Shown here in pieces: positions 1-50,313 of a stretch of 50,313 nt of DNA. Origin of the DNA: Lachnospiraceae bacterium (lineage in GTDB: Bacteria > Bacillota > Clostridia > Lachnospirales > Lachnospiraceae). A program made the translations under genes and the position numbers. The stretch is taken from contig JAFXQR010000075.1 in assembly GCA_017526985.1 (NCBI GenBank), forward strand, positions 1-50,313, given 5' to 3'. The first letter of the stretch is position 1, and every line of letters starts with the position of its first letter. The notes beneath the pieces are model-generated. The model was not told where the DNA came from. It ran no database searches and was given only the letters and a program-made list of their open reading frames with translations.

Positions 1-411
1 AAGCCGGAGGAGGTGATCCATATGTACTCGGAAGCAATTGCCTTTCTAGACCATAATACGGAACAGTACATGATCGAAGATATGACAAACCAGTTAAATG
101 CGCTGAAAAAAGAAAAGGCTGAACTCGAAAAGGAAACAGCTGATCTTGCAGAAAAAAAGTCCAAACTCGAAAAAGAAAAAAAGAATTGGGATGCCGAACG
201 CCAGGATTGGGATGCCGAACGCCAGGATTGGGATGCCGAACGCCAGAATTGGGATGCCGAACGCCAGGATTGGGATGCCGAACGCCAGAATTGGGATGCT
301 GAACGGCAGAACTTGAATGCCCAGCGTCAGGATCTTGAATCAGAAAATAAACGCCTGGCAGAGGAAATCGCACGCCTAAAAGAATTGTATGAAACCACTA
401 AAAATCCGTAA
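1..411 (+). CDS. Coiled-coil tail with WDAERQ heptad repeats, probably 3' end of a longer gene
   Basis: The reading frame is open at the left edge, so the 5' end may be missing. A GTG at 13 and an ATG at 22 are internal start candidates. The ATG follows a near-perfect Shine-Dalgarno match (AGGAGGTGAT, 8-17), so a complete small protein is also possible. The first ~30 residues ([11 protein letters not shown]) resemble the tail of Rpn/PD-(D/E)XK 'transposase-like' nucleases of Lachnospiraceae, recalled from memory. The rest is a charged coiled coil rich in Lys and Glu, with six near-identical heptads WDAERQ(D/N) and one degenerate heptad. No catalytic motif is visible. It is the only confident plus-strand gene and converges on the lipoprotein gene at 327-677, overlapping it by 85 bases. 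Confidence 0.6.
184..330 (+). repeat. 21-bp in-frame tandem repeat (7 units)
   Basis: Units start at 184, 205, 226, 247, 268, 289 and 310. Each encodes a heptad of the type (D/N)WDAERQ. The first six differ at only a few bases; the seventh is diverged. The period of exactly seven codons keeps the coiled-coil register, so copy-number change by slippage would lengthen the coil without a frameshift. Confidence 0.9.
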
Positions 412-677
412 CAAGCCACAGTGGCGGTTTTTCCGGTCTCATTTGAAGCTGCATCATAGTATGTTTCCGAAAGGAGCTTTCCATCCGGATCATATTCGCT
501 GACCATGTACTCCCCGTTTTCCTTTATCGTCTTCATCTGCCGGATTGCAGGTTTCTCCACTGCTGTCGCACTTACTATCGCTTCCCGGCCGGTATTTTCC
601 CCGGCTTGCTGCTGCGGTCCGCAACCGACACACAGGATCATCATGATCACATATAATAAACCATTTCGTACTTTCAA
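327..677 (-). CDS. Small lipoprotein of unknown function
   Basis: I choose the TTG start at 677 because GGAGGGG lies six bases upstream (684-690). It gives the lipoprotein signal MKVRNGLLYVIMMILCVGC, with lipobox Val-Gly-Cys. An ATG at 710 is the alternative but would put ten residues in front of the signal. After the Cys come about 95 residues with a DPDGKLLSETYY segment, resembling the YD/MORN-like strands of surface-exposed small lipoproteins. The product should be anchored on the outer face of the membrane. The last ~28 codons run over the convergent coiled-coil gene and look less protein-like, so the true C-terminus is uncertain. Function is not recognisable. Confidence 0.5.
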   Translation of the reverse strand: MKVRNGLLYVIMMILCVGCGPQQQAGENTGREAIVSATAVEKPAIRQMKTIKENGEYMVSEYDPDGKLLSETYYDAASNETGKTATVACYGFLVVSYNSFRRAISSARRLFSDSRS

Positions 678-735
678 GATCGTCCCCTCCAATTCTCCCC
701 TTTCAATCATATTGGCGAAAACTCAGGAAATTGTA

Positions 736-1269
736 TTATTCTAACGGAATAAATCCCTCCCGGTAATCGAGAATGATATAGGGATGTGACTTAGCATAGG
801 CATCCATCTGCTCATGCCATTTTTCAGATGTCTTTTGTTTCAGAAGATCGAGAGCAACTTTATTGATCGCTACACATGTAGGAGTCAGGCACACTTTGAG
901 CGTACCGTCCGGCATACGCATATAACGCAGGGGCCATGCACTGCATTCAAAGGGTTTATCTTCGGGCGGTAAGATACAGCCTTTCGTTGTATCGAGGAAC
1001 GGACAAGCTGCTTCTTCCTCCGGATCGTCCGTCCGGTAAAGATCCCGCAGATCCGTGATCACACCACTTCTATCAAACGCCCCTGCAGATTCCGGAATAT
1101 TCGCTTCCGCCAGCCGGATGTATTTTATGATCCGGCCCTTTGGATCCGTTTTATATTTCTCAACAAAATATGCCGGCAGTTTCGGTACTTCCCACAGACT
1201 CTGTCTGCGAAACGCGCAGCAGAAACGGCAAACGGCACATTCTTCTTTCCTCAATACTTCACTCAGCAT
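736..1269 (-). CDS. YkgJ-family cysteine-cluster protein
   Basis: 177 residues with an N-terminal C-x2-C-x2-CC cluster (C11, C14, C17, C18) and further cysteines in CPFLD...GC and PFECSAWPLRYM. This is the pattern of the YkgJ/UPF0153 'zinc- or iron-chelating' domain family. The family is thought to bind a metal or Fe-S cluster, and its biochemical role is mostly unknown. A last pair of cysteines lies in CLTPTC. The gene ends 15 bases before the GNAT-like gene upstream in transcription and probably forms a two-gene unit with it. It shows no link to the sulfur island to its right apart from being Cys-rich. Confidence 0.8.
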   Translation of the reverse strand: MLSEVLRKEECAVCRFCCAFRRQSLWEVPKLPAYFVEKYKTDPKGRIIKYIRLAEANIPESAGAFDRSGVITDLRDLYRTDDPEEEAACPFLDTTKGCILPPEDKPFECSAWPLRYMRMPDGTLKVCLTPTCVAINKVALDLLKQKTSEKWHEQMDAYAKSHPYIILDYREGFIPLE

Positions 1270-1284
1270 TTATATTCTCCCATT

Positions 1285-2208
1285 TTATGGTGTTTTCGCA
1301 TACACACAATGATACTTCTGCAGCAGCAGATCCGGATGGTAGCTCATCTTGGCCCGGCGCAGGCCTTCCAGCCCGATGTCTTCCTCCCGGTTGATCCATT
1401 CTGCGCCAAAGTCTGCCCGTAAACATGCCGCAAATCTTTGGTTAATAAAAGCAAACCCGCCATCTCTCGCATAGTCCCCATAGCTTTTCTCAAAGTGAAT
1501 ATCAAATACCCCCTCCGAGATCTTTGATGCAATGGACATCGCCACCGGCATTCCGTCCCCGGTATAAGCCACAGCACCGATGAGTCCTAAGTCTTCCCAA
1601 TGATTGCAGGCTTCGTAGATCTCATCCCGTTCCACAAAGGCCGAATCCACGCGTTCTTCCTGGCTGTCAAACCAGCTTTCTTCCACTTCCACGATATCTT
1701 TGCAAAACTGCTCGTCAAACGCCGTCTGCACCTTAAGCGTACAGTCCGGATATATAGCGGCAAAGTGTTTCACATGGTTGCGTTTCTTCTGATTGTTTCG
1801 CCCTGACAGTTCCGACAGATGAGCTGCGGTATAGAGATAATCCGTATTCCCGGGATCCGTCAGTATCTCCAATTCTTTCAGACCAGAAAGTGTCTTCGCC
1901 TGCTCCTCCGTCAGATAGATAAACTTCAGATCCTTCTTTTTCTCTGCCCGGTCTTTTAATGCCAACTGTACCGCATGCTCAATATCCCCATCGCCCAGCG
2001 GAAATGCCAGGCCATCTCTGCCGGCCAGTCCTCTTCCGCAGTATTTTCGGAACAGAAAGCCATCCTGCTCTGCGATCTTGGTGTTATACTTTTCTCGCAG
2101 CAAAAAAAGATTCGCAGCAGCCGCATCGCTGCCACGCATCCCTGCCCGTTCCATATATTCCCGTATCCCCGGGATATCCTCTACCTGAGGTGTTCGCCAG
2201 TCCATCAT
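1285..2208 (-). CDS. DUF2156 / LPG synthetase-type GNAT-fold protein
   Basis: This matches the C-terminal catalytic domain of phosphatidylglycerol lysyltransferases (PF09924/DUF2156), a double GNAT fold. It is recognised by the segments FPLGDGD, the KKRNHVKHF basic helix and the C-terminal FINQRF...WINREEDIG...LRRAKMSY. It has no membrane segments, so it is the soluble stand-alone form common in Clostridia rather than MprF. Such proteins may transfer aminoacyl groups; the substrate is unknown. I place the start at the ATG pair 2208/2205, behind GGTGG, rather than at 2268. It runs ahead of the YkgJ-like gene with a 15-base gap, so the two are probably cotranscribed. Confidence 0.75.
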   Translation of the reverse strand: MMDWRTPQVEDIPGIREYMERAGMRGSDAAAANLFLLREKYNTKIAEQDGFLFRKYCGRGLAGRDGLAFPLGDGDIEHAVQLALKDRAEKKKDLKFIYLTEEQAKTLSGLKELEILTDPGNTDYLYTAAHLSELSGRNNQKKRNHVKHFAAIYPDCTLKVQTAFDEQFCKDIVEVEESWFDSQEERVDSAFVERDEIYEACNHWEDLGLIGAVAYTGDGMPVAMSIASKISEGVFDIHFEKSYGDYARDGGFAFINQRFAACLRADFGAEWINREEDIGLEGLRRAKMSYHPDLLLQKYHCVYAKTP

Positions 2209-2444
2209 CTTTTTCCACCAATCACTTTTTTCAGAACCTGACCATCGTCCGATTACGGCAGTCCACATTAGAAGAATACTTCAACAATAGCAGTCTGTCA
2301 TCACTTAGTATGTATAATAGCTTATTCCACAGACTTTATCCACTTAAAATTTGTCGCAGGCCATTTCAGATCTTGATATCACTATGGATTCCCTGCATCC
2401 CACGGAAGTCTCTGCTATCGTAATCGCGCAGCATTCTCTATTAC

Positions 2445-2471
2445 AAAAAAGAAACCGGATCATCCGGCTTC
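2445..2471 (-). terminator. Terminator of the mar-like/metNIQ1/lysR1 operon
   Basis: On the minus strand a 9-bp stem (GAAGCCGGA / TCCGGTTTC, one G-U) with loop TGA is followed by CTTTTTT. The lysR1 stop codon lies inside the hairpin loop, so coding and termination overlap. It closes the long operon that begins near 12100. Confidence 0.8.
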
Positions 2472-3392
2472 CCCTTGTACACCTTTCAAATAGTATTTCA
2501 GTTCTTCAATGTATTCCTCTCCCATCTTGCTTAGGATACTGTTCTTTTTTGTGATATATCCGATCTCCATGATACTGTTGGGGTTTTCTTCATCTTCGTG
2601 GAAGGGCACCACCACATAGCCATCCCCGTTCAGATCCCCGGAGATGATGCCGGAACACAGCGTATATCCGTGCAACCCCACCATCAGGTTCAGCATCGTG
2701 GATCGGTCATTGACCTGCACCGTCTGCGAATATACCTTTTCACTCAGGATCTCTTCCGCCAGATACACCTCATCTCCTTCCTGTTCAAAGGAAAGACAGG
2801 GGTACGGTTCCAGCTGCTCCATGCTGATGCTCTTCTCTTTTGCCAGCGGATGCTGATCCCAGAGATATACATAAGCCCGGCATTTGATCAGCGGATGAAA
2901 GATCACCCCCTGCTCCGTCATCAGCTTCCGCAGCATCTTCTCGTTCCTGGCACTTACATAGAGCACACCGATCTCACTTTTTAAAGATCCCACGTCTGTC
3001 AGCACCGTCTTGGTCTGCGTCTCGCGGATGGCAAAATCAAACTGCTTCATATCGTATCGCTTCGCCATTTCCACAAAGGCTTTGACCGCAAAGGAATAGT
3101 GCTGGGTGGAGACACCGAATTTGCGCCGGTAATTTCCCTCCCCTTCATACTTCTGCACCAGCATCGTATAATGCCGGTACAGGTTCCGGATATCATTCAA
3201 AAACTCCGTTCCTTCCGGAGTCGGGATCACGCCTTTGTGTGTTCGTAAAAAGATGGTGATCCCCATCTCATTTTCCAGTTCCTGGATGGCGCTCGTCAGC
3301 GTAGGCTGTACAATGTAGAGTTTTTCGGAAGCCTTGCTCATAGAGCCGCATTCCTCTATGGTAAGGGCATACAATGCCTGCTGTAATGTCAT
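2460..3392 (-). CDS. LysR-family regulator of sulfur/methionine genes (paralogue 1)
   Basis: 310 residues. An N-terminal winged helix-turn-helix (about residues 1-60, GSMSKASEKLYIVQPTLTSAIQELE) is followed by a two-lobed effector domain (about 90-300). It starts at the ATG with GGAG upstream. It is the last gene of the operon containing the nitrogenase-like D-K-H-B genes and metN1-metI1-metQ1. It is a close paralogue of the gene at 46621: most of the effector domain is identical, including NDRSTMLNLMVGL and YTLCSGIIS. LysR regulators of the CysB/CysL/YtlI type activate sulfur assimilation genes, so an activator responding to a sulfur metabolite is likely. The ligand cannot be told from sequence. 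Confidence 0.9.
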   Translation of the reverse strand: MTLQQALYALTIEECGSMSKASEKLYIVQPTLTSAIQELENEMGITIFLRTHKGVIPTPEGTEFLNDIRNLYRHYTMLVQKYEGEGNYRRKFGVSTQHYSFAVKAFVEMAKRYDMKQFDFAIRETQTKTVLTDVGSLKSEIGVLYVSARNEKMLRKLMTEQGVIFHPLIKCRAYVYLWDQHPLAKEKSISMEQLEPYPCLSFEQEGDEVYLAEEILSEKVYSQTVQVNDRSTMLNLMVGLHGYTLCSGIISGDLNGDGYVVVPFHEDEENPNSIMEIGYITKKNSILSKMGEEYIEELKYYLKGVQGEAG

Positions 3393-3423
3393 TTTTCGTT
3401 CTCCATTATCACTTCGTTCTTCT

Positions 3424-4233
3424 TTATATCTTCTCGGAAGTAAGCCTCACCTCTGCACGTCCATAGATTTCTTCCGTATCTTTTCCCATTGCGATCCTGA
3501 TCGTCTCTTTTTCAAACCATACCTTCACCGGCACCCACATGGGAAATCCGGTATAAGGATCTTCCTCAATTCTTGGTACATATTCTTTTTGTTTTCCGTT
3601 CTTATCTTTCAATATGATCCTGTCGCGGACGGTTGCAAAACGGATGATATTTCCGTCCTCATCAAATCCCAGAGAGCCTTTTTCCGCATGCATCGGATCC
3701 CTGTGCGGATTGAAAGGATGCAGCGTACCAAACTCCGTATACAGTTCCGTTTGAAACACGGATTCAATGGATACCAGACCACCGTCTTCATCGAATTCTG
3801 CACCCAGATCCGTTACGATCATCCCGTACTTTGTTGCAAAATTCATTTTGTCTTTGTTAAAGATCGTAATGCTTTTCACATATCCGCTGCGGTCAAAATA
3901 CACGCACTGCATTTTGCTGCTGACACTGCTGTTCCCCACCGACAGCCGATCCATATCCGCCTCCTCATACTCATCCTCTTCGGTATGATAGGCGCTGATC
4001 TTTCCATAGGTGGGAAAAACCCTCTTGATCGTTCCACATTCATAAAAAGTGATCAACTCTGCATGCAGTTTGCCCACCTGTGTTTCGATCACGGTACGAT
4101 CCTGCAGGTAGATACTGCGAAGGGCACCGGACGGATAACGGTCCAGTGCCTCGCGATATCTTTTTCTCACATCGGAAGAATCATAACAGGGTACTAAATT
4201 ACCATATGCGGTTTTGATCCGAAACGGGATCAT
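3424..4233 (-). CDS. Conserved protein of unknown function in the methionine-transport operon
   Basis: 269 residues with no signal peptide or membrane segment. The sequence is rich in beta-hairpin repeats of MORN/WG-like appearance (YPSGALRSIYL, FDRSGYVKSITIF, FDEDGNIIRFATV), suggesting an elongated beta structure. It starts at the ATG behind AAAGGAG. It lies 12 bases after metQ1 and 31 bases before lysR1, so it is surely cotranscribed with the methionine transporter. I do not recognise the family and assign no function. An accessory role in transport or in sensing for the downstream LysR is only a guess from position. Confidence 0.7.
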   Translation of the reverse strand: MIPFRIKTAYGNLVPCYDSSDVRKRYREALDRYPSGALRSIYLQDRTVIETQVGKLHAELITFYECGTIKRVFPTYGKISAYHTEEDEYEEADMDRLSVGNSSVSSKMQCVYFDRSGYVKSITIFNKDKMNFATKYGMIVTDLGAEFDEDGGLVSIESVFQTELYTEFGTLHPFNPHRDPMHAEKGSLGFDEDGNIIRFATVRDRIILKDKNGKQKEYVPRIEEDPYTGFPMWVPVKVWFEKETIRIAMGKDTEEIYGRAEVRLTSEKI

Positions 4234-4245
4234 TCCGTGACTCCT

Positions 4246-5133
4246 TTATTCGGTTACGACCGGGATCACGGCACCGTTGTAGTTGCCTGCGATCCAGTCC
4301 TGCACCTCTTTGGAACGGAGCACTTCTACAAAAGTCTTGATTGCTTCGTTATCCGCATCCTCGGCGCGTACGGCAATGATGTTTGCATACGGACTGTCCG
4401 CCTTCTCCTGGAACAGGAAGTTGGCGCTAATGCCGGATTCCAGATACTTGTTGGTATTGGTGATGAAGAAATCATAATCCGCTCTGGTCGGGATGATCTG
4501 CGCGGAATCCAGTTCTACGATCTCGATCGGCTTCGTGTATTCTTCAATATCCGATACCGTTGCGGAAAGCACCTTGGTAGTCTCTTCGTTCAGTTTGATA
4601 AATCCGTTTGCCTCCAGGATCAGCAGCGCTCTGTACTCATTGGTACCGTCGTTCGGGATCGCTACTACAGCCTCTGCCGGCAGTTCGTCCACAGATGCAT
4701 ACTTCTCGGAATATGCCGTGATCGGTTCTACATGGATATCTCCGGCATTCACCAGATCCCAGCCGTTTACTGCATTCTGGTCTGCCAGATACGGCCAATG
4801 CTGGAAGAAGTTGAAATCGATCTCACCGGCAACCAGTTTCTCATTTGTCGTCGCATCTGCAGCGGTAGCCACCAGTTCTACCTTAATCCCTTTTTCTTCC
4901 AGAAGCGGTGCTGCATATTCAATGATCTCGGAATGCGGTGTCAGATCCGTAATACCTTTCAGTACCACCAGTCCGTCAGCATCGGCAGCATGCGTCTCCG
5001 TCTCTTCCGCCGCCTGTACCACGGTCGGAATACTTTCCTCTGCTCCGCATCCTGCCAATAATGCTCCCGAAAGCGCTACGATTCCTGATATGGTTGCTGC
5101 TGCTCCTGCTTTAAAAATAGATAATCTTTTCAT
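4246..5133 (-). CDS. metQ: Methionine ABC transporter substrate-binding lipoprotein MetQ (copy 1)
   Basis: NlpA/MetQ-family binding protein of 295 residues. The signal peptide ends in the lipobox LAGC (Cys29), so the protein is a lipoprotein on the outer membrane face. Family motifs include TDLTPHSEIIEYAAPLLEEKGI, DFNFFQHWPYL and AIPNDGTNEYRALLILE. It captures methionine or related thioethers for MetNI. Its ATG overlaps the metI1 stop by four bases (ATGA) and is preceded by AAAGGAGG. Because it is cotranscribed with a methylthio-alkane-reductase-like system, its true ligand might be a methylthio compound rather than methionine. Confidence 0.93.
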   Translation of the reverse strand: MKRLSIFKAGAAATISGIVALSGALLAGCGAEESIPTVVQAAEETETHAADADGLVVLKGITDLTPHSEIIEYAAPLLEEKGIKVELVATAADATTNEKLVAGEIDFNFFQHWPYLADQNAVNGWDLVNAGDIHVEPITAYSEKYASVDELPAEAVVAIPNDGTNEYRALLILEANGFIKLNEETTKVLSATVSDIEEYTKPIEIVELDSAQIIPTRADYDFFITNTNKYLESGISANFLFQEKADSPYANIIAVRAEDADNEAIKTFVEVLRSKEVQDWIAGNYNGAVIPVVTE

Positions 5134-5957
5134 AGTATTGCCTCCTTTTTGACAACGATCGTTTTTTCTTCTCTCTTATTTTCAATATTCTGTTGTGTGT
5201 TTTTATTTCTGTTTACTCTGTGCGCTTTGATTCCGCCGTCTGCGGTTGCCAGCAGGCATCGTTTCTTCAGGATCCGATTAGATATGAATGATCCCGCCCA
5301 CTGTGTACCCTGTACCAAAAGTACCAGAATATAAATGCAGGCGAACAGCACTTCATGCTGAAATCGCTGGTAACCGAATCGTACTGCGATGTCTCCGATC
5401 CCACCTGCCCCGAACATTCCTGCCAGTGCTGTCATGGAGATCACTCCGATCACCGCTACGGTAAAACCTCTCAATAATGATGGTAAGGTTTCCGGAAGCA
5501 GAATCCTGGTGATGATCTGAAAATTTGTACTTCCTAAAGACCTGGCTGCTTCGATCTTGCCTTTGCCGATCTCTAAAAGACTGGATTCCACGATCCTGGC
5601 ATACATCGGGATACAGCTTGCTGCGATCGCGATGATGCAAGCATTGGTACCGTAGGACTTTCCAAAAATGGCTCTGGCTACCGGAATCATAATGATGATC
5701 ATCACCATCTGCGGCAGCGACCGTAATATATTGATCAGTCCGCCCAATACAGTATAGGCACCGCGAGCCGGAAACAATCCGTCCGGACACATGATCGTGA
5801 GGACAATCCCACCCACCAGCCCGAACACTAACATGATCAACGACGAAACAATGGTCATATAAAGGGTGTCTCCTATGGCTCCGATCAGTCCGCTCCAGAC
5901 TTTTGCGGAGAAGGAGGCCTTTATCACTTCCCATAAGGGAGTATCCAACAAACTCAT
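5130..5957 (-). CDS. metI: Methionine ABC transporter permease MetI (copy 1) with C-terminal extension
   Basis: MetI-type permease with about five membrane helices and the BPD-transport EAA loop (EAARSLGSTNFQIITRILLPETLPSLL). At 275 residues it is about 55 longer than the second MetI in this window (219). The extra part is a basic, hydrophilic tail after ISNRILKKR that ends in KREEKTIVVKKEAIL and should lie in the cytoplasm. The start is the ATG behind AGGAGAAAGG. The stop overlaps metQ1. The tail has no motif that I recognise. Confidence 0.92.
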   Translation of the reverse strand: MSLLDTPLWEVIKASFSAKVWSGLIGAIGDTLYMTIVSSLIMLVFGLVGGIVLTIMCPDGLFPARGAYTVLGGLINILRSLPQMVMIIIMIPVARAIFGKSYGTNACIIAIAASCIPMYARIVESSLLEIGKGKIEAARSLGSTNFQIITRILLPETLPSLLRGFTVAVIGVISMTALAGMFGAGGIGDIAVRFGYQRFQHEVLFACIYILVLLVQGTQWAGSFISNRILKKRCLLATADGGIKAHRVNRNKNTQQNIENKREEKTIVVKKEAIL

Positions 5958-5999
5958 TTTTCCTTTCTCCTTTCTGTTCTGTTTTCTATTTCAGATTGA

Positions 6000-6788
6000 T
6001 CAGATTCCTTCCCCGTCCGTGAAGTTCTCTGCTCTTCTGAACTCTTTTGATACTTTGGCGAACAACTCGCCGGTCTTGCTCTGCGGGTTGCGGAAGATAT
6101 CTGCTACCGCACCGCTTTCCGTGATCTGTCCGTTCTCCAGTACTGCCATCTTGTCGCAGCTGTAACGAATCGCATCCAGTTCATGGGTGATCATCAGGAT
6201 CGTTATACCAAGTCTCTCATTGATGTCCTTCAGCAGATCCAGGATGTTTAATGTAGTCTGCGGATCCAGCGCTGAAGTAGCTTCATCACTAAGAAGCACA
6301 TCCGGTTGACCGATCAGTGTTCTGGCGATACCGACTCTCTGTTTCTGCCCACCGGATAAACCTCCGGGATAGGCTTTTAACTTATCTGCCAGCCCCACCA
6401 GTTCTGCCGTTTCCTGCACCCGTTTTTTGATCTCGGCTTTTTTGACACCTTCGATCTCCAGCGGATAGGCGATATTCTTTTCTACGGTCATCGCTTCAAA
6501 CAGGTTGAAATTCTGAAAGATCATACCGACTTTCCGACGTTCCTGCCGAAGTTCTTTTCCCTTCAGTTTCACCACATCCACACCATCCACCAGGATCTCT
6601 CCGGCATCCGGCGTTTCCAGACGGTTGATACATCTGGCCAGTGTCGATTTGCCGGCCCCGGAAAAACCGATGATGCCGTAGATCTCGCCTTTATCCACCG
6701 ACAGATTTACATTTCGCAATACCTGCAGTTCCCGTCCGCTGACGTTAAATGCTTTGCTTACATTTCTGATATCCAAATATCCGCTCAC
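6000..6788 (-). CDS. metN: Methionine ABC transporter ATPase MetN (copy 1), lacking the regulatory NIL domain
   Basis: ABC ATPase with Walker A (GFSGAGKST), Q-loop, signature LSGGQKQRV, Walker B (DVLLSDEATSALD) and switch His. Canonical MetN is about 340 residues, with a C-terminal ACT-like NIL domain that binds methionine and shuts transport down (transinhibition). This copy ends at residue 262, shortly after the nucleotide-binding domain, whereas the copy at 48540 keeps the domain. It should therefore not be inhibited by cytoplasmic methionine. It sits 34 bases after the NifB-like gene and 42 bases before metI1. Confidence 0.93.
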   Translation of the reverse strand: MSGYLDIRNVSKAFNVSGRELQVLRNVNLSVDKGEIYGIIGFSGAGKSTLARCINRLETPDAGEILVDGVDVVKLKGKELRQERRKVGMIFQNFNLFEAMTVEKNIAYPLEIEGVKKAEIKKRVQETAELVGLADKLKAYPGGLSGGQKQRVGIARTLIGQPDVLLSDEATSALDPQTTLNILDLLKDINERLGITILMITHELDAIRYSCDKMAVLENGQITESGAVADIFRNPQSKTGELFAKVSKEFRRAENFTDGEGI

Positions 6789-6822
6789 TAGTTTCTCACC
6801 TCTTATCTAAGGCGGGCTTTCT

Positions 6823-8103
6823 TTATCCGTGGCTGAAGTTTTCCACCACCTCTGCATCGTAGTCTTTGTACAACTCTGTATGCAGATCCTTGCCGCTTCC
6901 CGGAATACCGATGGCGTCTGCCCTGCAGTGTTTGCAGTGACGGAACACTTCCAGATATTTACCTGCTTCTGCCCTTACCTGCTCCAGCATTTTACAATCC
7001 GGTGCCGGAACATCCGCCATCTGGTTCTGCGGGATCAGCGGTAAGATATTTAAGAGCGAAGCGCCCAGCTCATGCATCTTTCTTGCCACCTCCGGGATAT
7101 GATGATCGTTGATCCCCGGTACCAGTACCGAATTGATCTTTACCACCAGTCCCAGTTCTGCCGCCCTTTTGATCCCCTCGATCTGATGCGCGATCAGCAG
7201 TTTTGCCGCTTCCACACCGGTATGTGCCACATTGTTCTCATCGATCACAAAGTCATTGATCTTTGCTTCGATCTCCGGATCGATCGCATTGACCGTCACC
7301 GTTACCGTATCGATCCCCAGCGCCGCCATCCGTTCTACTTTTCCCGGCAATCCAAATCCATTTGTCGATAAGCAGCACACCATCTCGGGGTATTCCTTTT
7401 TGACCAATTCAAATGTATCCAGTGCGTTGTCTGTTGCCAGAGTATCGCCGGGGCCGGCAATACCCACCACTGCCAGTTCCGGACAAAGTTCTTTGGCTTT
7501 CCGGATGATCTCTAAACTTTCCTCCGGCTTTAATACCAGGGACGAAACCCCGGGCCGGATGACCGACTTATCGATCTTTCTGGTACAGAATTTGCAACCG
7601 ATATTACATTTGGGACTTACGGGAAGATGGATACGACCGCGCGACATATGCGCCTGAAAATTCATACAGGGATGTTTCTTGGAAAGATGTTTAAAGTTCG
7701 AAAGACTGTCGGAAGTGATGGTCTTGATTCGTTCTTTTTCTTTTTCCAGAAATCTGGGATCCACAATGGATACCCTTGATTTCAACACCGCCCGCAGGAT
7801 CTGCAGCACACTCTGTTCCATTTCGATCGGTTCGATATCGTACTTCAGCAGTACTTCTCTTGCCCCTCCGCCGATACACTCCGCAAACACCACATTACAG
7901 TCTGCGATCGTCTCGACGACTCGCTGCATTCGATCGTTGTGGTGCTGATGTTCGAGACAGGCTCTGTCCACCAGCCGGATATCTACTTTTTCATATTCTT
8001 TTGCTTCCGTGTCCACTTCGTATATATCGAAGCGTTCCGCTGCACCAAAATGCCGGTCTACCAGGAAGCCCATACTTGTTGCGAATGCAGCTCGTAGTTT
8101 CAT
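6823..8103 (-). CDS. NifB-like radical SAM cofactor maturase with N-terminal NifX-type domain
   Basis: 426 residues. Residues 1-105 look like a dinitrogenase iron-molybdenum cofactor domain (NifX/NafY type: FATSMGFLVDRHFGAAERFDIYEV). A NifB-type radical SAM core follows, with HPC (Cys146), CNIGCKFC (C166, C170, C173), RPGVSS and a C-terminal CKHCRADAIG motif (C390, C393). In the usual NifB-NifX fusion the NifX part is C-terminal; here the order is reversed. NifB makes NifB-co, the [8Fe-9S-C] core of nitrogenase cofactors, from SAM and Fe-S clusters. Its presence argues that the neighbouring D/K-like proteins carry such a cofactor. The equivalent in the methylthio-alkane reductase operon is MarB. 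Confidence 0.88.
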   Translation of the reverse strand: MKLRAAFATSMGFLVDRHFGAAERFDIYEVDTEAKEYEKVDIRLVDRACLEHQHHNDRMQRVVETIADCNVVFAECIGGGAREVLLKYDIEPIEMEQSVLQILRAVLKSRVSIVDPRFLEKEKERIKTITSDSLSNFKHLSKKHPCMNFQAHMSRGRIHLPVSPKCNIGCKFCTRKIDKSVIRPGVSSLVLKPEESLEIIRKAKELCPELAVVGIAGPGDTLATDNALDTFELVKKEYPEMVCCLSTNGFGLPGKVERMAALGIDTVTVTVNAIDPEIEAKINDFVIDENNVAHTGVEAAKLLIAHQIEGIKRAAELGLVVKINSVLVPGINDHHIPEVARKMHELGASLLNILPLIPQNQMADVPAPDCKMLEQVRAEAGKYLEVFRHCKHCRADAIGIPGSGKDLHTELYKDYDAEVVENFSHG

Positions 8104-8156
8104 GTTTTTGCTCCTGTAATTTTCAATATTGCCTTTGTTTTCGTTACCTATGCTTA

Positions 8157-8243
8157 CACCTCATCCGGCGCTAGCGCGCCACCTTCCCCTCAAGGGGAAG
8201 GCAAGAAGGATATCGCTTCATCCAACTCAAGGGGAAGGCAAGT
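8157..8243. repeat. Intergenic palindromic repeat element (REP/BOX-like)
   Basis: Two nested palindromes occur: GGCGCTAGCGCGCC (8167-8180) and CCTTCCCCTCAAGGGGAAGG (8182-8201). A partial second copy of the GGGGAAGGCAAG part follows at 8228-8241. The same core recurs at 17442-17460. This type of 'CCTCATCCG...CACCTTCCCC' element is common between genes of Clostridia. Here it separates the nifH-like and nifB-like genes. Confidence 0.75.
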
Positions 8244-8259
8244 GGGATATCATTTCATT

Positions 8260-9180
<921 letters not shown>

Positions 9181-9235
9181 TTAAACTGCCTGTTATAAAT
9201 TTCCGGAAACCTTGCAGTTCCTAATCGTTACTTAT

Positions 9236-10570
9236 TTATCGATAGGTTGCCAGCACTCTGTCGTAAATATCTTCGATGGTCCGCAGCCCGCCTTCGTATC
9301 CGGTATATCCGCAGTTCATGATCAGCCGGTACTGTACCGGAACGGATACGATCAAGAGATCCGCTTTCAGCTTGCTTGCCAGTCCTTTCTCCCAGGCGCT
9401 GCCCAGCAGCAGGATCCGCTTGTCCGGATAGTTCTTTGCATCCTCTTCGATCACTTCCTGGGCCTTACCGGCATCCGGATCGAACCGCACCTCGATATCT
9501 CTCTGTCTTCCCAGATTGGAGATATCCTCGTACTCTTTCTTCACTGCCTCCTGGAACTTCTCCGGAATATCATCCACGATATTCTGCGTTCCCGGGATAA
9601 TCCCCAGTTCGTTCAGTAAGAACTTGGAAAATCCGATGGAGGTGGAAGCATCTGCCACAGTGTAAACCCTTCTCGGTATGCCATAGCGGAACTCCAGCAT
9701 AAAGCTTGCCATCTTGTCAATGTGTGCGTAATACTTCCCTTCTTCTTTTTTGATATATTTTTCCGACTGCTCCGGATCCAGTCCTGCAAACTCCGCAACC
9801 TGCCGTAAAAACCGGCTGGTCTCTACCGCTCCTACCGGCAGATACGGGAACTGGATGTACGGTGTTCCGTATAAGCGTTTCAAATGCTTTACTGCGTTCA
9901 GTCCCACCCAGGGACCTACCAGAATGTTGAACTCTGCTTTCGGGATCGTCAGCCACTCTTTAACACCTTCGGATTCTTCTCCAAACAAGATGTTGACTTT
10001 CAACCCGATTCCTTCAAGGATGCGCTTCAGTCCTTCCAGATTGCCGTTCCAGAACGGATCCTGGTACGGTACGGAAGCAAAGACATTTACCAACCCTTTT
10101 TCTACTTCCTTATCTTCCGCAAACTTGTCAACATACTGGTCGACGATGGCATTGATCAGCCGCTCGTGTGCTACATAGTTGTTGCTCTTAAATCCGCCGG
10201 CTTCTAGATAAACGATCGGCTTGTCTTCTTCCTGGAACTCTCCGACGATCGCACCGATATCATCTCCGGTAATGGCTGCCGTACATCCGGTGATCACTAC
10301 ATACAAATCTCCGTCGATCACCTTAAAGGAGTTTTCGATCACGCTCCGCAGTTTCTTTTCTCCGCCGAAGACCACATCCTGTTCTTCTGCATTGGTACAC
10401 GGTGCCGTGGATCCGCCCGCATATCCTTCGCCCTGTGCGATCAGCTGTCCCACCTTTCCGCCGCAGCCCGGTCCGGAATGCAGGATCGGTACACCTCTTT
10501 TTATCGCTACCACGCTCTCGTAAGCACCGAGCGCGCAGGTAAATCTTGGTTGTTCTATTGTCGATGACAC
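9236..10570 (-). CDS. NifK-like catalytic subunit of the first nitrogenase-like system
   Basis: Nitrogenase component 1 family (oxidoreductase/nitrogenase fold, three Rossmann-like domains). The GTG at 10570 follows GGAGGAG with good spacing; the ATG at 10585 lacks such a site, so I prefer GTG. From it, P-cluster-type cysteines fall at C12 (FTCALGA), C36 (GPGCGG) and C96 (TGCTAAITGDD). An extra cysteine, C58, lies in APCTNAEEQD. It forms a heterotetramer with the D-like protein. The start lies 27 bases after the D-like gene stop. No nifE/nifN scaffold genes are nearby, so the cofactor may be assembled directly on the enzyme. Candidate MarK. Confidence 0.88.
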   Translation of the reverse strand: MSSTIEQPRFTCALGAYESVVAIKRGVPILHSGPGCGGKVGQLIAQGEGYAGGSTAPCTNAEEQDVVFGGEKKLRSVIENSFKVIDGDLYVVITGCTAAITGDDIGAIVGEFQEEDKPIVYLEAGGFKSNNYVAHERLINAIVDQYVDKFAEDKEVEKGLVNVFASVPYQDPFWNGNLEGLKRILEGIGLKVNILFGEESEGVKEWLTIPKAEFNILVGPWVGLNAVKHLKRLYGTPYIQFPYLPVGAVETSRFLRQVAEFAGLDPEQSEKYIKKEEGKYYAHIDKMASFMLEFRYGIPRRVYTVADASTSIGFSKFLLNELGIIPGTQNIVDDIPEKFQEAVKKEYEDISNLGRQRDIEVRFDPDAGKAQEVIEEDAKNYPDKRILLLGSAWEKGLASKLKADLLIVSVPVQYRLIMNCGYTGYEGGLRTIEDIYDRVLATYR

Positions 10571-10597
10571 TGTCTTCTCCTCCATGTCTTTATAAAA

Positions 10598-12100
10598 CTA
10601 TAGATCTGCAATCGGTCTGCCGCTGGTACATTTGCCGGAACCGCCGCTTTGGAAATACCCCGGTTCCTGATCCAGCCACCACTGTGTATACGGCTTGCTG
10701 GCATGCTCGGAATAGTTCTTGATAAACTCTATGGAATCCAGCGCCTCATCGATCCTTCTTGCGTAGTTGAGTGCGCCCTCGTATCCGATACCAAACTGTT
10801 CATCACCGATCAGCAGTGTGGGGATTCCGAGTTTTGCGCCCCACAGTGTCATTCCGCCGTGTCTTGCCAGGATCAGATCCGGACGGATGCGGTATAACGC
10901 ATTGACCAACTCGAAGGACTGCTTGTTACATACCTGATAATTCTTCACATCTCCGTAGGTCTGTACCGCATGCTGCAACACATCCATTTCCGGATGATCG
11001 CTGTCATATACCGGATCGTGATGGAATACGCTGGCACCCTGCACTTCAAATCCCAGCTCTCTAAGCAGATGGATCAGTGCCTGACCGTGTGCCGCTCCGG
11101 CCATCACATATGCTGTTTTTCCTTTAAATCTTTCCTTCAGCTCTTCGATCTTCGGTACGATATCGCGGTGACCTTCCGCAATGATCTCTTCCGCTACTTC
11201 CGGTTTGCCGAGCACCTCACCGAGAGCTCTTAACCAGCGATCCGTACCTTCCACACCGTAAGCCGGCGGCACCGTGATCTCCGGCACTCCGTAGAGCTGG
11301 CTCAGACCGGCACCCATATAGGTGGAAAGCGACGGGCAGATGTGGATAGTTGCTGCCGCTTCCGAACACTCCTGCAGCTGCTCGATCGTGGAGAAAGGCA
11401 TCAGGTATCTGGTCTCATAGCCGAATCTCTTTACGATCTCGTCGAAAACATGGGAGCCCCAGAAGTTTACGACATTCACATAATTCCCTTTCTTCTTGGG
11501 CGGCTTTACGATATTTCGCAGCACCGTGTGATAAGCCGCATCGAAACCTGTAGTCCATACCTTAGATCGGAAACCGTCGCAGGTACAGGTAGCAACCGGG
11601 ATCCCCAGCTTTTCCGTCAGCTTGTGCGCCGCGCCTTCGATATCCTCACCGATGATACCCGATGCACAGGAAGTGGTGATGAAGATCGCCTTTGGATGTA
11701 CCCTCTCGTATGCTTTTTCCACCGTCTCTTCCAGTTTTTTGATGGCACCGAATACGGTATCTTTTTCCTGAATATTGGTGGAAAAGTATCTTCCGTTGCG
11801 CTCCGGCAGATTTCTGTTTTCCTGCTCAATGCGGTATACAAAATTGAATCCGCAAAAGTCGCCCGCACATCCTACCGGCGCATGATTGACGATCGCTACA
11901 TCCTCGATCATCGACAGCTGGCAGAATGCCTGTCCCGCATTACAACCGAGACACTGGGAAAATCTTCTCTTACTGTCCTTTAACTGTTTGCTGTGGGATT
12001 TTTCCACCAGCTCTTCCGCCGTTCCGGAATAAGCATTGATGGTTCCCAGTCGTTTTTCTCTGATCAACACTGCAGGTTCATCTATGTTGATTGTCGGCAT
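10598..12100 (-). CDS. NifD-like catalytic subunit of the first nitrogenase-like system
   Basis: 500 residues from the ATG at 12100 (GGAGGAAG upstream; the TTG at 12115 is part of that site). All three P-cluster ligand positions are present: C50/C53 in CLGC, C78 in HAPVGCAGD and C145 in TTSCASGIIGED. The cofactor cysteine of nitrogenase (Azotobacter Cys275) has a counterpart, C255, in HICPSLSTYMG. The cofactor histidine (His442) does not: the aligned stretch reads GIPTLLIGDEQFG. Nitrogenase Gln191 and His195 are also replaced (GFRSKVWTTGFD). So it is a cofactor-bearing enzyme with a remodelled site, not an N2-reducing NifD. First gene of the operon D-K-H-B-metN-metI-metQ-unknown-lysR. Candidate MarD. 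Confidence 0.88.
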   Translation of the reverse strand: MPTINIDEPAVLIREKRLGTINAYSGTAEELVEKSHSKQLKDSKRRFSQCLGCNAGQAFCQLSMIEDVAIVNHAPVGCAGDFCGFNFVYRIEQENRNLPERNGRYFSTNIQEKDTVFGAIKKLEETVEKAYERVHPKAIFITTSCASGIIGEDIEGAAHKLTEKLGIPVATCTCDGFRSKVWTTGFDAAYHTVLRNIVKPPKKKGNYVNVVNFWGSHVFDEIVKRFGYETRYLMPFSTIEQLQECSEAAATIHICPSLSTYMGAGLSQLYGVPEITVPPAYGVEGTDRWLRALGEVLGKPEVAEEIIAEGHRDIVPKIEELKERFKGKTAYVMAGAAHGQALIHLLRELGFEVQGASVFHHDPVYDSDHPEMDVLQHAVQTYGDVKNYQVCNKQSFELVNALYRIRPDLILARHGGMTLWGAKLGIPTLLIGDEQFGIGYEGALNYARRIDEALDSIEFIKNYSEHASKPYTQWWLDQEPGYFQSGGSGKCTSGRPIADL

Positions 12101-12120
12101 TTTTTCTTCCTCCAAAATCT

Positions 12121-12135
12121 ACGAAATAATTTCGT
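12121..12135. promoter_or_regulatory. Palindrome upstream of the nitrogenase-like operon
   Basis: ACGAAATAATTTCGT has perfect 7-bp arms around one base, about 21 bases before the D-like start. Its place in the 5' leader suggests an operator or a small RNA hairpin close to the ribosome binding site. I see no convincing -35/-10 pair in the 150 bases upstream, as expected for an activator-dependent (LysR) promoter. Confidence 0.4.
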
Positions 12136-12253
12136 TTTCCATTTGCGTAACAACTGAAATTCACTTTAACATCCGCTTCACATAATGTAAAATTGTCAGA
12201 TTCTATCGGCAGCTATCAATATTTTTTATGGCTGTACCATCTGTTTTTCGGTA

Positions 12254-12280
12254 TAAAAATACGGCCCTGCAAAGGCCGCA
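12254..12280 (-). terminator. Terminator after cymR-like gene
   Basis: On the minus strand CGGCC-TTTGCAG-GGCCG is followed by TATTTTTAT. It ends the metY-SDR-mccB-mccA-cymR operon and separates it from the nitrogenase-like operon, which therefore needs its own promoter within 12101-12250. Confidence 0.7.
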
Positions 12281-12306
12281 TTATAGGATCCGTATATTGC
12301 CGAAAT

Positions 12307-12747
12307 CTATATCACATACAGATCCCAGCCTTCGGATACACCGTTGCGGCACTGCGAAACAAAGTCGGAAAGCGACATTCGGTCCGTATAGTCTTTCAGA
12401 TTACTGTTGATCTCCTGCCAGAAGAAACCGTTGATCACTGAGCGCAGATTTCCCTCACTCTCATCCTTCTCCATTTCTGCCAGAAGTGTGTTGTCCAATG
12501 CATTGAGAACATCCGTCAGTTTCACCTGGTCCGGCTTGCAGGAAAGGACATATCCTCCGCGAAGTCCTTTCTGAGCCGTAATGAACCCCGCCTGCCGCAG
12601 CGGCAACAGGATATGTTCCAGATATTTATGAGAGATATTCTGCCGTTTGGCGATATCGGGCGCGGATACACTCTGTCCGTTTTCGCAATGGATCACGATA
12701 TCCGCAAGCGCGATCAGTCCGTACTCTACTCTGGTCGATACTCTCAT
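12307..12747 (-). CDS. cymR: Rrf2-family transcriptional regulator, CymR-like
   Basis: 146 residues. The winged helix-turn-helix (MRVSTRVEYGLIALADIV...ISHKYLEHILLPLRQAGFITAQKGLRGGYVL) is typical of Rrf2. The three-cysteine Fe-S motif of IscR/NsrR is absent from the region after the wing, which fits CymR. CymR is the cysteine-metabolism repressor of Bacillota, which senses cysteine status through a complex with CysK. It is the last gene of an operon with cystathionine synthase/lyase and MetY. Its best operator candidate is the 17-bp palindrome at four promoters in this window, including the promoter of its own operon at 17399. An active-site type change towards IscR function is unlikely. The identity of the partner CysK is open. 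Confidence 0.8.
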   Translation of the reverse strand: MRVSTRVEYGLIALADIVIHCENGQSVSAPDIAKRQNISHKYLEHILLPLRQAGFITAQKGLRGGYVLSCKPDQVKLTDVLNALDNTLLAEMEKDESEGNLRSVINGFFWQEINSNLKDYTDRMSLSDFVSQCRNGVSEGWDLYVI

Positions 12748-12800
12748 TGTCTGCTCCTTCCTAAATACTTACTCTAATTAAAATTTTATCCGATAAATTC

Positions 12801-13712
12801 TTAATCAAATAAACCTTTGCTCAGATAACGGTCTCCGCGGTCCGGGAAGATGGTCACGATGTTGCCGTGATCAATTTCCTTCGCCAGTTTGAGTGCCGCT
12901 GCCAGCGCTGCTCCGGAAGAAGATCCTGCCAGGATACCTTCCTTCTTTGCCAGCAGTCTGGATGTTTCAAAAGCTTCCGTATCAGATACCTTGATCACCT
13001 GATCCACCAGTGTGATGTCCATGGTATCCGCGATAAAATCATTTCCGATACCTTCGATATCATAATCCGCATGCTCGCCGCCACCGATAATGGAACCGAT
13101 GGGATCGGCCAATACCCCGCGGATCTGCGGGTTCTGTTCCTTCAGATACTTTACGATACCGCTGAAGGTACCACCGCTGCCGGCACCTGCTACAAAGTAA
13201 TCTACCTGTCCGTCCAGCTGACGGTAAATCTCCGGTCCCGTGGTCTCATAATGCGCTCTCGGGTTGGCCGGATTCTGAAACTGCTTTAGTGATATAGCTC
13301 CCGGAATGGTTGCGATAATGCGGTCTGCCTCACGATCCGCTCCCAGCATGCCGTCTTCTCTCGGGGTATGCACGATCTCCGCCCCCAGTGCCTTCATCAC
13401 CTTCTGCTTTTCGATCGAGAACTTTTCCGGTACGGCAAAGATCACACGATAGCCCTGGTTGAGTGCTGCGATGGCGATACCGATGCCGGTGTTTCCCGCG
13501 GTCGCGTCCACGATGGTACCGCCTTCTTTTAAGATCCCTCTTTCCTTTGCATCATCGATCATATACATTCCGACACGATCCTTCACGCTGCCGGCCGGAT
13601 TCATCAGTTCCAGTTTTGCAAATACATTGACTCCTTCTTTGACGCCCAGATGCGTCAGCTGCATGACCGGTGTATTACCGATCATTTCCCGGATATTACG
13701 ATATACTTCCAT
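12801..13712 (-). CDS. mccA: PLP-dependent cystathionine beta-synthase / O-acetylserine-dependent (MccA type)
   Basis: 303-residue fold-type II PLP enzyme. The Schiff-base lysine is in NPAGSVKDR (K44), the substrate loop is TAGNTGIG and the phosphate-binding loop is GAGSGGT. The EGIGNDFIADTMD segment is the hallmark of the CBS/MccA branch; true CysK has EGIGAGFVP, seen in the gene at 26677. MccA joins O-acetylserine and homocysteine into cystathionine, which MccB then splits to cysteine (reverse transsulfuration). It lies between mccB and cymR in the operon, as the pathway predicts. A plain O-acetylserine sulfhydrylase is the alternative. Confidence 0.82.
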   Translation of the reverse strand: MEVYRNIREMIGNTPVMQLTHLGVKEGVNVFAKLELMNPAGSVKDRVGMYMIDDAKERGILKEGGTIVDATAGNTGIGIAIAALNQGYRVIFAVPEKFSIEKQKVMKALGAEIVHTPREDGMLGADREADRIIATIPGAISLKQFQNPANPRAHYETTGPEIYRQLDGQVDYFVAGAGSGGTFSGIVKYLKEQNPQIRGVLADPIGSIIGGGEHADYDIEGIGNDFIADTMDITLVDQVIKVSDTEAFETSRLLAKKEGILAGSSSGAALAAALKLAKEIDHGNIVTIFPDRGDRYLSKGLFD

Positions 13713-13751
13713 GGTCTTCTTTTCTCCTTATGATTTCCCCACATCCGTTTA

Positions 13752-14900
13752 TTATACGGATGCTTCGATGGCCTGCTTCAGGTCCGCGATGATATCGTCC
13801 ACGCCCTCGATGCCGACGGACAGACGAATCAGTTCATCCACGATACCCACACTCTTGCGAATGTCTGCAGGGATAGCCGCGTGTGTCATGCTTGCCGGAT
13901 GACATACCAGCGACTCCACACCACCCAGGCTTTCTGCCAGGGTCACCAGTTTGAGATTTTTGAAGAACTTCTGATAATCATATTTGGCATCCAGTACAAA
14001 GGAGATCATAGCTCCCGGCCCGTCTGCCTGCTTTTTCTGCACTTCATATCCCGGATCGGATTTCAGTCCGGGATAATACACCTTACTCACATAACCGCTC
14101 TGCTCCAGCCACTCCGCGATCTTCTGCGCATTGGCCACATGACGATCCATACGAACGCCCAGCGTCTTGATCCCGCGGATCATTAAGAAGCTGTCCCAGG
14201 GTGCCAGCACACCACCGATGGCATTCTGCAGATAATACAAACGATCCGCCAATGCTTTGTCATTGACTACCACGAAACCGGAAATGGTATCGCTGTGTCC
14301 GCCCAGATACTTGGTACCGCTGTGGATCACGATATCCGCCCCCAGGGTCAGTGGTCTCTGCAGATACGGTGTTAAGAAAGTATTGTCTACGATCAGCAGT
14401 TTCTTATGTTTCTTTGCGATCTCCGATACCGCTGCGATATCCGTTACCGTCAGCAGCGGATTGGCCGGGCTCTCCACATAGACCGCCTTTACTTCATCAT
14501 CAATGACCGCCTCTACCGCTGCCTGATCCGAAGTATTTACAATCTTGTAGGTGATACCGAAATTTTTAAATACATTATCCAGAATACGGAAGGTACCGCC
14601 GTAGATATTGTCGGATACCACCAGTTTGTCACCGCTCTTAAATAAAGAGAGAACGGTATTAATCGCTGCCAGACCGGAAGCAAATGCCAGGCCGTACTGT
14701 CCCTGCTCCAGATCCGCGATCAATTTTTCCACAGCCGCTCTGGTAGGGTTACCGGTTCTGGAATATTCCCAGCCCCGGTTTTCGCCCAGTCCGTCCTGCT
14801 TGTAGGTGGATGTCTGATAAATCGGTACATTTACCGCTCCGGTGGTCTCGTCTCCGTCCTGACCACCGTGTATTAATAATGAATCGATCGAATAAGCCAT
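13752..14900 (-). CDS. mccB: Cystathionine gamma-lyase/synthase family enzyme (MccB type)
   Basis: 382-residue Cys/Met metabolism PLP enzyme (fold type I). Typical segments are YSRTGNPTRAAVEKLIADLE, the lysine motif HSGTKYLGGHSD and the C-terminal SLGGVESLVCHPASMTHA. The last is characteristic of cystathionine gamma-lyases and gamma-synthases. Placed next to MccA, the likely reaction is cystathionine to cysteine, 2-oxobutyrate and ammonia. A gamma-synthase (MetB/MetI) role cannot be excluded from sequence alone. It is cotranscribed with the SDR gene upstream (35-base gap) and mccA downstream (39-base gap). Confidence 0.85.
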   Translation of the reverse strand: MAYSIDSLLIHGGQDGDETTGAVNVPIYQTSTYKQDGLGENRGWEYSRTGNPTRAAVEKLIADLEQGQYGLAFASGLAAINTVLSLFKSGDKLVVSDNIYGGTFRILDNVFKNFGITYKIVNTSDQAAVEAVIDDEVKAVYVESPANPLLTVTDIAAVSEIAKKHKKLLIVDNTFLTPYLQRPLTLGADIVIHSGTKYLGGHSDTISGFVVVNDKALADRLYYLQNAIGGVLAPWDSFLMIRGIKTLGVRMDRHVANAQKIAEWLEQSGYVSKVYYPGLKSDPGYEVQKKQADGPGAMISFVLDAKYDYQKFFKNLKLVTLAESLGGVESLVCHPASMTHAAIPADIRKSVGIVDELIRLSVGIEGVDDIIADLKQAIEASV

Positions 14901-14935
14901 TTTCGTTTTCCTCCCTGATTTCCATATGAGATGTA

Positions 14936-15739
14936 TTATGCCGTCAGCAGACCTGCATCCAGGACAAACTGACTGCCGGTTAAATATCTTGCCCGGTCAC
15001 TTGCGATATATTTGAATGCTTCTACAATGTCCTCGGTCTCCAGCCACGGCGTGCGCAGCAGGTTACCTGCAGAACGCTCCGCGATCTCGGTCGGTGTGGT
15101 ACCTTCCAGTTCTGCCAGTCCATCGTTCATCGGCGTATTCACACCGGTGGGATGCAGCGATACCACGCGGATCCCATAAGGCGCCAGCTCGATGGCCTGC
15201 GACTTGGTAAGCCCCACCAGTCCATGCTTGGATGCGCTGTAATGTCCCATCCGGTTGAAGCCACGCAAACCGGCTACCGAAGAATTGTAGATGATCACGC
15301 CCTTCTTTGCTTCGATCATATGCGGGATCACATATTTGGAAACCAGCCATCCGCCGCGCAGATTGATGTCGATCATAGCATCCCATTGTTCTTCCGTCAG
15401 TTCCCAGGTATTTCCGTAAGCCGCGATCCCGGCGTTGCTGAAGAGAATGTCGATGGTGCCGAATTCTTTCACGCCCAGCTCTACCGCTTCTTTGACATCC
15501 TCAGCCTTACGCACATCCCCTGCATAGATCAGGATCTTTCCTCCTTTTGCGATCACATCGTCTTTGAGCTGTTCCAGATCTTTATTGGATGAACGGTTAT
15601 AAGCCGGATAAGCAATCTTCTCTCCCAGATCAAATGCGATGATATTGGCGCCTTCTTCTGCCAGTGCCAGAGCCACTGCACGCCCCTGGCCTTTGGCTGC
15701 ACCGGTAATGAATACTGTCTTATTTGTAAAGTCTGCCAT
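14936..15739 (-). CDS. Short-chain dehydrogenase/reductase in the sulfur operon
   Basis: 267-residue classical SDR. The nucleotide motif is TGAAKGQGR, followed by NAG, catalytic Ser in NSSVAG and YSASK. The GQGR glycine-rich loop and the insert after DLGE resemble the carveol-dehydrogenase-like, NAD(H)-tight SDR group. It sits between metY and mccB, where no SDR is part of the known transsulfuration route. One attractive substrate is methylthioacetaldehyde, whose reduction to methylthioethanol feeds methylthio-alkane reductase, encoded next door. That is inference from context only. A sugar- or acyl-chain role is equally open from sequence. Confidence 0.85.
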   Translation of the reverse strand: MADFTNKTVFITGAAKGQGRAVALALAEEGANIIAFDLGEKIAYPAYNRSSNKDLEQLKDDVIAKGGKILIYAGDVRKAEDVKEAVELGVKEFGTIDILFSNAGIAAYGNTWELTEEQWDAMIDINLRGGWLVSKYVIPHMIEAKKGVIIYNSSVAGLRGFNRMGHYSASKHGLVGLTKSQAIELAPYGIRVVSLHPTGVNTPMNDGLAELEGTTPTEIAERSAGNLLRTPWLETEDIVEAFKYIASDRARYLTGSQFVLDAGLLTA

Positions 15740-15764
15740 TGTTGTATCCTCCCGTCGCTTTATA

Positions 15765-17066
15765 TTATGAGAAGGCTTTTTGGAATGCCTGATCCAGATC
15801 GGCGATCAGATCTTCGGCATCTTCCAGACCGATGGAGATACGGATCAGGTTCTGCGGAATGCCGGCTCTCTCCAGATCCTTCGGCTCCAGCTCGGTATGT
15901 GTATTCTCAGGCGGATTGGTGATCAGGGATCGCACATCTCCGATGTTTACATGGTAGGAGAAGTTGTTCAGCGCTTTGATGAACTTGCCTTCCTGCTCGC
16001 GGGTGCCCTTGAAGCCAAAGGAGAACAGTGCACCGGGGCCTTTCTTAAAGTCACGATCTGCCAGATCTTTATACTTACTGCCCTTTGCATACGGATAGTT
16101 GACAAATTCCACTTCCGGACGGGTCTCCAGGAATTCCACTACCTTGCGTACCGTCTGCAGTTTCTTATCCAGACGAACGGTCAGTGTCTGCAGGCCCTGC
16201 AGTACCAGGTAGGATTCAAAGGATCCCAGTGCACCGCCGAAGAATTCCGTAAAGAAGATCTTGAGCAATGCGATCACCGGAGCACCCGGAATGAATTCCA
16301 CACCGCTTCTCGGATTGTTCTGCAGATCTCTCATCTTCCAGGACTTCTCATAGAACTGCGGGAAACGCTCCTTCGGATATGGGAAGTCACCTTTCTCTAC
16401 CACCAGACCGGCGATCACATTGCCGTGTCCGTTCAGTTCCTTGGTTGCGGAGTATACCGTGATGTCCGCGCCGTGTTCAAACGGCTTGTACAGATACGGG
16501 GTAGCTACAGTATTGTCTACCACCACCGGTACACCATGTTTGTGAGCGACGGCTGCGATGGCATCGATATCATACAGTTCAATGCGGGGATTGCTGATGG
16601 ATTCCAGATAAACTGCCTTGGTATTCTCATCGATCAGTTTTTCATAAGCTGCGGGATCATTGCGGTCTTCCGGGAATCTGGTCTCCACACCGTACTTCGG
16701 CAGAAACTCGATCAGATCCAGTTGTGCTGCGCCATACAAGGAAGATCCTGCTACGATGTTGCCGCCGCCCTGTCCGAGAAGGAGCAGTGTGTAGGTGATG
16801 GCTGCCATTCCGGAAGAAAGCGCTACTGCTGCTTTACCGCCTTCCAGTTCCGCGATCCTTGCTTCCAGGATACCACCGGTCGGGGTTCCTACTCTGGAGT
16901 AGATGCCGCCCGCTTCTGCGCCGGTCCAGAGTCTTCTGGTGCGGTCGATATCTTCCAGATCAAAGGAAGCGGTCTGATAGATGGGCGGTGTCACGGAATG
17001 AAAATGTTCTGCGGAATTGTATCCTGCTCTGATCGCGTTTGTGCTGAAACTATAATTATTTGCCAT
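15765..17066 (-). CDS. metY: O-acetylhomoserine sulfhydrylase (MetY)
   Basis: 433 residues from the ATG at 17066 (GGAGG eight bases upstream). The longer 17081 start is a TTG inside that site. It is a fold type I PLP enzyme with YSRVGTPTGGILEARIAELEGG, the lysine motif YSATKELNGHGN and C-terminal VNIGDVRSLITNP. The length above 420 and this C-terminus point to MetY rather than a cystathionine synthase. It makes homocysteine from O-acetylhomoserine and sulfide, or methionine directly with methanethiol. The second activity would couple it to methylthio-alkane reductase. First gene of an operon controlled by a cysteine-leader attenuator. Confidence 0.9.
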   Translation of the reverse strand: MANNYSFSTNAIRAGYNSAEHFHSVTPPIYQTASFDLEDIDRTRRLWTGAEAGGIYSRVGTPTGGILEARIAELEGGKAAVALSSGMAAITYTLLLLGQGGGNIVAGSSLYGAAQLDLIEFLPKYGVETRFPEDRNDPAAYEKLIDENTKAVYLESISNPRIELYDIDAIAAVAHKHGVPVVVDNTVATPYLYKPFEHGADITVYSATKELNGHGNVIAGLVVEKGDFPYPKERFPQFYEKSWKMRDLQNNPRSGVEFIPGAPVIALLKIFFTEFFGGALGSFESYLVLQGLQTLTVRLDKKLQTVRKVVEFLETRPEVEFVNYPYAKGSKYKDLADRDFKKGPGALFSFGFKGTREQEGKFIKALNNFSYHVNIGDVRSLITNPPENTHTELEPKDLERAGIPQNLIRISIGLEDAEDLIADLDQAFQKAFS

Positions 17067-17150
17067 TGTTTTATCCTCCAATATTTGTTGTTATCTGAAT
17101 TTGACTTGTTATCGTTTTATTTGTTTTGAAATTTTTTCAAAAATTTGCAT

Positions 17151-17185
17151 AAAAAAACCGGGACCTTATTTTCGGTTCCGGGCAT
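17151..17185 (-). terminator. Attenuator terminator with competing antiterminator strand
   Basis: The minus-strand hairpin CCGGAACC-GAAAATAA-GGTCCCGG (17158-17181, one mismatch) is followed by seven T. Its 5' arm region (17175-17185, ATGCCCGGAAC) is perfectly complementary over 11 bases to GTTCCGGGCAT at 17268-17278, inside the Cys leader ORF. The two pairings exclude each other, which is the layout of a transcription attenuator in front of metY. Confidence 0.85.
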
Positions 17186-17208
17186 AAGACCTTACGATGA
17201 TCATTGCA

Positions 17209-17334
17209 TCAACATCGCGCTTTATCAGGGTGAGCAGTCAGTATTTCACACACCCCGGTCACAAAACATGCCCGGAACATAAGCATTCGACAACAACACA
17301 TGCTGTTCTGTTTTCTGATCTTTGTTACGGACAT
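17209..17334 (-). CDS. Cysteine-rich leader peptide of the metY-mccBA-cymR operon
   Basis: 41-codon ORF, absent from ordinary gene calls. The ATG at 17334 is eight bases after AAAGGAG (17343-17349). The peptide starts MSVTKIRKQNSMCCCRMLM and contains six cysteines: C13-C14-C15 in a row, then C23, C29 and C41 just before the stop. It also has four methionines. The consecutive Cys codons lie 11 bases before the antiterminator strand (17268-17278). In the expected model, low Cys-tRNA stalls the ribosome at codons 13-15, the antiterminator forms and metY is transcribed. With enough cysteine the ribosome passes and the terminator folds. The peptide itself probably has no function after translation. 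Confidence 0.8.
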   Translation of the reverse strand: MSVTKIRKQNSMCCCRMLMFRACFVTGVCEILTAHPDKARC

Positions 17335-17382
17335 CGTTTTGTCTCCTTTCGCATTTTTTGTATTTCCTGTTTCGATGTTATG

Positions 17383-17415
17383 ACTATATCACTATACACC
17401 TACTATGTCAATAGG
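17383..17415 (-). promoter_or_regulatory. Promoter and 17-bp operator of the metY operon
   Basis: -35 TTGACA (17406-17411), 17-bp spacer, -10 TATAGT (17383-17388): a near-consensus sigma-A promoter. The -35 box lies inside the palindrome CCTATTGACATAGTAGG (17399-17415, minus-strand reading), shared with three other promoters here. Binding of a CymR-like repressor would block RNA polymerase directly, and would be autoregulation because cymR is the last gene of this operon. Confidence 0.85.
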
Positions 17416-17441
17416 TTTTGTAATTATTTTTTCTTTTTTTC

Positions 17442-17460
17442 TTCAAGGGGAAGGCAAGCA
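17442..17460. repeat. Fragment of the intergenic repeat also found at 8157
   Basis: TTCAAGGGGAAGGCAAGCA shares TCAAGGGGAAGGCAAG with the element at 8190-8205. Only the right arm is kept. Confidence 0.5.
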
Positions 17461-17472
17461 GAAAATTCCAAT

Positions 17473-17507
17473 AAAAAACGGATACTCCCATCCTTCGAGA
17501 ATATCCG
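17473..17507 (-). terminator. Terminator of the encapsulin/sulfur-carrier operon
   Basis: The minus-strand stem CGGATA-t-TCTC / GGAG-TATCCG (17479-17507) is followed by TTTTTTAT. It follows the tusA stop by 26 bases and closes the operon that begins with the sulfhydrylase at 26363. Confidence 0.8.
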
Positions 17508-17532
17508 CTTCCTCATTACTTTGCTGCGATAC

Positions 17533-17784
17533 TTAATCGCCCACCTTCTTGATATACAGTTCAAAGGTGCCATCACCGTTGTCATCCAGGCGAAGGATCT
17601 CGTGGCCCTCCTCCTTGATGCTGCGCGGTACATTCTGTACCGGCTCACCATCGTTTACATGTACCTGCAGGATCTGTCCGTCGTCCAGTTCTTCCAGCGC
17701 TACCTTTGTCTTTACAAAAGTAATGGGGCAGGTGACATCTGTGATATCAATGGTATCATCTACCGTAAATCCCAAATCTGCCAT
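17533..17784 (-). CDS. TusA/SirA-family sulfur carrier protein
   Basis: 83 residues from the ATG at 17784 (GGAGGAAAG upstream). A longer reading frame to 17865 is not preceded by such a site. The sequence ITDVTCPITFVKTKVALEELDDGQIL has the family's single conserved cysteine (C19) in a C-P-I form of the usual CPxP motif. TusA proteins carry persulfide sulfur from a cysteine desulfurase to acceptors. Being last in the operon with a desulfurase, two E1-activated carriers and an encapsulin, it could feed the carriers or move sulfur into the store. Its exact partner is unknown. Confidence 0.85.
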   Translation of the reverse strand: MADLGFTVDDTIDITDVTCPITFVKTKVALEELDDGQILQVHVNDGEPVQNVPRSIKEEGHEILRLDDNGDGTFELYIKKVGD

Positions 17785-17797
17785 GTTTTCTTTCCTC

Positions 17798-18226
17798 CTA
17801 TATGATCTCCAGTTCTTCTTTGCGTACCGTGCGGCTTCCCTGTTCACCTTCCACATGAAAGGCATTCAGTACCGGCTTGTCTTCTTCCATCAATGACAGT
17901 ATCAGGTAACTTGCCTTACTGTCATTTGCCAGACGCTTGTCCTCTTCGGAGGGTCTGGATGGCGATTCCGGATGGGAATGCCAGTTGCCCAGCGGCTTCA
18001 GCCCGTTTGCCCGCATATCCTTGATGGATGCGAGCTGTTCCTTCGGGTCGATGGAAAAGTGCTCGTTGGTATGATCGATGTTGGTCAGAAGATACACCTT
18101 TCGGATCTTCCGTACGCCGTCTTCCGAATCTTCTCCGGCGATCAGCCCGCAGGCTTCCTCCGGCCTCTTGGAAAGCGCATATTCCAACATCCTTTCATAA
18201 TCTTCTTTTTTGATCGTTACTCTCAT
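17798..18226 (-). CDS. JAMM/MPN+ metalloprotease (HcyD/Mec-like)
   Basis: 142-residue MPN+ domain with a full JAMM zinc site: E24 in RPEEACG, H83 and H85 in NWHSHPESPSRPSEED, then S93 and D96. The start overlaps the E1 gene stop (ATGA). In Wolinella, HcyD removes a residue after the diglycine of the sulfur carrier HcyS; in mycobacteria, Mec+ releases cysteine from CysO. The carrier encoded two genes upstream ends in GGG-R, so trimming of Arg to expose Gly-Gly, or release of a thiolated amino acid from it, is the likely job. Confidence 0.88.
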   Translation of the reverse strand: MRVTIKKEDYERMLEYALSKRPEEACGLIAGEDSEDGVRKIRKVYLLTNIDHTNEHFSIDPKEQLASIKDMRANGLKPLGNWHSHPESPSRPSEEDKRLANDSKASYLILSLMEEDKPVLNAFHVEGEQGSRTVRKEELEII

Positions 18227-19047
18227 TCTGTCTTCTCTCCCGGATGAAAATCACATACTGCCTGTTCATAATCGATCAGTTCCGTAATGGTCGGTGTATC
18301 CGAGCATACGGCACAGCCTTTACCACGCGGCGGCAGTTTGATCTTGTGGAATTCCATCTTCAGCGCATCATAAGTCAGAAGATAGCCTACCAGCAGATCA
18401 CCCACACCGGTGATATACTTCACCGCTTCCATCGCTTGCAGGGATCCGATCACACCACCCATCGCACCGATGACTCCGGCCTGCTTACAGGTAGGTACCG
18501 CATCCTTTGGCGGCGGATTCTTGAAGATACAGCGATAGCATGGACCTTCTCCCGGAAGGATGGTGGTCAGCTGTCCCTTAAAACGAATGATCCCCGCATG
18601 GGATAACGGTTTCTTTGCCATCACACATGCATCGTTGATCAGGAACTTTGCCGGGAAATTGTCTGTTCCGTCCAGGATAAAATCATAATCTTTGATCAGA
18701 TCCATGATATTGTAGCTGCTCACAAACTCGTGATAGGTATTGACTGTCACATCCGGATTGATCGCGCGCATGGTCTCTGCCGCGGACTCCACCTTCAGTT
18801 TGCCAATATCATTGGTCGAGTGAATGACCTGTCTCTGCAGATTGGAAAGATCCACCACATCCGCATCCACAATACCGATGGTACCCACGCCGGCTGCCGC
18901 CAGATACAGCGCTGCCGGTGCGCCCAGACCGCCGGCTCCGATGATCAGCACCTTGGCGTTTAACAGCTTCTTCTGACCCTTGGCACCGATCTCCTTCAAA
19001 ATGATATGCCGGGAATATCTCTCCAGTTGTTCATTGGTAAATGCCAT
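18223..19047 (-). CDS. E1-like adenylyltransferase (ThiF/MoeB/HcyF family)
   Basis: 274 residues. The ATP-binding loop is GAGGLGAPAALYLAAAGVG, followed by D-x-V-DLSNLQRQVIH. Zinc-binding pairs lie at CYRC and CAVC, and a candidate catalytic cysteine in VPTCKQAG. It adenylates the C-terminal glycine of a ubiquitin-like carrier so that a sulfur donor can make the thiocarboxylate. It starts within the carrier stop codon (TAATG) and overlaps the JAMM gene, giving a tight carrier-E1-JAMM cassette like hcyS-hcyF-hcyD. Thiamin or molybdopterin biosynthesis is less likely, since no thiG, thiH or moa genes are near. Confidence 0.9.
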   Translation of the reverse strand: MAFTNEQLERYSRHIILKEIGAKGQKKLLNAKVLIIGAGGLGAPAALYLAAAGVGTIGIVDADVVDLSNLQRQVIHSTNDIGKLKVESAAETMRAINPDVTVNTYHEFVSSYNIMDLIKDYDFILDGTDNFPAKFLINDACVMAKKPLSHAGIIRFKGQLTTILPGEGPCYRCIFKNPPPKDAVPTCKQAGVIGAMGGVIGSLQAMEAVKYITGVGDLLVGYLLTYDALKMEFHKIKLPPRGKGCAVCSDTPTITELIDYEQAVCDFHPGEKTE

Positions 19048-19253
19048 TATCTGCCACCTCCCATAAAGTAAAGGAATTCTACTTCATCGCCTTCCTTCAG
19101 CACATGTGTATCAAATGTTCCGGACTCCAGAAACTCTTCATTGATCGAAACCGTAACATACTGCGGTGTTTCTACATTCTCCTGCTCGATCAGCTGCGCA
19201 ACCGTAAGGTTTTCCGCTACCTCTTTCTTTTCTCCTGCTACTGTGATCTTCAT
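19047..19253 (-). CDS. ThiS/HcyS-like sulfur carrier ending in GGG-Arg
   Basis: 68-residue beta-grasp protein: MKITVAGEKKEVAEN at the start and DEVEFLYFMGGGR at the end. The usual ThiS/MoaD C-terminus is exactly Gly-Gly; here an extra Arg follows three glycines. An extra residue after the diglycine is the signature of HcyS, the carrier of thiocarboxylate-dependent homocysteine synthesis, which needs a JAMM protease to mature. E1 and JAMM genes follow directly. It lies 25 bases after cysE. The acceptor could be O-acetylhomoserine with either MetY in the window. Confidence 0.88.
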   Translation of the reverse strand: MKITVAGEKKEVAENLTVAQLIEQENVETPQYVTVSINEEFLESGTFDTHVLKEGDEVEFLYFMGGGR

Positions 19254-19278
19254 AATTTTTCTCCTTTGTCTTGATTAT

Positions 19279-20238
19279 TTAAATGATGTAAAACCATTCT
19301 TCGCTCTGTTTGATCTCCTGCGTCACGACCTTGTTATCATAGGTACGGTATTCCATCTCCGGATTCTTGATACTCACTCTGGTATTGGCCGGTACGGAAC
19401 TGGTGATGAAGGTATTGCCGCCGATCACGGAATTCTCCCCGATCACGGTATCCCCGCCCAGTATCGATGCCCCGGCGTAGATCGTTACATTGTCCTCGAT
19501 CGTCGGATGCCGCCGCTTACCGGACAGTTTCTGTCCTCCTCTGGTGGACAGCGCTCCTAAGGTCACGCCCTGATAGATCTTGACATTCTTGCCGATCACC
19601 GCTGTCTCTCCGATGACGATACCGGTACCGTGGTCAATAAAGAAATACTTATCGATCGTTGCTCCCGGATGGATATCGATCCCGGTCTGGGAATGCGCAT
19701 ATTCTGTCATCAGTCGCGGGATCACCGGCACATTCAACAGATACAGTTCATGCGCCAGACGGTAGATGGTGCTGGCCATCAGTCCCGGATACGCCAGGAT
19801 GATCTCTTCATAACAGCCTGCAGCCGGATCCCCGTCGTAAGCTGCCAGCAGATCCGTTTCCACATATTCCCGGATCAGCGGGAAACGCTCAAAGAATGCC
19901 CGGCAGATACGGTAACTCTCGATCCTCCGCTCATCCTCTGTCATGGTCCCGCGCAGTTTGCAAAAGTCCAGCGCCAGATTGATCTGCTTGTTCAGATGAT
20001 AGAAGATATCCTCTATGATCACCGCAAAACTGTTGTTGGGATTGTAGATCTTAAAGGTACGATCCCGAAAATATCCCGGGAATACGATCCGCGCCATATC
20101 ATGGACCAGCTCGTGGATCTCATTCTTATCCGGTTTGTTAAAAATATTGATGCTGTCTATGTTCTTTCCGCCATTAAAGTCCGCCAGTACGCCTTTTACA
20201 AGGTCATTGATCTCTTCTTCTCTAATGATCTCTTTCAT
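19279..20238 (-). CDS. cysE: Serine O-acetyltransferase, EpsC/CysE type
   Basis: 319 residues with an N-terminal helical domain and C-terminal left-handed beta-helix hexapeptide repeats (IHPGATIDKYFFIDHGTGIVIGETAVIGKNVKIYQGV and following). The active-site DHGTG motif is present. It is longer than Bacillus CysE and closer to the anaerobe 'EpsC' form, which has a longer N-terminal region. It makes O-acetylserine from serine and acetyl-CoA, the substrate of CysK and MccA. It is encoded between the desulfurase and the sulfur carrier in the encapsulin operon, so acceptor and sulfur donor are made together. Confidence 0.93.
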   Translation of the reverse strand: MKEIIREEEINDLVKGVLADFNGGKNIDSINIFNKPDKNEIHELVHDMARIVFPGYFRDRTFKIYNPNNSFAVIIEDIFYHLNKQINLALDFCKLRGTMTEDERRIESYRICRAFFERFPLIREYVETDLLAAYDGDPAAGCYEEIILAYPGLMASTIYRLAHELYLLNVPVIPRLMTEYAHSQTGIDIHPGATIDKYFFIDHGTGIVIGETAVIGKNVKIYQGVTLGALSTRGGQKLSGKRRHPTIEDNVTIYAGASILGGDTVIGENSVIGGNTFITSSVPANTRVSIKNPEMEYRTYDNKVVTQEIKQSEEWFYII

Positions 20239-20345
20239 ATCTTATCAACCCTTTGATCGGTTTGTTATTTTCAAAATAAATCACAAAAAATGTTTTCAGA
20301 AAAACCTGCTGTTGCCGGTACTCCCGACAACAACAGGCAAAACCA

Positions 20346-22169
20346 TTATGCAAATGTTTTGAGTACCTTCACCAGCGCATCGATATCGTCCGGTGAATTG
20401 TACAGTGCCAGGGTCGGACGCACGGATCCTTCATAACCGAATCGGCGCAGCACCGGCTGTGCACAGTGATGACCTGTTCTTACGGCGATACCGTAATTAT
20501 CCAGGCGTTTTCCTACTTCATCATCCGAATAGCCATCCAGATGGAAGGACAGTACAGATGCTTTGTTCAGTGCGGTACCGATCAGTGTCAGTCCCGGGAT
20601 GCGTTTCATCTCCTGCATACCGTACTGCAGCAGTTCATGCTCCCAGCGGTATACGCAGGGCATACCGATCTCGGATAAGTAGCTTAATGCAGCACCAAGA
20701 CCTACCGCATCTGCAATGCTTCCGGTACCTGCTTCAAACTTGTTCGGGATCCCGTTGTAGATCGTTCTTTCAAAGGTTACATCCGCGATCATATTACCGC
20801 CGCCATGATACGGCTCTGCTGCTTCCAGCAGTTCCTTCTTGCCATAGACCACGCCGATGCCCGTAGGAGCAAAGATCTTGTGGCCGGAGAAGACGAAGAA
20901 GTCCGCATCCAGCGCCGATACATTGACCGGAATATGCGCTACCGACTGTGCACCGTCGATCAGGATGCGTACTCCATGGCGATGTGCGATGGCGATCATC
21001 TCTTCGATCGGTGTTACCGTACCCAGTACATTGGATACATGCGTCGTTGTAACAAACTTGGTTCTTTTGGTAAATAACTTTTCGTATTCCGACAAAATCA
21101 ACTGACCACTCTCATCACAAGGGATCACCTTGATGACAGCACCGGTCTTTTCTGCGATCAACTGCCACGGCACGATATTGGCATGGTGCTCTAAGATGGA
21201 TACGATGATCTCATCCCCCGGCTGCAGCGTGGGCTTTACATACGCATTTGCCACCAGGTTAATGGCCTCGGTCGTACCTCTGACAAAAATGATCTCTTCC
21301 GAACTCGGTGCCCCGATGAAATCACGCACGATATCTCTTGCATTCTCATACGCGTCGGTGGATCTGGCTGCCAGGGTATGCGCGCCTCTGTGCACATTGG
21401 AATTCTCATGCTCAAAATAATAACTGAGACGGTCGATCACCTGCTTCGGACGCTGTGTCGTCGCGCCATTATCCAGCCATACCAGCGGGTTGCCGTTGAT
21501 ACGCTCTTTCAGGATCGGGAAATCATCCCGGATCTGTGCCAGTGTCTTGCTGCCGATACGGATCGAATCGTTTCTGGTGGTACCGCGCTCTGCAGTGCCT
21601 TCCTTTGTTACCGCATCTCCGCCCTGTAAAGAGGTCGGTACATCAATACGACGGTCATATTCTTCCGCCTGCGTCTTGGACTGTACCTTCGGCGCATAGG
21701 ACTGCGTTGGCGTCGGTGCAACATATGCAAACGGATGCTCCCAGTCAAAGGCATCCCCGTAACCGCTTCCGGCCGCTGCCTGTGCTGTCTGCGCAGCCGT
21801 ATTCACATCTGCGGCATCCGCACCCGGTACATTTGCTTCCGGTACGGCTGCATTGGTCGGTACGGTCGCCTCAGGCGGAACCGTGATAAACGGCAATACA
21901 TTTTCCGCAGGTAAAGTAGACTCTGCAGGGATCGCGACTTCTGCCGGAACGGCATCGGCCGGTACCTCTGTCTCTACCGGCAGGGATGCGCTGGGCAGCA
22001 TTGCCCCCGAAGGAGTGCTCTGCTGCGGCACACTCGCCGATTCCGGAACTGCGGATACGCTGCTTCCGACAAAATCGGGAAACATCGCATTTGCCATAGC
22101 ACTGATCGCGGCGGCACTGGGCAGTCCCAGAGATTCCTCCGTTACGGTGTATGGATTAGTCGTAGTCAT
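20346..22169 (-). CDS. Family 2A encapsulin cargo: SufS-type cysteine desulfurase with long disordered N-terminus
   Basis: 607 residues from the ATG at 22169, which overlaps the shell gene by 14 bases. Residues ~1-205 have no fold-like pattern: they are rich in Pro, Ala, Val and Glu, contain no Cys and have a VP-repeat (EATVPTNAAVPEANVPG). This is the cargo-loading region found in encapsulated desulfurases. Residues ~206-607 are a group II cysteine desulfurase, with PLP lysine in SGHKIFAPTG and catalytic cysteine in RTGHHCAQPV. It releases sulfur from cysteine as persulfide. In the known family 2A systems the shell encloses this enzyme and elemental sulfur accumulates inside. Confidence 0.92.
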   Translation of the reverse strand: MTTTNPYTVTEESLGLPSAAAISAMANAMFPDFVGSSVSAVPESASVPQQSTPSGAMLPSASLPVETEVPADAVPAEVAIPAESTLPAENVLPFITVPPEATVPTNAAVPEANVPGADAADVNTAAQTAQAAAGSGYGDAFDWEHPFAYVAPTPTQSYAPKVQSKTQAEEYDRRIDVPTSLQGGDAVTKEGTAERGTTRNDSIRIGSKTLAQIRDDFPILKERINGNPLVWLDNGATTQRPKQVIDRLSYYFEHENSNVHRGAHTLAARSTDAYENARDIVRDFIGAPSSEEIIFVRGTTEAINLVANAYVKPTLQPGDEIIVSILEHHANIVPWQLIAEKTGAVIKVIPCDESGQLILSEYEKLFTKRTKFVTTTHVSNVLGTVTPIEEMIAIAHRHGVRILIDGAQSVAHIPVNVSALDADFFVFSGHKIFAPTGIGVVYGKKELLEAAEPYHGGGNMIADVTFERTIYNGIPNKFEAGTGSIADAVGLGAALSYLSEIGMPCVYRWEHELLQYGMQEMKRIPGLTLIGTALNKASVLSFHLDGYSDDEVGKRLDNYGIAVRTGHHCAQPVLRRFGYEGSVRPTLALYNSPDDIDALVKVLKTFA

Positions 22170-23112
22170 AGTACTCACCCACTTCCACATCCTCTAATAC
22201 TGCGATAGCGTCATCCGCAAGGATAGCAGCCGAGCAATATAGTGACAGCAGATAAGATGCAACTCCCTTATCATCAATACCACGGAAACGAACGGACAGA
22301 CCTCTGGAATGCTCATTCTTAAGACCTGCCTGGAACAGACCGATAACACCACGCTTTGCTTCACCGGTACGGATCAGCAGGATGTTGGTCTTACCACTCT
22401 GGGAAGTCGGGTTCTTCAGACCGTCTACCAGCAGCTTATCGGTCGGGATGATCGGGATGCCTCTCCAGGTTAAGAAGGTACCGCCTGCGATATTTACCAC
22501 TACAGGAGGAACACCTCTCTTGGTGCACTCTCTTTCAAATGCAGCGATGGCACGCGGATGAGCCAGGAAGAAGGACGGCTCTTTCCAAACCTTGGTGATC
22601 AGCTCGTCCAGATCGTCCGGAGTCGGTGCACCGTTTCTGGTCTGGATTCTCTGGGAATCTGCGATGTTCTTCAGCAGACCGTAATCATCGTTGTTGATCA
22701 GCTGGCTTTCCTGACGCTCACGCAGAGACTCGATGGCCAGGCCAAGCTGTTCCTGTACCTGATCGTACGGTGCGCTGTAAACATCTTCGATCGCCGTATT
22801 TACATTGATGATCGTAGAGATGGAGTTCAGACGATACTCTCTCGGCTCGGTCTCATACTCTACATAGCCATCCGGGATGATGTCGCTCTTCTTGGTCTGG
22901 CTGCACAGCACATCCAGCGGCGTCTCACCTTCCACAACTTTGTTCACACGAAAGATACCGGTCTCCAGTCCCTTAAACTCCAGGAACTTGGTGAGCCACT
23001 TCGGTGTCAGAGCACCATACTGCGGTTTTGTTTTGGTCACATTTGCAAGATTATAAGCCGCTTTTGCGCCCAGTGCGTTGATCACACTTGCCTTTGTTTC
23101 TTCTTTTGCCAT
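22156..23112 (-). CDS. Family 2A encapsulin shell protein (SrpI-like)
   Basis: 318 residues with the HK97-fold shell sequence of family 2 encapsulins: RLNSISTIINVNTAIEDVYS, the VWKEPSFFLAHPRAIAAFERECTKRG region and the C-terminal GLSVRFRGIDDKGVASYLLSLYCSAAILADDAIAVLEDVEVG. There is no cyclic-nucleotide-binding insert, so it belongs to 2A, not 2B. These shells form T=1 particles of about 25 nm. The adjacent, overlapping gene encodes the cysteine desulfurase cargo, which fixes the assignment. Characterised members (SrpI of Synechococcus, the Acinetobacter baumannii shell) respond to sulfur status or hold elemental sulfur. Confidence 0.95.
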   Translation of the reverse strand: MAKEETKASVINALGAKAAYNLANVTKTKPQYGALTPKWLTKFLEFKGLETGIFRVNKVVEGETPLDVLCSQTKKSDIIPDGYVEYETEPREYRLNSISTIINVNTAIEDVYSAPYDQVQEQLGLAIESLRERQESQLINNDDYGLLKNIADSQRIQTRNGAPTPDDLDELITKVWKEPSFFLAHPRAIAAFERECTKRGVPPVVVNIAGGTFLTWRGIPIIPTDKLLVDGLKNPTSQSGKTNILLIRTGEAKRGVIGLFQAGLKNEHSRGLSVRFRGIDDKGVASYLLSLYCSAAILADDAIAVLEDVEVGEYYDYD

Positions 23113-23189
23113 TTCTTACTCCTCCGTTCTGATAAATATTGGATTTTTATGATAAAGTCTGTTTAGACCTTATTTCACTGTTATTTTTC

Positions 23190-24647
23190 TTACAGCCAGC
23201 CGGCCTCGTTTGAGAACATAATGTCCTTCATCGCATCCATGCCGCCCTTTAAGTTGTACATCGGCCCCTTGTAACCGGCTTCCCGCAGCGTATTGATCGC
23301 CAGGATGCTTCGCTTGCCTTCCTTGCAGATAAAGACCGTATCCAGCTCCGGGTTGAGTTCCTTCTGTCGTCTTGCCAGCTGTCCGATGGGGATCGCGATG
23401 GCTCCCGGGAAATGCTTGATGGCACGCTCATGCGGCTCACGCACATCGATAATGGTCATTGCATCTCCGGCATCGATACGGCTTGCCAGTTCCTCCGGTG
23501 TAAAGCCTTCTACAGGGATCTCGTCCTCTTCCGCCTTTAATCCGCAGAATTCTTCATAATCAAAGTCTTCCACCTCGGTGATGGTCGGCTTGCTGCCGCA
23601 TACCGGACAGTCACAGTTCTTTTTGATCTTTACCACAGAAGACTGCAGTCCCAGGGTATCCACCCGCAGCAGTCTGCCGTTTAAATGTTCTCCGATCCCG
23701 ATGATCAGCTTCAGTGCTTCATTGGCCTGATAGCTGCCGATGATACCGGACAACGGACTGATGGTACCGCCCTCTGCACATGTAGGTACCAGTCCCGGTG
23801 CCGGCGGTGCCGGGAACAGACATCTCAGGCACGGGCCGTCCTGATAGTTCAGTACGCTCACTTCCCCCTCATACTGATAGATCGCGCCAAAGACCAGAGG
23901 GATCCCGCTTAACACACAGGCATCATTGATCAGGTATCTGGATTTGTAGTTATCCGTGCAATCTACCACCAGATCAAAGCCTTCGATCAGGGAGGCCGCA
24001 TTGTCCGCATCCAGACGGACATTCTCAGCGATCACCTCGATATTACGGTCGATGTTTCTTACCTTATCCTTTGCCGACGCCACCTTCGGGCGCTTGACAT
24101 CTCTGCTGGTGTGGAGCACCTGGCTCTGCAGATTGCCCAGAGTCACTTCATCAAAATCCACGATCTTAATAGTACCTACACCGGCCGCTGCCAGATACTG
24201 GATCACCGGTGATCCTAATGCGCCCGCACCGATCACAACGACTTTTGCCGCACGGATCCGCTTCTGTCCCTTCACACTGATCTCCCGCAGCAACAAATGC
24301 TTGTTGAATCGTTCAATATCTTTATCATCCAGTTCGATTTCCTTCCGGCGTTCATCCGAAATAATGCTTTCCGTCGGTGCGCCCCCCGCTACCAAAGGAA
24401 GCAGCAGGATCCTGGAAACGCCTGCCAGAGATTCGTTATGTTTTGCTTCATCGGTCACATCTTCTTCATCCGCAAAGATCCGGATAAAGCCTCTAAGCTT
24501 ACCGTTTTCATCATATAATCCCCGCTTTGCATCCGGATACTCCACGGTCAGATTTTTCAACACCTCGGCAACCGTATTTCCGCCGATTTCTGCTTCTGCC
24601 TCTCTTCTGAAAAACGATTTCAGAGTTGCCGATATGATCACTTTCAT
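23190..24647 (-). CDS. Sulfur carrier-E1-rhodanese three-domain fusion with internal Gly-Gly
   Basis: 485 residues. Residues 1-~92 are a MoaD/CysO-like beta-grasp domain whose diglycine (G88-G89 in PLVAGGAPT) is internal. Residues ~108-355 are a ThiF/MoeB E1 with VIGAGALGSP, zinc cysteines C273/C276 and C347/C350, and C290 in VPTCAEGG. Residues ~383-485 are a rhodanese domain with active Cys441 in FICKEGKRS. The carrier cannot be adenylated unless it is cut after Gly89. A JAMM protease gene lies 40 bases upstream and is the obvious candidate. The rhodanese would supply persulfide sulfur. All parts of a thiocarboxylate cycle are thus in one polypeptide. Confidence 0.9.
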   Translation of the reverse strand: MKVIISATLKSFFRREAEAEIGGNTVAEVLKNLTVEYPDAKRGLYDENGKLRGFIRIFADEEDVTDEAKHNESLAGVSRILLLPLVAGGAPTESIISDERRKEIELDDKDIERFNKHLLLREISVKGQKRIRAAKVVVIGAGALGSPVIQYLAAAGVGTIKIVDFDEVTLGNLQSQVLHTSRDVKRPKVASAKDKVRNIDRNIEVIAENVRLDADNAASLIEGFDLVVDCTDNYKSRYLINDACVLSGIPLVFGAIYQYEGEVSVLNYQDGPCLRCLFPAPPAPGLVPTCAEGGTISPLSGIIGSYQANEALKLIIGIGEHLNGRLLRVDTLGLQSSVVKIKKNCDCPVCGSKPTITEVEDFDYEEFCGLKAEEDEIPVEGFTPEELASRIDAGDAMTIIDVREPHERAIKHFPGAIAIPIGQLARRQKELNPELDTVFICKEGKRSILAINTLREAGYKGPMYNLKGGMDAMKDIMFSNEAGWL

Positions 24648-24687
24648 TGCTGTCTTCTCCTTACTGTCTTATCTTAACTGTCTTTTT

Positions 24688-25119
24688 TTACTGTTTTCTG
24701 TAACACTCCGCGGCCTTATCTTCCGGACTTTCTTTTCTATATCCATGCAATTCTGCACATTGCCCCTTATACACCGATACGATCAGATAAAGCAGCCCGG
24801 GGAGCATACCGTCCTCATCTTCGTGAGACAATATCGCCGGATGTTCCGGATGAGAATGATATATCCCGATCAGTTCCAGATCCTGCTTCTGTGCCCCGCA
24901 CTCCAGCCGGTACCACTCCAGCGGATCGATGGAATAATGTACCGATGCCCTTTTCTCCGCGGATGCATTTTCCGCTGCTACGGCATCCCGGATCTGTACA
25001 TTTCCGTCCGGATCAGCCTTTCCGTACAGCACTCCGCAGCATTCCGCCGGATACTGCGCAGCGGCGTGTCGTTCGATCTTCCTGCGGATCTCTTCCGTCA
25101 CCTCGATCCGTCCGATCAT
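24688..25119 (-). CDS. JAMM/MPN+ metalloprotease paired with the carrier fusion
   Basis: 143 residues with an intact JAMM site: E26 in YPAECCGVLYG, then H88, H90, S98 and D101 in YHSHPEHPAILSHEDED. It resembles mycobacterial Mec+, which is encoded beside the carrier CysO. Its start overlaps the stop of the sulfhydrylase gene (ATGA), and it is followed by the carrier-E1-rhodanese fusion. I infer that it cuts the fusion after the internal Gly-Gly, or frees cysteine/homocysteine from the loaded carrier, or both. It is distinct from the second JAMM gene at 17798, so each carrier has its own protease. Confidence 0.88.
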   Translation of the reverse strand: MIGRIEVTEEIRRKIERHAAAQYPAECCGVLYGKADPDGNVQIRDAVAAENASAEKRASVHYSIDPLEWYRLECGAQKQDLELIGIYHSHPEHPAILSHEDEDGMLPGLLYLIVSVYKGQCAELHGYRKESPEDKAAECYRKQ

Positions 25120-26363
25120 CCCTGCCGGCTTTCTCTGACCGCATCCAAAAAGTCTGCGACCAGATCTTCTTTATTCTCGATGCCGACACTTACACGGATG
25201 GTATCGTCAAACACGCCTGCCGCTTCCATGCCTTCCCGTCCGGAATGAATGTATAAAGTCGATGCCGGATGGATCACCAGTGTACGCAGATCACCGATGT
25301 TGCTGGCGATCAGCGCATATTTCAATCCGTTGATGATGCGAAAAGCGCGTTCTTTGCTGCCGGCCCGGAAGGTAAAGATCCCACCGCCATAACCGTTCAG
25401 TTCTTTTTCCACATATTCATGAAACGGATGCTCAGGCAATGTCAGATAACTGACCGTGATATCCTCCTCCGCATCCAGCGCATGCGCAAGTGCATCTGCA
25501 TTTTCACAGATCCGGTCCATACGCAGTCCCAGTGTGTCTACACCGATACAGGACAGATACGCATTCATGGGTGCCATACAGCCACCCAGGTTCTCCCAGA
25601 TGTCCGTCCGCAGCCGCAGTAAAAATGCCATTCTTCCGTATTTTTTATATTCCGCAAGAGCTTTGTGCTTATCAAAGTCCCAGGGAAATCTGCCGCTATC
25701 CACAATGATGCCACCAATAGCATTGCCACCGCCATTGATATATTTGGAGGTGGAATGGATCACCACATCAGCCCCAAGCGACAGCGGTCGTACGATATAA
25801 GGTGTGACCGTGGTGGCATCCACAAACAGGGGGATTCCCGCGTTGTGCGCAACCTCCGCCACTGCAGGCACATCCATTACCGTCAGGGAAGGATTGCTGA
25901 TCAGTTCTCCGAAAACAACCTTCGTCTTCTCCGTAATGTGCTCTTCCACCGATTCTTTGGTCAGTCCGTTCAGAAAGATCGTATGGATGCCCAGTTTCTC
26001 CAGATCATGAAACAGATCGATGGTTCCGCCGTACAATCCGCTGCCGGCAATGATCTCGTCACCGCTCTCACAGACCGCCAAAAGCGCCGATGAGATGGCC
26101 GCCATACCGCTTCCGCAACTCACCGCACCCGCGCCGCCTTCCAGTGCGCAGATCTTTTGTTCAAACGCTGCCAGTGTCGGATTTCCGATCCTGGTATAGG
26201 CATAGCCCATGCTTTTATGGGCAAATACTTTTTCCAGTTCTTCCATACTTTCGTATTGAAATGCCGTCACCTGTGAGATCGGCGGCAGGATCTCTCTCTG
26301 GCCAAAGCCCTTGGTATATTTGCCATGCAGCAGTTTTGTATTAAATCCACACTCTTCTTTCAT
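25116..26363 (-). CDS. O-acetylhomoserine sulfhydrylase-like PLP enzyme (second MetY type)
   Basis: 415-residue Cys/Met metabolism PLP enzyme: YTRIGNPTLAAFEQKICALEGG, the lysine motif HSTSKYINGGGNAIGG and C-terminal IASNIGDLRTLVIHPASTLYIH, close to the MetY signature. It is a different branch from the MetY at 15765. As first gene of the operon with two thiocarboxylate carriers, it may be the acceptor enzyme that takes sulfur from a carrier rather than free sulfide. Its leader contains a shared operator, a terminator-like hairpin and a tRNA-like element. Methionine gamma-lyase activity is an alternative I cannot exclude. Confidence 0.85.
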   Translation of the reverse strand: MKEECGFNTKLLHGKYTKGFGQREILPPISQVTAFQYESMEELEKVFAHKSMGYAYTRIGNPTLAAFEQKICALEGGAGAVSCGSGMAAISSALLAVCESGDEIIAGSGLYGGTIDLFHDLEKLGIHTIFLNGLTKESVEEHITEKTKVVFGELISNPSLTVMDVPAVAEVAHNAGIPLFVDATTVTPYIVRPLSLGADVVIHSTSKYINGGGNAIGGIIVDSGRFPWDFDKHKALAEYKKYGRMAFLLRLRTDIWENLGGCMAPMNAYLSCIGVDTLGLRMDRICENADALAHALDAEEDITVSYLTLPEHPFHEYVEKELNGYGGGIFTFRAGSKERAFRIINGLKYALIASNIGDLRTLVIHPASTLYIHSGREGMEAAGVFDDTIRVSVGIENKEDLVADFLDAVRESRQG

Positions 26364-26394
26364 GTATCCCTTTCCCGTCTTATCTGATCATCTA

Positions 26395-26465
26395 CGGTAC
26401 AGAGTGGACTCGAACCACCAACTTCAGTCTATGAAAACCTATGCCATTCCAGCGGCCACTGCACC
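26395..26465 (-). other. tRNA-like element in the leader of the encapsulin operon
   Basis: 71 nt fold as a cloverleaf. The acceptor GGTGCAG/CTGTACC has 7 bp with one G-U. The D-stem is GCCG/TGGC. The T-arm GGTGG-TTCGAGT-CCACT has the T-loop consensus. Discriminator is G; no CCA is encoded. The anticodon arm is poor (TAGGT/GACTG: one mismatch and two G-U, T at position 37). Read literally the anticodon is UCA, which would match the stop codon UGA; a shifted reading gives CAU. Since TGA is used as a stop nearby, I take it for a tRNA-derived regulatory or processing element, or a decayed tRNA, not an active suppressor. It ends 31 bases before the sulfhydrylase start. Confidence 0.55.
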
Positions 26466-26474
26466 AGTTATTTT

Positions 26475-26509
26475 ATAAAAACCCGGATGTTTCAAAAAAC
26501 TTCCGGGTT
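26475..26509 (-). terminator. Strong terminator-like hairpin in the leader of the encapsulin operon
   Basis: AACCCGGA-a-GTTT / AAAC-a-TCCGGGTT forms 12 bp with one A-A mismatch and is followed by TTTTTATAAAA on the minus strand. It begins only about 20 bases after the predicted start of transcription from the promoter at 26535, so it could be an attenuator for that promoter or could stop readthrough from cysK. Confidence 0.75.
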
Positions 26510-26534
26510 CATCTGACCGCAAAATAGCCAGATA

Positions 26535-26568
26535 AATATATCATTCATATGCCTACTCGGTCAATAGG
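26535..26568 (-). promoter_or_regulatory. Promoter and 17-bp operator of the encapsulin/sulfur-carrier operon
   Basis: -35 TTGACC (26559-26564), 18-bp spacer, -10 TATATT (26535-26540). The palindrome CCTATTGACCGAGTAGG (26552-26568, minus reading) covers the -35 box, as at 17399 and 27700. A perfect 14-bp palindrome GTTTAAATTTAAAC (26568-26581) lies directly upstream. Confidence 0.8.
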
Positions 26569-26676
26569 TTTAAATTTAAACATTTATCCTGTCAAGTGCC
26601 TATTTTTAAACTGTTTTAATCATATCATCCCCTGCGGGTATTGAAAAATACTTGTGCTTTATACTTATCTATCAAT

Positions 26677-27618
26677 TTAATTTATACCTTCAGTAAACAA
26701 TGCAGTAGAGTAGTACCGGTCACCGCTGTCCGGCAGGAGCGCTACGATCACCTTGCCCTTATTCTCCGGTTTCTTTGCATGCTGGATCGCAGCATATAAC
26801 GCCGCACCGGACGAAATGCCGACAGAGATTCCTTCTTTCTTGGCCAGTAGTTTAGCTGTATCAAATGCATCCTGGTTCTTCACCTTAAATACCTCGTCAT
26901 ACACTTCTGTATTCAGTACTTCCGGCACAAACCCTGCACCGATCCCCTGAATCTTGTGCGCTCCGGCTCTACCCTCAGAAAGAACCGGTGAATCCGCCGG
27001 TTCCAGCGCGATCACTTTTACATTCGGGTTCTGTTCCTTCAGGTATTCCCCTGTTCCGGTCACGGTACCGCCGGTTCCGACACCGGCAATAAAGATATCC
27101 ACATTACCATCTGTATCTTTCCAGATCTCCGGTCCGGTGGTTGCTTTGTGGATCGCCGGGTTTGCCGGATTATCAAACTGCCCGGGAATAAAACTATCCG
27201 GGATCTCATTCTGTAATTGTTTGGCCTTTTCAATAGCTCCTTTCATCCCCTTGGAACCTTCCGTCAGTACAATTTCCGCGCCATAACTTCTTAAGATACT
27301 TCTGCGTTCCACGCTCATGGTCTCCGGCATAGTCAGGATGATACGATATCCTTTGACTGCCGCGATCGACGCCAAACCGATCCCCGTATTTCCACTGGTG
27401 GGCTCAATGATCACAGAACCCTCCTTTAAAAGTCCTTTATCCTCGGCATCTTCGATCATAGCCTTCGCAATACGATCCTTTACGCTGCCTGCCGGATTAA
27501 AATACTCCAGTTTTACCAGGATCGTCGCTTCCAGTCCCAGATCCTTTTCGATATTGGTAACTTCAACCAACGGTGTATTCCCCACCAGGCCAAGCACACC
27601 CTTATAAATATTCGCCAT
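26677..27618 (-). CDS. cysK: Cysteine synthase (O-acetylserine sulfhydrylase) CysK
   Basis: 313 residues from the ATG at 27618 behind AGGAGG; the longer frame to 27657 lies in the leader. Fold type II PLP enzyme with NPAGSVKDR (K47), TSGNTGIGLA, GVGTGGTVTG and the CysK-specific QGIGAGFVPEVLN segment. It makes cysteine from O-acetylserine and sulfide. In Bacillus and Staphylococcus, CysK is also the partner that lets CymR bind DNA. This enzyme, rather than the MccA-type one next to cymR, is the better candidate for that role. It is monocistronic, with a promoter containing the shared operator. Confidence 0.93.
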   Translation of the reverse strand: MANIYKGVLGLVGNTPLVEVTNIEKDLGLEATILVKLEYFNPAGSVKDRIAKAMIEDAEDKGLLKEGSVIIEPTSGNTGIGLASIAAVKGYRIILTMPETMSVERRSILRSYGAEIVLTEGSKGMKGAIEKAKQLQNEIPDSFIPGQFDNPANPAIHKATTGPEIWKDTDGNVDIFIAGVGTGGTVTGTGEYLKEQNPNVKVIALEPADSPVLSEGRAGAHKIQGIGAGFVPEVLNTEVYDEVFKVKNQDAFDTAKLLAKKEGISVGISSGAALYAAIQHAKKPENKGKVIVALLPDSGDRYYSTALFTEGIN

Positions 27619-27683
27619 TTCTGTATACCTCCTGTAAATTATGATGTTATAACCCAACTGTTCAGAACCTATTCGTATTTTTT

Positions 27684-27716
27684 AATATACTATCTTTTGC
27701 CTACCTTCTCAATAGG
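27684..27716 (-). promoter_or_regulatory. Promoter and 17-bp operator of cysK
   Basis: -35 TTGAGA (27707-27712), 17-bp spacer, -10 TATATT (27684-27689). The operator CCTATTGAGAAGGTAGG (27700-27716, minus reading) overlaps the -35 box. The leader is about 60 bases with no leader peptide, so this site acts by repression only. Confidence 0.8.
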
Positions 27717-27790
27717 TTATACTTATAGAATTTTCTAAGTATTTTAATAGAATATATCTATAACTGATCCGATAATTCTTTTTTATATAC

Positions 27791-27892
27791 TCAGATGCTG
27801 TATTCCATCTCATAATATTCTTCTGAGTCTTCGAAAAAGTAGTCATAGATCTTCTTTTTATACAGAGCAAATTTATATAATTTCTTTTTCAA
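27791..27892 (-). CDS. Possible 33-residue small protein overlapping mtnN
   Basis: A TTG at 27892, inside the last codons of the nucleosidase gene but in another frame, opens KKKLYKFALYKKKIYDYFF..., a Lys/Tyr-rich peptide with an acidic tail EDSEEYYEMEYSI. The composition looks protein-like and the position suits translational coupling. However, the ribosome binding site is weak and start codon TTG, so I rate it a candidate only. It would be the last gene of the metK/nitrogenase-like region. Confidence 0.3.
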   Translation of the reverse strand: MKKKLYKFALYKKKIYDYFFEDSEEYYEMEYSI

Positions 27893-28577
27893 GATATCCA
27901 ACGATGATTTCCGTCGGTCTAGTCGCCAGTTTTTTTTTGATCAAAAGCTCCTCCTCCTCGTCAGGAGCAGGATTCTCGATTGCTTTTACCGCATCTTCAT
28001 CAGCAAGATCCGAAAATATGCGTATCGCCGCAAACTCTATATCTTTTGCCGTTGCCACCTGAGCTATGGCTGCCGTCTCCATATCAAAAGAAATCGGGTG
28101 ATACTCCGCAATTATGCTTTTTCTTACCGATTCATCATTCAAAAAGAAATCACCGGTAGCAAGTTTACCGACGATATAGTCGAAACCTCTGTTTTTCGCT
28201 TCTTTCGCTAGTCCACGGATAATTTCTTCCGATGTATTATTGATCTTTGGATTATTCTCCTTTTTATATGGCTGAAAATCCGTTTGAATATAACTTTCAC
28301 CGATTGCAACCGTTCCTCTTTTAACCCGTTCCGCAAGTCCGCCCGAAACTCCGATGTTAACAATAAGTTCCGGACAAAACTCCGTTATGAGATCTGCTGT
28401 TCGAAATGCCGCATTTACTTTACCTACTCCAAGCACTTTCACGAGAACATCCATGCCGGCCTTTTTATTTATGTAATGTTCTTCATCTTCCCTGACCCAA
28501 TCGTCTCTGCCGGCAAGATACTCATGAGTGTATTTTGTTTCTTCCGCCATTGCGCTTACAATTGCTACTTTCTTCAT
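27873..28577 (-). CDS. mtnN: 5'-methylthioadenosine/S-adenosylhomocysteine nucleosidase
   Basis: 234 residues from the ATG at 28577 (GGGAGAAG upstream). Nucleoside phosphorylase-fold enzyme with AMAEE at the N-terminus, NIGVSGGLAERVKRG, ATGDFF, the nucleoside-binding DMETAAIAQVA (catalytic Glu) and SDLAD (catalytic Asp). It cleaves adenine from MTA, SAH and 5'-deoxyadenosine. Differences from the textbook enzyme are MET in place of MEG/MEA and an acidic C-terminal insert (ENPAPDEEEELL). It is 80 bases after the NifK-like gene of the second system, which ties that reductase to SAM by-products. Confidence 0.88.
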   Translation of the reverse strand: MKKVAIVSAMAEETKYTHEYLAGRDDWVREDEEHYINKKAGMDVLVKVLGVGKVNAAFRTADLITEFCPELIVNIGVSGGLAERVKRGTVAIGESYIQTDFQPYKKENNPKINNTSEEIIRGLAKEAKNRGFDYIVGKLATGDFFLNDESVRKSIIAEYHPISFDMETAAIAQVATAKDIEFAAIRIFSDLADEDAVKAIENPAPDEEEELLIKKKLATRPTEIIVGYLEKEII

Positions 28578-28657
28578 TTTATCTTCTCCCACGGTGTAAT
28601 ACGGTCAAAACTTTTTTCTCTTTTCACTTGTTCTTTTCATAGTTTTCTCCTCTTCTT

Positions 28658-29998
28658 TCAATAATTTCTGATATATGCCACTAAATTGTTTTTCCGATTC
28701 CATTCGTATTTCTTTACAGCATAAACGATATCCTCGATCAATCCGATCTCCCCAACCGTTCCTATGGTCGTTTTATTTAAGATGGTACGATCATATATGG
28801 GAAACGATATATCTAAGGCCGCATTGCCTCTTTTCTCTGCAAACGCCTTTTCAAAAGAACTTCCGATGATGAATTCCGTTTTGGATGCCTTTAGAATCTC
28901 TTCGATCTCTTTCTGATCTGAAGATATATATACTTTTGATACAATCCCTTCAATATCATCTGTATAATCTGCCAAATGATCTTCATCATGTTTTAAAACG
29001 TCGGTAAGTACAACACTCCTGATCTCCGTTCCGAATGTACTTTTGAGCAGTTTTGCCACCCGGATCACAGTTTCCTCATCTCCTACGATTGCCGCATCCT
29101 TTCCGATATCATAATCAAGCAGATCCGTAAGTATCCTTGCCCTATAATTTTCTTCGTATTTTTTTTCTTTCGCCAAAAACTGTTCTGCCTTTTCTTTATT
29201 CACGGAAACCAGTTCCGAAATCTTCTCGATCAACTCCTTTTCATCTTTATAGTCTGCCGGAAGTGTCGGAAAAAGCAATTTTGGGATTCCGAATTTGGTT
29301 TCCAGAACACTTGCCGGGAGCTCTCCCCATCTTCCGAAAACGATACTGAGTTTTGCATTTTGCGCCTTGATCAGATCCTCTACTCCGCCGTTATCGCCAA
29401 AAAAAACATTTGACCTTAATCCCACTGCTTTCAGAATTTTGGAGATCTCATCCAGATTCCCTTTCCAAAAAGGATCTTTCCATGGGATGATCCCAAATAT
29501 ATTTACCAGTGTTTCATCTGTTTTTCTCTCGTTTTTTTTGACTTCATAGACTGACCTGAGTATATCTGCAAGAACATGCTCATAACCGTAATGTGCGCCA
29601 CCATTAAAACCTGCTACAAGTGTATTAACAACTGGTTCTCCCTGCTCTACGATTTCCCTCGTCATGGCCTCTACATCATCACCTACCATGGCAGATTCGC
29701 AACTGTTTAAAATTACATACAAATCTCCGTTTACGATCTTGATCGTGTTCTTGATCTGCTCTCTGAGCCGTGATGCTCCACCGAAGATCACATGTCTTTC
29801 CTGTACCGTTGTCCCCGGTGCGTTATATCCACCGGTTAATCCCCTTCCTTCTCCGGTAGAAAGTGCGGACAAATAATTGATCACTCCACAGCCCGCATTG
29901 GCATGTATGATCGGTACAACTCCCCTGATCTCCTGAACTGTCTGCAGCGCCCCATGCAAAGCACATCCGTTCCTGGGATTTTTAATTACTCCTGACAT
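28658..29998 (-). CDS. NifK-like subunit of the second, SAM-linked nitrogenase-like system
   Basis: 446 residues, component 1 fold. It has exactly three cysteines, all at cluster-ligand positions: C12 (GCALHGAL), C37 (NAGCGVI) and C100 (LNSCESAMVGDD). This matches the K-subunit contribution to a P-cluster, or the three-cysteine half of the [4Fe-4S] cluster in protochlorophyllide reductase. The start overlaps the D-like stop by one base (TGATG). The region is visibly richer in A+T than its flanks, suggesting separate acquisition. Substrate unknown. Neighbours metK and mtnN point to SAM-derived thioethers or sulfonium compounds. Confidence 0.85.
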   Translation of the reverse strand: MSGVIKNPRNGCALHGALQTVQEIRGVVPIIHANAGCGVINYLSALSTGEGRGLTGGYNAPGTTVQERHVIFGGASRLREQIKNTIKIVNGDLYVILNSCESAMVGDDVEAMTREIVEQGEPVVNTLVAGFNGGAHYGYEHVLADILRSVYEVKKNERKTDETLVNIFGIIPWKDPFWKGNLDEISKILKAVGLRSNVFFGDNGGVEDLIKAQNAKLSIVFGRWGELPASVLETKFGIPKLLFPTLPADYKDEKELIEKISELVSVNKEKAEQFLAKEKKYEENYRARILTDLLDYDIGKDAAIVGDEETVIRVAKLLKSTFGTEIRSVVLTDVLKHDEDHLADYTDDIEGIVSKVYISSDQKEIEEILKASKTEFIIGSSFEKAFAEKRGNAALDISFPIYDRTILNKTTIGTVGEIGLIEDIVYAVKKYEWNRKNNLVAYIRNY

Positions 29999-31392
29999 CA
30001 GCTCACCTCCTGTTTCACATACCAGTTTCCGCTTTTCTTCTTCCAGGAATCTTTGTATATGCTTTGTCTCTCATATAATCTCTTTAATATCACCGCTTTC
30101 CTGATTGCTTTTATAATGCTGATCACTCCCAAAAATCCATAAGTTACCGTATTTTTCAGCGATACAACAGCTACCCCCTCCGCTATGGCAAATTCACCTC
30201 CGCATTCTTCGGTAACATAGAAGTCTGCACCGCTTTTGGCAAGCGCATTGGCCTTTTCGAAATTTTGACCGTTTCCGATCATGGCAATCGTACTTTTTGC
30301 CAGAAAATCAAGTTTCTTTAACTGCTTTCTGTTCGCCAGATCAATAAATCCGGACGAAAACCCGATTACCTCACCGCTGTATTTCACAAACATTTTTGCA
30401 TATGCCGGTATCTTACTTAATGTTGCATCGATAAATATTTTCTTTGAAGCCAATAGGGCCGGGTCATAGACCTCTGTGATCTTCTCTCGTTGTTTATCTA
30501 TATATGCAGCCGTTCTCTCCTCCACCCCGAGAAACCTGCTAAGCCGGATAAGGAAATTTTCCGTTTCTCTATAGCCGATCGGCACTTCTGTCTCGAGATA
30601 AGGAACACCGAATACATCTCTTAATTCCTCTGCAAGGTACTCTCCCTCTTCCGGATTTAAAACAATCGAAGCTTTGGCGCTGCTTGCCCGTTGTATCTCT
30701 CTGATGTTTGAAAACGCGGGAATCACCTGATATTTTATATCCAGCTCTTTGAGGATCTCCGCTATAGCAGCCACATCATCAGCTTTTTCAGAAAAGGAGA
30801 TCACATTTATAAAATCTCCTTTTTCCGTTGGTTCTATATTTACCAGATATTTCAAAAGACTGTGCGTTACGATATCATATCCGGTAACCGGTGTTTTTGT
30901 CTTAAATCCATCGGTATAGATGCTTATGACCGGTATCCCTATTTCCTCCTCCATTTCAAAGATCACCGAGTTGATGTCATCGTTATTGATCGCCACAACA
31001 GGTGTACCTATAATAAAAATTGCCTTTGGGTGTTTCTCTTCATAAGCTCTTAAAATTGCCTCCCGAAGCTTATCATCTCCACCAAGGATGGTATCCCTTT
31101 CCGCAAGATTGGTCGAATACCAGACATATTCCGGATATGGATTTCTTTCTATTCCTATCCCGGCGCATCCAATAGCTCCGTTGACAATGATCACGGCATC
31201 CTCAATCTTTGCTAATACCTCAAAAGCGTTAATGATCTCATCTTTGTATATCTGTGCAAACGTTCTGATCTTCTGTTTGATCTCTGCTCCGGATGCTTCG
31301 TCGATCAAGGCTTCGAGAGTACCGTGATAATTGCTTAATGCACTTAAACGTTTTTCTCTGGTAAGAACTCTTCTTTCTTCCACAAAACTCAT
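29998..31392 (-). CDS. Degenerate NifD-like subunit of the second nitrogenase-like system
   Basis: 464 residues, homologous along its length to the NifD-like protein at 10598: both begin with a REKRL...Y.GT motif and share HPKAIFI. It has only two cysteines. C76 (GAIGCAG) corresponds to nitrogenase Cys88. The Cys62 position is replaced in FAQIYKDE, the Cys154 position is P131 (IIGTPVV), and the cofactor cysteine region reads IVLNPEEG. With the K-like partner, the dimer thus offers 3+1 cysteines: enough for one [4Fe-4S] cluster, none for a FeMo-co-like cofactor. That is the dark-operative protochlorophyllide reductase plan. It should reduce a bound organic molecule directly. Confidence 0.82.
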   Translation of the reverse strand: MSFVEERRVLTREKRLSALSNYHGTLEALIDEASGAEIKQKIRTFAQIYKDEIINAFEVLAKIEDAVIIVNGAIGCAGIGIERNPYPEYVWYSTNLAERDTILGGDDKLREAILRAYEEKHPKAIFIIGTPVVAINNDDINSVIFEMEEEIGIPVISIYTDGFKTKTPVTGYDIVTHSLLKYLVNIEPTEKGDFINVISFSEKADDVAAIAEILKELDIKYQVIPAFSNIREIQRASSAKASIVLNPEEGEYLAEELRDVFGVPYLETEVPIGYRETENFLIRLSRFLGVEERTAAYIDKQREKITEVYDPALLASKKIFIDATLSKIPAYAKMFVKYSGEVIGFSSGFIDLANRKQLKKLDFLAKSTIAMIGNGQNFEKANALAKSGADFYVTEECGGEFAIAEGVAVVSLKNTVTYGFLGVISIIKAIRKAVILKRLYERQSIYKDSWKKKSGNWYVKQEVS

Positions 31393-31412
31393 CGATCCGT
31401 CCTCCTCTGAAG

Positions 31413-32288
31413 TCAGATTGCCTCGGCAACACCCACGACACCGTTCTCAATATCATAGATCCGGTCTCCCCAGCTTCTTGCCCAGTCTCTTAATTCTGCC
31501 GCTCCCAAAGGATTCGGTACTACCAGATTTTCATTCTCAGCGATATATTTGGCCAGATTCCGATAGATATCGGCTTGTGCGCTGTCCGGCTTAGCTTCTA
31601 TCACAGTTTTTCCGTATAGTTCGCTCTGCTGTACATCCAGGGAACGGTTTACATATCCGGCAATCGATGTACCTGTCTTCGTCACAAAATCATCCACAAT
31701 CTCTCTGTGATATCCCGGTTTCATGCTGTTGGCAATGACTCCGCCGAGTTTTGCTCCACCGGTCGGCGCATATTTATTGATTGCTTTAAACAGGTTATTG
31801 GCAGCATAAAGTGCCATAAAGTCTGATGAACTCACCACATATGCTCTGTCAGTGATCCCATCCCGGATCGGTACTGCAAAACCTCCGCATACCACATCTC
31901 CCAGAACGTCATAAAGCACATAATCCGGCTTAAATTCTTCAAACAGTCTGAGTTCCTGCAGGACATTCACAGCCGCATTGATCCCTCTGCCGGCACATCC
32001 CACACCGGGCACCGGTCCACCGGATTCGATACAAAGTACACCACCAAATCCCTTTACGGAAATATCGTCCAGATGGATCTTATTTCCTTCCCGCAAACTG
32101 TCCAATACTGTCGGAAGGTAATTATTCCCACGCAAGGTATTGGTCGAATCACTCTTTGGATCACAACCAATCTGGACCACCTTATATCCGGCTTCTGCCA
32201 GTGCCGCACTGATATTAGATGTCGTTGTAGACTTTCCTATCCCTCCTTTCCCATAGATTGCTATATGTTTGCCTATTTTTTTTCCCAT
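31413..32288 (-). CDS. NifH-like reductase of the second nitrogenase-like system
   Basis: 291 residues with [19 protein letters not shown] and [11 protein letters not shown], so the ATP site and the cluster cysteines are intact. The N-terminus (MGKKIGKHIAIYG) is slightly longer than that of the paralogue at 8260. First gene of H-D-K-mtnN, with a 20-base gap to the D-like gene. An intact reductase beside a stripped-down catalytic pair argues that the system is functional rather than decaying. Electron donor unknown, probably ferredoxin. Confidence 0.92.
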   Translation of the reverse strand: MGKKIGKHIAIYGKGGIGKSTTTSNISAALAEAGYKVVQIGCDPKSDSTNTLRGNNYLPTVLDSLREGNKIHLDDISVKGFGGVLCIESGGPVPGVGCAGRGINAAVNVLQELRLFEEFKPDYVLYDVLGDVVCGGFAVPIRDGITDRAYVVSSSDFMALYAANNLFKAINKYAPTGGAKLGGVIANSMKPGYHREIVDDFVTKTGTSIAGYVNRSLDVQQSELYGKTVIEAKPDSAQADIYRNLAKYIAENENLVVPNPLGAAELRDWARSWGDRIYDIENGVVGVAEAI

Positions 32289-32331
32289 CTCCTGGTCCCC
32301 TCCGTTATTCTCCTTTCTGTAAAATCTTTAT

Positions 32332-32381
32332 AAAAAGGAGGTTCAAAATCTCGGCTAATGGAACCTCGATCTCAAACCTCC
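32332..32381 (-). terminator. Terminator or attenuator between metK-yezD and the nifH-like gene
   Basis: Minus strand: GGAGGTT (32375-32381) or the later GAGGTTC (32361-32367) can each pair with the same 3' arm GAACCTCC (32337-32344), followed by TTTTTAT. Two alternative 5' arms competing for one 3' arm could be a regulated stop. It would set how much metK transcription continues into the reductase genes. Confidence 0.6.
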
Positions 32382-32396
32382 AGTTTATCTGGTCAG

Positions 32397-32543
32397 TTAT
32401 CTAATTCTTATTTTTTCATTCTTATCGATCTGTATGACCTTTCCATCCTGTATCACTATGCTGATGGAACCATATCGGATCTCGTCAATATACTTTTTTA
32501 TCGTCCGCAGTTCTTCTTCGGACACGCCCTTTTCCTGTGCCAT
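32397..32543 (-). CDS. yezD: YezD-family (DUF2292) small protein
   Basis: 48 residues, too short for usual ORF lists. The ATG at 32543 follows GGAGG (32549-32553). It starts MAQEKGVSEEELRTIKKYI and has the family core RYGSISIVIQDGKVIQIDKNEK, typical of DUF2292/YezD. Members are found next to sulfur assimilation and cysteine genes in Bacillota; the function is unknown. It lies 17 bases after metK and before the nitrogenase-like genes. Confidence 0.85.
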   Translation of the reverse strand: MAQEKGVSEEELRTIKKYIDEIRYGSISIVIQDGKVIQIDKNEKIRIR

Positions 32544-32560
32544 ATCAACCTCCGTTTTTA

Positions 32561-33742
32561 TCACAGATAACTCTTGATCGCATCCACTTTATCCAGATGT
32601 TCCCAAGTCAGATCGATATCCGTTCTTCCGAAATGTCCGTAAGCTGCAGTCTGTTTATAGATCGGTCGTCTCAGATCCAGGGCATCGATGATGGCTGCCG
32701 GCCGCAGATCAAATACCTTATTGATGATATTAACAATCTTTTCCTCTGCGATCTTTCCGGTTCCGAAGGTTTCTACAGCTATAGAGACCGGTTTTGCTAC
32801 ACCAATAGCATATGCGAGTTCCACTTCGATCTTATCTGCCACGCCGGCTGCAACCAGATTCTTTGCAACCCATCTGGCTGCATAAGCTGCGGATCGATCT
32901 ACCTTGGTAGGATCCTTTCCTGAAAACGCGCCGCCTCCGTGTCTTCCGGTTCCACCATAGGTATCCACAATGATCTTACGGCCTGTCAGGCCCGAATCAC
33001 CCTGCGGTCCACCGATCACGAATCGTCCGGTAGGATTCACGTAGTAGATCGTATCTTTGTCCAGCAGTTCTGCCGGGATCACCGGTTTGATCACATATTC
33101 GATCACATCCTTACGGATCTGCTCCAGTGTCACATCCGCGGCATGCTGCGTAGAAATAACGATCGTATGGATACGCTTGACCGTATGTCCGTCATCGCCA
33201 AATTCTACGGTCACCTGGCTCTTTCCGTCCGGCCGCAGATAAGAAAGCGTCCCATCTTTTCTTACTTTGGTCAACTGTCTTGTCAAACGATGAGCAAACG
33301 AGATTGCAGGCGGAAGGTATTCCGGCGTTTCATTCGTTGCATATCCGAAGATGATGCCCTGATCACCGGCGCCGGTTCCGTAATCCTTCGTCTCGCCTTC
33401 CTGCTTGGATTCAAAAGCCTTATCCACACCAAGCGCGATATCGGCGGACTGTTCATCGATCGATGTAAGTACGGCAATGGACTTAGCATTATAACCATCC
33501 ACATTGTTGACATATCCGATCTCCTCGATCGTATCTCTGGCTATCTTTGCAATATCTACATATGCCTTTGTCGTGATCTCACCAACGATCAGCGCGATGC
33601 CGGTTGCTACTGTTGTTTCTGCTGCTACTCTGGAGTATGGATCCTGCCGGATCAATTCATCCAGGATCGCATCTGAAATCTGGTCTGCGATCTTGTCCGG
33701 ATGTCCTTCTGTTACCGATTCTGATGTAAATAGTTTTCCCAT
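32561..33742 (-). CDS. metK: S-adenosylmethionine synthetase
   Basis: 393 residues with all MetK motifs: [24 protein letters not shown] at the N-terminus, [12 protein letters not shown], and [27 protein letters not shown]. It makes SAM from methionine and ATP. It has its own promoter (33820-33848) and a leader of about 70 bases that is too short for a SAM-I riboswitch; I see none. Cotranscription with yezD, possibly on into the nitrogenase-like set and mtnN, would link SAM synthesis to recycling of its by-products. Confidence 0.97.
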
Positions 33743-33819
33743 AGTCTTTCTCCTTTATCTGTTTATTAATCAGTTTGTGTGAATTTCTTTGTGAAGTGAA
33801 TAATTCTGATCTGAGAAAG

Positions 33820-33848
33820 ACTATAACATTGATTTTTCAGTTTGTGAA
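33820..33848 (-). promoter_or_regulatory. metK promoter
   Basis: -35 TTCACA (33843-33848), 17-bp spacer, -10 TATAGT (33820-33825). The ATG is about 75 bases downstream, behind AAAGGAG. It does not contain the 17-bp palindrome found at the cysteine-related promoters. Confidence 0.65.
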
Positions 33849-33893
33849 ATACATTGAGTCAATATGATTTAATAAATTTTGTTTATATTTGAA

Positions 33894-34454
33894 TCATCTT
33901 GATAACAGTTCTTTCAGTTTTTCTTTCAAAAAAGATTTTCTCTCTTCTGTTCTTTCATATGTTTTCTTCGCAATCTTACGATACTCTCCCATACGCTCAT
34001 TGATTTTACCGATATCGGAAGGCATGTTTTCTATAATGAGTGATTTCACATGTTGTGCAACATACGGACTTTTTCCGCCGCTGGATACCGATACCACCAC
34101 ATCCTCATCCTTTATGATCGCTGGAAAGATAAATGTACACAGTTCGGTATTATCCACGATATTGACAGGGATCTTCTTCTCTTTTGCCAGTTCATAAATC
34201 ATGCGGTTCAACGCCGCATCCTCAGTAGCTGCTACCACGATAAAAAAATCATCCTTCATGTCGGCAGCCTCAAATGTTTTTTCCAGAAACACATCTGTCA
34301 AGGAAACAGCTTCTTCGGAAGCCCTTTTTGCTATCAGCGTTACATGACAGCCAAACATCTTCAGCACCTGTATCTTCTTTTTTCCTTCTTCACCGCCGCC
34401 GATCACAAGTACTTTTTTGTCTCTCAGCTCCACCATCATCGGAAAATATGCCAT
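33894..34454 (-). CDS. Precorrin-2 dehydrogenase/sirohydrochlorin ferrochelatase-type siroheme synthase
   Basis: 186 residues. N-terminal Rossmann domain MAYFPMMVELRDKKVLVIGGGEEGKKKI, then NIVDNTELCTFIFPAI and SVSSGGKSPYVAQHVKSLI, as in CysG-N/Met8p/SirC. It oxidises precorrin-2 to sirohydrochlorin and may insert iron, giving siroheme for the sulfite reductase encoded four genes upstream. It lacks the uroporphyrinogen methyltransferase domain of full CysG, so other heme-branch genes must lie elsewhere. Last gene of the sulfate assimilation operon. Confidence 0.9.
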   Translation of the reverse strand: MAYFPMMVELRDKKVLVIGGGEEGKKKIQVLKMFGCHVTLIAKRASEEAVSLTDVFLEKTFEAADMKDDFFIVVAATEDAALNRMIYELAKEKKIPVNIVDNTELCTFIFPAIIKDEDVVVSVSSGGKSPYVAQHVKSLIIENMPSDIGKINERMGEYRKIAKKTYERTEERKSFLKEKLKELLSR

Positions 34455-34475
34455 ATTGTAAATCCCTTTCTGCTC

Positions 34476-35237
34476 TTATTTAATCGCTGAATACGGATAC
34501 AGCAGATCTGCGTCATTCGATCGTTTCACCCTCATCCCGAATACCTTCTGCAATAATGCTCCGTTATCGGCCAGTTCGTCAGGCGTTCCGTTAAACAGCG
34601 CCGTCTTATCATGTATAAGACAGATCCTGTCGCTGTAGGAAAAACTCTGTTCCAGATGATGACTGACCATTACGATCCCATGCCCTTCTTTCGACAGTTT
34701 TCGCAGAACATCGAAAAAAGTCTTCTGTACTGTCACATCCATATATGTTGTCGGTTCGTCCAGCAGTATCATCGGTGTATCCTGCGCCACAACCATTGCC
34801 AGATATGCTCTCTGGCGTTCTCCGCCGGACAGTTCGCTCAGATTTTTATTCCGATACTCCGTCATCCCGGTTATGGCAAGTGCCTGATCCAGTTTTTCAA
34901 AATCCTTAGCAGACATTCTCCGCATGCCCGACTGCCAGGCATATCGCCCATGGGATACGAGCGTTCCCACATCAATATTTACACTTTTCAGATTTTGCGG
35001 AAGATAGGAAACTTTTCTGGATCTTTCTTTACCGGACAGAAGACGGCTTTGCTGACCATCGATCATAACAGCCCCTTTATACGGCCGTAACCCGACGATC
35101 ATTTTCAGTAATGTTGATTTTCCACAACCGTTACGCCCGATCACTGATGTGATCTTTCCTTCTTCAAATGTGATATTGTGAAAATAAAAGGATTCTCTGT
35201 CTGCATAGTGCGTTACGGCGTCTCTGATCTCAATCAT
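34476..35237 (-). CDS. FecE/BtuD-type ABC transporter ATPase
   Basis: 253 residues with Walker A (GRNGCGKST), signature LSGGERQRAYLAM, Walker B (MILLDEPTTYMDV) and switch His (VSHHLEQ). It belongs to the iron-siderophore/heme/cobalamin uptake class (FecE, FhuC, BtuD). It overlaps the permease gene by 8 bases. Substrate unknown. Its place between sulfite reductase and siroheme synthase suggests iron or a tetrapyrrole precursor for siroheme, an inference from context. Confidence 0.9.
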   Translation of the reverse strand: MIEIRDAVTHYADRESFYFHNITFEEGKITSVIGRNGCGKSTLLKMIVGLRPYKGAVMIDGQQSRLLSGKERSRKVSYLPQNLKSVNIDVGTLVSHGRYAWQSGMRRMSAKDFEKLDQALAITGMTEYRNKNLSELSGGERQRAYLAMVVAQDTPMILLDEPTTYMDVTVQKTFFDVLRKLSKEGHGIVMVSHHLEQSFSYSDRICLIHDKTALFNGTPDELADNGALLQKVFGMRVKRSNDADLLYPYSAIK

Positions 35238-36210
35238 AAGCTCCCAGCCTCTTTCTCTTTCTTACCAGCATCCATACGAGAAACGGTGTTCCAATCACAT
35301 TCATGATCAGACCACAGGGTAGTTCGTACGGAAAAAATAAAAGTCTTGCTGCTGTATCGCTGATCAGCAAAAATGTACTGCCGGTCAATATACACATAAA
35401 GATGCTGCCTCGGCTTTTACTGCCCCCACTCATCCGTATGAAATTGGGTACGATCAAACCAACAAAACCGATCAGACCGCACATACTTACCGCAGCCCCG
35501 GCCAGTAGCGATGCCGTAACGATATGGGTTCCCCGATATAGTTTCACATTACAACCCAGTCCCGTGGCAGTTTCATCCCCGAGCAACATCAGGTCCAGCG
35601 CACCTGCTGAAATAACTGCAACAATAAGCAGGATCAGAATGACAGGTACTGCCATTCTGGTAACCGTCCAGGGCACGCTTGCGAAACCACCCAGAGAAAA
35701 TGCTGCCTTGTCCGCAACCGTCTCCGGTTTCACGGATATAATCATTTGACTTAGAGTGGCTCCCAGAGAGGATATGGCTACCCCGGAAAGGATCACAGAA
35801 GTTTTGGACATCCCGGTTCCCGATGACAGTATGCTTACGATCACCGCAGCGCATAGTGCCCCGAGAAAAGCCATCAGGCATTTCATTATGGATTGGTACG
35901 GAAACAGAATGGCAGACAGCAAAACAAAAAGCCCGGCACCATTGTTGATCCCCAACAGTCCCGGTGATGCTATGACATTATTCAGATTATCCTGCAAAAG
36001 GTATCCGGAAACGGAAAGCGCCGCCCCACAGGACAGCGCTGCCAAAATCCTCGGTAATCGTACCTGATAGATTATGGTCCTCTGCGCACGATTGCCGCCT
36101 CCACTCAATACCTCCAATACATTTTCCGTATCTATGGCGCCGTTTCCGGCCAGCAGAGCAAAAATGATTGCAAAAATCAATACTATAACAGCTATAATAT
36201 ATCTGCGCAT
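35230..36210 (-). CDS. FecCD-family ABC permease
   Basis: 326 residues, about nine to ten membrane helices. Family motifs include VRLPRILAALSCGAALSVSGYLLQ, NPLASPGLLGI-like 'NVIASPGLLGINNGAGLF' and GLIGFVGLIVPNFIRM. Two copies would form the membrane channel for the ATPase at 34476. The EAA-like cytoplasmic loop and the conserved PN...R near the C-terminal part are present, so it should be functional. Confidence 0.92.
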   Translation of the reverse strand: MRRYIIAVIVLIFAIIFALLAGNGAIDTENVLEVLSGGGNRAQRTIIYQVRLPRILAALSCGAALSVSGYLLQDNLNNVIASPGLLGINNGAGLFVLLSAILFPYQSIMKCLMAFLGALCAAVIVSILSSGTGMSKTSVILSGVAISSLGATLSQMIISVKPETVADKAAFSLGGFASVPWTVTRMAVPVILILLIVAVISAGALDLMLLGDETATGLGCNVKLYRGTHIVTASLLAGAAVSMCGLIGFVGLIVPNFIRMSGGSKSRGSIFMCILTGSTFLLISDTAARLLFFPYELPCGLIMNVIGTPFLVWMLVRKRKRLGAYD

Positions 36211-36213
36211 GTT

Positions 36214-37140
36214 TTATTCTCCGTACAGCAGCTCATAGGCTTCGCGGTAAGCCTCTCCCCAGTCCGCATTTGGTTTCAGACCAAATAACTCCTTAGAAAG
36301 CAGATAATACTTTCCTTCGGATACTGCCGTAAGTGTATCCCAGCCCGGATTGGATGTAAACAGTTCCTCAAAACTTGCCAGCGCCTTTTCCTCGTTTCCT
36401 CTCGGTACTACGAAGATATAATCCGGGTCAGCAGCCAGGATGGCTTCCGTTGACAGTTCATCAAAGGAACTGTTATCCTCCGCAATATTTGTCAATCCAA
36501 GATTGTTAAAGATCTCGCTGGCAAAATAATCATTCTTTTCCACCTTCGCTTTGGTCGCGGAAACATGAAGCAGAAGATAAGTTCCCTGTGCAGATTCCGG
36601 AACCTGTGCGATCACATCTTCTATCTGCGTCCGAACATTTATGACATACTCCTTATATTTTTCCGGATGGCCGGAATAATCCGTTAACTGCTTCATTACA
36701 GAATCGTAGTCAGCAAAACCATCAATATTGGTATAATACACCGGAATCCCGATCCCTTCTGCCGTTTCCCCCAGTGCCTTCTGGGAAGGATCCGTAGAAA
36801 ATACGATCAGCAGATCCGGAGAAAGGGCCGTGATCGCTTCCAAGCTCACATTGTCCATATCGCCCAGTGAAACCGCATCCGCATTCAGGCCTTCCAGATC
36901 CATGGCATCCTCAGATGTCGCAACAAGCTCACCGCCTGCCAGCAGCCAGAGTTCTGCGTTTGATTCGGACAATGCGATCACCCTGTCTGCCTGCGCAGGT
37001 TCTGCTTGCTCAGGAACATCTTCCGTTACGATCGTTGTCCTGCCGCAGCCGGCACATAAAATCCCTAAGGCCAGGATTGTAATGATCGTTTTCTTTATTC
37101 TTTTAATCTTCCTTTCGGTATGCTTTCCAGACGATCTCAT
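36214..37140 (-). CDS. FecB/BtuF-type substrate-binding lipoprotein
   Basis: 308 residues. A basic N-terminus and hydrophobic segment end in the lipobox LCAGC (Cys32), followed by a two-lobed type III binding protein with a bridging helix: ADRVIALSESNAELWLLAGG, SLEAITALSPDLLIVF, ILAADPDYIFVV. It starts at 37140 behind AAGGAG, inside the end of the sulfite reductase gene, and overlaps it by 38 bases. The ligand is unknown. The class includes iron-siderophore, heme and cobalamin binders. Confidence 0.9.
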   Translation of the reverse strand: MRSSGKHTERKIKRIKKTIITILALGILCAGCGRTTIVTEDVPEQAEPAQADRVIALSESNAELWLLAGGELVATSEDAMDLEGLNADAVSLGDMDNVSLEAITALSPDLLIVFSTDPSQKALGETAEGIGIPVYYTNIDGFADYDSVMKQLTDYSGHPEKYKEYVINVRTQIEDVIAQVPESAQGTYLLLHVSATKAKVEKNDYFASEIFNNLGLTNIAEDNSSFDELSTEAILAADPDYIFVVPRGNEEKALASFEELFTSNPGWDTLTAVSEGKYYLLSKELFGLKPNADWGEAYREAYELLYGE

Positions 37141-37969
37141 CTAACTTCTCCTTCCCTACACGATCAATGGTAAATTTAAATCGTTCGCTGGGATTTGCAT
37201 TTTCACGGAAGAAATTCAGTGCCGCATCACATACCGCAAACAGCGTCTCCTTATCCTCGATAAACGGAACGATGAGTTCCCCCTTATTGATCTGATTTCC
37301 AAACAGACCGCCAAAGCTGATCAGATATCCCGGAACGGTATCATAAGCATCCGTAGGACATGAGAGAGCGCATCTGCCGCAGAAATTGCATTTATCTCTT
37401 TCGATCGAGATCACGCCATCCCCGATCGAAACCGCGCCTTCCCGGCAGACTTTTTTGCACACGCCGCAATTGATACACTTCTCTTTGATCCAGGATACTC
37501 TTACCCCACCTTTGATACCGATATCATTTTCTTCTGCCTTCAGACAGTTATTCTGACATCCTGTCACACCAAATTTGAACTTATGCGGAAGTTCCTGCCC
37601 AAAATACCGCTCATTCAGTTCCTTTGCCAGTTCTTCCGTTTCAATGCAGCCATTCGGGCATACCGCATCCCCCTGACAGGCTGTGATGGTGCGCACTCTG
37701 GGTCCGCATACACCCGGAGCTACGCCGCCTTCCGCCAGCGCATCCTTTACCTTATCCACATCTTCCAGTTTGATATAGGGGATTTCAATGCTTTGCCTGC
37801 TGGTCAGATGGACATAGCCATGACCATACTGTTTTGCTACTTCCGTGATCACAGCCAGTTGTTCCGCACTCACCTGACCGCCCACGATCGACAAACGCAG
37901 AGAAAACCGGTCTTTCTGTCTCTGTTTCATGAACCCGCCTTTTTTCAGTGTTGCATAATCGTTTGCCAT
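37103..37969 (-). CDS. Short siroheme sulfite reductase with 2x[4Fe-4S] ferredoxin domain
   Basis: 288 residues. Nitrite/sulfite reductase half-domains surround the siroheme-[4Fe-4S] ligands C98-x5-C104 and C138-x3-C142 (ACQGDAVC, GCQNNC). A ferredoxin domain follows, with C165/168/171/175 and C194/197/200/204. It is half the size of CysI and resembles the small, anaerobe-type enzymes (AsrC/Fsr-like). It reduces the sulfite produced by AprAB to sulfide, with electrons through its own clusters. No AsrA/AsrB partners are encoded here. It lies 81 bases after cysN; siroheme synthesis is encoded in the same operon. Confidence 0.9.
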   Translation of the reverse strand: MANDYATLKKGGFMKQRQKDRFSLRLSIVGGQVSAEQLAVITEVAKQYGHGYVHLTSRQSIEIPYIKLEDVDKVKDALAEGGVAPGVCGPRVRTITACQGDAVCPNGCIETEELAKELNERYFGQELPHKFKFGVTGCQNNCLKAEENDIGIKGGVRVSWIKEKCINCGVCKKVCREGAVSIGDGVISIERDKCNFCGRCALSCPTDAYDTVPGYLISFGGLFGNQINKGELIVPFIEDKETLFAVCDAALNFFRENANPSERFKFTIDRVGKEKLDEIVWKAYRKED

Positions 37970-38050
37970 GTTTTCCTCCTAACTCTGTTTTCCCTTTTTC
38001 GATTTCCTGTTCGTTTACTTTTTCTGTTTCTTTTTTATTTCCGCCCTTCC

Positions 38051-39655
38051 TCATATGGAAGATCGTTCTTTGATATAGCTTACGATATCTTCTGCCGCAT
38101 TGGATTTTTCAGGATATATGATCACACTCTCATCCTCTGCTCTGTTTACAATATCCTCTTCATCCTGCAAGAGTACCAGCACAACCAGACCAGCTGCCAT
38201 CAGATGTCGTAATACCTCTGACAGTATCTCTCCGCGAAGTTTTTCATCGGTCTTCAGAAGATAGGTGTGTCTTCCGATCCGGATCAACTGCCGTTCCGCT
38301 TCTTCAAGATCCGATAACCGTATCCCATCCTCTTCCTTAAAGAGCACCGCAACTGCCTGCTGCCCCAGATAAGCACTTCTTGTTTCCGCAGTAATGTGCG
38401 CATTTTCTTTTCTGCCATTTCGGTCATACTCCTCGATCACGCCGCACGCGCTTGTCATAAAGCTTACCCGGTCGATCAGGATCAGTTCCCCCAGCGTTTT
38501 GTGTGTTTTAAATCTGCTGACCGTAATACGATCCGTTAGGTCGATACGGCAGACTGCGATCCCGTTTTTCTGTAGTTTATCCGTCTCTTTATGCTCTCCG
38601 GTATTGATGTCGATCATATATAATATCTCTTTTACGATTCCCGGGATCAGACTGCTTCCGACTTTCACAAAATAGTTTCTGCCTGCCGTCAAATCCTCAT
38701 CATCCATCCAGAGCAGTGTTGCCGTGATACTGTCCGCGGTTCCAATAGCCGTATCTTTATAGATCACACTTCCTCTGGATACATCGATTTCCCGATCCAA
38801 CTGAAGAGTTACCGCCTGACCGGCACAAGCGCGATCCGATTTTCGATCACCAATATAGATTGCTTTGATCTTTGCGGTCTCTTCATTAGGCAATACTTCG
38901 ATCGTATCTCCCACAGATACATCTCCGCTTTCGATCTGCCCCTGAAATCCGCGGAAGGTATGATCCGGTCTGCAGACTCTCTGTACAGGCAGATAGAAAC
39001 CTTCTTCGGAAATATCCTCGATATCTACATGCTCAAGATACGAAAGCAGACTTTCCTCTTCATACCATTCCATGGTATCTGTTTTTTTGGCAACATTATC
39101 CCCTTCCGTTGCAGATACCGGGATCACCTTAATATTTTTTAGTCCCAGTTCTTTGCTTAATTCTTCGATATCCTTTCGGATCGTTTCAAATCTCTCCCGG
39201 TCATACGCCACCAGGTCCATCTTATTGACGGCAAATACAAAATGCCGGATCCCCATAACGGAACAGATCCTTGCGTGGCGTCTGGTCTGTACCAGAACAC
39301 CCTTTGTCGCATCGATCAGGATGATCGACAGATCCGCAAAGGATGCTCCTACCGCCATATTCCTGGTATACTCTTCATGTCCCGGCGTATCCGCTACGAT
39401 GAAGCTTCGTTCGTCCGTCGTAAAATAACGATATGCTACATCTATTGTAATACCCTGTTCTCTTTCCTCCGTCAGGCCATCCAGCAGCAGTGAATAATCA
39501 ATCTCACCATTACGGCTTCCCACCTTGGATTCCAGCGCCAATGCCCGCTCCTGATCCGCATATAACAATTTCGAATCATACAGGATATGACCGATCAATG
39601 TAGATTTTCCGTCATCTACGCTACCACAGGTAATAAACTTAAGCAGATCTCTCAT
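38051..39655 (-). CDS. cysN: Sulfate adenylyltransferase GTPase subunit CysN with degenerate C-terminal extension
   Basis: 534 residues from the ATG at 39655, directly after the cysD stop. EF-Tu-like GTPase with GSVDDGKST, DTPGHEEYTRNM and NKMD, then two beta-barrel domains. In CysNC fusions an APS kinase follows. Here about 110 C-terminal residues (from ~EDGIRLSDLEEAE) have no P-loop and end in a helical stretch, so they look like a decayed or unrelated domain. APS kinase activity is not needed because AprAB uses APS directly. With CysD it makes APS from sulfate and ATP. Confidence 0.93.
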   Translation of the reverse strand: MRDLLKFITCGSVDDGKSTLIGHILYDSKLLYADQERALALESKVGSRNGEIDYSLLLDGLTEEREQGITIDVAYRYFTTDERSFIVADTPGHEEYTRNMAVGASFADLSIILIDATKGVLVQTRRHARICSVMGIRHFVFAVNKMDLVAYDRERFETIRKDIEELSKELGLKNIKVIPVSATEGDNVAKKTDTMEWYEEESLLSYLEHVDIEDISEEGFYLPVQRVCRPDHTFRGFQGQIESGDVSVGDTIEVLPNEETAKIKAIYIGDRKSDRACAGQAVTLQLDREIDVSRGSVIYKDTAIGTADSITATLLWMDDEDLTAGRNYFVKVGSSLIPGIVKEILYMIDINTGEHKETDKLQKNGIAVCRIDLTDRITVSRFKTHKTLGELILIDRVSFMTSACGVIEEYDRNGRKENAHITAETRSAYLGQQAVAVLFKEEDGIRLSDLEEAERQLIRIGRHTYLLKTDEKLRGEILSEVLRHLMAAGLVVLVLLQDEEDIVNRAEDESVIIYPEKSNAAEDIVSYIKERSSI

Positions 39656-39656
39656 C

Positions 39657-40550
39657 CTAGAAATACCCCTCTTTCTTCCGTCTCTCCATGCTTCCTTCCC
39701 CACTGTCACTGTCGATCACACGAGTGGTTCTTTCCGATTCGATCGCGCTTAAAGTTTCATCGATCACAGCATCGATATTATCCGCATCTGATTCAAAACC
39801 ACCGGTCAGCGGATAACAACCCAGTGTACGAAAACGGATCTTTTTCTGCTGAATCACCTCGCCGTCTTTGATCCGCATGCGCTCATCGTCAACCATAATG
39901 AGCTGTCCGTCTCTTTCTACGCAAGGACGCACTGCAGCGTAATAAAGCGGTACGATATCGATATTTTCCTGTTTGATATACTGCCAGATGTCTTTTTCCG
40001 TCCAGTTCGAAAGCGGAAATACCCTTATGCTCTCCCCTTTATGGATTCTGGTATTATAAAGTTTCCACATCTCCGGTCTCTGATTTTTCGGATCCCAGCC
40101 CTGCGCTTCGTTTCGAAAAGAAAAGATCCGTTCCTTGGCTCTGGATTTTTCTTCGTCCCTGCGTCCACCGCCAAATGCTGCCGTAAAACCGTATTTGGTA
40201 AGTGCCTGTTTTAGCGCCTGTGTCTTCATAATATCTGTATAGGAAGATCCATGATCAAAAGGATTGATTCCGTTCTTTACTCCTTCCTCATTGGTATAGA
40301 CCAGCATATCCAGGGAAAATTTTTTTGCCATCTCATCACGAAATGTGATCATCTCACGAAATTTCCAGGTGGTATCAATATGCAAAAACGGAAAGGGGGG
40401 CTTTTCCGGATAAAATGCTTTTAATGCCAGATGCAGCATCACAGAACTGTCTTTCCCAATAGAATATAGCATAACCGGTTTTTCACATTCTGCCGCCACC
40501 TCTCTCATGATATGGATGGCTTCCGCTTCCAGTCGGTCCAACTGTGTCAT
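39657..40550 (-). CDS. cysD: Sulfate adenylyltransferase subunit CysD
   Basis: 297 residues from the ATG at 40550 behind AGGAG. PAPS reductase-like ATP pyrophosphatase fold with the PP-loop [34 protein letters not shown] and the C-terminal [13 protein letters not shown]. These are all hallmarks of CysD. It adenylates sulfate, coupled to GTP hydrolysis by CysN, whose gene starts one base after this one ends. Confidence 0.96.
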
Positions 40551-40582
40551 TTTTTCTTTTCTCCTCATTATCCTAATCCTCG

Positions 40583-40897
40583 CTAATACTTATTGGACTC
40601 TTCCGGATCTGTGATGATCTCTCTAATCACCTCCTGATCCCGATATGCTGTCCAGCATATTTTTTTCTCTTTTTTCGATATCACGAACTTTGCTCCCCGT
40701 CCTCCCATCCCCGGGGATAACACCAATGCGATCGCCTTGACCGGGCATTCCTTCATACAAGAGGTACAGCTCCAGCAATCCCGTTCTTTTTTCAGATATG
40801 CTTTTCCTTCCGCATTCGTTCGTATCAGATTGCCGGGGCATATCCGCATACAGCTTCCGCAGCCGATACACTTGTTTTGATCGATCACTACTCCCAT
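40583..40897 (-). CDS. aprB: Adenylylsulfate reductase beta subunit (ferredoxin-like AprB)
   Basis: 104 residues with two [4Fe-4S] motifs: C10-C13-C16-C20 and C41-C44-C47-C51 ([11 protein letters not shown]). It is shorter than AprB of sulfate reducers (about 150), as usual in assimilatory Clostridia. It passes electrons to the FAD of AprA, whose gene ends four bases upstream. Confidence 0.9.
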
Positions 40898-40901
40898 CTG
40901 C

Positions 40902-42572
40902 TCATTCCTCTCCTGCTTTTACCAGCTTTCGCCTCAGCATCCGTACGCCTTCCCTTGTATACACCGAATTAATGTAGCATTCGTATTGTGTATCTTTTTC
41001 CCGATGGTCCGCATTTTCCTGAAAACTATGCCATCTGGTCTCTTTTCGTTCCCGCAGATGATGTATCAATACTTTGGATACCACCAACCGATCTCGCAAC
41101 TCGTATACCGCCAACAGTTCATCGATATCGGTTACACTTATCTGCTTCCATTCCTTCAGCAGATCATCGATCCCTTCCTCCGCTACCTTCAGCCCCGCTT
41201 CCGAATACTGATAAGATGTTTTGATACCGCCTGCATATTCGTCCATCAGTTTCTGCATCCGTATTTCCAACTGTTCCGCCGAAAAAATACCATTTTGTCC
41301 CAGATAAGTTTCATACTCCTCTATTTTCTCTTCCGCCTGCCGACTTAGCGCAGTCGAATTTTTCTCCACACTCCCGTGATCTTTCAGATATCGAAGGATA
41401 CCTTCCGCAGCGATCTCTCCTTCAGCCAATGCGCCGGTCACATATTTCTGTGGTGCTCCTCCTGCCACATCCCCGACAGCAAACAATCCTTTCAGTGTCG
41501 TGGCCCGCTCTCTGTCGATCCAATATCCGCTGCCGGTATGTCCTCCGGTCACATAAGGTTCTGTACCTTCGATCTCCACATCATAACGGGACGGATTTTT
41601 TTCACTGTCGATCCATTTTAAGGTCTGCAGGGGTGCCATATTCAGATACGCCTTGTAAAGATCTTCTTCCTGCGCCGAATCGATCCCTCTCGTCTTCAAA
41701 TAGCATGGACCTCTTCCCGCCAGATTCTCACTTACCGTTCCCCATAATCTCTCCGAAGTGGTCAATCCGTATTTTTCTTCATATACTTCATCCGCTGCAT
41801 TGATCTGTTTTGCTCCGATCCCCTGCGCGATCGTTCCTGTCGGCGCGATCGTATCTTTGCAGCGTAATGCAATAAAGCGCATTTCAAAAGTGGTCATCTC
41901 CGCCCCTGCCAGTATCCCCATACTGTATCCGGCCCCGGTATTAAAGGGACAATACCACATCTGATGCGGATCTTTCTCCGGATTGTTCGGCCGGTACATT
42001 CCAGCCGCTCCTCCGGTTGCGATCAATACCGCCTTTGCCCGAAACTCGTAAAATATGCCGTCACCGATTCCAAAACCATACGCTCCCGAAACCTGGTCCG
42101 ATTCATAACGCAGATCTGTGACATTCACATGTTCGTACACTGACACATTTTTCTGACGGCGTACTTCTTTTGCCAGGATCGGTTTGATATTCTCCCCGTT
42201 GATCTTCAGATTACGCCATCCGCGGGATACATACTCCCCGTTCTCATCTTTCAGGATCGTAAGTCCTCTGGATTCCAGATCTTCCGTCACATGATTTAAT
42301 CGTTCACAGATATCCAGCAGCAGATCTTCCCGTACGATCCCCTCTGCATCTTTGGCCGCATATCGGACATAATCGATCGGTTGATGGCCTTTGGTAATAT
42401 ACGCATTCAGCGCGTTTACCCCTGCAGCCAGGCAACCGCTTCTTCGGATATCCGCTTTTTCAACGACCGCGACCTTTAAGTCTGTCCTTTCGCCCAGAGT
42501 AATCGCGGCATAACAGCCTGCTGTTCCTCCGCCGATGATCAGTACATCACTTTCTATAATTATTCGTTCCAT
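40902..42572 (-). CDS. aprA: Adenylylsulfate reductase alpha subunit AprA
   Basis: 556-residue FAD protein of the fumarate reductase/succinate dehydrogenase flavoprotein family. It has the dinucleotide motif IIGGGTAGCYAAI, ADIRRSGCLAAGVNALNAYI and the AprA-type PFNTGAGYSMGILAGAEMTTFEMRFI and VGDVAGGAPQKYVTGALAEGEIA. It reduces APS to sulfite and AMP. The dissimilatory-type enzyme is used here for assimilation: it follows the sulfate importer and precedes CysDN. This replaces the thioredoxin-type CysH reductase, of which I see none. Confidence 0.94.
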   Translation of the reverse strand: MERIIIESDVLIIGGGTAGCYAAITLGERTDLKVAVVEKADIRRSGCLAAGVNALNAYITKGHQPIDYVRYAAKDAEGIVREDLLLDICERLNHVTEDLESRGLTILKDENGEYVSRGWRNLKINGENIKPILAKEVRRQKNVSVYEHVNVTDLRYESDQVSGAYGFGIGDGIFYEFRAKAVLIATGGAAGMYRPNNPEKDPHQMWYCPFNTGAGYSMGILAGAEMTTFEMRFIALRCKDTIAPTGTIAQGIGAKQINAADEVYEEKYGLTTSERLWGTVSENLAGRGPCYLKTRGIDSAQEEDLYKAYLNMAPLQTLKWIDSEKNPSRYDVEIEGTEPYVTGGHTGSGYWIDRERATTLKGLFAVGDVAGGAPQKYVTGALAEGEIAAEGILRYLKDHGSVEKNSTALSRQAEEKIEEYETYLGQNGIFSAEQLEIRMQKLMDEYAGGIKTSYQYSEAGLKVAEEGIDDLLKEWKQISVTDIDELLAVYELRDRLVVSKVLIHHLRERKETRWHSFQENADHREKDTQYECYINSVYTREGVRMLRRKLVKAGEE

Positions 42573-42583
42573 CGCGTTTCCTC

Positions 42584-43663
42584 TTAAATCACTACCGATT
42601 CCTGTTTGAGTGACTGGTTATGTACCAGACAGATCCGGTCTTTATTCAGAAGAAACATTCGGTAGATAAAGACATCTACCGTTTCTCCGATCTCCACTAT
42701 AGGCTCATTGATGCTGCGAAGGGATGAGATCAGATTGTCGTATAGTTTTACTCTCACTTCCAGATTACTGCCACGAAAGATGATATCCTCAACAACCGCC
42801 TTCTCTGCAGAACTGGTATACTGTACACTCTCTCCTTTTTTAAATACCGCAACAAATTCCGGTCTTAGAATAGCTTCTTCCGCTTCTTCCGCCTTTTCAA
42901 AATACTTAAACCTGTCAAAATTTTTGATCACAGTGGAATTACCAATAAATTTCGCCACAAACGACGAAGCCGGAGAGGAATACAGTTCCTGCGGTGTTCC
43001 GCACTGTTCTACCTTTCCCTGATTGGTAACGATGATCTCATCTGCCACTTCGATTGCTTCATCCTGATCGTGTGTTACAAAAATACTGGTGATCTGCAGC
43101 TTCGTGATCATCTCTTTGAGCCAGGTTCGAAGTTCCAGACGTACCTTTGCATCGATTGCAGCAAAAGGCTCATCCAGCAACAGGATCTGCGGATTGGGTG
43201 CCAGCGCTCTTGCAAAAGCAACTCGTTGCCTCTGGCCTCCGGACAGCTGGCTGGGAAACCTTTTCTCCAGTCCCTCGCAGGAAATCAGTTTCAACAACTC
43301 CGATACCCTCTCACGGATCTCTTTTTCCGGCACTTTTTTTACCCGTAATCCGAATGCAATATTGTCATATACCGTCATATAGCGGAACAACGCATAACTC
43401 TGAAATACAAAACCGATCCCCCGCTCACTCCCCGGAATATTATTTACCCGGTTTCCGGCAATGATGATATCTCCGGAATCCGGCTGTTCCAGACCCGCGA
43501 TCATACGGAGGATCGTTGTTTTTCCGCTCCCGGAAGGTCCGAGAAGTGCCACCAGTTTTCCTTTCGGAATGGCTATGTTCACATCTTTAGAAGCATGGAA
43601 ATTTCCGAAATGCTTATTGATCTCTTTCAGTTCCACATATGCTTCTTCATTTCTGTCACTCAT
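42584..43663 (-). CDS. cysA: Sulfate ABC transporter ATPase CysA
   Basis: 359 residues. The ABC domain has GPSGSGKTT, LSGGQRQRVAFARAL, LLDEPFAAIDAKV and the switch His VTHDQDEA, followed by a C-terminal beta regulatory domain. The sulfate/thiosulfate type is recognised by its neighbours CysT, CysW and Sbp. It powers sulfate uptake and is 12 bases ahead of aprA. Confidence 0.94.
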   Translation of the reverse strand: MSDRNEEAYVELKEINKHFGNFHASKDVNIAIPKGKLVALLGPSGSGKTTILRMIAGLEQPDSGDIIIAGNRVNNIPGSERGIGFVFQSYALFRYMTVYDNIAFGLRVKKVPEKEIRERVSELLKLISCEGLEKRFPSQLSGGQRQRVAFARALAPNPQILLLDEPFAAIDAKVRLELRTWLKEMITKLQITSIFVTHDQDEAIEVADEIIVTNQGKVEQCGTPQELYSSPASSFVAKFIGNSTVIKNFDRFKYFEKAEEAEEAILRPEFVAVFKKGESVQYTSSAEKAVVEDIIFRGSNLEVRVKLYDNLISSLRSINEPIVEIGETVDVFIYRMFLLNKDRICLVHNQSLKQESVVI

Positions 43664-43675
43664 GATTTATCCTCA

Positions 43676-44506
43676 TTATTTTTTGATATCCAGTTCTTTC
43701 TTTCCTTTTTTCTCCAATACCAGCCGCAGGATCAGTATGATGATCGCCATCAACACCAGTATGGAGGATGCCGCAAATGCCCCCGTGAAATCATATCCCT
43801 GATACAGAAGTTCAATATAGAGTGGTAATGTGTTTGTTTTTCCCCGCAGATGCCCTGATAAAACCGATACTGCTCCGAATTCTCCCATAGCCCTGGCAGT
43901 ACACAACACGATACCATACAACAATGCCCATTTGATATGCGGAAATGTCACCTTCCGAAAGATGGTAAAGGTTCCCGCTCCCATGAGTGCTGCTGCTTCT
44001 TCTTCATCCGTTCCCTGCGCCGTAAGTACCGGGATCAGTTCTCTGGATATGAACGGAAAAGTTACAAAGATCGTCGCCAGTACGATTCCGGGTACCGCGA
44101 AAATGATCTGGATCCCCATATCATCCAGGATCGGATACAGATCCGACTGTCGTCCAAAGGTCAGCACATAGATCAATCCGGCGATGATCGGAGAAACCGT
44201 TACCGGGAGATCAATAAATGTGGACAGGATTTTTTTGCCACGAAATGCAAATTTGGTAAGACACCATGCAGCCGAAATACCCAGGATCGTATTTACCGCT
44301 ACCGCCCACAAAGTTGCTTTGATGGTCAGCATTGCCGCTTTTATCGTATATTCATCACTTATCGAAACCAGATATGCCCCTATCCCTTGGCGAAACGCCG
44401 TTGACAGAATGTAGATCAACGGAAGCAATAAAAAGATTGTCAGGAACAGAAAACTGATCACGATCAGTATCCATTTCAATGGTCCGTTATTTTTTCTAAT
44501 CTCCAT
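43676..44506 (-). CDS. cysW: Sulfate ABC transporter permease CysW
   Basis: 276 residues, six membrane helices. The EAA loop reads EEEAAALMGAGTFTIFRKVTFPHIKWALLYG, followed by RAMGEFGAVSVLSGHLRGKTNTLPLYIE, typical of CysW. It forms the channel with CysT. It is 20 bases after cysT and 13 before cysA. Confidence 0.94.
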   Translation of the reverse strand: MEIRKNNGPLKWILIVISFLFLTIFLLLPLIYILSTAFRQGIGAYLVSISDEYTIKAAMLTIKATLWAVAVNTILGISAAWCLTKFAFRGKKILSTFIDLPVTVSPIIAGLIYVLTFGRQSDLYPILDDMGIQIIFAVPGIVLATIFVTFPFISRELIPVLTAQGTDEEEAAALMGAGTFTIFRKVTFPHIKWALLYGIVLCTARAMGEFGAVSVLSGHLRGKTNTLPLYIELLYQGYDFTGAFAASSILVLMAIIILILRLVLEKKGKKELDIKK

Positions 44507-44525
44507 AAGATCGCTCCATTCCGTC

Positions 44526-45356
44526 TTAGCTCTTGCCGTTTACCCTTTTTGCCACACTGCTCTGCAGAAGTGCATTGATCGACAGTATCACAAAAGCGAT
44601 CAATAACATTACCAGCGCGATCGATGTTGCTGCGGAATAATCAAACTCCTGCAGCTGTGCCATGATCAAAAGCGGTGCGATTTCCGTTTCATACGGCGTA
44701 TTACCTGCAATAAAAACAACGCTGCCGTATTCCCCGATACATCTTGCAAACGCAAGCGTAAATCCTGAGATCAGCGCAGGCAGGATTTCCGGAAAGATCA
44801 CCTTTCGAAAACAAGTCTTTCGATCTGCACCGAGCATAAAAGCTGCTTCCTCACACTGAATATCAATCTTCTCCAGTACCGGTTGAACCGATCGGACCAC
44901 AAAAGGTATTCCGATAAAGATCAGTGCGATCGTGATCCCCAGCCTTGTATAGGCGATCCGGATCCCAAATGCATCATAGAAGATCTTTCCTATCCATCCG
45001 TTTGTAGTTGTCATATGCGTAAGCGATATACCGGCAACTGCCGTGGGAAGCGCAAATGGCAGCTCTATGATCCCATCCAGAAAACGCTTGCCGGGAAACT
45101 CGTACCGTACCAGCACCCAGGCCAGGATCAGCCCCATCACCGCATTCACGATCGATGCCACAAACGCAGTTGATATACTTACATAGTATCCGGACAGCAC
45201 CCTCGGCCGGGTCACCGTATACAGAAATTCCGATGGTGAAAGCTTTGCCGCATACACAACCAGCGAACATAGCGGGATCAATACCACCAATGACAGTATC
45301 GTGATCGTCAAGCCAAAGGAAATGCCAAATCCGGGAATAATACTTTTTCGCTTCAT
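44526..45356 (-). CDS. cysT: Sulfate ABC transporter permease CysT (CysU)
   Basis: 276 residues with six helices, the EAA loop (CEEAAFMLGADRKTCFRKVIFPEILPALISG) and the CysT-type ARCIGEYGSVVFIAGNTPYETEIAPLLI. It pairs with CysW in the membrane and lies directly after the sulfate-binding protein gene (12 bases). Confidence 0.95.
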   Translation of the reverse strand: MKRKSIIPGFGISFGLTITILSLVVLIPLCSLVVYAAKLSPSEFLYTVTRPRVLSGYYVSISTAFVASIVNAVMGLILAWVLVRYEFPGKRFLDGIIELPFALPTAVAGISLTHMTTTNGWIGKIFYDAFGIRIAYTRLGITIALIFIGIPFVVRSVQPVLEKIDIQCEEAAFMLGADRKTCFRKVIFPEILPALISGFTLAFARCIGEYGSVVFIAGNTPYETEIAPLLIMAQLQEFDYSAATSIALVMLLIAFVILSINALLQSSVAKRVNGKS

Positions 45357-45368
45357 AATGTTCCTTTA

Positions 45369-46463
45369 TTACTGTTCGTAAATCTGATCAAAATATGCAC
45401 CATCCGCAAAATGCTTTGCTCTCGCATCCGTCCATCCGCCGAAATGATTGATGTCCGTCAAAGTGATATTATCATTGATCCACTTTCCGTCTTCCGGAAT
45501 TTCCGTGATCGTATTGGAATCTGCACTGAATACATATTTCGCATATACATCTTTGTTGCTCGGGCGGTAAAAGTTCTGTGCTTCAATCTCCTGCGCCTCA
45601 TCGGAATAGAGATAATTCAGATACTCGGCAGCGGCATCTGCAGTGTTATGTTTCTTTGCCACTTCATCAACCACCGCAACTGTCGGCTGGCAGAGAATAG
45701 AAACGGATGGAACTACGATCTCATATTCACCCGGATATTCTTTCAGGGAAAGAAAGGCTTCATTTTCCCATGCAAGCAGGACATCTCCCTGCTTATTCTC
45801 CACAAACGATGTCGTAGATCCTCTTGCCCCGGAATCCAGCACAACTACATTGCCGTATAGTTTTTTGATGGATGCAAGGATCTCTTCTTCACTCTGCCCC
45901 TGCTGTTCAAAGAAATACCATGCCGCCAGATAATTCCACATTGCGCCGCCGGAGGTCTTCGGATTCGGTGTGATCACCCCCACATCTTCACGGATCAGAT
46001 CATCCCAGTCATAAATGGATTTCGGATTGCCGGAACGTACCAGGAAAACGATCGTTGATGTATACGGCGAACTGTCCAGCGGAAATTCAGAAGTAAAACC
46101 TTCCTCGATCAGTCCTGCATTGGCTACCACCTGTACATCGCCTTCCAGAGCCAGTGTTACCACATCTGCTTCCAGACCGTTAGCCACTTCCAGTGCCTGT
46201 TTTCCTGAGCCGCCGTGAGACTGCGTCACACTGATCTTCTGTCCGAATGTATCCTCATAGTGCGCCTCAAAAAGGGTATTGTATGCGGCGTATAACTCAC
46301 GGGTAGGATCATAAGATACATTAGTCAATTCAATGACTTCCCCGCTTGTCGTTGCCTCACTGTTCTCCGCTTTCACAACACTTACATTTTCATCTTTTCC
46401 GCAGCCTGCCAGAGACACTGCAAGGACTGCCGTCAGAATACTGCTGATCACTTTCTTTTTCAT
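45369..46463 (-). CDS. sbp: Sulfate-binding lipoprotein Sbp
   Basis: 364 residues. The signal peptide ends in the lipobox LAGC (Cys21). Family motifs are LTNVSYDPTRELYAAYN, SHGGSGKQA (anion-binding loop) and NPKTSGGAMWNYLAAW. It delivers sulfate or thiosulfate to CysTWA. First gene of the 13-gene sulfate assimilation operon; the start is behind AGGAGG. Confidence 0.95.
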   Translation of the reverse strand: MKKKVISSILTAVLAVSLAGCGKDENVSVVKAENSEATTSGEVIELTNVSYDPTRELYAAYNTLFEAHYEDTFGQKISVTQSHGGSGKQALEVANGLEADVVTLALEGDVQVVANAGLIEEGFTSEFPLDSSPYTSTIVFLVRSGNPKSIYDWDDLIREDVGVITPNPKTSGGAMWNYLAAWYFFEQQGQSEEEILASIKKLYGNVVVLDSGARGSTTSFVENKQGDVLLAWENEAFLSLKEYPGEYEIVVPSVSILCQPTVAVVDEVAKKHNTADAAAEYLNYLYSDEAQEIEAQNFYRPSNKDVYAKYVFSADSNTITEIPEDGKWINDNITLTDINHFGGWTDARAKHFADGAYFDQIYEQ

Positions 46464-46599
46464 AGTTTTTTCTCCTCCTGATCTGAACTTATTTGATTGT
46501 ATTTGAATGGAAAATTGTGTACGAGTAATAGAATATCATTTGAAAACACGACTGTATAATACTAACGATTTAGAAAGCTTTATCAAAAACGATGATAAC

Positions 46600-46611
46600 T
46601 GATGATCATCA
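46600..46611. promoter_or_regulatory. Palindrome in the sulfate operon upstream region
   Basis: TGATGATCATCA is a perfect 12-bp palindrome in the 157-base gap between lysR2 and sbp. A weak TTGATA / TATTAT pair with a 19-bp spacer lies just downstream. Poor promoter spacing plus a palindrome fits LysR activation, but no direct evidence is visible. The 17-bp cysteine operator is absent here. Confidence 0.35.
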
Positions 46612-46620
46612 TGATCTGCT

Positions 46621-47544
46621 CTATTTCTGTGCTGCCTTAAAATACTTTTCCAATTCGCGAATATATTCCTCTCCCATCTGACTCACAATACTGTTCTTCT
46701 TTGTCAGATATCCGATCTCCATGATACTGTTCGGATTCTCTTCATCCTCACCAAACGGCACCACAACAAAACCATCCCCATTGAGATCGCTGGATATGAT
46801 CCCGGAACATAGCGTATATCCGTTCAGACCCACCATCAGATTCAGCATGGTGGAACGATCATTCACACGAACGGTTTGCGGATATGTATTTTCACTCAGT
46901 ATTTCTTCTGCCAGATAAAACTCTTCCTCATCCTGCTCAAAGGAAAGACATGGATAAGGTTCCAATTGCTCCATCCGGATCACTTCCTCTTTTGCAAGGG
47001 GATGCTCTCCCCACAGATACACATAGGCCCTGCCCTTTACCAGCGGGTGAAATTCCACCTCATGCTTTTTCATCAGTTTACCGAGTGCTTTCTCATTCCG
47101 GTTGCTGATATATAATACGCCGATCTCACTTCTCAGTTTGCCCACATCCTCGATCACGGCCTTTGTCTTGGTTTCGCGGATTGCAAAATCAAACTGTTTC
47201 ATATCGTAATTCTTTGCCATCTCAACAAATGCCTTGACCGCAAAAGAATAATGCTGTGTGGATACGCCGAATTTTCTCTTATAATCGCCGTCCCCTTCAT
47301 ACTTTTTCATTACCAGATCATAATGCCGGTACAGATTCCGTATATCATCCAGAAACTCCGTTCCCTCCGGAGTCGGAGTGACCCCCTTGTGTGTGCGGAC
47401 AAAAATGGTTATTCCCAGTTCGTTCTCCAATTCCTGAACTGCACTGGTCAGCGTCGGCTGGACAATATAAAGTTTCTCTGATGCTTTATTCATTGAACCG
47501 CATTCTTCTATTGTCAGCACATATAACATCTGTTGAATCGTCAT
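46621..47544 (-). CDS. LysR-family regulator of sulfur/methionine genes (paralogue 2)
   Basis: 307 residues from the ATG at 47544 (AGGGTG upstream), which aligns exactly with the start of the paralogue at 2460. The DNA-binding helix is essentially identical (GSMNKASEKLYIVQPTLTSAVQELE), so the two proteins probably recognise the same sites. Differences concentrate in the effector domain, for example LWGEHPLAKEEVIRMEQ against LWDQHPLAKEKSISMEQ, so they may read different ligands. Its transcript carries a cysteine-rich leader peptide, a terminator and an operator. It is divergent in role from no gene: it points towards the sulfate operon. Confidence 0.9.
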   Translation of the reverse strand: MTIQQMLYVLTIEECGSMNKASEKLYIVQPTLTSAVQELENELGITIFVRTHKGVTPTPEGTEFLDDIRNLYRHYDLVMKKYEGDGDYKRKFGVSTQHYSFAVKAFVEMAKNYDMKQFDFAIRETKTKAVIEDVGKLRSEIGVLYISNRNEKALGKLMKKHEVEFHPLVKGRAYVYLWGEHPLAKEEVIRMEQLEPYPCLSFEQDEEEFYLAEEILSENTYPQTVRVNDRSTMLNLMVGLNGYTLCSGIISSDLNGDGFVVVPFGEDEENPNSIMEIGYLTKKNSIVSQMGEEYIRELEKYFKAAQK

Positions 47545-47585
47545 CCACATCACCCTGCTTTCTTTTCTGATTTCTTTTCCGGTGT

Positions 47586-47612
47586 AAAAAAAGCAGGCAC
47601 CGCTGTGCCCGC
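47586..47612 (-). terminator. Attenuator terminator in the lysR2 leader
   Basis: GCGGGCAC-AGCG-GTGCCTGC (8 bp, one G-U) followed by seven T. A possible antiterminator strand, GTTGTGC at 47648-47654 just after the leader peptide stop, can pair with GCACAGC (47602-47608), the 5' arm plus loop. Confidence 0.8.
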
Positions 47613-47663
47613 TTTTCTAAGGTTTCCTTCCTTTAGCGCCCCAGTACGCACAACACACTTTCC

Positions 47664-47744
47664 CTATGTACTACTGCATCTGCAGATACACATGGCGAAA
47701 CTGATGTTGTTCACTTTTTGGTTTCTGAACGCATTCCGGTACAT
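47664..47744 (-). CDS. Cysteine-rich leader peptide of lysR2
   Basis: 26-codon ORF. The ATG at 47744 is eight bases after GAGGTG (47753-47758). The C-terminal part reads FAMCICRCSST, with cysteines at codons 19, 21 and 23. The stop lies 52 bases before the terminator hairpin. It has the same design as the leader of the metY operon but an unrelated sequence apart from clustered Cys. I infer ribosome-mediated attenuation: low charged Cys-tRNA lets transcription reach lysR2. Confidence 0.7.
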   Translation of the reverse strand: MYRNAFRNQKVNNISFAMCICRCSST

Positions 47745-47767
47745 ATCGAGATCACCTCTTTTATTTA

Positions 47768-47824
47768 CCTATTCATTCAATAGGAATTATGGTGATTATA
47801 TAACATGTCCGTTTCCAAATTCAA
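47768..47824 (-). promoter_or_regulatory. lysR2 promoter with downstream 17-bp operator
   Basis: -35 TTGAAT (47819-47824), 18-bp spacer, -10 TATAAT (47795-47800). The palindrome CCTATTGAATGAATAGG (47768-47784) lies just after the expected transcription start, unlike the other three sites, which cover the -35. A bound repressor here would act on initiation or as a roadblock. Confidence 0.75.
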
Positions 47825-47887
47825 CACCTTGAGTTCTAAATGATTTTGATATGGTATTCCCTATATTGATTGATAACCTTATCCCCT

Positions 47888-48547
47888 CTATCTCTTCCTG
47901 TGATCAAAGTGTGCGGATACCTTTGTTCCGACATTCTGAATGATCTGGAAAATAATGATCAGTAAAAGTACCGTTACCAGCATGATATCGGTTTGCCAGC
48001 GGTAATAGCCGTAGCGTACCGCGATATCTCCCAGGCCGCCGCCGCCGACAGTACCGGACATTGCGGAATATCCCAGCAGCAACCCGGTAGTAATGGTAAA
48101 ACCGGTCATCAGGGAAGTCTTTGCTTCTACCAGCAGTACCTTTGTGATGATCTGAATGTTGTTTGCTCCCATGGCTTTGGCCGCCTCGATGACACCGGCA
48201 TCCACTTCATTCAGTGAGGATTCCACCACACGCGCGATATAGGGCGCTGCGCAGATCACCAGCGGAACGATGGTTGCCGTAGATCCGTAACTCTGTCCCA
48301 CCACCCATCTGGTAAACGGGATCAGCAGGATCAGCAGGATCAGAAACGGAACACTGCGGATGATGTTGCAGATAAAGTCCAGGATATGATAGACCGCGGC
48401 ATTCGGTTTCAGCCCTTTCTTTCCGGTCACACAGAGCAGGATTCCCAAAGGAAGGCCCACTACATAGCCAAGCAATACGGAGCCCAGCGTCATATAAAGC
48501 GTATCTCCGATGCCTTTCCATAACATTTTTATCACCTGTTCATTCAT
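47888..48547 (-). CDS. metI: Methionine ABC transporter permease MetI (copy 2)
   Basis: 219 residues, about five helices, with the EAA loop (IEAAKAMGANNIQIITKVLLVEAKTSLMTG) and the GGGGLGDIAVRYGYYRW end typical of MetI. It is the normal length, without the basic tail of copy 1. It overlaps metN2 by 8 bases. Confidence 0.94.
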   Translation of the reverse strand: MNEQVIKMLWKGIGDTLYMTLGSVLLGYVVGLPLGILLCVTGKKGLKPNAAVYHILDFICNIIRSVPFLILLILLIPFTRWVVGQSYGSTATIVPLVICAAPYIARVVESSLNEVDAGVIEAAKAMGANNIQIITKVLLVEAKTSLMTGFTITTGLLLGYSAMSGTVGGGGLGDIAVRYGYYRWQTDIMLVTVLLLIIIFQIIQNVGTKVSAHFDHRKR

Positions 48548-49553
48548 TTTCGTTCACCTCCGATACCGCCAGGCCGGTTTCTTTTAAATACTCTATGATA
48601 TCATTCTGAAGCTCTTCTCCTTCCGGAAGCCCCAGGATCATCTCTCCCAATGCTTTACCGCTGACGTTTCTGGTATCTGCTCTCAGAATATTGACCGGTA
48701 CTGCAAATTTCAAGATCACATTGGCGATCACCGGCTCGTAGGCGGAATTTTCCAAAAAGACGATACGGATCCTCCGTCCGGTATTCAGGTTCTCTGTCGG
48801 TGTATAACGGATCTCTTTTCCGGAGATCAGTTCCTTTGCTGCATCCGACTTCGGATTTTCAAAGATCTCCCGTACCGGCCCTTCCTCTACCAGACGTCCT
48901 CCGTCGATGATCGCCACCCGTTTGCAGACCTCCGTCACCACTGCCATGGAATGCGTAATGATCACGATGGTGATCCCCAGTTCTTCGTTGATCTCACGCA
49001 GCAGGGCAAGTATGGAAGCCGTGGTCTGCGGATCCAGCGCACTGGTCGCTTCATCACAGAGCAGGATCTGCGGATTGGTTGCCAGCGCTCTTGCGATAGC
49101 TACTCTCTGCTTCTGCCCGCCGGAAAGCTGCGACGGATAGGCTTTTTCCTTCTCCTGCAGCTTTACCAGTTTCAGCAGTTCCTGCGCCCGCACCTTCGCT
49201 TCTTTTTTCTTTACACCGGTGATCTCCAGCGGAAAGCAGATATTATCCAGCACGTTCTTCTGCTCCAGCAGATTAAAATTCTGAAAGATCATTCCGATGC
49301 CGCTGCGCTTCTGACGCAGTTCTTTCTCCGAGAGTTCCGCCAGATCCACACCGTCGATCCGCACACTGCCTTCCGAAGGACGCTCCAGGAAATTAATGGA
49401 CCGAACCAGGGTACTCTTTCCCGCACCGGACATACCGATGATGCCGAAGATATCTCCTTTTTCGATATGCAGGCTTACATTGTTTAATGCTGTGACCGTC
49501 GTTCCGTCCAGGTCAAATTGTTTTGTCAGGTTTTTGATCTCAATCAGGCTCAT
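48540..49553 (-). CDS. metN: Methionine ABC transporter ATPase MetN (copy 2) with NIL domain
   Basis: 337 residues. The ABC domain has GMSGAGKST, LSGGQKQRVAIARAL, ILLCDEATSALD and ITHSMAV. Residues ~260-337 form the NIL domain (RIRIVFLENSAYEPVIANVILKF...), which binds methionine and inhibits transport. This is the complete form, in contrast to copy 1 at 6000. It follows metQ2 after a terminator, so its expression needs readthrough or its own promoter. Confidence 0.95.
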   Translation of the reverse strand: MSLIEIKNLTKQFDLDGTTVTALNNVSLHIEKGDIFGIIGMSGAGKSTLVRSINFLERPSEGSVRIDGVDLAELSEKELRQKRSGIGMIFQNFNLLEQKNVLDNICFPLEITGVKKKEAKVRAQELLKLVKLQEKEKAYPSQLSGGQKQRVAIARALATNPQILLCDEATSALDPQTTASILALLREINEELGITIVIITHSMAVVTEVCKRVAIIDGGRLVEEGPVREIFENPKSDAAKELISGKEIRYTPTENLNTGRRIRIVFLENSAYEPVIANVILKFAVPVNILRADTRNVSGKALGEMILGLPEGEELQNDIIEYLKETGLAVSEVNENE

Positions 49554-49628
49554 ATCATCTTGTCTCCAATATCATCATTTTTTTCACTTTCTTAATCCTG
49601 ATATCGTGCGTATTATGATTAAGAAAAT

Positions 49629-49650
49629 GGAGGGCTTTTGCAAGCCCTCC
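49629..49650 (-). terminator. Hairpin between metQ2 and metN2
   Basis: GGAGGGCTT-GCAA-AAGCCCTCC is a near-perfect stem followed by ATTTTCTT on the minus strand. It likely trims or partly stops transcription after metQ2, giving more binding protein than ATPase and permease, as is common for ABC operons. Confidence 0.75.
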
Positions 49651-49661
49651 GGTTTCTTTAC

Positions 49662-50313
49662 TTACTTCTCGAAGAAGATCACTGCGCCGTCATAAGTATC
49701 TGTTATGAACTGCTTGATCTCATCCGACCGCAATACCGTAACCAGGGCTTTGATCTTATCATCGTTCTCGTGTCCTTCATAAACCGCGATGATGTTTACA
49801 TAGGTCTGTGCTGCTACGGAATCGCTGGACTCGTATGCAATGGAGTCCTTACCTACGGAATAACCAGCCTCCAGTGCATAGTTACCGTTTAATACCACAT
49901 ACTCTACTTCACCGACTACACGTGCTACCTGTGCTGCTTCCAGTTCTACAAACTCGATGTTGTACGGGTTCTCTGCAATATCATTTACGGTCGCGGTAAG
50001 GCCTGCGCCGTCGTTCAGTTTCAGCAGACCATTGTCCTGCAGAAGAAGCAGTGCTCTTGCTTCATTGGTAGTATCATTCGGAACTGCGATACGGTCACCG
50101 TCTGCGATCTCATCCAGGCTCTTCTTGGTACCCGGATAGATACCAAACGGCTCATAGTGGATGTCACCGGCATCTACCAGATGGGTTCCCTGCTCTTCGT
50201 TAAAGCTGTTCAGGTACGGTACGTGCTCCACATAGTTTGCATCAAACTCGCCGGATTCTACCACCAGGTTCGGCTGTACATAATCTTCAAACTCTACGAT
50301 ATCCAGCTCATAA
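49662..50313 (-). CDS. metQ: Methionine-binding protein MetQ (copy 2), 5' end beyond the window
   Basis: The frame is open to the right edge (...ELDIVEFEDYVQPNLVVESGEFDANYVEHVPYLN), so the gene continues outside and the GTG at 50264 is not the start. Motifs DFNFF-like 'DANYVEHVPYL', AGDIHYEPFGIYPG and AVPNDTTNEARALLLLQDNG match NlpA/MetQ proteins. The signal peptide is not visible here. Compared with metQ1, the histidine/tyrosine details of the pocket differ, so the ligands may not be the same. Confidence 0.92.
   Translation of the reverse strand, partial: YELDIVEFEDYVQPNLVVESGEFDANYVEHVPYLNSFNEEQGTHLVDAGDIHYEPFGIYPGTKKSLDEIADGDRIAVPNDTTNEARALLLLQDNGLLKLNDGAGLTATVNDIAENPYNIEFVELEAAQVARVVGEVEYVVLNGNYALEAGYSVGKDSIAYESSDSVAAQTYVNIIAVYEGHENDDKIKALVTVLRSDEIKQFITDTYDGAVIFFEK

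Follow-up and report, generated by a model that had tools for sequence, protein, structure and literature searches.

The locus described here raises the question of what reaction a nitrogenase-like reductase (components H, D and K) might carry out when its genes are flanked by metK, encoding a SAM synthetase, and by an mtnN-like nucleosidase gene. The window, which denotes the whole 50,313-nucleotide stretch of a Lachnospiraceae contig (JAFXQR010000075.1) that was analyzed, had been described in a first-pass annotation as carrying metK, yezD, H, D, K and mtnN in this order on one strand. Coordinates and protein family matches confirm this arrangement, with all genes on the minus strand (Isr, in the list below, stands for isethionate reductase):

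26677-27657, minus strand: cysK, the next gene downstream and part of the same sulfur island (TIGR01139, 456 bits)
27873-28592, minus strand: mtnN-like nucleosidase, a divergent second copy (PNP_UDP_1, PF01048, E 6.5e-31; probable ATG at 28577)
28658-29998, minus strand: K-like subunit, IsrK-like (Oxidored_nitro, E 2.7e-63)
29998-31392, minus strand: D-like subunit, IsrD-like (Oxidored_nitro, E 2e-57)
31413-32288, minus strand: H-like reductase component, IsrH-like (Fer4_NifH, E 1.3e-94)
32397-32543, minus strand: yezD, a DUF2292, OscA-like small protein (PF10055, E 9.9e-18; NF033785 OscA below cut-off)
32561-33742, minus strand: metK, the second (locus) SAM synthetase copy (TIGR01034, 576 bits)
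37103-37969, minus strand: sulfite-reductase-like protein (NIR_SIR, E 2.7e-31; best NCBIfam match sulfite_red_C at 136 bits, below the cut-off of 324)

At the E-values obtained for K (2.7e-63) and D (2e-57), the assignment of these two subunits to their family is not due to chance. Cluster and cofactor ligands were compared across 41 D/K pairs, corresponding to the window and 40 homologous loci (L077, L088, L097, L101 and L102, which have no complete adjacent D/K pair, fall outside this table). K contains exactly three cysteines (12, 37 and 100), and their alignment with the P-cluster cysteines of NifK and MarK bears out the position originally ascribed to them; cysteine is present at all three positions in 41 of 41 pairs. 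The D subunit, credited at first with a single cysteine (C76), has a second one at 397, and C76 alone occupies a P-cluster position (NifD-C88/MarD-C91). The remaining two D positions are taken by Asp51 (C62/C66 in NifD/MarD) and Pro131 (C154/C158), and the combination of Asp, Cys and Pro is found in all 41 rows, with Asp51 aligning with NifD-C62 in each of them; Arg43, eight residues upstream of Asp51, is invariant in the 23 rows of a D alignment. The proposed lack of the cofactor cysteine in D also stood: the FeMoco position (C275/C270) holds Asn in the window, and Asn, Asp or Ser in 41/41 pairs, with Cys in none. No family member among the 41 has His at the MarD His429 column (one presents a gap), where window D has Glu, and D lacks His where the alignment places the R. 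etli NifD His columns 450/459, that is, it has no counterpart of the FeMoco ligand His442. NifDK membership was rejected, since counterparts of both NifD Cys275 and His442 are missing. The ligand pattern of D and K supports the earlier proposal of a single-cluster reductase devoid of a large cofactor, with probably one [4Fe-4S] per D/K pair.

Three characterized systems offer points of comparison. The solved structure nearest to both D and K is that of Mar (MarBHDK; PDB 9d9u, 9fmg), a thioether-cleaving enzyme that also cuts C-S bonds. Its published description includes a full P-cluster with C66, C91 and C158 in D, an [Fe8S9C] cofactor bound by C270 and H429, and a NifB-like maturase (PMC12552129). 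At the positions of C66, C91, C158, C270 and H429, however, window D presents Asp, Cys, Pro, Asn and Glu, and membership in Mar was rejected, as the set of six P-cluster cysteines and the C270 and H429 ligands is not found in window D/K. Among the 18 Mar-side (type-B) rows, His429 is aligned in 12 (with five gaps and one Arg) and C270 in all 18; in this alignment, His429 is a weak Mar marker and C270 a strong one. The protochlorophyllide reductase DPOR (BchLNB) resembles the proposed window D/K in having one [4Fe-4S] between both subunits and no large cofactor (PMC11423573, PMC12552129). This single-cluster architecture and the siroheme-type gene observed near the window H-D-K could be taken to indicate a tetrapyrrole enzyme of the protochlorophyllide-reductase or F430 type, but DPOR draws three cysteines from its NifD-like subunit and an Asp ligand from the NifK-like one (PMC11423573), whereas the window has three cysteines in the NifK-like and one in the NifD-like subunit. 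This reversed ligand split, established by residue comparison alongside a tree without Bch and Cfb, and the fact that the siroheme-type gene fits the sulfite reductase, make a tetrapyrrole substrate extremely unlikely. Membership in BchNB was likewise rejected on the single P-cluster cysteine of D and the three of K.

The third system, the isethionate reductase IsrBHDK of Rhodobacter capsulatus, was reported by Morimoto et al. in 2024 (PMC11423573). According to that report, IsrD has a single P-cluster cysteine, at the C88 position, with C154 replaced by Pro/Ser and NifD-C62 by Arg, and IsrK has three cysteines at 12, 37 and 99. Isr and the window hence appear to share a group IV H-D-K core with one P-cluster cysteine in D and three in K, a proline replacing C154 and no FeMoco ligands, a likeness that is drawn from the published residue description, with the R. 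capsulatus IsrDK and IsrB sequences outside our alignment and tree; the two differ at the C62 position, where the reported Arg contrasts with Asp51 in an alignment-dependent manner. The statement in the first-pass annotation that no characterized enzyme was known can thus not be upheld for the cysteine inventory, which is already described for R. capsulatus IsrDK in PMC11423573. In a tree of 33 D/K pairs, drawn from 62 and including no Bch, Cfb or Nfa reference and no R. capsulatus IsrDK, the 20 type-A pairs form one clade with 100/100 support, apart from the 13 others of Mar and Nif; an earlier tree comprised 55 of the 62 pairs, leaving out five near-identical type-A and two type-B pairs. Of the phylogeny initially called for, the separation of type A from the Nif and Mar clades is therefore established in a tree without CfbD or BchNB. 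Morimoto et al. placed IsrD in its own group IV clade near Mar (PMC11423573).

On the genes, residues, clade and neighborhood observed, we consider it reasonably probable that H-D-K is an Isr-like enzyme for sulfur assimilation through C-S cleavage of a sulfonate; this nitrogenase cousin from a gut-type bacterium most likely removes the sulfur of isethionate or similar sulfonates. In the proposed mechanism, H, using ATP and one [4Fe-4S], would pass low-potential electrons to D/K, whose single [4Fe-4S] would be held by the three cysteines of K and by D-C76. The complex would break the C-S bond in a small sulfonate and set sulfite free, from which other enzymes of this island, sulfite-reductase-like and CysK/MetY-like, would build cysteine and homocysteine; the product of 37103-37969 could use the sulfite released. 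Across the family, H-D-K would work with a radical SAM protein of variant type and an SsuABC transporter for sulfonates; the separate metK would supply the SAM that the radical SAM step uses, and the by-product 5'-deoxyadenosine would be cleared by the separate mtnN-like nucleosidase.

The neighborhoods of homologous loci were surveyed using labels that correspond to BLAST best matches to reference proteins, a few of which were checked with Pfam/NCBIfam. Across 45 loci, metK was found in 35, a radical SAM gene of family NF045502 in 37, SsuA in 33, yezD in 25 and mtnN in 19. In the 25 loci flanked by 5 kb or more on each side, the counts are 24 for the radical SAM gene, 23 each for metK, SsuA and SsuC, 22 for SsuB and 15 for mtnN. 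As controls, 12 type-B loci with longer stretches, only 6 of which extend 5 kb or more to each side, so that they are shorter than the surveyed loci in half of the cases, contained no NF045502-type radical SAM gene, no metK and no mtnN, along with SsuA in 1, SsuB in 4 and SsuC in 3; a near-full-length NifB-like radical SAM gene is held by 10 of the 12. The count includes L101, despite a K of just 28% identity and a D frame too short for the residue table, and omits L103 (distant, with Mar-side labels) and L035-L037 (duplicates of L075, L079 and L099). Where an H1-type gene was seen among the 45 loci, H is 71-97% identical to that of the window. The original annotation had named beforehand, as grounds for abandoning its proposal, homologs not sitting beside metK or mtnN. 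The association with metK holds in 23 of 25 well-flanked loci, and its proximity to H-D-K (35 of 45 loci, against 0 of 12 controls) cannot be put down to chance; mtnN recurs but is less constant (15/25).

NF045502 proteins score over cut-off in 43 of 46 genomes, and about half of the relatives have several such genes per single H-D-K. They are of a variant type with motif CX8CX2C, a search for solved relatives returned none at E <= 0.1, and we infer from position alone that they are IsrB orthologs. The radical SAM gene and SsuA co-vary across loci; neighboring genes travel as a unit, and their linkage is by itself enough to produce this pattern.

The link to SAM metabolism is real and recurring. 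At least two metK matches over cut-off were detected in 24 of the 30 genomes searched, and in the window genome the other metK (contig C142) is 69% identical to the locus copy. In a metK tree, 22 locus and 19 other copies part with 2 label changes, against a mean of 13.9 for shuffled labels, and the number of changes is again 2 upon addition of L093 (23 locus rows), which was left out of the 22-row version because its genome has a single metK. The locus mtnN, with TIGR01704 scores of 68.9-70.7 bits that fall below the cut-off of 73.8, is 27% identical to the canonical copy on contig C187 of the window genome; in a tree of 10 locus and 17 canonical copies, using rows whose reading frame was chosen by similarity, the locus copies form a divergent clade of their own, with 1 change. 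The locus metK is hence mostly a second, separate copy, and the locus mtnN belongs to a divergent clade.

The recurrence of metK and mtnN as separate neighboring copies, and the absence of any sulfonate transporter in the window itself, are compatible with the original suggestion that the substrate is a SAM-derived sulfur compound (a methylthio-nucleoside, methylthioribose or sulfonium), with metK acting upstream and mtnN downstream in the pathway. Nevertheless, SsuABC-type transporter genes and the radical SAM gene recur in the family, and the thioether-cleaving Mar is described with a full P-cluster and [Fe8S9C] (PMC12552129), the ligands of which are absent here. Because most loci carry SsuABC-type genes and a radical SAM protein, SAM would be the co-substrate of the latter and a sulfonate the substrate, and a SAM-derived substrate is not supported and appears quite improbable. 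The SAM link makes better sense as a means of feeding the radical SAM partner and removing its waste. A SAM synthetase and a nucleosidase, each a separate copy, accompany the radical SAM gene and are seen in 0/12 Mar-side controls, which suggests that SAM is consumed in turnover. MtnN-type enzymes accept 5'-deoxyadenosine. This compound inhibits radical SAM enzymes and has to be recycled or disposed of (PMC8102628). In the cyanobacterium of that study its cleavage depends on a phosphorylase, and a nucleosidase role for the locus mtnN is therefore not a given.

Isr and the relatives of the window have similar partners (radical SAM and SsuABC); the window locus differs from Isr in adding separate metK and mtnN genes and in having no radical SAM gene or transporter. 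The minimal set for growth of R. capsulatus on isethionate is given as isrBHDK and ssuCAB, the role of the radical SAM protein being stated as unclear (PMC11423573). In the window genome, which is 92.5% complete, the search for NF045502 returned 0 matches at E <= 0.001, and no SsuA over cut-off was found, with two weaker matches at 105 and 49 bits. This counts against the Isr-like reading, because IsrB and SsuCAB are needed for isethionate growth in R. capsulatus. Since the essential radical SAM partner was sought and not found, the window H-D-K is filed as an Isr-like variant and not as a complete Isr. The window copy could be an orphan core left by cassette loss, either decaying or performing some other reduction without a radical SAM protein, as the missing partners and the direct succession of K, mtnN and cysK would suggest. 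Yet the H, D and K frames are intact, window D retains all residues invariant in the 23-row alignment, a missing contig could hold the partner, and in the L087 genome the radical SAM gene likewise lies on a different contig from H-D-K. An orphan core is thus unlikely; the window copy lost, or never had, a radical SAM and transporter cassette beside it, and may use a partner encoded elsewhere.

Comparison with the near relative L081 bears on how this arrangement arose. The two DNA sequences are identical from 32300 to 31783, within H, where identity falls abruptly to approximately 70% or less, and the same fall is seen against L088. At the corresponding place, L081 carries a different H-D-K allele plus SsuA-rSAM-SsuB. 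The sharp drop from 100% identity, and the break in H itself being seen in no second genome, would fit a chimeric contig in which sequences of two strains meet within H, making the metK-HDK linkage in the window an artefact. L081, however, matches both sides of the break: on a second contig of this genome, 174 bp lying immediately upstream of mtnN match the 3' end of the window-type K at 100% identity, and the approximately 9 kb that come next are collinear with the window (97.4%). This K-mtnN stretch speaks for exchange, not misassembly, and with the metK-H-D-K linkage recurring in other taxa, a chimera is very unlikely.

A more tentative extension of the Isr-like reading is a modular desulfonation platform, in which one H-D-K would serve swappable cassettes, each with a CX8CX2C radical SAM protein and its own sulfonate-binding protein. 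The radical SAM protein would set the substrate and spend one SAM per turnover, for which reason the locus would have a SAM synthetase and a 5'-deoxyadenosine-clearing nucleosidase to itself, and the window would show a bare core from or into which cassettes swap. If so, IsrB would be a catalytic partner and not a maturase, unlike the NifB-like MarB (metK and mtnN in 0/12 Mar-side controls). Dedicated genes for making SAM and clearing its waste make the role of the radical SAM partner testable. Under the Isr-like reading, rumen Lachnospiraceae and Treponema would also be hosts of sulfonate desulfonation by a nitrogenase cousin, and the P-cluster half-site would mirror the arrangement in DPOR.

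While the cysteine inventory is known from Isr (PMC11423573), the metK/mtnN linkage, as a sequence-based observation, appears to go beyond the main text of that paper, where the terms metK, Lachnospir, Butyrivibrio, Clostridi and Treponema are absent. In the open-license PMC literature on nitrogenase-like proteins with metK or in Butyrivibrio, and on isethionate in Pseudobutyrivibrio, no title or opening of an abstract points to this linkage; IsrBHDK models have already been applied to mouse gut genomes (PMC12330013). Elsewhere in the window, a second nitrogenase-like pair (9236-12115) has six P-cluster cysteines and a C270 counterpart.

The window spans a single contig of 50.3 kb from a genome assembled in 220 contigs with 92.48% completeness, and the gene set proposed in the first-pass annotation was borne out, with metK, yezD (DUF2292), the H-, D- and K-like genes and mtnN all on the minus strand and cysK next after mtnN on the same strand. 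The contig forms a large sulfur-assimilation island, which includes CysN-like, transporter, sulfite-reductase-like, siroheme-type, cysK and metY-like genes (several named from sequence), and the following features lie within it:

32561-33742, minus strand, metK
31413-32288, minus strand, nitrogenase-like H
29998-31392, minus strand, nitrogenase-like D
28658-29998, minus strand, nitrogenase-like K
27873-28592, minus strand, mtnN
26394-26466, tRNA with anticodon TCA, called as a selenocysteine tRNA, between cysK and the metY-like gene
19279-23112, Family 2A encapsulin shell, cysteine desulfurase cargo and cysE-like gene (profile matches; cysE named from sequence)

The encapsulin shell matched NF041162 at 491 bits, above the cut-off of 380, and the cargo matched NF041166 at 791 bits, slightly below the cut-off of 800. 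No SelB was found over the cut-off in the assembled window genome, despite the TCA-anticodon tRNA. The island holds two different nitrogenase cousins, the second set (4246-12747) comprising an Rrf2 regulator, D-like, K-like and H-like genes and a NifX-NifB fusion radical SAM protein, after which come metNIQ-like transporter genes (named from sequence). The closest solved protein to its D-like and K-like products is MarDK (E 9.1e-127 and 1.4e-119), and this set is probably a methylthio-alkane reductase (Mar) system.

Residues were tabulated for 41 sequences of the window's group (type A) and 18 Mar-side sequences (type B, including R. rubrum Mar) aligned with MarDK, using the ligand positions given in PMC12552129. 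All 41 type-A sequences carry Cys in the columns of MarK C32, C56 and C121 and of MarD C91, Asp in that of MarD C66 and Pro in that of MarD C158; the column of the cofactor ligand MarD C270 holds Asn in 32, Asp in 4 and Ser in 5, and His was found at the MarD H429 column in none of the 41, one being a gap. In type B, all six P-cluster positions and C270 are Cys in 18/18, and His429 is aligned in 12/18. The window K has, as had been claimed, exactly three cysteines (12, 37 and 100), all at P-cluster positions; D, credited with one, has two (76 and 397), and only C76 stands at a P-cluster position. The three K cysteines and D C76 together match the ligands that hold the K-side half of a P-cluster, so a single [4Fe-4S] cluster per D/K would be the natural reading of these sequences, in an arrangement that is the mirror image of that in DPOR (BchLNB). 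A very distant Parablautia D/K (23-24%; L103, 8473-11161), which adjoins a NifB-like gene, has three K cysteines and one D cysteine at the C88 position, with Gly and Pro at the other D positions, and is perhaps a second group of this 3+1 kind.

This cysteine inventory has already been published for the R. capsulatus isethionate reductase (Isr), IsrBHDK (PMC11423573). According to that paper (Morimoto et al. 2024), IsrK has three cysteines (12, 37 and 99), IsrD has one P-cluster cysteine (Cys74) with Pro/Ser at the C154 position, FeMoco ligands are absent, the IsrB component belongs to the radical SAM proteins, and isrBHDK together with ssuCAB conferred isethionate-dependent growth on R. sphaeroides. 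At the C62 position, Arg is reported there for IsrD, whereas the type-A alignment has Asp; because Arg43, eight residues upstream of this Asp, is invariant in 23/23 D sequences, the difference may be a matter of alignment. Isr is the best-fitting working model for the window H-D-K.

Relatives were sought by scanning genome contigs with a four-sequence K alignment, which returned 46 loci in Pseudobutyrivibrio, other Lachnospiraceae, Clostridiales, Treponema/Spirochaetaceae, Synergistaceae and one 'Deltaproteobacteria' record. Within the window's family, 44 of 299 genomes, the window genome counted, have a K homologue at E ≤ 1e-20, and an identity of at least 38% over most of K was seen only in the window genome and three others (52, 48 and 38%); one genome (G295) has a 146-residue K fragment at 45% identity. 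A careful tree built from 33 concatenated D/K pairs places all 20 type-A pairs in one clade (support 100/100) apart from Mar, the Mar-side pairs and Nif, and a quick tree of 55 pairs, 36 of them type A, gave the same type-A grouping (SH-aLRT 100); the references used were Mar, Mar-side and Nif sequences. In Butyrivibrio fibrisolvens 16/4 (L077, 10001-11433) the K frame is split in two pieces, with a stop inside the first.

The neighbourhood was surveyed in 45 type-A loci (the 46 less L103), many of which end at contig ends. Neighbours were named from a few proteins tested with NCBIfam, the remainder being BLAST matches to those; three SsuA proteins were above the TIGR01728 cut-off, and three radical SAM proteins scored 382-439 bits against variant_rSAM NF045502 (cut-off 125). 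The 45 loci include metK in 35, radical SAM in 37, SsuA in 33, SsuB in 32, SsuC in 34, yezD in 25, mtnN in 19, PNPOx in 15, MatE in 14 and SDR in 5; among the 25 loci flanked by 5 kb or more on each side, the counts are metK 23, radical SAM 24, SsuA 23, SsuB 22, SsuC 23, yezD 19 and mtnN 15. Twelve Mar-side H-D-K stretches of the same family, 6 of which have 5 kb of flank on each side, served as controls and carried yezD in 3, SsuA in 1, SsuB in 4, SsuC in 3 and cysK in 9, with no metK, NF045502-type radical SAM gene or mtnN in any of the 12. A near full-length NifB-like radical SAM gene is present in 10 of these 12 stretches, and MarB is assumed to act like NifB by the authors of PMC12552129. 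The motif CX3CX2C was found in 0 of 47 radical SAM proteins (loci within L058-L102); 45 have a non-canonical CX8CX2C, the exceptions being L078, without the middle Cys, and L096, with CX9CX2C.

Separate copies of metK and mtnN exist elsewhere in the window genome, a second metK on contig C142 and a canonical mtnN on contig C187. By our own count over 30 genomes, metK matches over the cut-off number two or more in 24, one in four and none in two. When 22 metK copies from the loci were put in one tree with 19 others, the label changed twice (shuffled mean 13.9), and a tree of 10 locus and 17 canonical mtnN copies needs one change (support 100); locus mtnN is 27% identical to canonical mtnN and keeps the motifs around the catalytic residues. 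The 5'-deoxyadenosine that radical SAM enzymes give off is an inhibitor of these enzymes, according to the abstract of PMC8102628. The simplest reading of these gene associations is that metK and mtnN would serve the radical SAM step. From the genes, residues, clade and neighbours observed we infer the chemistry, most likely one in which H would use ATP to drive electrons into a D/K pair that contains one [4Fe-4S], the D/K complex and a radical SAM partner would cleave a sulfonate C-S bond with release of sulfite, and the sulfur island could reduce and fix the freed sulfite.

NF045502 proteins are over the cut-off in 43 of the 46 relatives' genomes (without: L088, L097 and the outlier L103); none was found at E ≤ 0.001 in the window genome as assembled, nor any SsuA over the cut-off, with two weaker matches only. 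We do not class the window copy as a complete Isr, since two features that are required in R. capsulatus were looked for without success. Its nearest relative is L081, from Lachnospiraceae RGIG5994 of sheep omasum, which from 33900 to 31801 is 97-100% identical to the window per 150-base step, shows zero mismatches from 32300 to 31783 (mid-H) and beyond 31783 falls to about 70% and lower; past this break L081 runs on with a 3' part of H that is its own, and then with D, K, SsuA, radical SAM and SsuB. Another contig of the L081 genome (L121) carries 174 bp (1722-1895) identical to the window-type K 3' end, before mtnN, and 8,970 bases collinear with the window at 97.4%; between its start and the K stretch lies a 532-aa protein that contains several rhodanese-like stretches (82-1680). 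The break could be read as a chimeric join within H in the window contig, which is made less likely by the window-type K-mtnN junction being present outside that contig, in the L081 genome, and by both sides of the break matching that one genome. Allelic cassette replacement is the probable account of the break at 31783, and on the simplest reading the L081 lineage once had the window-type K before mtnN and later replaced the greater part of its H-D-K by a different allele that brought along a radical SAM cassette; the downstream part may instead have been transferred in the opposite direction.

Of 47 genomes searched, 44 have a single K match at E ≤ 1e-70, and NF045502-family matches over the cut-off range from 1 to 7 per genome in the 43 genomes having any, with two or more in 22 of these by hand count (a few partial; two pieces on two contigs of G320 counted as one gene). 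More than one radical SAM gene lies near an SsuA at 10 loci. Nine have two different SsuA, one paired with each radical SAM gene, and both pairs flank the single H-D-K (L062 and L064 are near copies); in L084 one SsuA is common to both. In 33 of 42 radical SAM-SsuA pairs, kept after removal of near-copies, radical SAM distance correlated with SsuA distance (Spearman 0.38, 0/2000 shuffles as high; partial 0.38), above its correlation with K distance (0.13). This co-variation supports cassettes, and since neighbouring genes that are transferred together would produce the same pattern, the idea that the radical SAM protein sets substrate specificity is offered only as a hypothesis. In a Treponema genome (G323, locus L082), all 7 radical SAM matches of the family over the cut-off, one of them partial, share a contig with the one H-D-K of that genome.
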